DNA of 33,003 nt from Bacillus sp. J37. GTDB lineage: Bacteria > Bacillota > Bacilli > Bacillales > Bacillaceae. The notes beneath the pieces were generated by a model. That model ran no database searches, was not told where the DNA came from, and saw nothing but the letters and a program-made list of their open reading frames with translations. Shown piece by piece: positions 1 through 33,003 of the stretch. The stretch covers positions 153 through 33,155 of the forward strand of contig NZ_JAEK01000053.1 in the NCBI RefSeq assembly GCF_000518865.1, in the 5' to 3' direction. Both the position numbers and the translations under genes were made by a program. How positions within the stretch are numbered: the first letter of the stretch is position 1; the number at the start of each line of letters is the position of its first letter.

Positions 1-310
1 TGTTTATCAGAAGATGGTAAAGAAATTTAGATTGAGTCAGTCAATGTCAAGGAGAGGAAACTGTTGGGATAATGCTCCCCAAGAATCCTTTTTTGGACAT
101 TTTAAAGATGAAGCTAATATCAAATCATGTAATACTCTTGAGGAGCTCAAACGAGAAATTAAGAATTACATGACATACTACAATCAATATAGATATCAAT
201 GGAATTTAAATAAGATGACCTCTGTTCAATACAGAGATCATCTCATTAATGCAGCCTAGGCTTTTTAAAATTGTCCTTTACAATGGGTACACTTTATCCT
301 GGGCGACGGT
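1..310 (+). mobile_element. Right part of an IS3-family insertion sequence
   Basis: The transposase tail is followed by about 50 non-coding bases that run into the 3' end of the convergent methyltransferase gene. The terminal inverted repeat should lie in this stretch (around 275-310), but the other end is outside the window, so the boundary is a guess. Confidence 0.5.
2..259 (+). CDS. IS3-family transposase (OrfB), C-terminal fragment
   Basis: The reading frame is open from the window edge, so the true start lies upstream. The protein has the typical tail of an IS3/IS150-type DDE integrase core: a SRRGNCWDNAPQES-type block, in which the last Glu is expected to be the third catalytic acid, followed by FFGHFKDE and the closing YYNQYRYQWNLNKMTSVQYR block. 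Such enzymes cut and join the ends of the insertion sequence. Only about the last 85 residues are visible, so the element's family is clear but its group and integrity are not. The ORF ends normally at a TAG and is not visibly broken. Confidence 0.9.
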   Translation, partial: VYQKMVKKFRLSQSMSRRGNCWDNAPQESFFGHFKDEANIKSCNTLEELKREIKNYMTYYNQYRYQWNLNKMTSVQYRDHLINAA

Positions 311-330
311 TTTTTTATCATTGAAAGCAT

Positions 331-1101
331 TCACCTTTTTATTGCCTTCAATAACATCGCTTCCCCTAAAAAAGATCTAACCTGGTTATCTTCTATATTA
401 ATTCTAAATTTGCATTTTACCTTTTCCGGTGCGTTGAGAATAATATCTATTAAATCTTCTTTTACCTTTTCAGATAAATGCATCCTTTCACACCAATTCA
501 TAAATTCAAATCTTTTTTCAAAGCGGGAGAGTTCATGTATTTCAAATCCTTCTAATTCTATTTTCTGGATCCACTCTGTTTTTTTCCATGCACGATAATG
601 GCTATAATCTCTTATTTTTTCAATTTTATTATAAAAGTGATCAAAAAGTTCTTCCTCTGGTGCAACATTATCATCTAATAGAAATTGCCCTCCACTTTTT
701 AGCACACGATAAACTTCACTTATAAACTTTTCAATATTAGGAAAATGATGAGGAGCAATTCGGCATGTAATAATATCAAATTGCTCATCTGAGAAAGGCA
801 TTTTTTCAGCATCACCTTCAACAAACACAACGTTAGAATGTCCATTATTATGAATAAACTTTTTAGAAGCAGTCAGCATTTCCGGTGTCAAGTCCATGGC
901 AGTTACGTTTTTGACTAAGGCAGCAAAAGCATTTGCCGTATGTCCGCCTCCTGTGGCGACATCCAAAACAATTTCGTTTCCAGTTATATCAGCCATTTCG
1001 AGCAATCTTTTCAGATCAGTACCTTTTCTGTGGATTTGGCTTTTCACATAATCATCAGCACTCCGGCTAAATTGCTTTTTCACATCGTTTTTGTTACTCA
1101 A
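331..1101 (-). CDS. Class I SAM-dependent methyltransferase (UbiE/YcgJ type)
   Basis: This is a probable small-molecule methyltransferase of about 256 residues. The SAM-binding motif I (VLDVATGGGHT) lies near residue 45. It is followed by an acidic motif after the second strand, VEGDAEKMPF, and the post-motif ITCRIAPHHF typical of the Methyltransf_11 group. The substrate cannot be told. The longest frame begins at an ATG at 1116, but GGAGG lies inside that extension, 8 bases before a TTG at 1101, so TTG is the preferred start. A TATAAT-like -10 lies at 1149-1154 with a poor -35. The gene converges with the IS3 tail and appears to be a single-gene unit. Confidence 0.8.
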   Translation of the reverse strand: MSNKNDVKKQFSRSADDYVKSQIHRKGTDLKRLLEMADITGNEIVLDVATGGGHTANAFAALVKNVTAMDLTPEMLTASKKFIHNNGHSNVVFVEGDAEKMPFSDEQFDIITCRIAPHHFPNIEKFISEVYRVLKSGGQFLLDDNVAPEEELFDHFYNKIEKIRDYSHYRAWKKTEWIQKIELEGFEIHELSRFEKRFEFMNWCERMHLSEKVKEDLIDIILNAPEKVKCKFRINIEDNQVRSFLGEAMLLKAIKR

Positions 1102-1116
1102 CTCATTCTCCTCCAT

Positions 1117-1374
1117 CTCTTGTTTCCGTATTTTACTAACTAAGATTTATTATAGAGATAAGAGTAAGATAAGAAAATTACATTCATTTTATGAAAGTAA
1201 ATAAGGAAAAGTTATGATTGAATTTTTTATTATAAAAGCTGCTATTTGCATACTTTGTTGTTTTTTATGTATTATAAATTGTGAAAAATTAGTTCGTTCC
1301 ATTGCGCTCCATTCCACTATAAAGTATAAATAATATTCATAAGCAACAATCTTTGTGAAAACAGCTATTATAAA
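1117..1374. other. AT-rich gap with promoter-like -10 only
   Basis: Apart from a TATAAT-like hexamer on the minus strand at 1149-1154, which could serve the methyltransferase, and the terminator that follows at 1375, I see no gene or repeat here. Short ORFs in this gap lack ribosome sites. Confidence 0.5.
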
Positions 1375-1414
1375 AAACAAAAAATCCTTAACACCTCATT
1401 ATTAAGATGCTAAG
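1375..1414 (-). terminator. Intrinsic terminator after the HAD phosphatase
   Basis: On the minus strand a 12-bp stem that includes G-U pairs (arms 1403-1414 and 1387-1398, loop of four) is followed by a run of six T, a G and more T. It lies 27 bases past the stop of the HAD gene. Confidence 0.8.
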
Positions 1415-1441
1415 AATTTTTCAGTTTTTGTATGTACCTTA

Positions 1442-2227
1442 CTACTTACTTAATAAACCAACCATCTGAAGTCCATGAACAATCCCATCTTCTTCAACAG
1501 ACTTTGTCACGTGTTTTGCTACTGCCTTTACAGATTCTTCGGCATTTCCCATCGCTACACTATTTGTAATTTTGGAAAGCATTTCAATATCATTTAAACC
1601 GTCCCCAAATGCATATTGGCGTTCTAATGGGAATCCTAAATTTTCTACAATCTTTTCAATTCCTTTAGCTTTGGATCCTCCGTTAGGAAGAATATCAACA
1701 GATAATGGATGCCATCTGATAAAATCAAAGTCCTTGAAATTTTCTTCGTATTGCGTTTCTTCTCCTTCACGACAGAAAAGAAGGGATTGATATAATTCAC
1801 GACCTTTATAGTAGTGTGGGTCATGTGTTGGAAAACGGTCAATTTTCAATGTGCTAATACTCTCATTAATATAAGCATGCTCTGGAACATTCGCTTTCAT
1901 ATCTTCATGATCCATATAAACAACAGGATGCTCATTTGAAAGGGCAGTTTCTGTTAATTGTTCAAGTGAATCGATATTTAGCGGATTTGAATAAACGACT
2001 TCACCGTTTAATACAACATACTGACCGTTATAGCTAACATATGTATGAATATCCAATTCTTTTCGCAAATCCTCAAACATAAAGGGAGCTCGACCTGTTG
2101 CAATCGCAACTTCATGCCCCAGTTCTTTTAATTGAAAGATTGCTTCCTTCGTTGAGGCTGGCAATGTTTTATCATGTTTCAGCAAAGTTCCGTCAATATC
2201 AAAAAATATTACACTTCGATTTGTCAT
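1442..2227 (-). CDS. Cof-type HAD-IIB sugar-phosphatase (YkrA-like)
   Basis: Cytosolic haloacid-dehalogenase phosphatase of 261 residues, the usual Cof length. Motif I is FFDIDGTLL with nucleophile Asp10 and acid/base Asp12. Motif II is the Thr of AIATGRAP (about residue 44). The motif III lysine lies in GGSKAKGIEK, and motif IV is AFGDGLNDIEML. The IIB cap lies between motifs II and III. The closest match I recall is Bacillus subtilis YkrA; the substrate is probably a sugar phosphate or other small phosphoester but is not fixed by sequence. The start has a GGTGG site. It follows the LacI regulator by 75 bases with no terminator between, so it is likely cotranscribed, although a TATAAT-like hexamer lies in that gap. 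Confidence 0.88.
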   Translation of the reverse strand: MTNRSVIFFDIDGTLLKHDKTLPASTKEAIFQLKELGHEVAIATGRAPFMFEDLRKELDIHTYVSYNGQYVVLNGEVVYSNPLNIDSLEQLTETALSNEHPVVYMDHEDMKANVPEHAYINESISTLKIDRFPTHDPHYYKGRELYQSLLFCREGEETQYEENFKDFDFIRWHPLSVDILPNGGSKAKGIEKIVENLGFPLERQYAFGDGLNDIEMLSKITNSVAMGNAEESVKAVAKHVTKSVEEDGIVHGLQMVGLLSK

Positions 2228-2302
2228 GATGATTCCACCTTTCGTTTTTCTTTTCCACTTGTCATTATATAGTAAAAAAATGAAATTTTACATAAAACCT
2301 CC

Positions 2303-3262
2303 TTAAACGGTTCCTCTTTCAATGAATTGAACAGAAAATTCTTTATGTGTAACCTCTGCATTAACTGCTTGTAGAAACATATTTTCACCCATTTCCTCAA
2401 GTGGTAGCTCAAACGAGGTAATGTTCATCATTCTTGCGATTGGCTGGTTATCAAATCCTATAATAGCAAGCTGTTCCGGTATTGAAATGTTTAAACTTTG
2501 ACAAGCTGTCACAATTCCTGCTGCCACCTGATCATTTGTCACAATTAGAGCTGATGGAGTAGTGATCATTCCGAGGATTTTTTTTAACACTTTCTCACCG
2601 TCTTCAAAATAAAGACAATGATCAATAATATACTCCTGATTGTAATCTAAATGGTATTTGTTCACAAAATCCCTATAAGCCAACTCCCGCTGACGGCTAT
2701 TCATTCCCGTTTTTCTTCCTATACAATAGCCAATCTTTCTGTGACCCTTTTGATATAAATACTCTAGTGCATGAACAAATGTTTTGTAGTGATCTATAAA
2801 TGTTGCAGATAACTCTTTTCCCTTCATTTTTTCACACAATACGATCGGACCATACTGTAAATGTTCTTCAATAGTAGAAACAGGACAACTTCTTGAACAA
2901 ATGACCAATGAATCAATTTGCTTGTGTTTTAACATGTCTAAAGCTTCCAATTCTCTACTTTCCATATAATCGGTTTGAAACAATACCAATTTGTAATTAT
3001 GTTCAAACGCCTGCTTCGCTATCCCTTTTAGAAGGAGAGCAAAATATGGATGATCTGAGTAAGGTAGTACTACCCCCATCAATAACGTTTTTCCTCTGCT
3101 TAAATGAACAGCATTTATATTTTTATGGTAATTACTATCCTGTATCGCCTTCAAAACTGCATTCTTTTTTTCTTCACTAACATATGGATGGTTATTGATG
3201 ACACGAGATACTGTTGTGACCGAAACTCCAGCCATCTTAGCTAAGTCTCTAATATTTGTCAT
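2303..3262 (-). CDS. LacI-family transcriptional regulator (CcpB-like)
   Basis: DNA-binding repressor of 319 residues. The N-terminal LacI helix-turn-helix and hinge are clear (NIRDLAKMAGVSVTTVSRVI, then NNHPYVSEEKKNAVLKAI). They are followed by a periplasmic-binding-protein-like sensor domain starting at GVVLPYSDHPYF. The motif IIGFDNQPIARMM is in the usual C-terminal position. Overall it resembles CcpB-type regulators. A longer frame starts at 3280, but an AAGGTGAG site sits directly before the ATG at 3262, so that start is preferred. It lies 10 bases after a small membrane ORF and upstream of the HAD gene. The effector is unknown. Confidence 0.88.
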   Translation of the reverse strand: MTNIRDLAKMAGVSVTTVSRVINNHPYVSEEKKNAVLKAIQDSNYHKNINAVHLSRGKTLLMGVVLPYSDHPYFALLLKGIAKQAFEHNYKLVLFQTDYMESRELEALDMLKHKQIDSLVICSRSCPVSTIEEHLQYGPIVLCEKMKGKELSATFIDHYKTFVHALEYLYQKGHRKIGYCIGRKTGMNSRQRELAYRDFVNKYHLDYNQEYIIDHCLYFEDGEKVLKKILGMITTPSALIVTNDQVAAGIVTACQSLNISIPEQLAIIGFDNQPIARMMNITSFELPLEEMGENMFLQAVNAEVTHKEFSVQFIERGTV

Positions 3263-3272
3263 ATTCTCACCT

Positions 3273-3437
3273 TCACTCATTTTGCCAGTCTTTCTTTGAA
3301 TTCATTCTACCATTGCTTTCAACAAAATAATCTTCAAAATTAGTTATGGGTTTGACTTTTACCGATTGATCGGAATTTGTTATACACAAATAAGCTGCAG
3401 AATAGATAATAAAGCATAGTATCATTAGTCCAAACAT
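3273..3437 (-). CDS. Small single-span membrane protein, 54 aa, unknown
   Basis: Not recognised. The ATG at 3437 is preceded by AGGAGAG at ideal spacing (6 bases). The product begins with a hydrophobic span (about residues 2-20, FGLMILCFIIYSAAYLCI), followed by a polar tail of about 34 residues containing FEDYF. It ends 10 bases before the LacI-family start, overlapping that gene's ribosome-site region, which suggests translation in one mRNA with the regulator. It could be a membrane partner or a leader ORF. No coding relatives can be claimed from sequence alone. Confidence 0.5.
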   Translation of the reverse strand: MFGLMILCFIIYSAAYLCITNSDQSVKVKPITNFEDYFVESNGRMNSKKDWQNE

Positions 3438-3466
3438 AAGTATCTCTCCTAGCTTTTATTACTTGA

Positions 3467-3589
3467 TTATGAGTGTAATGTATGAAACGCGTTCCAGGTC
3501 AATAGGAGAATGGAAAATACCAGAAAGCCTATCAAAAAAAATCCCACCATACATTTGGTGGTGTCCACCAAAACCTCCCCGTGGGCCAT
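3467..3589 (-). CDS. Possible small membrane protein, 40 aa, unknown
   Basis: A 40-codon frame with AAGGA 9 bases before its ATG. After a polar start (MAHGEVLVDTTKC) comes a strong hydrophobic span, GFFLIGFLVFSILLLTW. It is in the same frame as the Trp-rich ORF upstream, from which it is separated by one UGA and five codons, so the two may also be halves of one interrupted gene. The early part of this ORF overlaps the competing hairpins and T8 run at 3534-3572. A 14-bp near-palindrome (TGAAACGCGTTCCA, 3483-3496) lies within its end. Coding status is uncertain. Confidence 0.35.
   Translation of the reverse strand: MAHGEVLVDTTKCMVGFFLIGFLVFSILLLTWNAFHTLHS
3534..3572 (-). promoter_or_regulatory. 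Competing hairpins with T8 run (attenuator-like)
   Basis: On the minus strand, an 8-bp perfect stem (arms 3565-3572 and 3554-3561, three-base loop) shares its second arm with a 6-bp stem (3556-3561 with 3544-3549). The 6-bp stem is followed by GA and eight T, as in an intrinsic terminator. Only one stem can form at a time. This lies between the Trp-rich peptide and the small ORFs leading to the LacI gene. Confidence 0.4.
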
Positions 3590-3604
3590 TTCGCTAGGTC
3601 CTTG

Positions 3605-3703
3605 TCATGCTGGCCTGCTGCTAGAGCCTACTAAAACCTCCCAGCAAAATGAAGACCCCCAAAACCATTGGAGTAACCATTGCCCCCCGGAAATTTTCTT
3701 CAC
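3605..3703 (-). CDS. Trp-rich leader-like peptide, 32 aa
   Basis: A GTG-started frame of 32 codons, 10 bases after GGAGG (3714-3718), itself about a dozen bases downstream of the expected start of transcription from the promoter at 3737-3764. The peptide has four tryptophans at positions 9, 13, 15 and 21 (GGQWLLQWFWG, then FCW). It ends at a UGA 33 bases before a pair of mutually exclusive hairpins. That arrangement resembles an attenuation leader. Against this, the downstream genes are not tryptophan genes, and the ORF could be a remnant of a longer gene. Confidence 0.35.
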   Translation of the reverse strand: MKKISGGQWLLQWFWGSSFCWEVLVGSSSRPA

Positions 3704-3736
3704 CTTAATCTTTCCTCCTTTCGTACGTACTCGATG

Positions 3737-3764
3737 TGTATAGTGTGAAGTAAAGTTTTGTGAA
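3737..3764 (-). promoter_or_regulatory. SigA-type promoter for the small-ORF/LacI/HAD unit
   Basis: On the minus strand TTCACA (3764-3759) and TATACA (3742-3737) are 16 bases apart; each differs from consensus by one base. Transcription would begin near 3730, a dozen bases before the GGAGG of the Trp-rich ORF. Confidence 0.55.
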
Positions 3765-3836
3765 CGTCCTGTGCTTCGGAGAAGGGAGGTCGCTCGCTTT
3801 TTCACAGTTCAAAGAATTTTATAGTTACCTGAACGA
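3764..3836. repeat. Dispersed repeat, short copy
   Basis: Both ends match the element at 18603-18687: ACGTCCTGTGCTTCGG at one end, and CACAGTTCAAA, then a TTTTATA block and AACGA, at the other. The middle is shorter here. It lies between the TRAP terminator and the small-ORF promoter, and its first bases overlap that promoter's -35. Confidence 0.55.
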
Positions 3837-3872
3837 CAAAAAAGACCTACCACCATTAAATGGTAATAGACC
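3836..3872 (-). terminator. Intrinsic terminator of the TRAP operon
   Basis: On the minus strand a 13-bp stem including several G-U pairs (arms 3860-3872 and 3844-3856) is followed by TTTTTT. It lies 16 bases past the stop of dctM. Confidence 0.8.
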
Positions 3873-3888
3873 TTAAAAGAATCTCTTA

Positions 3889-5187
3889 CTACAATCCAAA
3901 TAGATTAGGCAAGAATAGACTGATTTCTGGGATATATGTAACTAACACGACAATCATAATGATTGCAACATAAAACGGCACTAGTGGTTTTAGAAGTTTT
4001 TCAATCTTTACTCTACCTATACTCGCTCCTACAAATAATCCCGTACCGACAGGTGGTGTAATTGTTCCAATACATAAGTTGAAAATAAAGAATATCCCGA
4101 AGTGAACCGGATCAATCCCCAAGTTAGTTGCAATTGGCAAGAAGATTGGGGTGAAAATTAAAATAGCTGGTGCGATATCCATGAAGGTACCAATCAACAA
4201 TAATATTATCGTAATACACGCTAGAATAACAAACTTATTATCTGATATACCTAAAATGAGATTACTAATTGCTTCAGGTAAGCCAGTCAATGCCATAACA
4301 AACGACATACCTGATGAAGCAGCAATTAAAAACATAATAATACCAGTCATTTTAACAGCTTCTACTAATACACTTGGTAATTGCTTTAGAGATATTGATC
4401 GATAAAATACAAGAGCTAAAAATAATGAATAGACCACACAAACGGCTGATGCCTCAATCGCTGTAAAAATACCTGTGAGTATACCTCCAATAATAATCAC
4501 AATCAATAATAAACTTGGAATCGCGTCAACGATGATCTTTTTTCCTTCATTAAAAGAAACCCTTGGTGCCACTGGATACTTATTTTTCTTTGCAATAATA
4601 TAGGCCACTAACATCACAGCTAATCCCCATAATATCCCTACAACATAACCCCCCATAAATAAGGCGGCAATAGAAGTGCCTCCACTTATTAATGAGAAGA
4701 TAATAAACGCTGAACTAGGCGGGATTAGCATCCCCGTTGGCGCTGATGCAATATTAACTGCAGCTGAAAATGTTTTATCATAACCTTCTTTTTCTTGCAG
4801 TGGAATGAGCGTACCACCAATGGCGGTCGAGGCAGCAATTGCAGAACCGGATATAGACCCAAAGAACATATTTCCAATAATATTTGTATGAGCCAACGAA
4901 CCAGGTATTCTACCACCTATCAACTTAGCTAAGTTTACTAGTTTGATAGCGATTCCACCATTATTCATTATAATTCCCGACAGGATGAAAAATGGAACCG
5001 CTAATAAAGAAAAGCTATCTAAACTTGTGATCATCTTTTGTGCGGATGTAAATACAGACACATCAAATGGTAAAACAATTAAAACGGTAGCTAATGAGGC
5101 TGCAGCAATACTTATGGCAATGGGAATTCCTATAAACATAAGGACGGCGAAAACGCTTATTAAAATTAAACTAGCTTGTAACTCCAT
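3889..5187 (-). CDS. dctM: TRAP transporter large permease (DctM family)
   Basis: Integral membrane subunit of a sodium-driven TRAP uptake system; it forms the transport channel. The 432-residue length and evenly spaced hydrophobic spans along the whole chain are typical of DctM. So are the GSISGSAIAASTAIGGTLIP block and the C-terminal NLCIGTITPPVGTGLFVG block. The longest frame starts at a GTG, but AGGTGA sits 5 bases before the ATG at 5187. It is the last gene of a GH105-dctP-dctQ-dctM unit and is followed by a terminator. With GH105 in the same unit, a uronate or sugar-acid substrate is likely; this is inference from context. Confidence 0.92.
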   Translation of the reverse strand: MELQASLILISVFAVLMFIGIPIAISIAAASLATVLIVLPFDVSVFTSAQKMITSLDSFSLLAVPFFILSGIIMNNGGIAIKLVNLAKLIGGRIPGSLAHTNIIGNMFFGSISGSAIAASTAIGGTLIPLQEKEGYDKTFSAAVNIASAPTGMLIPPSSAFIIFSLISGGTSIAALFMGGYVVGILWGLAVMLVAYIIAKKNKYPVAPRVSFNEGKKIIVDAIPSLLLIVIIIGGILTGIFTAIEASAVCVVYSLFLALVFYRSISLKQLPSVLVEAVKMTGIIMFLIAASSGMSFVMALTGLPEAISNLILGISDNKFVILACITIILLLIGTFMDIAPAILIFTPIFLPIATNLGIDPVHFGIFFIFNLCIGTITPPVGTGLFVGASIGRVKIEKLLKPLVPFYVAIIMIVVLVTYIPEISLFLPNLFGL

Positions 5188-5223
5188 ATGGTTCACCTGT
5201 TTTCTTTAATTAAATTTTCAAGA

Positions 5224-5748
5224 TTAGCTTACACTTCTCTCTTCCATCATTGTTTCTATTTTTTTCTTTCTATTTAAGATGTGCAGAATATTTATTGAGC
5301 TGTAAAAAAGAATGAATACTCCCGACAAAGGTAACGCCAAATAAACATATCCCATCGGCAAATGCAGTGCTGGAGAAATCTGGGCCATCGTTAGAGATAC
5401 AGCCTTTGCACCACCATACACCATAATCGTTGCAGAGAATAATAGGAAAAATACTTGAATGACGATATCTAATTTATTTGCAGATTCTTCATCTAGACGG
5501 TCTCTCAAATATGTAATGGCGATATGCTCACTTCTTCCAACAACATATGCAGTAGCAAGCATTGCAAGCCAAATTAAACTATACCTTAACAGCTCTTCTG
5601 TAAATGTACTAGGATTTTTCAAAATAAAACGACTTAATACCTGCCAGCTTGCAACCGCTATCATAACTAAGAATAAAGCACACGTCAGAAATTCTATGAC
5701 TCTATCGACACTTTTCTTTACATATCTCATCGTATCGTCCTCTATCAT
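5224..5748 (-). CDS. dctQ: TRAP transporter small permease (DctQ family)
   Basis: Small membrane subunit of the TRAP system, 174 residues, with four predicted spans at about residues 16-36, 47-66, 90-110 and 130-152. The WLAMLATAYVVGRSEHIAI block is typical of DctQ. Its ATG overlaps the dctP stop as ATGA, which suggests translational coupling, and dctM follows 36 bases later. An alternative start is the second Met, seven residues in, preceded by GAGG. Confidence 0.88.
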   Translation of the reverse strand: MIEDDTMRYVKKSVDRVIEFLTCALFLVMIAVASWQVLSRFILKNPSTFTEELLRYSLIWLAMLATAYVVGRSEHIAITYLRDRLDEESANKLDIVIQVFFLLFSATIMVYGGAKAVSLTMAQISPALHLPMGYVYLALPLSGVFILFYSSINILHILNRKKKIETMMEERSVS

Positions 5749-6740
5749 TTATTTTCCTTCATTTTCTTGATCTCTTCATATAGCTGTTTAAACGTTTCAT
5801 TTTTAGCAAACTCATCATGTAACGGCTGCACCGCTTCTTGGAATGGTTCTTTATCAACTTCATTAAAGACCACATTAAATTCATTTTCTGATCTTTCTTT
5901 TGCTTGATCTACAGCATCCTTCCAAACAACTTTTTCAAACTCTGTAGACTCTCTTGCCGCCTCGTATACAGCCTCTTGTTGATCTTTTGTTAAAGCTTCT
6001 AATGTTTCTTTATTAATGACCATTATATCTGGAACTCTTGTATGTTCATCATACGAATAATATTTCGCTACTTCACCATGACCGGCTTCTGTTATCGCAA
6101 ACTCATTATTTTCAGCACCATCTAAAATTCCTTGCTGCAAAGAGGTATACACTTCCCCACTATCCATAGGAGTTGGTGAACCACCTAATAGCTGTACCAT
6201 TTTGATGGCTGTTTGACTTTGCATAACCCTGATTTTCTTTCCTTTTAAATCAGCCGGTTTTTCAATAGGACCCTCTGTCATATAAAAACTCCTTTGACCT
6301 GAATCATAATAGGTCAACCCAATAAACCCCAGTTGTTCTGTTGATTGATAAATAGGTTTAACAAGATCGCTATCCATAACCCGATAGAAATGATCTTCAT
6401 TATCAAACAAATACGGAAGCCCAAATATGGAATATTGATTTGAGAAGCTTTCCAGTGCTGATCCACTAACTTTCGTAATATCTACTGCACCTGTTTGTGT
6501 TAATTCAATTAATTCCCGTTCTCCACCAAGTTGACTATCCGGAAAATATTCAACTGTTACTTCACCATTTGTTTTCTCAGACAGGAGCTTTCCAAACTCG
6601 GCCATCGCATCTTTAACAGGCTGACTATTACTTGCATAAGCAAATCTCAAAACTATGGAATCGTTCTCATTTTTGCTATAACCAGTAACTAAAATAACAG
6701 ACAATAAGCCTATTATCATAACCGGAATTATTTTCTTCAA
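5745..6740 (-). CDS. dctP: TRAP transporter solute-binding protein (DctP family)
   Basis: Extracellular binding protein of about 331 residues that captures the substrate for the TRAP permease. It carries the family's GKKIRVMQS block with the conserved carboxylate-binding Arg (about residue 171) and the QQGILDGAENN block. The start is taken as TTG at 6740, seven bases after GGGGG. The N-terminus has a Lys pair, a hydrophobic core and the sequence LVTGYSKN, where Gram-positive binding proteins normally have LVTGCSKN. The lipobox cysteine is thus replaced by tyrosine (codon TAT instead of TGT), which would prevent lipid anchoring unless it is a sequencing error. A 16-bp hairpin precedes the gene. 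Uronate binding is inferred from neighbours. Confidence 0.9.
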   Translation of the reverse strand: MKKIIPVMIIGLLSVILVTGYSKNENDSIVLRFAYASNSQPVKDAMAEFGKLLSEKTNGEVTVEYFPDSQLGGERELIELTQTGAVDITKVSGSALESFSNQYSIFGLPYLFDNEDHFYRVMDSDLVKPIYQSTEQLGFIGLTYYDSGQRSFYMTEGPIEKPADLKGKKIRVMQSQTAIKMVQLLGGSPTPMDSGEVYTSLQQGILDGAENNEFAITEAGHGEVAKYYSYDEHTRVPDIMVINKETLEALTKDQQEAVYEAARESTEFEKVVWKDAVDQAKERSENEFNVVFNEVDKEPFQEAVQPLHDEFAKNETFKQLYEEIKKMKENK

Positions 6741-6763
6741 TTTATTTCCCCCTTTGTCCATGT

Positions 6764-6804
6764 TTTTAATAGACTTGGTGTCAATTGAACCAAGTCTATT
6801 AAAA
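6764..6804. other. 16-bp perfect hairpin between GH105 and dctP
   Basis: Arms 6764-6779 and 6789-6804 are perfect complements around a 9-base loop. On the minus strand the 3' arm is followed by AACATGG and not a T run, so it does not look like a normal terminator. It may protect or process the mRNA so that dctP is made in excess. Confidence 0.6.
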
Positions 6805-6819
6805 TGAAATACACTCTTT

Positions 6820-7923
6820 TTAGATATACTCGTATAAGAATTCAGCCAGGCAAAGTACAGCTAATGACTGACCATATGGCATTGTCGTGATTTTAATTTC
6901 TTTATAAAACTCCAATGAATCTCCCATGCCTGTCCCTACAGATACTTTTTGCAAGGCACCATCTTCGTTGATTTCTTCAACTATTCCTTTGATTGCTTTA
7001 TAAGCTACACCCTTGTACTCTTGGCCTATATAGCGTTTATGGATCGATTTTAAGATACCGTAGGCAAAGCCTGCTGTTGCAGATGCTTCCAAGTAAGAGG
7101 TTTTATCATTAATTAAGGTATGCCATAATCCGCTTTCATTTTGATATTCAGCTAATGCTTCAACTTGTCTTTGTAAAGTATCGATCAGAAATTCTCTTAA
7201 GAAATCTCCTTTTTGTAAATCGAGTATTTCAATTATTTCTGGAATGGCAATAGTAATCCAGCAATTCCCTCTTCCCCATAATGCTTCTGCATAATTATGG
7301 TTTTCTTCAAATGTCCACCCGTGAAACCAGAGTCCTGTTTTTCGATCACTTAAGTATTTGATATGAATTAAAAACTGTTTTTTAGCTTCTTCGATGTATT
7401 CTTGTTTATTGAAAAGCCTTCCAATTTTGGCTAAAGGTAATACAGTCATCATTAATGTATCATCCCATAGCTGATTTTTATTTTCAGGACCGTATGTCAT
7501 ATGCTGAAGACCATCTTCCTTCGTACGAGGCATTTCATACATAACCCACTCAGCCCAGCTTTCCAAATACGGAACGAAAGTCTGATCTTTCGTTTCTTCG
7601 TATAAGAATGCCAATGTAAGAAGCGGAGCCATTGTGTTTACATTTTTAGGTGGAACACCTTCTTCAAATCTAGCATTAAACCAGTCTGTAATAATTTTCA
7701 GTGCCTTTTGATCATTTGTTAATTTCCAATATTTAAATATCCCATACAACCCGACACCTTGAGGCCAATTCCACACATTCCAACTTTTATCATCAACAAC
7801 TAAACCATCAAAGTTTAATAGAAATTCTCCTGTGTCATCACTGATTTTTGAAAGGTTATCCATTAAGACATCTATATAAGTTAAAATGTCCGTCTTTTCG
7901 AGAGATGCTTGTTTTTGTGCCAT
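6820..7923 (-). CDS. GH105 unsaturated rhamnogalacturonyl/uronyl hydrolase (YteR-like)
   Basis: Cytosolic hydrolase that removes the 4,5-unsaturated uronate from oligosaccharides made by polysaccharide lyases. It is an alpha/alpha-barrel protein of 367 residues, the normal GH88/GH105 length. Key blocks are WNWPQGVGLYG (about 51-61), QLWDDTLMM (151-159, with the presumed catalytic Asp), LWFHGWTF (198-205) and WGRGNCW (216-222). The longest frame starts at 7953, but AGGAGGG directly precedes the ATG at 7923. It is the first gene of the unit that continues with dctPQM. The product would be isomerised toward 2-keto-3-deoxygluconate, which fits kdgK and kdgA nearby. Exact substrate (pectin, rhamnogalacturonan or other) is not determined. 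Confidence 0.88.
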   Translation of the reverse strand: MAQKQASLEKTDILTYIDVLMDNLSKISDDTGEFLLNFDGLVVDDKSWNVWNWPQGVGLYGIFKYWKLTNDQKALKIITDWFNARFEEGVPPKNVNTMAPLLTLAFLYEETKDQTFVPYLESWAEWVMYEMPRTKEDGLQHMTYGPENKNQLWDDTLMMTVLPLAKIGRLFNKQEYIEEAKKQFLIHIKYLSDRKTGLWFHGWTFEENHNYAEALWGRGNCWITIAIPEIIEILDLQKGDFLREFLIDTLQRQVEALAEYQNESGLWHTLINDKTSYLEASATAGFAYGILKSIHKRYIGQEYKGVAYKAIKGIVEEINEDGALQKVSVGTGMGDSLEFYKEIKITTMPYGQSLAVLCLAEFLYEYI

Positions 7924-7973
7924 TATTTTTACCCTCCTATTTAGGTTGAACATTCATGTCCAGCTACCATAAT

Positions 7974-7987
7974 ATTAAACGTTTTCA
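7974..7987. promoter_or_regulatory. cre-like operator upstream of the GH105-TRAP unit
   Basis: Read on the minus strand this is TGAAAACGTTTAAT, which fits the catabolite-responsive element TGWAANCGNTNWCA at 12 of 14 places, with mismatches only at the last two. It lies about 50 bases before the GH105 start, a position suited to CcpA repression or to another LacI-family regulator. Confidence 0.4.
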
Positions 7988-8328
7988 TTATTACTTTTAT
8001 TAAATTTCACAATTTTTTTATTGCAATGATAAAATGTACTATTTTCTTCGGATTTTGTTTCTTTTCTTCTGTTTTTGTTTGTTTATTTCCATTTCGATTA
8101 TAAAGAAAATAGTCTATCAGGTCAATCAATTTTTAGGTGAATTTATAAATAATCGAGAAAATAAAATTCAGTTTCCCTGTCTAAATAAAGCCTTTTTATA
8201 AGAAATCCTATTAATTTTGAGTATGTTCACTACTTATACATTTTATTTTTATAGATATAAATATACTATTTTCTCTTCCCTATATTGTTAACACTTGTAT
8301 TAATCTGTAAAAAATTTGAAAACAGGTG
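7988..8328. other. Very AT-rich leader/promoter region
   Basis: No ORF with a ribosome site was seen. There is one more stretch of the TTTGTTTGTTTATTT type (about 8075-8089), resembling the phased repeats at 8329-8368. The promoter of the GH105 unit should lie here, but no convincing -35/-10 pair stands out. Confidence 0.4.
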
Positions 8329-8368
8329 TTTGTTAATATTTGTTTATGTTTGTTTATGTTTGATATAG
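8329..8368. promoter_or_regulatory. Four phased 10-bp direct repeats, likely DeoR-family operator
   Basis: Four units start every 10 bases at 8329, 8339, 8349 and 8359: TTTGTTAATA, TTTGTTTATG, TTTGTTTATG and TTTGATATAG. One helical turn of spacing places them on one DNA face. DeoR-family repressors commonly bind such TTTGTTT-type direct repeats, and a DeoR gene lies next door with a related motif in its own promoter. Confidence 0.55.
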
Positions 8369-8380
8369 TTTTATTATAGC

Positions 8381-8425
8381 ACAAACAAAAAAGATGACAA
8401 CGATTTAATTATCGGTATCATCTTT
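8381..8425 (-). terminator. Intrinsic terminator of the DeoR gene
   Basis: A stem of about 15 bp with a small internal mismatch (arms near 8389-8403 and 8411-8425) is followed on the minus strand by TTTTTTGTTTG. It lies 43 bases past the regulator's stop. Confidence 0.75.
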
Positions 8426-8468
8426 ATTTCTTCCTAAATCCTGCTTCGTCCCACAGTGTGTTTACTAA

Positions 8469-9233
8469 CTATGCCTTTGCAAGATGCAGCTTAATATTCT
8501 TTTCTTGGAATTTTTCCTGTACATGTTGATCGAGATTAGAATCAGTTACAATTTCATTCACTTCCTCAATAGTAGCAAATTGAATAAGGGCAACCTTTTC
8601 AAATTTTGTTGAATCTGCTAACAGTGTAATTTGATCTGCACAATTGATAATTTGCTTTTTCCAATCAGCATGAATACTATTAAAAACTGTCAATCCATGA
8701 TCGACTGATACACCTGTTGTTCCAAAGAATAACCTGTTGACTCTCATACGACTAAGCATTTCCGTAGCCTGTGCCCCCATTAATGAGGAAGATTTGTCAA
8801 TTCTCATCCCACCTAAAACCATTAACTGAACATTGGTTTTATTTAGTAAAACATTTGCAATTTTCAGGTCATTTGTAATAACGGTTATAGGAAAATCACC
8901 TAATAGCTCGGCTATTGCAAGGGTGGTGCTTCCACCGTCCATTAAGATTGTTTCTTTTGGTTGTATTAGCTTAACTGCCTCTCTTGCAATAGCTAGCTTT
9001 ACATCACTATGACCTGATTGGCGCTCAGCTATTGGAAGCATTTTTCCGGCGTCCTCAGCTATTACTGCACCACCATGTATTCGATTCAACAATCCCTTAT
9101 TTTCTAAGAGTTCAAGATCTCCTCGGATTGTTTTTTCAGTAACACCCAAAAGAGTGCTAAGCTCTGATACTTTAACAATTTTATTTTTATCTAGTTGATC
9201 TAAGATTCTTTCATGCCGTTCTAAAGCAAGCAT
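8469..9233 (-). CDS. DeoR-family transcriptional regulator
   Basis: Repressor of 254 residues. The DeoR helix-turn-helix is at residues 20-40 (VKVSELSTLLGVTEKTIRGDLELLENKG), with the following IHGGAV signature. The C-terminal sugar-phosphate sensor has FFGTTGVSVDHGLT and the IILMDGGSTTL-type block. The frame is open to 9257, but GGGGG lies just before the ATG at 9233. It sits between the GH105-TRAP unit and kdgK-kdgA, and TTTGTTT-type repeats occur in its own promoter and upstream of GH105. It therefore probably controls this uronate group in response to a sugar-acid phosphate. The ligand is inferred only. Confidence 0.88.
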   Translation of the reverse strand: MLALERHERILDQLDKNKIVKVSELSTLLGVTEKTIRGDLELLENKGLLNRIHGGAVIAEDAGKMLPIAERQSGHSDVKLAIAREAVKLIQPKETILMDGGSTTLAIAELLGDFPITVITNDLKIANVLLNKTNVQLMVLGGMRIDKSSSLMGAQATEMLSRMRVNRLFFGTTGVSVDHGLTVFNSIHADWKKQIINCADQITLLADSTKFEKVALIQFATIEEVNEIVTDSNLDQHVQEKFQEKNIKLHLAKA

Positions 9234-9267
9234 ATTGTTCCCCCGTGATTTATACATTTTCTATATC

Positions 9268-9295
9268 ATTATAGGATAAAATCATACAAAAACAA
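9268..9295 (-). promoter_or_regulatory. Promoter and likely auto-operator of the DeoR gene
   Basis: On the minus strand TTGTTT (9295-9290) and a perfect TATAAT (9273-9268) are 16 bases apart. The -35 overlaps a TTTGTTTTTG motif like the phased repeats at 8329-8368, suggesting self-repression. Confidence 0.5.
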
Positions 9296-9349
9296 ACATC
9301 TTACCTATTTTTGTGTTAGTAATTATATTTCATATATGTAAAGCTGCAC

Positions 9350-9380
9350 AAAAAGCAACCTTCTAAAAACGAATGGTTGC
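9350..9380 (-). terminator. Intrinsic terminator of kdgK-kdgA
   Basis: A GCAACC/GGTTGC stem (9375-9380 with 9355-9360) is followed on the minus strand by TTTTT. It begins 10 bases past the kdgA stop. Confidence 0.75.
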
Positions 9381-9389
9381 CCCTATAAA

Positions 9390-10028
9390 TTATTCTCCTC
9401 TTGCTTCTTTTACTGCTTTTATGAACTTTGATGCCGTGGCTGTTATTTCACTTAGATAAGCTGACGTAAGCTCTTTTTTCGTGTTGACCAACGAGCTGCC
9501 GACCCCTACTCCAGCTGCTCCGGCTTTAATATATTCACCGACATTATCTACCGAGATTCCACCAGTTGTTATAAGCGGCACTTGTGGCAGTGGACCATGA
9601 ATGTCTTTAATATAGCTTGGCCCAAACACATTTGCCGGAAATACTTTAATTAAATCTGCACCGTTTTCATAAGCGGTAAGGATCTCTGTTGGTGTTAGTG
9701 CTCCCGGAATGCTCACTACTCCATACCTTTTTGCCATTTCAATTGTTTTACTATTTGTCGTAGGAGAGAAAATAAATTTAGCCCCGGACATAATGGCAAC
9801 TCGTGCTGTCTGAGCATCAAGTACAGTACCTGCGCCAACTAGAACATCATCAAGCTCTAATGATGCTTTTTCAATTGCTGCACAGGCACCTGGTGTTTCA
9901 ACCGTTATTTCCAATACCTTGACTCCACCTGCTTTTAATGATTCTGCAATGGCGATGATATTATCAGTTGTTGCACCACGAATGACAGCAGCTACTCCGG
10001 TTTCCTTTATTATGTCAATATGACTCAT
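9390..10028 (-). CDS. kdgA: KDPG/KHG aldolase
   Basis: Class I aldolase splitting 2-keto-3-deoxy-6-phosphogluconate into pyruvate and glyceraldehyde 3-phosphate. The length of 212 residues is normal for the Eda/KdgA family. The Schiff-base lysine is in LIKVFPANVFGP (about Lys128) and the catalytic glutamate in VLEITVETPG (Glu40). The phosphate-binding TTGGIS block lies in the C-terminal part. AAGGAG precedes the start. It follows kdgK by 12 bases, and together they complete the KDG branch of uronate breakdown. If the cell has 6-phosphogluconate dehydratase, it could also serve the gluconate branch. Confidence 0.93.
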   Translation of the reverse strand: MSHIDIIKETGVAAVIRGATTDNIIAIAESLKAGGVKVLEITVETPGACAAIEKASLELDDVLVGAGTVLDAQTARVAIMSGAKFIFSPTTNSKTIEMAKRYGVVSIPGALTPTEILTAYENGADLIKVFPANVFGPSYIKDIHGPLPQVPLITTGGISVDNVGEYIKAGAAGVGVGSSLVNTKKELTSAYLSEITATASKFIKAVKEARGE

Positions 10029-10040
10029 TTTATCTTCTCC

Positions 10041-10991
10041 TTATCGAACAACATCTTCGCTGTTTTTATTTAGTATTTGTTCTACTTCATCTCTTTCCGG
10101 TAAACCATCAACATCACCATTAACCATTGTAACTAAAGCACCGACAGCGTTCGCTCTTTCAACCGCTTTTCCTATTTCTAAGCCGTCGAGTAAACCTGAT
10201 AGAAAACCGGCAGCAAATCCATCTCCTGCTCCAACAGGATCAACGACCTGCTTTACAGGAAATCCAGGAATTAAAGCGCTCTCTTTTTCAGTGAAAAAAT
10301 AAGCACCTTCCGCTCCCATTTTCAAGACAACAACTTTTGCACCTTGTGCTAAAAATAACTGTCCGAGCTTATGTGGATCACTTTCACCAAATAAAAATTC
10401 ACCCTCAGCTATACCGGGCAACACAATGTCAGCTTCTTTGGCCATCATAAGCAATGTGTCTCTCGCTGTTTCCTCATCCCAAAGCTTTGTACGGAGATTT
10501 GGATCAAAAACAATTGTACTACCATTTTGTTTGGCTAACCTTATTGCCTCAAAGACGGTTTCCTTACAACTTTCACTTAAAGCGGGTGTTATACCTGTAA
10601 TATGAAGATATTTAGCCTTACTAAGATAGTCATGATTAAGATCAGTTGGTGAAAGCCTGCTCGCGGCAGAGCCCTTTCGGTAATAGTAAACTCTTGTGTT
10701 ATTCTGTCTTCTCGGCTCTTTAAAATAAATACCTGTTGGTGCCTCTGAATCAAATATTACCTGACTAATATCGACATTTTCTCCTTTTAAACCGGCAAGG
10801 ACAGCTTTTCCGAATTCATCATCACCAAGCTTGCTGATCCATCCGACCTTATGTCCTAATCTTGCCAATCCAACCGCAACATTTGATTCTGCTCCACCGA
10901 TTTTTTTTGTAAACTGAGAAGCATTTCTCATAAAACCGTCACTAGTCGGTGTGAAAACAACCATAGATTCTCCAAGTGTTACGACATCCAT
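10041..10991 (-). CDS. kdgK: 2-keto-3-deoxygluconate kinase (PfkB family)
   Basis: Cytosolic sugar-acid kinase making KDPG from KDG and ATP, 316 residues. PfkB signatures are visible: the N-terminal GGAESNVAVGLARLG block (32-46) and the C-terminal DPVGAGDGFAAGF block (251-263), with the catalytic Asp257 in GAGD. Residues YYYRKGSAAS near 102-111 match the substrate-contact segment of KDG kinases. GGGGGAG sits before the ATG at 10991, so the 6-residue longer frame is not used. It is first in the kdgK-kdgA unit and divergent from the spore operon. A TATACT -10 lies upstream near 11056 without a good -35, and a TTTATTTTTGTTTT stretch in the leader resembles the neighbouring operators. Confidence 0.92.
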   Translation of the reverse strand: MDVVTLGESMVVFTPTSDGFMRNASQFTKKIGGAESNVAVGLARLGHKVGWISKLGDDEFGKAVLAGLKGENVDISQVIFDSEAPTGIYFKEPRRQNNTRVYYYRKGSAASRLSPTDLNHDYLSKAKYLHITGITPALSESCKETVFEAIRLAKQNGSTIVFDPNLRTKLWDEETARDTLLMMAKEADIVLPGIAEGEFLFGESDPHKLGQLFLAQGAKVVVLKMGAEGAYFFTEKESALIPGFPVKQVVDPVGAGDGFAAGFLSGLLDGLEIGKAVERANAVGALVTMVNGDVDGLPERDEVEQILNKNSEDVVR

Positions 10992-11176
10992 ATAACTCCC
11001 CCACAACATAAGTTTATTTTTGTTTTAAAATTATCTTTTTTGTTCACTTACGAATAGTATATAATTTGTGGAGAAATTTCTCTATACTTTTTATAAATAA
11101 AGTGAATATTTAATGTTAAACAATCGATAGAGTCATGCTGCTTACAAAATTTCTCAGTCTTAAACTTCACTAATCG

Positions 11177-11185
11177 GGAAAAATA
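11177..11185 (+). promoter_or_regulatory. Possible SigF-type -10 for the yraG-adhB operon
   Basis: GGAAAAATA fits the forespore SigF -10 pattern GGNNANHTR and would start transcription near 11191, with the AGGAGG of yraG at 11203-11208. The -35 is weak, so this is tentative. Confidence 0.3.
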
Positions 11186-11219
11186 CCCAAGAGATTTCAC
11201 ATAGGAGGTTTATTTAAAT

Positions 11220-11465
11220 ATGGATCCCAATACATTATCTGCACACGAGTCATTGGATTTACATGAAATTATTAACTTCAAAACACTGTGTGTAGCAAAA
11301 TCAAAACTTATGCAAGGTCTAATCTTTGACGATGATCTTAAGAAACTTATGCAAAAAGATGTTGATCAATCTATTCAAGCACTTACTGAATTACAAGCGA
11401 TCTATCAACGTGCGCCATTTCAAGCACCTGTCCCGGAAAGTCGCCCAACACCTATCATAAATTGA
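11220..11465 (+). CDS. yraG: Spore coat-like protein YraG (CotF-related)
   Basis: Small helical protein of 81 residues resembling the N-terminal half of CotF-type coat proteins: HEIINFKTLCVAKSKLM, then LKKLMQKDVDQSIQALTELQ. Size, position and gene order match yraG of the Bacillus subtilis yraG-yraF-adhB-yraE-yraD operon, which is expressed in sporulation. AGGAGG precedes the ATG at good distance. The 66-residue YraE downstream is a clear paralogue. The last 15 residues are a proline-rich tail. Confidence 0.82.
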   Translation: MDPNTLSAHESLDLHEIINFKTLCVAKSKLMQGLIFDDDLKKLMQKDVDQSIQALTELQAIYQRAPFQAPVPESRPTPIIN

Positions 11466-11482
11466 AAGGAAGGTAATGAGCA

Positions 11483-11851
11483 TTGAACAATGATTACTTA
11501 GATCCGATAAATTCGCTAAATGTCCCCGAGCTTGCAGATACCACTTTTGCAATGGATTTTCTCATTCGTGCAAAAGAAGGCGTGAGAAATATCGCTGTTG
11601 CCCTAACTGAAACCTCTTCACCTGATCTAAGAGCACTTCTCCGAAAACAACTCATGCAAGGGATCGCCATGCATCAAGAAATAACTGATCTCATGATTGA
11701 GAAAAAATGGTTTCATCCACATGATTTAAAAGAACAATATCAACTAGATCAACTTTCTGCTAAAAATACAATCATGATCGGTAACATGAAGCTCTTTCCA
11801 GAGGAAACCAATCGTAAAGGTATGTTTGACCGGACACCTGATGAACACTAA
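11483..11851 (+). CDS. yraF: Spore coat-like protein YraF (CotF-related)
   Basis: 122 residues, the same length as B. subtilis YraF as I recall it. It carries the CotF C-terminal half: [20 protein letters not shown], then a four-helix-type segment ending [11 protein letters not shown]. The start is TTG at 11483 after AAGGAAGG; an overlapping ATG at 11474 is out of frame and closes at once. It lies 17 bases after yraG and 18 before adhB. The paralogue YraD lies at the end of the operon. The polar last 30 residues are not shared with YraD. Confidence 0.82.
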
Positions 11852-11869
11852 CATTGGAGGTTTTACAGA

Positions 11870-13006
11870 ATGAAGGCAGTGACCTATCAAGGCATCAAAA
11901 ATGTCGAAGTCAAAGAAGTGGAAGATCCTAAGATTCAAAAATCTGATGATATGATTATTAAAGTAACAAGTACAGCCATTTGCGGATCTGATTTGCATTT
12001 AATTCACGGAATGATTCCCAATATGCAAGAGGATTACGTCATTGGTCATGAACCAATGGGGATCGTTGAAGAAGTCGGACCAGGTGTTACTAAGGTGAAA
12101 AAAGGAGATAGAGTGATAATTCCTTTTAATATTGCTTGTGGAGAATGTCAGTATTGTAAAAGCAATCTTGAAAGCCAATGTGATAATTCAAATGATAATG
12201 GAGATATGGGAGCATATTTTGGCTATTCAGGTAACACAGGTGGTTATCCAGGTGGACAAGCTGAATATTTACGAGTACCCTTTGCCAATTTCACGCATTT
12301 TAAAATTCCAGAATCTTGTGAAGAACCCGATGAAAAATTAAGTGTAATTTCTGATGCGATGACAACCGGTTTCTGGAGTGTTGATAATGCAGGGGTCAAA
12401 GATGGGGATACAGTCATTGTTCTTGGTTGTGGACCAGTTGGTCTTTTTGCCCAAAAGTTTTGTTGGTTAAAAGGAGCCAAGCGGGTCATAGCTGTTGACT
12501 ATGTTGATTATCGATTACAGCATGCGAAACGCACAAACAAAGTGGAAATTGTTAATTTTGAAAGCAAAGAAAATGTTGGGAACTACTTAAAGGAAATGAC
12601 ACAAGGTGGAGCAGATGTTGTCATTGATGCTGTAGGGATGGATGGTAAAATGTCAGATTTAGAATTCCTTGCAAGTGGATTAAAACTTCAAGGTGGAACA
12701 ATGAGTGCGCTTGTCATAGCATCACAAGCTGTTCGAAAAGGTGGCACCATTCAAATTACAGGTATTTATGGAGGAAGATATAACGGTTTTCCATTAGGAG
12801 ATATCATGCAGCGTAACGTAAATATTCGCTCAGGTCAGGCTCCTGTTATCCACTACATGCCTTATATGTTTGAATTAGTCTCAACTGGCAAAATTGATCC
12901 AAGCGATGTGGTAAGTCATGTTCTTCCATTAAGTGAGGCAAAACGTGGATATGAAATATTTGATACGAAAACAGATAATTGTATAAAAGTTGTCTTAAAA
13001 CCATAA
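11870..13006 (+). CDS. adhB: Zinc-dependent alcohol dehydrogenase AdhB
   Basis: Medium-chain dehydrogenase of 378 residues using NAD(P). Catalytic-zinc ligands are Cys38 (ICGSD) and His60/Glu61 (GHEPMG). The structural zinc set is Cys90, Cys93, Cys96 and Cys104 ([15 protein letters not shown]). The Rossmann motif is LGCGPVG (about 185-191), followed by the acidic VDYVDYR. The insertion near 110-130, rich in Gly ([14 protein letters not shown]), is typical of the formaldehyde-dehydrogenase-like branch. It is flanked on both sides by CotF-type small genes, which places it in the developing spore. The natural substrate is unknown. Confidence 0.9.
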
Positions 13007-13022
13007 CAAAGGAGTATATAAC

Positions 13023-13223
13023 ATGAATTATGCTTTACATGAAGTACTTGAAGTTCAGGAAATGGCATCATTTAAAACAACGTGTTTAACGAAATCCAAA
13101 ACGATGAGAGCTTTAGTATCAGATCCAGAGCTAAAGAACATCATGGAGCAGGATATTACAATCTCAACTCGACAATTAGAAGAATACTCTTCTATTTTAA
13201 CGAAGGCAAAAGGAATACACTAG
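13023..13223 (+). CDS. yraE: Spore coat-like protein YraE (CotF-related)
   Basis: 66 residues, paralogous to YraG in this operon: HEVLEVQEMASFKTTCLTKS, then LKNIMEQDITISTRQLEEY. AAAGGAG lies 8 bases before the ATG. It sits 16 bases after adhB and just before yraD, matching the known yraG-yraF-adhB-yraE-yraD order. Confidence 0.8.
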   Translation: MNYALHEVLEVQEMASFKTTCLTKSKTMRALVSDPELKNIMEQDITISTRQLEEYSSILTKAKGIH

Positions 13224-13239
13224 ATAGGAGATGATCGTT

Positions 13240-13539
13240 TTGAATTCAATTATAGAAAGTTTAACTGGCATGAAGGCATTAACCGATCAAGTTGTCGCAA
13301 TGGACTTATTGATTTCAGCCAAAAGCGGTGTTAGAAACTATGCCATGGCACTCACCGAATCAGGAACACCTGAAATTAAACATACCCTAACACGCCATTT
13401 AGAGGAAGCCTTGGATATGCACGAAAAAATATCAAATTATATGGTTTCAAAAGGTTGGTATCATGCGTTTGATACCAATGAACAAATCCAGTTAGAACTA
13501 CAAAATATAAACACTGCTATGAAATTACCTACTTTATAA
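13240..13539 (+). CDS. yraD: Spore coat-like protein YraD (CotF-related)
   Basis: 99 residues when started at TTG 13240. An ATG at 13231 is in frame, but the AGGAG site abuts it directly, whereas it lies 8 bases before the TTG; 99 residues is also the length I recall for B. subtilis YraD. It shares with YraF the block AMDLLISAKSGVRNYAMALTE and the ending MVSKGWYHAFD. It is the last gene of the operon and is followed by a hairpin terminator. Confidence 0.8.
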   Translation: MNSIIESLTGMKALTDQVVAMDLLISAKSGVRNYAMALTESGTPEIKHTLTRHLEEALDMHEKISNYMVSKGWYHAFDTNEQIQLELQNINTAMKLPTL

Positions 13540-13555
13540 CTTTATAATTTTTAAA

Positions 13556-13583
13556 GAGGAACCGTTTTAAAAAACAGTTCCTC
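13556..13583. terminator. Bidirectional hairpin terminator between yraD and the surface-protein gene
   Basis: GAGGAAC and GTTCCTC arms, extended through AAAAC/GTTTT with one mismatch, lie between two converging genes. T-rich bases follow on both strands, though neither tract is long. Confidence 0.65.
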
Positions 13584-13609
13584 ACTTTCTATTTCCGTTA
13601 TTCCTTTAC

Positions 13610-15013
13610 CTATAGACCGAAAAATGCCATAAGTTTTTGCCAAATAGAAGTCGTTTCTTCTTGCCTTTCATCACGAACGTTCATTGGATTAGTCTCACTG
13701 GTTCCTTTCATAGCTTCTATACCTTCAGTGCCTGAGGAAACTGTTGGTGCCTCTGTTTCTCTATTAGCAATAGACTCACCTGTTTCAGTCGTTACTTCTT
13801 CGACTACATCCTTCTCAAATATTAACACATATGTTTTGCGATCCTCATCGTTTTCGACGATAACTGAAATGGCTGTTTTGGCTTTATCACCAATTGTCAA
13901 TGTTGAGTTATCTGAGATCTCCTCATCTTCAATAAAAATGTCTGCATCTGATTCCTCAGCATCAGCAGAAAGGGTAATATCCGTTACGTCGCTTGCTAAT
14001 GATATGTGATATGTGTACACATCAGAAGAAAATGACTTGTTCCAGGTACCATTAGACACGGTTAGAGAGTCGAGATTTGCCGTAGTCTTTGTTTCACCCG
14101 TCACTGTTGCAGATGATGAACCAAGATTCGCGGTATTCTTTGTACTACTATTAACATTTGTAGTTGCCAATACATCTTCACTAGGTATAGAGTTTGCCCC
14201 ACGACTATTTGATTCTGTTGTTGAGGGTGTTACGCTGGTCTTACTGCTGTTTGAAGTAGTTTCCGTTGTTGGCCGAACTTCCTCTGATTGTTTTTTTTCT
14301 TCATTTGCGACGATTGAACTTGAATCTTGTTGTGCTTGCCTTACGACGGTTACAGTATATATTTTTTTCGTACCGTTTTCTGCTGTTACAATGATTGTCA
14401 TCGTCGTAGAGCCGACAGACAGTTGGACTTCAGGGCCTTCGCCACTTTTGACGGTAGTACCATTGATCGTAACAGTTGAAGTGTCAACTTCTGTATTAGG
14501 TTTTACTATTAATTTACTAATCTCATTTTTAACTTCAGTATAATAATCTGTCTTTTTTGAATTAAAGCTAAGGCTCCCATTGGATAACGAAAGATTGGAA
14601 AGTTGATTATTGTCATTTTTCGCACGAACGACTGTAAGTTTATAAGAAGATACTTCCGTTCCATTTGTAACGGTAATCTCAAATTCATTATTTCCAGTAG
14701 AAAGTGGTAAACTTTTTTTCACCCCACTCTCAATTGCTTCACCATTAATCGTAATTTTAGCTGCTTCCTCTTTTTTTTCTACTAATATATTCATCGTTTT
14801 TATTTCGTTTTCAACTGATGCAGAATACCCTTTTACATCAGGTGAAAATGGCTGATCAAGCTGAAATTCATCAATTTTTACTGACTGTAATTCGGCAGAG
14901 TTTTCAAGTACAGTCATTTCCTCTGCATGTACATGAGAATTTGGATAAGCTGACACATATGCACCAAAAATCGTACCGGCAGCAATTAATTTTATTCCCA
15001 AATTTCGTCTCAT
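13610..15013 (-). CDS. Secreted protein with three cadherin-like beta-sandwich domains
   Basis: 467 residues with an N-terminal signal peptide (RR, hydrophobic core about 7-22, likely cut after HVHA at residue 30). Three repeats of the cadherin-like beta-sandwich (Cadherin-like_b1 type) follow: about 42-132, 135-226 and 313-405. Each starts with a L..L.L..G or F.LD..FS-type strand, contains a Y-type tyrosine corner (VKGYSASV, KTDYYTEV, DVYTYHI), and ends with Y.LTVVR or Y.LIFEKD. Domains 2 and 3 are joined by a Ser/Thr-rich linker of about 85 residues. The C-terminus ends in a short aromatic helix, SIWQKLMAFFGL, that could touch the membrane. No sortase motif is seen. It is the last gene of the efflux operon; a role outside the cell in binding or sensing is inferred. 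Confidence 0.75.
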   Translation of the reverse strand: MRRNLGIKLIAAGTIFGAYVSAYPNSHVHAEEMTVLENSAELQSVKIDEFQLDQPFSPDVKGYSASVENEIKTMNILVEKKEEAAKITINGEAIESGVKKSLPLSTGNNEFEITVTNGTEVSSYKLTVVRAKNDNNQLSNLSLSNGSLSFNSKKTDYYTEVKNEISKLIVKPNTEVDTSTVTINGTTVKSGEGPEVQLSVGSTTMTIIVTAENGTKKIYTVTVVRQAQQDSSSIVANEEKKQSEEVRPTTETTSNSSKTSVTPSTTESNSRGANSIPSEDVLATTNVNSSTKNTANLGSSSATVTGETKTTANLDSLTVSNGTWNKSFSSDVYTYHISLASDVTDITLSADAEESDADIFIEDEEISDNSTLTIGDKAKTAISVIVENDEDRKTYVLIFEKDVVEEVTTETGESIANRETEAPTVSSGTEGIEAMKGTSETNPMNVRDERQEETTSIWQKLMAFFGL

Positions 15014-15055
15014 TTTGCTTCACCCCTCAACATTCATGATATATTTATTACTATT

Positions 15056-15475
15056 CTATATAGCTTGAGTTTGTTGCTTTTTCTTCGTTAGCCAAAATAA
15101 TAGTATCCAGAAAATAGCAAATCCAAGAGATAAGCAATTTACCACAAGACCTGGTATACCATTTTCAAAGCTTCGTATAGTAGAAGAAAAAGAACTTCTG
15201 TCTTGCTGTTCCATAGTCAACTGCATCTGATCATTCAGGGTTGATGGATCCATTGTATCTTCTTGACCATTTGTATTACTTGCGTCTGTTTCAGCCTCAC
15301 TATTTTGTGGTGGTGTACCCCTGAAGCCACTACCTCCTCCATTTGCATTAAGACTTCCTCTATCAGGAAAACTCTGAGGCGACCCAAAGGAGGAATAATT
15401 GATAATTCCTATCGTTGATTGAATTAGTAACAATACTAATACTAAAACTCCAACCAAATGCATTATTTTTTTCAT
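15056..15475 (-). CDS. Two-span membrane protein with low-complexity loop, unknown
   Basis: 139 residues, not recognised. One span near residues 5-25, an external loop of about 85 residues rich in Gly, Ser, Asn and Gln (for example GGGSGFRGTPPQN), and a second span near 110-130 ending in KKKQQ. AGGAG precedes the ATG. It lies between the ABC permease and the cadherin-like protein. The Gly/Pro/Phe-type loop resembles the tail of the operon's adaptor protein (GFPGNGSGQGFPSGGG), so the two could act in the same complex. A role like that of YknW with YknXYZ is possible from context only. Confidence 0.6.
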   Translation of the reverse strand: MKKIMHLVGVLVLVLLLIQSTIGIINYSSFGSPQSFPDRGSLNANGGGSGFRGTPPQNSEAETDASNTNGQEDTMDPSTLNDQMQLTMEQQDRSSFSSTIRSFENGIPGLVVNCLSLGFAIFWILLFWLTKKKQQTQAI

Positions 15476-15528
15476 AAGTTCGTCACTCCTATTAAATAAT
15501 CAATATATAAATCTAAAATTGATACCAG

Positions 15529-16698
15529 CTATTCCTGGCGCAGAGCCTGAATAGGATTTAACTTAGACGCTTTATTTGCAGGGAATACCCCGAAGATAAT
15601 ACCAATAGCGAAAGAGAACAAAAACGCAGCTAATGTTACTGTTGGTGAATATGTAATTGCCAGACTAGAGAATACCTCAATTAATCTAGAAATTCCTAAG
15701 CCTAAAGCCACACCTATAAGTCCGCCTATTACACTTAAAACCACTGCTTCAATTAAAAATTGCAGCAAAATAGATTTTCGGTTCGCACCGATAGCTTTTC
15801 TGATTCCAATTTCCTTCGTTCGCTCCGATACAGAGACAAGCATTATATTCATAACACCAATTCCGCCGACCAACAGGGATATGCTTGCGATACCCCCTAA
15901 CATAATTGTCATAGTATCTGAAACAGATGACATTGTTTCCATCAAATCTTCTTGACTTGATACTGAATAATAGTCACTTAGATTGGGAAATAGAGTCGTC
16001 ATCACACCTTGTACTTGAAACTTCGCTCTGTCTACCATTTGTTCATCTTGCGCTTTCAGATAAATTGTGCCAATCGTTGTACTTTTCGTAAGTCTTTGAG
16101 TAATAGAAAGAGGAGCAATAATGACGCTGTCACCACTTGTGCCAAGTGAGCTGCCTACTGACTCCAGTACTCCAATAACCTTAAAAGATACTCCATTAAT
16201 TTGAACACTTTCTCCGATAGGATTCTTTCTAGGGAATAATGTTGAAGCAGTATCAGAACCTAATACGACCACTTTCTGTCTTAATTCATTTTCCATATCT
16301 GATAGAAAGCGACCTTGGCTTAGAGATAGATCCCTAACAGTTAAATAGGAAGATGTTGTACCTGTTATGGATACTTGTGTAGAGTTCTCACCAGACTTTG
16401 CCGTTACTCTCCCTGAGACAATTGGAGCTACCTCTGAAATCCCATTTAACTCATTAAATTGATCAAGCTGATCTTCTTTCAACTGAACAGATTCAGTATC
16501 TGTTACACTGAGAGTTAATAAGTTTGTTCCAAGACTGCCAATCTCTTCTGTAACTGAGTTTGAAGAACCCTGACCGACTCCTACAAGTGTAATGACGGAT
16601 GCCACCCCGATGATAATGCCAAGCATGGTAAGAAAAGCTCTTAATTTATTGCCTTTGATACTCTTTAACGCCATCTTGATTGATTCCAACAGGTTCAA
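15529..16698 (-). CDS. ABC transporter permease, MacB/YknZ type
   Basis: Membrane subunit of a MacB-type (type VII) ABC system, 389 residues. It has an N-terminal span (about 17-40, AFLTMLGIIIGVASVITLVG), a large extracellular MacB periplasmic-core domain (about 45-260), and three C-terminal spans with the ERTKEIGIRKAIGANR coupling-helix block between the second and third. The longest frame begins at 16767, but GGAGGTGA lies four bases before TTG 16698, so that start is preferred and overlaps the ATPase gene by 53 bases. The partner genes match yknX-yknY-yknZ order. Such systems export peptides or antibiotics, or protect against them. Confidence 0.88.
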   Translation of the reverse strand: MNLLESIKMALKSIKGNKLRAFLTMLGIIIGVASVITLVGVGQGSSNSVTEEIGSLGTNLLTLSVTDTESVQLKEDQLDQFNELNGISEVAPIVSGRVTAKSGENSTQVSITGTTSSYLTVRDLSLSQGRFLSDMENELRQKVVVLGSDTASTLFPRKNPIGESVQINGVSFKVIGVLESVGSSLGTSGDSVIIAPLSITQRLTKSTTIGTIYLKAQDEQMVDRAKFQVQGVMTTLFPNLSDYYSVSSQEDLMETMSSVSDTMTIMLGGIASISLLVGGIGVMNIMLVSVSERTKEIGIRKAIGANRKSILLQFLIEAVVLSVIGGLIGVALGLGISRLIEVFSSLAITYSPTVTLAAFLFSFAIGIIFGVFPANKASKLNPIQALRQE

Positions 16699-17395
16699 AC
16701 CAGTCACCTCCATTTTCAAAAACTTTACCATCATGTATTCGCACAACCCGTTTAGCTTGTCTCGCAACCTCTAAATCGTGTGTAATTACAATGATCACAT
16801 GTCCTTTTTCATTTAATTCCTTTAGCAATTGCAAGACCTCTTTACTTGTCTTACTATCTAAAGCACCTGTAGGCTCATCTGCCAGCAGGACAGAAGGGTT
16901 GCCAGCAAGTGCCCTAGCGATTGCTACCCTCTGCTGTTGTCCACCTGAAAGCTGAGTTGGCAAATGTTGGTATCTTCCAGTCAACCCCACTAAATCTAAG
17001 CAAGCAGCTGCCTTTTCTCTACGTTCTTTCGCCCCCATTCCTCGATAAACAAGGGGAAGTTCAACGTTTTCTAAAGCTGTCAGTTTGTTTAGCAAATTGA
17101 AGTGTTGGAAAATAAACCCGATTTTCACATTACGTACCATAGCAAGCTCCAGATCTTTCATGGTTGCGACATTTTTTCCATCTAGCAAGTACTCTCCTCC
17201 ATCTGGTGTATCTAAGCATCCAAGCATGTTCATGAATGTAGATTTTCCTGAACCAGAAGGCCCGATGATGGATAGGAAGTCCCCTTCATAAATTTGAAGG
17301 GAAACATCCTGCAAGGCATGTACCGTTTCATCACCAAGCACATATGACTTTTTCATGTTTTTGATGTCAATAATTGGTTTTGTCATATTACTCAT
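16646..17395 (-). CDS. ABC transporter ATP-binding protein, MacB/YknY type
   Basis: ATPase subunit of 249 residues. Walker A is GPSGSGKST (45-53), the Q-loop Gln97, the signature LSGGQQQR (149-156), Walker B LLADEPTGALD (170-180) and the switch His206 in VITHD. GKSTFMNMLGCLDTP is typical of the LolD/MacB/YknY group. About 20 extra C-terminal residues overlap the start of the permease gene. The ATG overlaps the end of the adaptor gene; a second ATG at 17386 is also possible. Confidence 0.92.
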   Translation of the reverse strand: MSNMTKPIIDIKNMKKSYVLGDETVHALQDVSLQIYEGDFLSIIGPSGSGKSTFMNMLGCLDTPDGGEYLLDGKNVATMKDLELAMVRNVKIGFIFQHFNLLNKLTALENVELPLVYRGMGAKERREKAAACLDLVGLTGRYQHLPTQLSGGQQQRVAIARALAGNPSVLLADEPTGALDSKTSKEVLQLLKELNEKGHVIIVITHDLEVARQAKRVVRIHDGKVFENGGDWFEPVGINQDGVKEYQRQ

Positions 17396-18359
17396 TACCT
17401 CTTCCTGCTCCGCCTGGCATCATTTGTCCTCCGCCGCTAGGGAATCCTTGTCCACTCCCATTCCCCGGAAAACCTTGTTCTCTTCCTGCACCTGGTAATT
17501 CTTGAGTTGATTCATTACCAGACGTAGTAGAAATTGGTAATTCAATCGTTTGTCCCTCAGTTAATCCGGAAATGATCTCAATATTTTGATCGTCATTAAT
17601 GCCTGTTTCAACAACCTGATCTGATGTGCTTGCATCGGAATTACTTGAAGCTGCTTCTTGGATCGTTACATATTTTTCTTCACCATTTACCTGTACTGAT
17701 TCAATCGGTACATAAAGAACATCTTGCTTGCTCTCAGTAATAACATTGACCTCTGTTGACATTCCGATTAGCAAGCTTTTTGGATCTTTCAACTGTACAG
17801 TTACACTAAAGCTTGAAACACCGTTTTCTGCCGTTCCTTCCTTAGAAACCTCTGTAACAGTACCTTCAAATGTTTCATCCGGGAAAGCACTCGCTGTGAT
17901 TTCAGCATTTTGTCCTGCTTTCATTTTTGTTATATCAAGTTCATCGACACTAATAACTGTTTCTAATGTTTCATAATCTGTAATATGTCCTACTACTTGT
18001 GAATTTTGAATACGACTTCCGCTTTCTACATCAATGTTCGTAATTGTTCCAGCATGTGCAGCTGTAATTGGATCACTACCGTCAGTGAAGGTAATAATCT
18101 CGTCACCCTCTTCAACAACATCATTGACCTCTACTAAAATCTCTTCTACCTCTCCTTCTAAATCTGCAGTGATATCCGAGCTATTAACAGAAGCAACGGT
18201 TCCTGAACCACTAACCTCAACTTGGATGTTTCCTTTTTGTACGGTTGTTGTCATGGCTTGTGCTGAAACTGGTGTTGCTGTTTGTCTACTTTGGAAAAAC
18301 CATATTCCTCCTCCAACTGCTAATATGACAATGACGATAATTGAAATCCACTTTTTCAC
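17388..18359 (-). CDS. Membrane-fusion/adaptor protein, MacA/YknX type
   Basis: HlyD/RND-type adaptor of 323 residues. There is one N-terminal span (5-22), then a biotinyl-lipoyl-like barrel whose halves surround only a short hairpin (GEVEEILVEVNDVVEEGDEI, then AGTITNIDVESGSRI). A beta-barrel domain with NAEITASAFPDETFEGTVTEVS and a membrane-proximal domain follow. The tail of about 45 residues is a Gly/Pro/Phe-rich low-complexity stretch ending GAGRGNE. The start is GTG after AGGAGG. It is the first gene of a five-gene unit. Two TTAAGG repeats 11 bases apart overlap its -35, so a response regulator is expected to control it. Confidence 0.87.
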   Translation of the reverse strand: MKKWISIIVIVILAVGGGIWFFQSRQTATPVSAQAMTTTVQKGNIQVEVSGSGTVASVNSSDITADLEGEVEEILVEVNDVVEEGDEIITFTDGSDPITAAHAGTITNIDVESGSRIQNSQVVGHITDYETLETVISVDELDITKMKAGQNAEITASAFPDETFEGTVTEVSKEGTAENGVSSFSVTVQLKDPKSLLIGMSTEVNVITESKQDVLYVPIESVQVNGEEKYVTIQEAASSNSDASTSDQVVETGINDDQNIEIISGLTEGQTIELPISTTSGNESTQELPGAGREQGFPGNGSGQGFPSGGGQMMPGGAGRGNE

Positions 18360-18415
18360 TATTATTCCTCCTATTTGAAATACCTCGTTTATATCGTAAG
18401 TTTACTTCTGAAGTG

Positions 18416-18447
18416 ATTATAAAATTTGAACCTTAACGAATCCTTAA
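18416..18447 (-). promoter_or_regulatory. Promoter with TTAAGG direct repeats (response-regulator type)
   Basis: On the minus strand a perfect TATAAT (18421-18416) is preceded by two TTAAGG boxes (18447-18442 and 18436-18431) whose 11-bp period matches binding of an OmpR-type dimer. They cover the -35 place, where no SigA hexamer exists, as at activated promoters. It drives the adaptor-ABC-surface-protein operon. Confidence 0.5.
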
Positions 18448-18476
18448 AAAAATGAGTAATAAAATTTTTTTAAGAA

Positions 18477-18687
18477 CAAAGCGCAAGCGCCTTGATCAAC
18501 CTCTGGCAAATAAGACGCAAATGAATAGAAGACGTTCTTTGTCTTCTATTCATTTGTGGCTAGACCCTAGAGGCAACATCCTGTCGCAATGGCTGCACTT
18601 GCACGTCCTGTGCTTCGGGGCTAGGCGCTGAAGCTGGATGTCGAAGCGCTTATCCACAGTTCAAAAATTTTATAATTTCCTTAACGA
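18477..18687. repeat. Dispersed GC-richer repeat with 16-bp hairpin
   Basis: About 210 bases, richer in GC than the flanks, between the lar operon terminator and the efflux promoter. Inside is a 16-bp stem with a 7-base loop (18518-18533 with 18541-18556). There are also GCGCAAGCGC near the left edge and complementary GGCGCT/AGCGCC pieces. The right 85 bases match the short copy at 3764-3836. It contains no ORF. It looks like a small non-coding mobile or structural repeat of Bacillus type. Confidence 0.6.
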
Positions 18688-18689
18688 AA

Positions 18690-18722
18690 AAAAAACTTCA
18701 ATTCCTTAATAAGGAATTGAAG
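18690..18722 (-). terminator. Intrinsic terminator of the lar operon
   Basis: A perfect 13-bp stem with a one-base centre (arms within 18696-18722; fewer pairs form once a loop is allowed) is followed on the minus strand by nine T. It lies 35 bases past the larC2 stop. Confidence 0.85.
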
Positions 18723-18757
18723 CCTTTTAAACTAATAATCGAGTGAATTATTCCAAT

Positions 18758-19225
18758 CTAATCCAATTGTTTCCAAACTTGTTCATAAACTTTTTTCAAT
18801 GGAACTTTATATGTGGTTGCAATCTTCTTACAATCCTCAAACTCCGGTGCTTTTTGGATAACTTGTCCATTGTACATCCCTTCTTTAACAGTTACAGGTC
18901 CCCACTCCGTTTGCACTTGCCTAAACGTCCTTTCAGCCCTAAACACAGTTAAAGGATAATACCTAATTCCAAGTGTTGTTGTTTCTTTCAGTAAAACTTC
19001 TCTAATCGTTCCAAGCTTCCCACGATTACACAGAAGCTGAAGTAACACACCTGGTCTATTTTTTTTCATATATATTGGTGTGTAAAAAACATCATTTGCA
19101 CCTGCTTCAAAAAGTAAATCCATTACATACCCAAGCCATTCTCCTGAAATATCATCAAGATTCACTTCTACTTTAAGCATTTGATCATCAATATGTTCCT
19201 CGTTTGATGGTGGTTGAGAAATCAT
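18758..19225 (-). CDS. larC: LarC C-terminal part (nickel insertion, LarC2)
   Basis: 155 residues corresponding to the C-terminal domain of LarC, the CTP-dependent enzyme that inserts nickel into the pincer nucleotide cofactor. The typical start is MLKVEVNLDDISGEWLGYVM, followed by LFEAGANDVFYTPIYMKKNRPG and a ferredoxin-like fold. It is in the same frame as LarC1 and is separated from it by a single TAG and seven sense codons. AGGAG lies 7 bases before its own ATG, so it can be started independently. In Lactiplantibacillus plantarum the two parts are joined by ribosomal frameshifting; here no frameshift would be needed, only read-through. Confidence 0.9.
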   Translation of the reverse strand: MISQPPSNEEHIDDQMLKVEVNLDDISGEWLGYVMDLLFEAGANDVFYTPIYMKKNRPGVLLQLLCNRGKLGTIREVLLKETTTLGIRYYPLTVFRAERTFRQVQTEWGPVTVKEGMYNGQVIQKAPEFEDCKKIATTYKVPLKKVYEQVWKQLD

Positions 19226-19246
19226 GAAATTACTCCTATCCGTTAC

Positions 19247-20140
19247 CTATTCCCCTATAACTACTCTTAATACATTTGGTCGATCTTTAAATGTTTTCGT
19301 TCCTGCTCCATATCCGATTGCCTTTATATCCATGGACGGAAGTGTACAAAATTCTTCAGAGAGGACCGATACAATTGCAGCTCCAGTTGGGGTGGTCAAT
19401 TCAAATCTAACATCACTTTGTTCGATTGGCACACCTTTTAACATTTCTAACGTTGCAGGAGCTGGTACAGGATAAATTCCATGATCAATGTGAATTCTTC
19501 CTGTTCCTACTGGAATAGCTGACGATTTAACATTTTTAATACCTAACTGATGAAGTAATATGGCTGTACCAATAATATCTATAATTGAATCAACCGCCCC
19601 AACTTCATGGAAATGAACTTTATCAAGAGGTAAACCGTGGATATGCCCCTCTGCCTCACCAATTTTTTTAAAAACATTTAAAGCTGTTTCTGTTACTTCA
19701 CTTGAAAAACCTGCAGACTCTATTAATTGAACGATATCTTTGTATGTTCTGTGGTGATGGTGATGTCCATGCTCATGATGGTGCTCGTGTTCATGATGAT
19801 GTCCATGGTTATGATGGTGTCTATGTTCATGGGTGTGTCCATGTTCATGGTGGTGGTCATGTTCATGAGTGTGTCCATGTTCATGAGTGTGTCCATGTTC
19901 ATGGTGGTGGTCATGTTGAGTGTGTCCATGTTCATGATGATTTTTTAGTATCACATCAAATTTCGTACTAGTAATACCATTTTTAACAACTTTTTTCCAT
20001 TGGAGTTCATACTCTTCATCTATTTTAAGTTTCTTTAATTCTTCCACAAGATATGCCGGATCTCCCCCAACATCAATAAGAGCACCAATCATCATGTCAC
20101 CGCTAATTCCAGAAAAACAGTCTAGATAAAGTGTTTTCAT
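19247..20140 (-). CDS. larC: LarC N-terminal part with His-rich tract (LarC1)
   Basis: 297 residues. It has the LarC N-terminal signature LYLDCFSGISGDMMIGALIDVG (3-24) and the later HFHEVGAVDSIIDIIGTA and PVPAPATLEMLKG blocks. It ends in NVLRVVIGE at a TAG where full-length LarC would continue. Between residues 68 and 130 lies a low-complexity stretch with 39 His of 63 residues, made of HEHGHTHEH-type units, a likely nickel store. Its ATG overlaps the larB stop (ATGA). With LarC2 it should form the nickel-inserting unit. Confidence 0.93.
   Translation of the reverse strand: MKTLYLDCFSGISGDMMIGALIDVGGDPAYLVEELKKLKIDEEYELQWKKVVKNGITSTKFDVILKNHHEHGHTQHDHHHEHGHTHEHGHTHEHDHHHEHGHTHEHRHHHNHGHHHEHEHHHEHGHHHHHRTYKDIVQLIESAGFSSEVTETALNVFKKIGEAEGHIHGLPLDKVHFHEVGAVDSIIDIIGTAILLHQLGIKNVKSSAIPVGTGRIHIDHGIYPVPAPATLEMLKGVPIEQSDVRFELTTPTGAAIVSVLSEEFCTLPSMDIKAIGYGAGTKTFKDRPNVLRVVIGE
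19751..19939 (-). repeat. Tandem repeats encoding the His-rich tract of LarC1
   Basis: Imperfect CATGAACATGGACAC-type units on the minus strand encode the HEHGHT repeats. The tract is internal to larC1, not an array with spacers, and its length probably varies between strains. Confidence 0.8.
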
Positions 20141-20892
20141 TGTTGTACTTCCCCTTTTTTAGCTAGTTGATCAATTAAAACTGCGTTATATGCTGCTCCA
20201 AAGCCATTATCAATATTGACTACACTTATCCCTGATGCACATGAATTTAACATCGTTAATAAAGCAGACAATCCATTAAAATTTGCTCCATAGCCTACAC
20301 TTGTTGGAACGGCAAGGATTGGATGACTAACGAGCCCTCCAACAACACTCGGAAGAGCGCCTTCCATTCCTGCCACAACAACGGAAACTGTAGCATTCTG
20401 GATTTCTTCTATTGAATCAAATAAACGATGTATTCCTGCGACACCCACATCATAAAATCTCCTAACATTGCTTCCCAATGCCTCAGCTGTTACTGCCGCT
20501 TCCTCTGCAACTTTTAAATCTGATGTTCCTGCACAGACAATGGCAATATAACCTTTGGATTTCTCACTTTGCTTTTCATCTTTCCAGAAAAGAATTTGAG
20601 CGATCTCATGATAAGTAAATTCAGGATACTCTTCTAAAATATGTGTTGCTTTTTCTTTAGAAATCCGTGTAACAAGAACGTTATTCTCCTTTGATCGGAT
20701 CGCTTTAATTATAGCTAAAATTTGTTCTTTTGTTTTTCCCTCACCATAAACGACTTCCGGGAACCCTTGTCGCTTCTTTCGGTGATGATCAACCTTTGCA
20801 AATCCTAAGTTTTCAAATGTTGAAAGCTTTTCCTTTGCTTCATTGATACTTAATGACCCTGTTTGTACCTGCTTTAAAATATCTTCAAGCAT
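20137..20892 (-). CDS. larB: LarB, pyridinium-3,5-biscarboxylate mononucleotide synthase
   Basis: 251 residues, normal for LarB. It carboxylates nicotinic acid adenine dinucleotide and releases AMP, the first step toward the nickel-pincer nucleotide. The C-terminal half is PurE-like: IAIVCAGTSDLKVAEEAAVTA (about 118-138), then VVVAGMEGALPSVVGGLVSHPILAVPTSVGYG. The N-terminal half has FAKVDHHRKKRQGFPEVVYGEGKT. AAGGTGAG precedes the start. It follows gluconokinase by 46 bases and overlaps larC1, so the cofactor genes and sugar-acid genes are one unit. Confidence 0.95.
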   Translation of the reverse strand: MLEDILKQVQTGSLSINEAKEKLSTFENLGFAKVDHHRKKRQGFPEVVYGEGKTKEQILAIIKAIRSKENNVLVTRISKEKATHILEEYPEFTYHEIAQILFWKDEKQSEKSKGYIAIVCAGTSDLKVAEEAAVTAEALGSNVRRFYDVGVAGIHRLFDSIEEIQNATVSVVVAGMEGALPSVVGGLVSHPILAVPTSVGYGANFNGLSALLTMLNSCASGISVVNIDNGFGAAYNAVLIDQLAKKGEVQQ

Positions 20893-20938
20893 TAATTTTC
20901 ACTCACCTTAGTTTAAGCTCTTTCCTTATTTTCACATT

Positions 20939-22411
20939 TTAAAAATGCTTTGCTATGTCTTTAGCCAATGATTCATATTTTTTATAGATTTCTAAGTAGG
21001 TATTATGATTATTTTCATTTGGTATAATTGGAGGACTCATTGGAATATTTTCTTTGATTTTTTCAAAGGAAGGTACTTTACCTAGAGCGACTAATCCTGT
21101 CCAAGCCGCACCCCATGCTGCGCTATGATGACTTTCAGAAACATATACATTTTTCCCAAAAATATCAGCCAACATTTGAAGCCACAGCTTTGATCTAGAC
21201 AATCCACCATTCACAAAGATCTTTTCAGGTTCGCCAGCCTGACTTTCTAAACTTTGTCCAATTTGATAAAGATTAAATGTAATTCCTTCTAAAACTGCAC
21301 GAACAAAATGTTCTTTCTTATGAGTAATATTCATCCCGAAAAAATTACCTTTAGCCTGTTGATTCCATAATGGTGCTCTTTCTCCATTGATGTACGGAAG
21401 GAAAAGTAACCCTTCAGCACCTGGAGCTGTTTTTTCAGCTTCTTTTGTAAACTCATCAAAACTTCCTTCAAAGTTTAAAAGTTCTTTTAACCATTGTAGC
21501 GCTATTCCGCCATTGTTTGTAGGACCGCCAATAATTGAATCCTCTTCTGTAAATGCATAGCAAAATGTTTCGCGTTCGTTCGTTATGCTGAAACCTTTAG
21601 TAAATTGTCTGATAGCTCCACTTGTCCCAGCTGTAATGGCTACTTCTCCCGGAGAAATTGCCCCTATACCTAAGTTAGCCAATTGTCCATCTGCTGATCC
21701 TAGCACAAATGGTAAATCCTCTGTGATTCCCATTTCTTCTGCAAGCTCTTTTTTTATACCATGTAAGACCATAGTAGGTGAAGCTACTTCCGATAGCTGA
21801 TCCTTCCTTACACCAGTCATCTCCAATAGTTCAAGATCCCAATCAAGTGTATGAGCATTCATCAAACCTGTTGAAGCCGCCATCGAAAAATCAACGACCC
21901 GTTTGTTAAACCATTTTAAGAGGATATATTCTTTTATCGAAATAAAATACGTTGCTTTTTCATAAGGCTCATATCCTGACTCTTTCATCCAAAGTAATTT
22001 TGATAGTGGAGTCATTGGATGAATCGGCACACCAGTTTTTTGAAATACATTCGTTCCATCATGTTGCTTCAGCTTTTCTGCCTGCTCAGTACTTCTTCCG
22101 TCTGCCCAAATGATTGCATTCGATAACGGTTGATATTCCTCATCAACACAGACTAATGAGTGCATAGCAGATGAAAAACTAATCGTAACCAGTTCATTCT
22201 TATGAAGATTGGCTTTCTTTATCACATCTCGCACTGCATTTACAGCAAACCGTTCGATTTCAACAGGGTCTTGCTCCACCCAACCTTGTTGCGGGTATAG
22301 TGATGTAATGTGTTCTTCTGATTCTGTGATTACTTTTCCATTCATATCAAAAACAACTGCTTTTACACTTGTTGTTCCAATATCAAGTCCAATAACAAAC
22401 TCATTTAACAT
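20939..22411 (-). CDS. gntK: Gluconokinase (FGGY family)
   Basis: 490 residues with the FGGY kinase layout. The ATP-site start is GLDIGTTSVKAVVFD (9-23). The substrate-side SFSSAMHSLVCVD and WADGRS match gluconate kinases, not xylulose or glycerol kinases. The second domain has ITAGTSGAIRQF and the closing INGGLS-type block FVNGGLSRSKLWLQM. It makes 6-phosphogluconate. In this cluster gluconate is most simply supplied by C2 epimerisation of mannonate. AGGAAG precedes the ATG. A terminator-like hairpin stands just upstream, after larE. Confidence 0.88.
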   Translation of the reverse strand: MLNEFVIGLDIGTTSVKAVVFDMNGKVITESEEHITSLYPQQGWVEQDPVEIERFAVNAVRDVIKKANLHKNELVTISFSSAMHSLVCVDEEYQPLSNAIIWADGRSTEQAEKLKQHDGTNVFQKTGVPIHPMTPLSKLLWMKESGYEPYEKATYFISIKEYILLKWFNKRVVDFSMAASTGLMNAHTLDWDLELLEMTGVRKDQLSEVASPTMVLHGIKKELAEEMGITEDLPFVLGSADGQLANLGIGAISPGEVAITAGTSGAIRQFTKGFSITNERETFCYAFTEEDSIIGGPTNNGGIALQWLKELLNFEGSFDEFTKEAEKTAPGAEGLLFLPYINGERAPLWNQQAKGNFFGMNITHKKEHFVRAVLEGITFNLYQIGQSLESQAGEPEKIFVNGGLSRSKLWLQMLADIFGKNVYVSESHHSAAWGAAWTGLVALGKVPSFEKIKENIPMSPPIIPNENNHNTYLEIYKKYESLAKDIAKHF

Positions 22412-22445
22412 ATAATCATCTTCCTTTGACAGTATTCATTTCCAT

Positions 22446-22474
22446 AGAAAAGGCCTTGGATGATTTCCAAAGCC
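22446..22474 (-). terminator. Internal terminator-like hairpin between larE and gntK
   Basis: A 9-bp stem with one G-U pair (arms 22466-22474 and 22452-22460) is followed on the minus strand by TTTTCT. It would reduce transcription from larE into gntK-larBC. No separate promoter for gntK fits in the remaining 35 bases. Confidence 0.6.
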
Positions 22475-22481
22475 TGTTTGA

Positions 22482-23279
22482 TTATGAAAGAACCTTATTC
22501 ATACTACCGCTCTTATATCCAACTAAATCTAATGTTATATATTTATATCCGTATTTTGTTAGTTCACTAGCTATTTTATCATGGTTTTCTAGGACAATGT
22601 TCATATCGCTTGGTTCAACCTCTATTCTAGCCATTTCCTGATGTGTTCGAACACGAACCTGACGAATATGAAAAGTCTTTAAATAAGCTTCTGCTTTTTC
22701 AATTTTCGTCAACTTCTCAATTGTAATCTTATCTCCATATGCAATTCTTGAAGACAGACAAGCAAAAGAAGGCTTATTCCATGTAGCTAAATCCAATTCT
22801 CTTGAGAGCTCTCTTATTTCATCTTTAAATAAGTTTGCTTCCTGCAAAGGACCACGTATTCCTTTCTCCTTCGCAGCTTTCATCCCCGGTCGAAATTCGT
22901 TTAAATCATCTGCAATAACACCATATATGATATTTTTAAACCCCTCTTTTTCCATGACAGGAATTATATGTTCAAATAAACTGTTTTTGCAAAAATAACA
23001 CCGATTACGATCATTTTCTGTATAACCTGGAATGGCTAGTTCTGACGTTTCAATCACTCTATGATTTGCCCCGATTTTCTTAGCTAACTCTTTAGCTTCT
23101 TCAAGCTCGCTAGAAGGGTATGTTTCAGAATCTGCTGTTACTGCCAGTACATGCTCAGGTCCTAATGTATCTACAGCCACCTTTAGCAAAAAGGTACTAT
23201 CGACTCCACCTGAAAAAGCGACAACAACTGATTGCATTTCTCGGAGAATGGACACTAAGTTTTGTAGTTTTTCATTCAT
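22482..23279 (-). CDS. larE: LarE, sulfur transferase for nickel-pincer cofactor
   Basis: 265 residues. It adenylates the LarB product and delivers sulfur to form its thiocarboxylates. The PP-loop SGGVDS is at 23-28. The conserved Cys174 in PSFACLSSR matches the sacrificial cysteine (Cys176) of the L. plantarum enzyme. A CxxC pair (Cys94, Cys97 in NRCYFCKN) is also present. Together, three cysteines could hold an iron-sulfur cluster, as in the catalytic LarE type, rather than giving up the cysteine's own sulfur; this is an inference. The start is ATG 23279 after AAGGAG, not the longer TTG frame. Confidence 0.94.
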   Translation of the reverse strand: MNEKLQNLVSILREMQSVVVAFSGGVDSTFLLKVAVDTLGPEHVLAVTADSETYPSSELEEAKELAKKIGANHRVIETSELAIPGYTENDRNRCYFCKNSLFEHIIPVMEKEGFKNIIYGVIADDLNEFRPGMKAAKEKGIRGPLQEANLFKDEIRELSRELDLATWNKPSFACLSSRIAYGDKITIEKLTKIEKAEAYLKTFHIRQVRVRTHQEMARIEVEPSDMNIVLENHDKIASELTKYGYKYITLDLVGYKSGSMNKVLS

Positions 23280-23318
23280 TGCTGCCTTCTCCTTTCTTTC
23301 TATCAAACTATTAATCCA

Positions 23319-24089
23319 TTAGATTGTCATACTTCCGAAACCACCGTCAACACGAATCATCGCACCTGTTACAAAGCTTGATGCTCTCTCTGAAGAAAGC
23401 CAAACAGCAGCACCTTGAAGCTCATCCGGGCTACCGAATCTTTTCATAGGTGTATGATTCATAATGGATTCAACACGCTCTTCACTTAAAATTTTTCGAT
23501 TCTGTTCAGCAGGGAAGAAACCAGGAATGATCGCGTTTACCCGAATACCATGTGGTGCAAATTCACGCGCCAAAAACTGTGTCATGCTATTAACTCCTGC
23601 CTTTGAAACCGAATACGTAAACACTTTTGAAAGTGGTGTTGTCGAAGAAACAGAAGATATATTAATAATACTTCCTTTTCTTCCTTGTTCAATCATTTTC
23701 TTAGCAAAAATTTGACAAGTAATCATCATTCCTTTTAGATTCACATCCATGATGTCATCCCATTCTTCATCACTAATTTCAAAAAATGGGGTTGAGCTGT
23801 TTTTCCCTGGAGCATTTAAAAGGATATCAAATCCGCCTGACCATTCTTCAATTTCTTTTACCACATTTTCTAAAGATTCACGAGCGCTTACATCTGCCTG
23901 GAATGCTTTTGCTGTTCCGCCTGTCTCTTCAATTTCTTGTACAACTTTGTTTGCTTTTTCAAGATTACGGCCAACAATCGCAATCTTAGCTCCATGAGCA
24001 GATAGCCCTCCGGCAATAGATGAACCTAATACACTGTTACCGCCTATTGCTACTGCTGTTTTTCCAGTTAAATCAAATAAATTAGACAT
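23319..24089 (-). CDS. uxuB: SDR-family D-mannonate oxidoreductase (UxuB-like)
   Basis: 256 residues with a short-chain dehydrogenase Rossmann fold: GGNSVLG (16-22) in the nucleotide site, LLNAPGKN at 90-97, and catalytic Ser146, Tyr159 and Lys163 (YSVSK). The C-terminal IIPGFFPAEQNRKIL and RVDGGFGSMTI segments are those I associate with Bacillus SDR-type fructuronate reductases (YjmF/UxuB), not with gluconate 5-dehydrogenase. It would reduce D-fructuronate to D-mannonate with NAD(P)H. AGGGGGG lies before the ATG at 24089. It sits between the LarA homologue and larE. Substrate assignment rests on these segments and on the uxaC neighbour. Confidence 0.78.
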   Translation of the reverse strand: MSNLFDLTGKTAVAIGGNSVLGSSIAGGLSAHGAKIAIVGRNLEKANKVVQEIEETGGTAKAFQADVSARESLENVVKEIEEWSGGFDILLNAPGKNSSTPFFEISDEEWDDIMDVNLKGMMITCQIFAKKMIEQGRKGSIINISSVSSTTPLSKVFTYSVSKAGVNSMTQFLAREFAPHGIRVNAIIPGFFPAEQNRKILSEERVESIMNHTPMKRFGSPDELQGAAVWLSSERASSFVTGAMIRVDGGFGSMTI

Positions 24090-24149
24090 TCTAGAAATCC
24101 CCCTCATTCTATTCATAAAATAAATGGCATATGTTAACGAGATGATTAA

Positions 24150-25418
24150 TTATGATAAATTACCTTCATCATTAAATGGCAGTTCAAAAAGATTGGATAA
24201 TTGCTCCATATCAGGATGCTGTGTAACATGATCAATCAAAGCTTCCGATACTTCAATTTCAGCAATCTCTAATGTGTTTTTTATACGAACCATTTTTACC
24301 TTTGTAAAATCAAGAATATTACATGTTTTAATTGCTGCTTTAATCGCATCTTTATCATTTGCTAATGTAGTAGCGATTTTAGTAGGTGCACAAACGGTTG
24401 AAGTTAATCCGTTTGCATACGTTACTTCCCGGTCCATTTTGTCTACAAGACGTTGAGTTGTAAAATCAGCTGTCCCTACACCATTGGCATTTCCTTCTGT
24501 TTGATGAGTTAAATCAAGCACGACCATTTTATTTACATCAGGCCCACCCTTTGCGTATGGTGTTGGATATCGACCTGTAATATTGGGGTCCATTCCGTCT
24601 CCACTGATGTTTTTTCCAATTTCGTCGATAACCAGCACGTCAATTTGATCAAAGAACAGCTTTGGCAATAGTTGTTTTGCTAATGCCTGAAGAGCCGGTT
24701 CCTTTTCTTCAATCTCTTCAACAGGTAAAACTTCAATCCTTGCTACTCTGTCAAATGCGTTTTCAAGTGTGGCTACTCCAAATAAAATCGGTGTCTTTTC
24801 CATCATCATTTTCGCCATTGCCGGAACATTTTCTGCCATATATTTAAACCCTAACTGATGGGTAGCTTCTGCTCCTTTTTGTTTTCCCAATCCGATACTG
24901 ATCATTTTCATAATACCGCTCTCAACTGGCCCACGAAATGCAGTATGTGGCTTAATCCGATTTATAACAACAATCCCGTCTGCTTGTGAAGCATATTTAT
25001 CAATATAAACCGGTAAACCATTCGGTAATTCCCCTAGTTTTATCACATCCATCGAGGAACGAATTTCTGCTTTCACACTTTCTTCTGTAACTCCAAGATG
25101 GGCTAAAACTTCACGTTGTCCTTCAGCTGTAGCACCTCCATGACTCCCCATACTTGGTACTATAAATGGAACAGCACCTAAATCCTTTAAAAATTGCACG
25201 GTATATGCCGTGATTTCTACAAGTCGATCCATCCCCCGGCTACCTACAGCAATAGCAATTTCCATACCAGGTCTCACCTTAGAGCGAATGGAATCCTGTT
25301 GCAATTTTTCTTTCATTGCTTGTTCTACATTCTCTATTTTTGCATTGTCAAAGTTCTGTTTCACTTTGGCCATTTTTGGAACAGGAATGTCTTTTAATAG
25401 ATCTTGAAGAATGCCCAT
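24150..25418 (-). CDS. LarA-family nickel-pincer racemase/epimerase, probably gluconate/mannonate 2-epimerase
   Basis: 422 residues of the LarA superfamily (DUF2088 N-terminal half). Candidate active-site residues are His93 (SMGSHGG), His158 (RIKPHT), Lys171 (GIMKMISIGLGK; the probable cofactor-tethering lysine, although Lys179 and Lys181 are nearby) and His187 (ATHQLG). It is diverged from lactate racemase, lacks lactate genes nearby, and lies between uxaC and an UxuB-like SDR with gluconokinase downstream. LarA homologues that epimerise gluconate at C2 (GntE) have been described. The context points to D-mannonate/D-gluconate interconversion. The cofactor genes larE, larB and larC are in the same unit. 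AGGAG lies 11 bases before the ATG. Confidence 0.85.
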   Translation of the reverse strand: MGILQDLLKDIPVPKMAKVKQNFDNAKIENVEQAMKEKLQQDSIRSKVRPGMEIAIAVGSRGMDRLVEITAYTVQFLKDLGAVPFIVPSMGSHGGATAEGQREVLAHLGVTEESVKAEIRSSMDVIKLGELPNGLPVYIDKYASQADGIVVINRIKPHTAFRGPVESGIMKMISIGLGKQKGAEATHQLGFKYMAENVPAMAKMMMEKTPILFGVATLENAFDRVARIEVLPVEEIEEKEPALQALAKQLLPKLFFDQIDVLVIDEIGKNISGDGMDPNITGRYPTPYAKGGPDVNKMVVLDLTHQTEGNANGVGTADFTTQRLVDKMDREVTYANGLTSTVCAPTKIATTLANDKDAIKAAIKTCNILDFTKVKMVRIKNTLEIAEIEVSEALIDHVTQHPDMEQLSNLFELPFNDEGNLS

Positions 25419-25434
25419 AACTTTTTTATCTCCT

Positions 25435-26838
25435 TTATCTTACAGAAAAGTATTTTTGTGCATTGTTAAAACCAATGTTTTCAACCATTTGTTTTAATAT
25501 TTTTTCATCATTTGGTACTTTTCCTTCTTCAACCCACTCACCAATGATATTACAAACAATTCTTCTGAAATATTCGTGTCGAACATAAGATAAGAGACTG
25601 CGCGAATCAGTTGTCATTCCGATAAAGTGACTTAGTATGCCTAAATTCGCTAAGTCTGTCATTTGTCGGACCATGCCATCATATTGATCATTAAACCACC
25701 AGCCTGAACCGAATTGGACTTTACCCGGAATACCTTCTTCAAAGAAGTTGCCAATCATCGTCCCCAACACATAATTATCACGTGGATTTAAATTATACAG
25801 GACAGTTCTAGGTAAGCTTCTTGCTTGATCTAATGTATCCAAGAAGCATGATAATCCTTCTGCGAGCAACTGATCACCGATTGAATCAAATCCGCCATCT
25901 GCACCAATTTTCTGTTGCATAAACGTATTATTATTTCGTAATGCCCCCATATGCAATTGCATAACCCACTCTTTATTAGCATACATTTTTCCCAACTCTT
26001 CAAGGAGATAGGAACGATATCCAATGAGCTCCTCATTTGTAAGCTCTTCGTTATTTAATCGCTTTTGGAAAATCTGTTCAACTTCACTTTTCGGTATTTG
26101 CTTATAAACCATTAGTTGAATATCATGATCAGATGCATAACAGCCATTTTCAGCAAAATAATCTACTCTTTGCTGTAATGCAGTTACTAAACCATCAAGT
26201 GTTTGAATGTTAATTCCTGAAGCAGACTCTAATTTTTTCAGCCATTCCGGAAAGCTAACTCTTTCAAGATAAAGAGCCTGGTCAGGACGAAATGTTGGAG
26301 CTACTTCCACTTCAAAAGCAGTATCTTCTCTTATTAACTTATGAAATTCGAGTGTATCAGTCGGATCATCTGTCGTACCGACTAATTGGACATTCGATCT
26401 TTCAATATATCGTCGAGGTGTAAAGTCCTCTGTTTGAAGCTTTTCATTACATTCTTCCCAAATCTCCTTCGCAGTATCAGGTGAGAGAAGTTTATTAATT
26501 CCAAAGAACGTTCTTAGCTCCATATGGGTCCAGTGATATAAAGGATTTCCAAATAAATGCGGGACTGTTTCTGCCCAAGCCTCGAATTTCTCCCAATCAC
26601 TTGCATGACCTGTGATTAAATCTTCTTTTACACCATGAATACGCATTGCACGCCATTTATAATGATCACCAGCAAGCCAAAGCTGTGTAATATTCTCAAA
26701 TGTTTGATTTTCATAGATTTCTTTAGGACTAAGATGACAATGATAGTCGAATATTGGCAAGTCCTTCATAATACTATGATAAAGATTTTCTGCCGTAGAA
26801 TTGGTTAATAAGAATGAATCACTTAAAAACGGTTTCAT
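25435..26838 (-). CDS. uxaC: Glucuronate isomerase
   Basis: 467 residues, normal for UxaC of the amidohydrolase superfamily. It converts D-glucuronate to D-fructuronate and D-galacturonate to D-tagaturonate in the cytosol. The HxH metal motif is in FDYHCHLSP (His33, His35). Typical blocks include LWLAGDHYKWRAMR, VQLVGTTDDPTDTLE and MTTDSRSLLSYVRHEYFRR. GGAGGAG precedes the ATG. It is the first gene of the cluster, 16 bases ahead of the LarA homologue, and follows the ROK-type palindrome. No tagaturonate reductase is present here, so glucuronate is the likelier physiological substrate. Confidence 0.96.
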   Translation of the reverse strand: MKPFLSDSFLLTNSTAENLYHSIMKDLPIFDYHCHLSPKEIYENQTFENITQLWLAGDHYKWRAMRIHGVKEDLITGHASDWEKFEAWAETVPHLFGNPLYHWTHMELRTFFGINKLLSPDTAKEIWEECNEKLQTEDFTPRRYIERSNVQLVGTTDDPTDTLEFHKLIREDTAFEVEVAPTFRPDQALYLERVSFPEWLKKLESASGINIQTLDGLVTALQQRVDYFAENGCYASDHDIQLMVYKQIPKSEVEQIFQKRLNNEELTNEELIGYRSYLLEELGKMYANKEWVMQLHMGALRNNNTFMQQKIGADGGFDSIGDQLLAEGLSCFLDTLDQARSLPRTVLYNLNPRDNYVLGTMIGNFFEEGIPGKVQFGSGWWFNDQYDGMVRQMTDLANLGILSHFIGMTTDSRSLLSYVRHEYFRRIVCNIIGEWVEEGKVPNDEKILKQMVENIGFNNAQKYFSVR

Positions 26839-26925
26839 TTTATCTCCTCCGTACCCTGTTATTCTTCAAAGTTTTTACTATATTCTCTTTTTGTCATGAA
26901 CAATTGTGTTATAATGAGATGAATC

Positions 26926-26956
26926 TTATTAATTAGTTTACAAAACAAATTAATAA
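26926..26956. promoter_or_regulatory. 31-bp palindrome, probable operator of the ROK repressor
   Basis: Arms of 14 bp (TTATTAATTAGTTT and its mirror with one mismatch) flank a three-base centre. The core AGTTTACAAAAC resembles XylR/ROK operators with TTAGTTT-AAACWAA halves. It lies 88 bases before uxaC and about 375 before the divergent ROK gene. A plus-strand extended -10 (TGTTATAAT) lies near 26907. Confidence 0.55.
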
Positions 26957-27128
26957 TCTATGTGTAGAATATCATTTCTATTATTTCTCGTCAATCATTT
27001 GTATACCACTTCTCAAATGACTGATTTTCAGTAAAAGTGAAAGAATGTATAATATTTAAATTGATGATTTAGTTATGGCTGTTTTCCAGTAAATATGTTG
27101 TTAATAAGTACTTTGTAAAAACTATATA

Positions 27129-27248
27129 GGTTGATTGGAGTGAAGGTGCGAGACTCCTGTGGGAGGCGGGACCCCGCAAACGCAAAGCGTTGAGGAGGGT
27201 CACCGCTCACCCCACGGAAAGCTTAGCATCCTGGAGATCAAATCAACC
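27129..27248. repeat. 120-bp dispersed Bacillus-type repeat with inverted ends
   Basis: The ends GGTTGATT and AATCAACC are inverted copies. Inside are GCGGG/CCCGC and AACGC/GCGTT stems and a run like GACTCCTGTGGGAGGCGGGA, far richer in GC than its AT-rich flanks. I recall closely similar elements scattered through many Bacillus genomes. It lies within the leader or promoter region of the ROK gene and contains no ORF. Between 26957 and 27128 and between 27249 and 27330 I see nothing else. Confidence 0.65.
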
Positions 27249-27330
27249 ACCCAACACATATTACAAAGCAACAAAGTTTGAGAAAACAGCCTTTAGAGTT
27301 TGTTTTTAAAAAAATTTAAGGGTGATTTAC

Positions 27331-28500
27331 ATGGCGATAGGTGACGCTGCTTATATAAAAAGTATTAATAGACGTTTAATCATAAGTAAAATAATTGAAG
27401 CAGGAATGATCTCCAGAGCAGATTTATCCAAAATAACGAAATTAACAAGAGCTACCATTTCTGTACAAGTAGCTGATTTATTAGAAGAAGAATTAATCGT
27501 TGAGTCACATCAGGAACATAACAGTGTGGGAAGAAAACCGATTATGCTGTCAATAAACCTAAAAGCTGGTTATGCATTAGGAGTTGATCTGGACCACAGA
27601 CATGTCACATTTACATTATCAGATCTAGGGGGAAACCCCGTAAGTACCGACATTATAGAGTTCAAGAATTCAAACTATGATGAAATACTTAACCTGCTCA
27701 TAGCTAATATCAAACAATATGATGATCAATATTCAGATAGTCGATTCGGTATTGTAGGTGTTGTCATCGGAATTCACGGGACTGTTTCCAAGGATGAAAT
27801 AATTAACTTTATTCCTCAACATAAATGGAAAGATAAAAACTTAAAAGAAGACTTAGAAAAAGAACTCGATATGCAAATACATATCGAAAATAATGCAAAC
27901 TTATGCTCATTTGCTGAAAGAGTATTCAAACATCATCAAAGTGATAATTTAGTCAGTATCAGCATGTACTCGGGTATTGGTTTAGGTGTATTAATAAACG
28001 GGGAGCTACTTAAAGGATATCATGGATACGCTGGAGAAATGGGACACATGATCATCGTACCTGATGGTCGTCCTTGTAACTGTGGTAATTCAGGTTGTTG
28101 GGAATTATATGCTTCAGAGGCAAGTATCTTAAACCAATTAAAGGAATTACATGCTAATCAACATCTAACCTATCAAGATACTCACAAATTTATCATAAAT
28201 CAAGATCAACCAACCTGTGATGTACTTGATTCGTTCATTAAATATGTTGCTATAGGTTTAAACAATATTATTAATTTACTAAATCCCGAAACAATTGTTC
28301 TCAATAGTGAGTTATTAAAAATGTATCCTAATGTTATTCATAAAATTGAATCAAACCTAACTTCGTCCATTAGCGATTATCATAAAATCTTAATTTCAGA
28401 TCTCGGAAAACATGCAGCAGTAATGGGAGCTTGTGCTTTAGCTATCAAAAGCTTTCTGGGTGTTCCTGATATTCGTTTAACGATCGAAGATCACAAATAG
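27331..28500 (+). CDS. ROK-family transcriptional repressor (XylR/NagC type)
   Basis: 389 residues. A winged helix-turn-helix lies at about 24-58 (MISRADLSKITKLTRATISVQV). It is followed by a ROK sugar-kinase-like domain with GVVIGIHGTV, the MYSGIGLGVLINGELL loop, GYAGEMGHM and the zinc motif CNCGNSGCWE (Cys249, Cys251, Cys256). AAGGGTGA precedes the ATG at 27331; three extra upstream codons are not used. It is divergent from uxaC with a strong palindrome between them, so it is the natural controller of the uronate/nickel cluster. The inducer is probably a uronate or aldonate. Confidence 0.9.
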   Translation: MAIGDAAYIKSINRRLIISKIIEAGMISRADLSKITKLTRATISVQVADLLEEELIVESHQEHNSVGRKPIMLSINLKAGYALGVDLDHRHVTFTLSDLGGNPVSTDIIEFKNSNYDEILNLLIANIKQYDDQYSDSRFGIVGVVIGIHGTVSKDEIINFIPQHKWKDKNLKEDLEKELDMQIHIENNANLCSFAERVFKHHQSDNLVSISMYSGIGLGVLINGELLKGYHGYAGEMGHMIIVPDGRPCNCGNSGCWELYASEASILNQLKELHANQHLTYQDTHKFIINQDQPTCDVLDSFIKYVAIGLNNIINLLNPETIVLNSELLKMYPNVIHKIESNLTSSISDYHKILISDLGKHAAVMGACALAIKSFLGVPDIRLTIEDHK

Positions 28501-28516
28501 CAATTTAATCGCAATA

Positions 28517-28552
28517 GTAAAACCCTACTCTTATTAAAGAATAGGGTTTTTT
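28517..28552 (+). terminator. Intrinsic terminator of the ROK gene
   Basis: AAACCCTA and TAGGGTTT arms extended by TCTT/AAGA around a mismatch, followed by TTTTTT. The A-rich left side may let it act also for the converging ytcC. Confidence 0.8.
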
Positions 28553-28560
28553 GATACATA

Positions 28561-29703
28561 TTAATGGTTTTTTTGAGCTATTTGAAGATAAATTTTTTCT
28601 AATCTTTCTGCGACATGTTGAAACTGGAAGTGTTTTTTTACATTTTCTCTTCCATTCAAACCAAGTGATTTACTTTCAGAAGGATTTGATAATATAAAAT
28701 CTATTGCATCTGCGAATGCTTTGGGATTGTCGTAATCATTAATGACAAGTCCATTTCTCCCGTGGTGAATAACTTCACCATTTCCCCCTCGATTTGTTGT
28801 AATGATTGGGATTGCTGCTGCCATTGCTTCATAATGAACACGGGCAAGTGGTTCATGCCATTGTGAACTACATACAAACAGATCAGCCATGACTAAATGT
28901 TCAGGTATATTCTCCGTAGGGACATACTTAGTAAAAAGAACATGTGAAGGAAACTTGGAACTAAGATCAAATAAGCTCTGAACATAATCATCAACAGTAT
29001 TATCACTAAACCACTTTCCCCCTACGATGACCAACACAATGTCAGGGTATTTATCGATTAAATGGTGCAACGCGTTTATTAACAAATGGGGCCCTTTTGT
29101 TTTACTTAAACGACCTATAAAAAGAATCACTTGTTTCTCTTGGAGATCGTAGTGTTTACGTACTCTCTTCCGAATGATTTTCCCCTGTTTTTCATAAACA
29201 CTTTGATACTTTTGCAGATCTACACCAGAATAAATGACGTGGACCTTATGTGATGCCTGCGGATATCTTTTTACTATTGTTTGCTTTATATAATTGCTGA
29301 CTGTTGTAATGGCATCTACACATTCAATCGCCCTTAATCCCTCTTCTTTTGTTAGTTTTAACTGTGAAAACATATCGTTATGAAGACTTAAAACAAATGA
29401 GCTGTTTGGTGAGGATTCTTTGTAAATAGGAATATGACTGGGTCTGTTAAATACATGAATGACATGAAATTGGTGTTTCATTATTTCCTCAGCAACATTG
29501 TTCATATAGGTTTCTCTCGGAAATCGAAAATATTCTAAATGAGCATGCTTCTCATTGTTTGGAAGAGATTTGTCAGAGATAGAAAAGATCGTCACTTGGT
29601 GCTCGGTTAAAAAAGGAATAATCCCATCAAGCATGATCTGAACCGCCCCACCTTTTATTGCAGGTGAAGGTAACTTCTCCGTACATATAAAGGCAATTCT
29701 CAT
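28561..29703 (-). CDS. ytcC: GT4 glycosyltransferase (YtcC/CotSA type)
   Basis: 380 residues in the two-domain GT-B fold. The N-terminal domain begins FICTEKLPSPAIKGGAVQIML, close to the CotSA/YtcC group of spore-coat transferases. The C-terminal domain has LFIGRLSKTKGPHLLINAL and the donor-site ExxGxxxxE-type region HEPLARVHYEAMAAAIPIITTNRGG. Such enzymes transfer sugars onto spore-surface polysaccharide. It follows ytcB by 13 bases. Assignment to YtcC over CotSA rests on the ytcA-ytcB-ytcC order. Confidence 0.78.
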   Translation of the reverse strand: MRIAFICTEKLPSPAIKGGAVQIMLDGIIPFLTEHQVTIFSISDKSLPNNEKHAHLEYFRFPRETYMNNVAEEIMKHQFHVIHVFNRPSHIPIYKESSPNSSFVLSLHNDMFSQLKLTKEEGLRAIECVDAITTVSNYIKQTIVKRYPQASHKVHVIYSGVDLQKYQSVYEKQGKIIRKRVRKHYDLQEKQVILFIGRLSKTKGPHLLINALHHLIDKYPDIVLVIVGGKWFSDNTVDDYVQSLFDLSSKFPSHVLFTKYVPTENIPEHLVMADLFVCSSQWHEPLARVHYEAMAAAIPIITTNRGGNGEVIHHGRNGLVINDYDNPKAFADAIDFILSNPSESKSLGLNGRENVKKHFQFQHVAERLEKIYLQIAQKNH

Positions 29704-29716
29704 TCCCCTATCACCT

Positions 29717-30664
29717 CTACAAACCGTAAACTTTGCGGATATAGTTCAGTTCTTTAACTAAGCCTTCTTTTAACGATATTTTAGGATTGTAGTGTAGTAG
29801 TGTTTGTGCAAGAGTGATATCTGCCCATGTATGTTTCGGTTCTCCGTTAACTTTTTGCGTGTAGTTTATTTTTGATGTTTTCCCTGTTATTTGTTCGAGT
29901 AACTCAGTGACTTCATTGATGGAGGCTCTTTCTTTTCCACCTATATTAATTGTTCTGCCAATCAAATGATCTTGGTATAACACAGCCGATGTTGCTTCAA
30001 CACAATCGCTGATAAAAGTAAAATCCCTTGATTGGGTACCATCCCCATATATCGTGATTGGTTCTTCTTTTAGAATTTGAACAATAAATCGGTGGAATGC
30101 CATATCAGGCCGTTGTCTTGGTCCATAGACTGTAAAAAATCGAACCACTACAATTGGAACACCGAAACTCTTATTATACACATGACATAGGTGTTCACCG
30201 GTTAATTTTGTAATTCCGTAAGGTGAAAGTGGTGTAGGTATTGAGTCCTCCGATACTTTTCCGCTCTTTTCGCCATAAATAGATGATGTGGATGCATAGA
30301 TAAATTTAGTAATATTTTTGTTTTTCACAGCTTCCAATAGACGTTGGGTTGCCAAAATATTATTTGTTACATAAGGGTCAAAGTCTTTTCCCCAACTAGA
30401 TCGAACACCAGGCATACCTGCCAGATGATAAATGGCGTCCACCTCTTTTAGTACATTGTCCAGATCTGCTGAAAGAAGATCAATTTCCATGAACTGAAAT
30501 CTTGGATGATTCTTAAGTGATTGGAGGTTTACTTCTTTTAGATTTATTGGAGTTGGCCCTATAAAGGTATCTACCCCAATTATTCTATTTTCCGGATCTT
30601 TTAGCAGTCTCTCACACAAATGAGATCCAATAAAGCCTGCAGCACCAGTAACAAGTATTTTCAT
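29717..30664 (-). CDS. ytcB: NAD-dependent sugar-nucleotide epimerase (YtcB-like)
   Basis: 315 residues of the extended SDR family: GAAGFIGS (7-14), the Ser-Tyr-Lys set in YASTSSIYG and SPYGITK, and VVVRFFTVYGPRQRPDMA, which is typical of UDP-glucuronate 4-epimerase-like enzymes. It overlaps the ytcA stop by ATGA. Because ytcA makes UDP-glucuronate, UDP-galacturonate is a plausible product; the substrate is inferred. Length agrees with B. subtilis YtcB (about 316). Confidence 0.85.
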   Translation of the reverse strand: MKILVTGAAGFIGSHLCERLLKDPENRIIGVDTFIGPTPINLKEVNLQSLKNHPRFQFMEIDLLSADLDNVLKEVDAIYHLAGMPGVRSSWGKDFDPYVTNNILATQRLLEAVKNKNITKFIYASTSSIYGEKSGKVSEDSIPTPLSPYGITKLTGEHLCHVYNKSFGVPIVVVRFFTVYGPRQRPDMAFHRFIVQILKEEPITIYGDGTQSRDFTFISDCVEATSAVLYQDHLIGRTINIGGKERASINEVTELLEQITGKTSKINYTQKVNGEPKHTWADITLAQTLLHYNPKISLKEGLVKELNYIRKVYGL

Positions 30665-31950
30665 GAGCGTGCAACTCCTACGTATTGAAATCCATGTTCA
30701 TACGCTTTTGATGGATCGATGCAGTTTCGTGCATCCAGAATAACATTTCCTTTCATAAGCAGCTTAAGTTTCTTCCAATCTAAATAGAGAAATTCAGCCC
30801 ATTCTGTAGCGATGATGACACATTCAGCATCAGTAACTGCTTGATCTAAAGTAGGAAATTGAATAATATTTGATTCTCCTAAAAAAGGTAACGTTGCTTT
30901 TGGATCATATGTGTTTACATTACAACCTATTTGACCTAGTTTTTTGATGAGATAAACCGCTTGAGATTCTCTTGTGTCATCTGTATTTGGTTTGAAAGCA
31001 ATACCAAGAACTGAAATCGTTTTCCCTTTCAGTGACTCAAATACGGTTATAAGTTTTTCAATATAATAATCAATTTGTGAATGATTTGTAGATTGGATGG
31101 CTTGTAGAATGATCGGAGTTATATTTTTTTCAATCGCACTTTGTTCTAGAGAACGGACATCTTTCGGAAAACAAGACCCTCCATAGCCTAGACCTGAGTT
31201 TAGAAAGTGCGGACTGATTCGTGGGTCTGTACTGATCCCCCGAACAACATCATCAATATTGACTTCATACTTATCACATATTCTAGCAATTTCATTAATA
31301 AATGAGATTTTTGTTGCTAAAAAGGCGTTTGAGGTGTACTTAATCATTTCTGCACCGGAGAGAGTTGTTACGATATAAGGAGCTTCTATTCCTTTAAAAA
31401 GAGATTTTACAATGTTTAAGGATTTAGAATCATTTTTTTTCATGCCCACAACAATTTTATCAGCATGTAACATATCGAAAAGCGCTGACCCTTCCCTTAA
31501 AAATTCGGGATTCGAGACGACTGCAAACTGCTCTGGAGCGATTCCTTTTTGAAGTAACTTAGCATGTATCTTTTCGTTCGTACCAGGTGGAACAGTACTT
31601 TTCGTAATGATTGTTTTATAATCTGTAAGTGCATCTGCTATCATATCAACTACACTATAAATATATGTTAAGTTGGTTTTACCATCTGCAAGTGAGGGAG
31701 TTCCCACTGCGATTAAGATAACAGGATGCTTTCGGATATTTTCAATTACTTCAGAATTAAATGTTAAGTTTTTCTCGTTACGAGATATGATTTCCTTTAA
31801 TCCAGGCTCATAAATTGGTACTTCTCCCCTATTTAATGATCTGATTTTTTCGATATTTGTGTCAACACAACAAACAGTGTGCCCGAGATCTGCAAGGACA
31901 GAGGCAGAAGTCAAACCTACATAACCAGCTCCTACTACACATATTTTCAT
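30661..31950 (-). CDS. ytcA: UDP-glucose 6-dehydrogenase (YtcA/TuaD type)
   Basis: 429 residues. It oxidises UDP-glucose twice to UDP-glucuronate. The NAD site is CVVGAGYVGLTSASVLADLG (4-23). The catalytic Cys is in LGYGGSCFPKDV, preceded by the conserved FINEIARICDKY helix, and the C-terminal VLGIAFKPNTDDTRES block is present. The frame is open to 32037, but GGAGAGGGG precedes the ATG at 31950. It is the first gene of ytcABC, which in B. subtilis belongs to spore-surface polysaccharide synthesis. I could not find a convincing sporulation promoter just upstream. Confidence 0.93.
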   Translation of the reverse strand: MKICVVGAGYVGLTSASVLADLGHTVCCVDTNIEKIRSLNRGEVPIYEPGLKEIISRNEKNLTFNSEVIENIRKHPVILIAVGTPSLADGKTNLTYIYSVVDMIADALTDYKTIITKSTVPPGTNEKIHAKLLQKGIAPEQFAVVSNPEFLREGSALFDMLHADKIVVGMKKNDSKSLNIVKSLFKGIEAPYIVTTLSGAEMIKYTSNAFLATKISFINEIARICDKYEVNIDDVVRGISTDPRISPHFLNSGLGYGGSCFPKDVRSLEQSAIEKNITPIILQAIQSTNHSQIDYYIEKLITVFESLKGKTISVLGIAFKPNTDDTRESQAVYLIKKLGQIGCNVNTYDPKATLPFLGESNIIQFPTLDQAVTDAECVIIATEWAEFLYLDWKKLKLLMKGNVILDARNCIDPSKAYEHGFQYVGVARS

Positions 31951-32059
31951 TTCTATATCCCCTCTCCAAAAAGTTTCTATTTCTATACTCTCTATTTTAT
32001 TAGTGGATAAGCTTATATTGTGATAGAGCATAAACACAATTAATCATTAAAAACCGTTA

Positions 32060-32082
32060 CCTCTTATGTAATATGTAAGAGG
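32060..32082. other. Short hairpin upstream of ytcA
   Basis: CCTCTTA and TAAGAGG arms with a 9-base loop, without a clear T run on either side. It lies between the ytcA promoter region and the preceding gene's terminator. Function unknown. Confidence 0.4.
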
Positions 32083-32106
32083 AGTTGAGTTATATAGCTA
32101 TTTCTT

Positions 32107-32138
32107 AAAATTAGACTGCATATATAAAAGCAGTCTAA
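32107..32138 (-). terminator. Intrinsic terminator of the 80-aa gene
   Basis: A perfect 9-bp stem (TTAGACTGC/GCAGTCTAA) with a 10-base loop is followed on the minus strand by TTTT (overlapping TAATTTTAAG). It lies 12 bases past the stop. Confidence 0.7.
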
Positions 32139-32149
32139 GATTTTATCAA

Positions 32150-32392
32150 TTATTCATCTTCATCTGAGATGTCTTGCATGGAAAAAGGTAAATCCATTGA
32201 TGTAATGTTTCTGCATTGAATTAATACAGGGATCCCCCCATAATTGTAAAATTGATCAGTCATAAACAATGCTGTATTTGTTCTTGGATAAAATTTCTTG
32301 AAGATTGCATTATAATAAGTTTTATCGTTTGTATGAATATTTACCTCGGAACCGGATGAGAGTGACTGTAAAATTGAACAGTAGTCATCCAT
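32150..32392 (-). CDS. Small acidic-tailed protein, unknown, probably sporulation-expressed
   Basis: 80 residues, not recognised. The ATG at 32392 is seven bases after GGGAGG; the ATG two codons earlier is too close to it. The pattern GSEVNIHTNDKTYYNAIFKKF, then TALFMTD and IPVLIQCRNITSMDLP suggests a small beta-barrel with a faint Sm-like look, and the protein ends in DEDE. A CATACATTA hexamer pair at 32431-32439 resembles a SigE/SigK -10. It lies between ytcABC and the poly-Asp gene, so a spore role is likely but unproven. Confidence 0.6.
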   Translation of the reverse strand: MDDYCSILQSLSSGSEVNIHTNDKTYYNAIFKKFYPRTNTALFMTDQFYNYGGIPVLIQCRNITSMDLPFSMQDISDEDE

Positions 32393-32430
32393 CTTCATAC
32401 CTCCCTTGAATAGTTAAATATCTTCTAGTT

Positions 32431-32439
32431 TAATGTATG
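32431..32439 (-). promoter_or_regulatory. SigE/SigK-type -10 for the 80-aa gene
   Basis: CATACATTA on the minus strand fits CATANNNTA exactly, about 39 bases before the chosen start. The -35 is not the usual AC, so the call is moderate. Confidence 0.4.
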
Positions 32440-32568
32440 AAAAATAGGACAGATTTGCTTGAACAAATACCCAAATTTCAATAAAAGTGAAAAATACCAA
32501 AAATATCATTCATGAAGTTACAAGCACAATTTTTATGTTGGTGGATAAATTAGTTAAGTTGTGCTATA

Positions 32569-32595
32569 ACATCCTTCCTTTTACGGCATAAATTA
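32569..32595 (+). promoter_or_regulatory. SigK-type promoter for the poly-Asp gene
   Basis: AC at 32569-32570 and CATAAATTA at 32587-32595 are 16 bases apart, matching the mother-cell SigK pattern (AC, 16-17, CATANNNTA). The leader to the ATG would be about 130 bases, in which no other gene is seen. Confidence 0.55.
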
Positions 32596-32734
32596 AAATA
32601 ACTTCTCGCAAACTTTTTTATTTAACAGGAAGGTGCAAACGCTTAATTTTATAGGGTTTTCACTTCTCATCTTTCTATTTTGCAATGGAAACTAGTAAGA
32701 AAGTTGGCAAAAATGAATATTGGGGGAAAATGAA

Positions 32735-33003
32735 ATGGAAAATGCAAACTTTGGAGAAAATTCAGGTCCTTCTTTTGAACAAACAGGACAAACAGATGAG
32801 TTGTCTTTTGTAGAGTTATTAACTGAAGAACTAAGTGAATTACTTGTTGATTTAGATCAAGAGGATCAAGAACTTACATTGGGATTTGCTGAAGAAGAGG
32901 CGGAAGAGGAAGAATACATCGACGACGATGATGACGACGATGACGACGATGATGACGACGATGATGACGATGATGACGACGATGATGACGACGATGATGA
33001 CGA
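32735..33003 (+). CDS. Poly-aspartate acidic protein, partial at window end
   Basis: Not recognised. The ATG at 32735 is eight bases after GGGGG; the frame runs open to the window edge. The first 62 residues are polar and acidic with a helical segment (FVELLTEELSELLVDLDQED), then EEEAEEEEY. From residue 63 on every visible codon is Asp (GAC or GAT), at least 27 in a row, and the run continues past the edge. With a SigK-type promoter and spore-polysaccharide genes alongside, a spore coat or crust protein that binds calcium or basic partners is plausible; this is inference. Confidence 0.7.
   Translation, partial: MENANFGENSGPSFEQTGQTDELSFVELLTEELSELLVDLDQEDQELTLGFAEEEAEEEEYIDDDDDDDDDDDDDDDDDDDDDDDDDDD
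32921..33003 (+). repeat. GAY codon repeat encoding poly-Asp
   Basis: At least 27 consecutive GAC/GAT codons in irregular order. The mix of the two codons makes it less slippery than a pure triplet repeat, but length variation between strains is likely. It is cut by the window end. Confidence 0.85.

Follow-up and report, generated by a model that had tools for sequence, protein, structure and literature searches.

A proposed route from glucuronate to 6-phosphogluconate through a nickel-pincer enzyme, encoded by an operon of Bacillus sp. J37

In an operon of Bacillus sp. J37 that begins with uxaC, the gene of glucuronate isomerase, the slot that uxuA holds in classical operons is occupied by larA22, a gene for a LarA-fold protein. 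The classical isomerase (Ashwell) route runs UxaC-UxuB-UxuA-KdgK-KdgA, in which UxuA dehydrates mannonate to KDG; the operon shares the part up to mannonate (UxaC and an UxuB-like SDR), but has larA22 and gntK in uxuA's place. What becomes of mannonate in such an arrangement is the question addressed here for the window, the whole stretch of 33,003 nucleotides analyzed (NZ_JAEK01000053.1, positions 153 to 33,155), and for its relatives. We think it likely that the operon encodes a self-contained route from glucuronate, a sugar acid of plants, via fructuronate, mannonate, and gluconate to 6-phosphogluconate, and thus into the pentose-phosphate pathway; the substrates, step order, flux, and regulation are as we infer them. 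UxaC would convert glucuronate to fructuronate, which the UxuB-like SDR would reduce to D-mannonate. The LarA group-22 enzyme, whose nickel-pincer nucleotide would come from the operon's own LarB, LarE, and LarC, would turn D-mannonate into D-gluconate by inverting C2 through proton-coupled hydride transfer, and the FGGY kinase would convert the gluconate to 6-phosphogluconate.

Organization and proposed regulation of the operon

The genes uxaC, larA22, SDR, larE, FGGY kinase, larB, larC1, and larC2 form a single minus-strand operon at 18758-26838 (Table 1). All genes named by a previous sequence-only reading of this DNA were found at the place and on the strand given there, and the family scores agree with its names, more softly for the SDR and the kinase. 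Its statement that uxuA, uxaA, and uxaB are absent from the window also held, none being named among the 30 ORFs scanned of the 36 of at least 90 aa. A single transcript is likely, given the short intergenic gaps of 12-70 bases, a 4-base overlap at one junction, and the strong hairpin downstream of larC2. Terminator-like hairpins numbered 10 in the region (5.1 expected). A weaker one, in the gap between larE and the kinase gene, may damp the second half of the operon, which counts against the proposed route.

Table 1. Positions of the operon genes and of other features in the window
Feature	Position	Strand	Family match or description
uxaC, glucuronate isomerase, operon gene 1	25435..26838	-	NF002794 642.8 bits (cut-off 387); PF02614 710.9 bits (cut-off 25)
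larA22, LarA-fold protein, NPN isomerase group 22; proposed D-mannonate/D-gluconate 2-epimerase	24150..25418	-	
SDR, UxuB-like; proposed fructuronate reductase	23319..24116	-	NF006132 D-mannonate oxidoreductase 278.4 bits (cut-off 281)
larE, sulfur insertase of nickel-pincer nucleotide	22482..23306	-	TIGR00268 367.3 bits (cut-off 150)
FGGY kinase, gluconokinase-like	20939..22411	-	TIGR01314 497.9 bits (cut-off 648.55)
larB	20137..20892	-	NF033503 318.7 bits (cut-off 175)
larC1	19247..20140	-	TIGR00299 219.9 bits (cut-off 90)
larC2	18758..19225	-	NF052512 148.5 bits (cut-off 50)
ROK-family regulator, divergent	27322..28500	+	PF00480 191.7 bits
palindrome between ROK gene and uxaC	26926..26956	.	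14-base arms, 93% complementary, 3 bases apart
terminator-like hairpin after larC2	18690..18728	-	18 pairs and T-run
weaker terminator-like hairpin, larE-gntK gap	22451-22475		
kdgK-like gene	10041-11009		below its cut-off
kdgA-like gene	9390-10028		

The palindrome is likely the operator of the ROK protein, which would control the operon through this site upstream of uxaC. A ROK homolog adjoins the operon in many relatives, and 10 of the 17 named relatives examined have a match to a pattern made from the palindrome core close to the start of the operon; the one further match in the window, at 17082, is inside a transporter gene. Promoter-like sites were no more frequent than in shuffled sequences (33 found vs. 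38.1 expected), and a cre-like site was dropped, its single match in the window (0.48 expected) lying outside the operon.

The products of larB, larE, larC1, and larC2 all scored above the curated cut-offs. LarE has a CxxC motif and a third cysteine (Cys 103, 106, and 183), a motif of the same kind as in the [4Fe-4S] LarE described in PMC9283937. LarC1 contains a long His-rich stretch, and larC2 is a separate ORF, 21 bases downstream of larC1. Because the genome holds a single Lar_N match and a single group-22 match, the cofactor genes appear to be dedicated to larA22.

The LarA group-22 enzyme and its conserved neighbors

LarA22 matched the NCBIfam model NF052515 (NPN isomerase group 22) with 565 bits (cut-off 400) over positions 1-391 of 392, and is predicted to have the two-domain fold of LarA. 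Its H93 and H158 (catalytic histidines), K171 (cofactor lysine), and H187 (nickel ligand), which align with H108, H174, K184, and H200 of LarA, are invariant in 82 of 82 group-22 sequences. The second catalytic histidine is thus retained in group 22, unlike in the single-histidine LarA subfamily (LarABw, LarASp), where Asn replaces it. The sequence-only reading had pointed to a described gluconate 2-epimerase of the LarA type (GntE) and had suggested placing this protein in a tree relative to it. GntE groups 18-20 are reported to carry an E-V/S mark in the loop after the second catalytic histidine (PMC7583248); LarA22 reads H158-T159-A160 there, with T159 invariant in 82 sequences, and membership in GntE was accordingly rejected in favor of NPN group 22. 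At E 0.1, a PDB search with the group-22 profile retrieved no LarA entry, 4NAR (GntE2) included; the 25 PDB sequences that it did match were all TAL-effector repeats, which we read as chance matches to a helical repeat.

No reported activity of NPN isomerase group 22 was found in the accessible part of the open-licence literature. The proposed epimerization is plausible because the cofactor and catalytic residues are conserved and other LarA enzymes perform this reaction in vitro, as described in PMC7583248. There is a small chance that the nickel enzyme acts on another hexonate, or in another hydride transfer, and that its link to glucuronate is one of shared uptake or regulation only. Group 22 is broad: of the 398 genomes in the class, 63 have matches, up to 4 each, and many of its genes have different neighbors, namely TRAP transporters, a galactonate-dehydratase-family protein, an IlvD/Edd-family dehydratase, kdgK, and kdgA. 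Two active-site positions of LarA could not be matched in the profile alignment, which is of low identity: D72 stands opposite a gap, and the alignment ends before K298. LarA groups lacking some catalytic residues are reported in PMC7583248. The neighbors of the enzyme's own branch speak against an unrelated substrate. A tree of 103 group-22 proteins places the window protein in a 28-row branch (SH-aLRT 95, by a quick method), in which the locus contains the SDR in 28/28 and the kinase in 26/28, uxaC lies within about 10 kb in 21/28, and a homolog of the decarboxylating 6-phosphogluconate dehydrogenase (Gnd) is found in the fetched stretch in 11/28. The one such dehydrogenase scored, at locus L053, reached 783 bits (cut-off 413). 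Neighbors were called by longest-ORF choice, which is unreliable at L036, L047, and L060 (partly redone), and those of L049 were redone from all ORFs. In two loci of another class, a single run holds uxaC, gnd, larA22, SDR, and kinase together. The sequence-only reading had proposed a survey for uxaC-larA-uxuB-gntK neighborhoods in other genomes, and this arrangement does recur in many of them.

Proposed substrates and order of the steps

The window SDR is just below the D-mannonate oxidoreductase cut-off, its best family, followed by gluconate 5-dehydrogenase (219.3 bits). Its homologs at L053, L058, and L082 scored 282.2 (above the cut-off), 280.6, and 274.4 bits with NF006132. An SDR 37-42% identical to it lies near uxuA in 11 of 12 chosen classical uxaC-uxuA loci, and five SDRs scored from such loci reached 427-463 bits as D-mannonate oxidoreductase. 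These scores bear on a variant in which the epimerase acts first, converting fructuronate (5-keto-D-mannonate) to 5-keto-D-gluconate by inversion of the carbon adjacent to the carboxylate, a product which the SDR would reduce to gluconate, so that the net route is the same and mannonate is skipped. We give this variant a slim chance. It would fit the second-best family of SDRs of the window type, gluconate 5-dehydrogenase at 214-232 bits, and the wider pairing of larA22 with the SDR than of either with the kinase (in 6 of 103 rows the locus has the SDR but lacks the kinase, and four of these six rows belong to other parts of the tree than the 28-row branch). However, in all five scored SDRs of the window type D-mannonate oxidoreductase is ahead of gluconate 5-dehydrogenase, by 42-66 bits, and most LarA substrates in the accessible literature are 2-hydroxy acids that carry no ketone; GntE2 takes mannonate itself (PMC7583248).

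For the window kinase, gluconokinase (TIGR01314) is the best family by 155 bits, though below its cut-off (next XylB, 342.5 bits). All 15 cluster kinases scored are likewise below that cut-off, at 455-500 bits, even beside a canonical gluconokinase in the same genome. The window genome itself also holds a canonical gluconokinase (804 bits), which makes the keeping of a divergent cluster kinase puzzling and counts against the proposed route. The divergence would suit a kinase-first order, in which the FGGY protein would phosphorylate mannonate, and C2 inversion by the nickel enzyme would then turn 6-phosphomannonate into 6-phosphogluconate; such a pathway has been shown in cell extracts of Lactobacillus suebicus and published without assigned genes (PMC6978723). 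We regard this order as improbable. Loci L119 and L124 have no cluster kinase, yet their genomes (G402 and G407) carry canonical gluconokinases of 929 and 841 bits, a support weakened because 7 of the 19 searched genomes have a canonical gluconokinase and five of these 7 also have the cluster kinase. The nearest sister group-22 proteins (L049 and L062) accompany kinases of 620-629 bits, close to the gluconokinase cut-off, and other group-22 genes adjoin dehydratases of free sugar acids.

Taken together, it is unlikely that the group-22 enzyme acts on fructuronate or 6-phosphomannonate, substrates without precedent among LarA enzymes, rather than on free mannonate. If either were true, the operon of Bacillaceae would encode a sugar-acid pathway that is new in kind, rather than repeat that of Thermotoga; if the substrate were 6-phosphomannonate, it would also point to the kind of gene missing for the 6-phosphomannonate 2-epimerase activity of L. 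suebicus.

Relation to UxuA and to known bypasses

The sequence-only reading had proposed that the route through mannonate and gluconate replaces the dehydration of mannonate, and had suggested searching the genome for uxuA, a functional copy of which would tell against it. The gene was found on another contig (G000:C21:22618-23679), as a predicted gene, and the idea that UxuA is strictly replaced in Bacillus sp. J37 was thus rejected. Together with the kdgK-like and kdgA-like genes of the window, it leaves the classical route open as well, which counts against the proposed route. The genome also has a second uxaC followed by two ORFs, which we take for uxaB and uxaA from their first residues, named by eye. 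In this organism two fates of mannonate may coexist, dehydration by UxuA and the nickel route.

The situation differs among relatives: full UxuA is present in 15 of the 28 branch genomes, only remote matches in two (G410 and G414, counted neither as with nor as without UxuA), and no match in 11. Among UxaC-positive genomes, UxuA was missing from 5 of 10 with a close group-22 enzyme vs. 5 of 87 without one (Fisher p 0.0008, kinship ignored), a value that overstates independence because three of the five UxuA-less genomes with the enzyme belong to one genus. ManD was considered as a hidden mannonate dehydratase of the UxuA-less genomes and rejected, as 0 of 31 genomes had a match above the cut-off; G410, G411, and G412 carry relatives of 360-405 bits. 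In several relatives without a UxuA match, such as Metabacillus litoralis and Ectobacillus funiculus, the nickel route would be the sole one. Apart from the replacement of UxuA here, the first proposal of a route to 6-phosphogluconate is supported: the larA22-SDR-kinase block is conserved, gnd lies beside part of these loci, uxaC is usual, and many genomes with the block have no UxuA.

The bypass is not as novel as the sequence-only reading implied. For Thermotoga, PMC6978723 and PMC7583248 cite an earlier proposal that a LarA enzyme leads from mannonate to gluconate in such a bypass (Rodionova 2012). GntE2 of Thermotoga maritima (LarAH20, PDB 4NAR), which shares the LarA fold, is reported to invert C2 of D-mannonate to give D-gluconate in vitro (PMC7583248). 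Its gene is flanked by the genes of fructuronate reductase and gluconate kinase (PMC6978723, citing Rodionova 2012); the same entry to the pentose-phosphate route is proposed (PMC7583248). GntE1 of Corynebacterium glutamicum (LarAH19), which has a uronic-acid context and belongs to group 19, not 22, also epimerizes D-mannonate in vitro, with a Km so high that the authors doubt mannonate as its native substrate (PMC7583248). The galacturonate route of L. suebicus likewise links the upper part of the isomerase pathway with 6-phosphogluconate, and UxuA, KdgK, and KdgA are reported as not detected in its proteome (PMC6978723); there, however, mannonate is phosphorylated before epimerization, and the word nickel is absent from PMC6978723.

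What is new here is probably a second LarA branch for the bypass, which occurs in Bacillaceae and Paenibacillaceae and is accompanied by cofactor genes of its own. This suggests that two remote LarA branches arrived at the same job, and it offers a testable substrate for a large LarA group to which the accessible literature assigns none. If the proposed route is true, growth on glucuronate would be nickel-dependent in some Bacillaceae, hexuronate carbon would pass through 6-phosphogluconate, with its yield of NADPH and pentose phosphates, and not through KDG, and the use of glucuronate would be accounted for in genomes that have UxaC but no match to UxuA or ManD.

Operon genes and regulatory region

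The minus-strand cluster described in the sequence-only reading is present, closely spaced and correctly named at the family level (uxaC, a larA-type gene, an SDR gene, larE, an FGGY kinase gene, larB, larC1, and larC2). Its LarA-fold protein was assigned to NCBIfam NPN isomerase group 22 (NF052515; 565 bits, cut-off 400) and is called LarA22 here; malate and lactate racemase models matched it faintly (≤36.6 bits). LarE carries a CxxC motif plus a third cysteine, a pattern common to 22 LarE proteins of >60% identity and similar to that of the Thermotoga [4Fe-4S] LarE, as described in PMC9283937. The His-rich stretch in LarC1 is very long and may relate to nickel. The larC1 and larC2 ORFs are separated by 21 bases in the window and overlap in the class-sample locus L053. 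A strong hairpin lies 3′ of larC2, and a weaker one lies in the larE-kinase gap.

The ROK-uxaC intergenic region contains a palindrome (14-base arms, 3 bases between). Of 17 named loci (20 in total; L119, L133, and L134 were left out), 10 match the pattern derived from it inside the 850-base stretch taken at the operon start; these stretches hold 11 matches, compared with 20 over the full 357,007 bases of the same loci. In L129, with no uxaC in the fetched stretch, a site precedes larA22. The same intergenic region holds a segment whose ends form an inverted pair (11 bases, 91%) and which resembles a Bacillus intergenic repeat; its core motif occurs once in the window.

Features of the operon and its surroundings in the window
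Feature	Position	Strand
Second sugar-acid cluster (three TRAP transporter genes, BglB-type protein, DeoR-type regulator, kdgA-like, kdgK-like)	3889-11009	-
kdgA-like and kdgK-like genes	9390-11009	-
Operon, uxaC to larC2	18758-26838	-
larC1	19247-20140	-
larE	22482-23306	-
Inverted-end stretch	27129-27248	
ROK regulator gene	27322-28500	+
GT4 glycosyltransferase, NDP-sugar epimerase-like, and nucleotide-sugar (UDP-glucose 6-) dehydrogenase-like genes	28561-32037	-

Judging from the genes just past the ROK gene, UDP-glucuronate synthesis may be encoded next to glucuronate breakdown.

Distribution of group 22 and its gene neighborhoods

NF052515 matched in 63 of the 398 genomes sampled from the class (57 over the cut-off), and 80 stretches of ≤20 kb were fetched around matches over the cut-off, a subset of all matches tabulated. 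LarA22 of at least 69.8% identity occurs in 11 of the fetched loci (L049, L051, L053, L056, L058, L062, L063, L067, L082, L085, and L098). Nine of these have the window-type SDR and kinase; L049 and L062 are without the SDR and carry a kinase (620-629 bits) and an enolase-superfamily protein. Both also have a short 6-phosphogluconate dehydrogenase, scored in L049 (408 bits against a cut-off of 297) and recognized in L062 through clustering alone. Among 20 loci from named relatives, 18 (L115-L132) encode full-length close relatives, L134 a partial one and L133 a remote one (40%).

In a tree of 103 group-22 proteins, the window protein, 9 class and 18 named proteins form a single branch of 28 rows (SH-aLRT 95, quick method). 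The SDR is found in all 28 branch loci, the kinase in 26, larE or larB in 24 (exceptions L058, L063, L123, and L127), uxaC within about 10 kb in 21, and a 6-phosphogluconate dehydrogenase homolog within the fetched stretch in 11. L082 has nickel/peptide ABC transporter-like genes, whose best families (NikA at 139 bits and Opp2C nickel permease at 156 bits) stay below cut-off; clustering places homologs of these genes in L085 and L098.

Outside the class, eight further stretches encode LarA22 of 54-72% identity. L192 and L193 show a single run of uxaC, gnd, larA22, SDR, and kinase; four (L194, L195, L196, and L198, the last a 3.5-kb contig) have only larA22 and the SDR among the genes sought, and the SDR was not found in L197 and L199. 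GFO/IDH/MocA oxidoreductases lie beside the operon in L063, L082, L098, L116, L122, L125, L192, and L193, in most with a TIM-barrel protein. A large sister clade of group 22 (L033, L037, L040, L041, L050, and similar) likely acts on a different sugar acid: its loci often contain a pair of TRAP solute-binding genes plus kdgK and kdgA, and L033 additionally encodes members of the galactonate dehydratase (699 bits) and IlvD/Edd dehydratase families. One of 14 control genomes, Haloferax volcanii, has a group-22 match, and group 22 therefore extends to archaea.

The proposed mannonate-to-gluconate route and UxuA

The mannonate-to-gluconate bypass and its enzyme class are already known: D-mannonate is converted to D-gluconate by GntE1 and GntE2 of groups 19 and 20 in vitro (PMC7583248), and also by oomycete GntE and the promiscuous LarAH10 (PMC11770544). 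Searches of the open-licence literature returned nothing on the activity of group-22 proteins or on this operon.

The genes of the operon are consistent with the order fructuronate → mannonate → gluconate → 6-phosphogluconate. The same end product would be reached if fructuronate were epimerised first or mannonate phosphorylated first, the latter order being reported in Lactobacillus suebicus extracts (PMC6978723). The cluster kinase is missing from L119 and L124, whose genomes hold canonical gluconokinases (929 and 841 bits), which favors free gluconate as the product; low cluster-kinase scores, even alongside a canonical gluconokinase (5 of 19 genomes searched), call for caution on this point. 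In 12 chosen loci with uxaC beside uxuA (L165-L176), an SDR of 37-42% identity lies near uxuA in 11; the D-mannonate oxidoreductase score was 427-463 bits for five classical SDRs vs 274-282 for five window-type SDRs.

In the class sample, UxaC matched in 97 and UxuA in 131 of 398 genomes. Six faint UxuA matches (E between about 1e-19 and 5e-18), none in a UxaC genome, were dropped ahead of counting. Among UxaC genomes, UxuA is missing from 5/10 with the close enzyme (three from a single genus, g92) vs 5/87 without it (p 0.0008), where two of the latter five (G068 and G162) have a broken uxaC and two genomes scored as UxuA-positive (G115 and G270) have broken or partial copies. When limited to genomes with uxaC in the cluster, UxuA is missing in 4/6 (p 0.0006). 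UxuA matched in 4 of 11 close class genomes and 13 of 19 named genomes (two remote only), two sets that may share members; the 28 branch genomes include 15 with full UxuA, 2 remote only, and 11 with none (10, 2, and 9 among the 21 with uxaC nearby).

Sugar-acid catabolism in the host genome

The host belongs to Bacillaceae near Metabacillus (5.3 Mb, 96 contigs), its nearest named LarA22 proteins being those of M. niabensis (99% identity) and M. halosaccharovorans (97%). The genome has one Lar_N match, one group-22 match, a canonical gluconokinase (804 bits, contig C95), and two uxaC genes. Two ORFs read by eye as uxaB and uxaA come after the second uxaC, and galacturonate therefore seems to be served by a classical cluster of its own. 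Because uxuA (one match, contig C21, 556.6 bits) is present together with the operon larA22, mannonate may have two fates in this organism.
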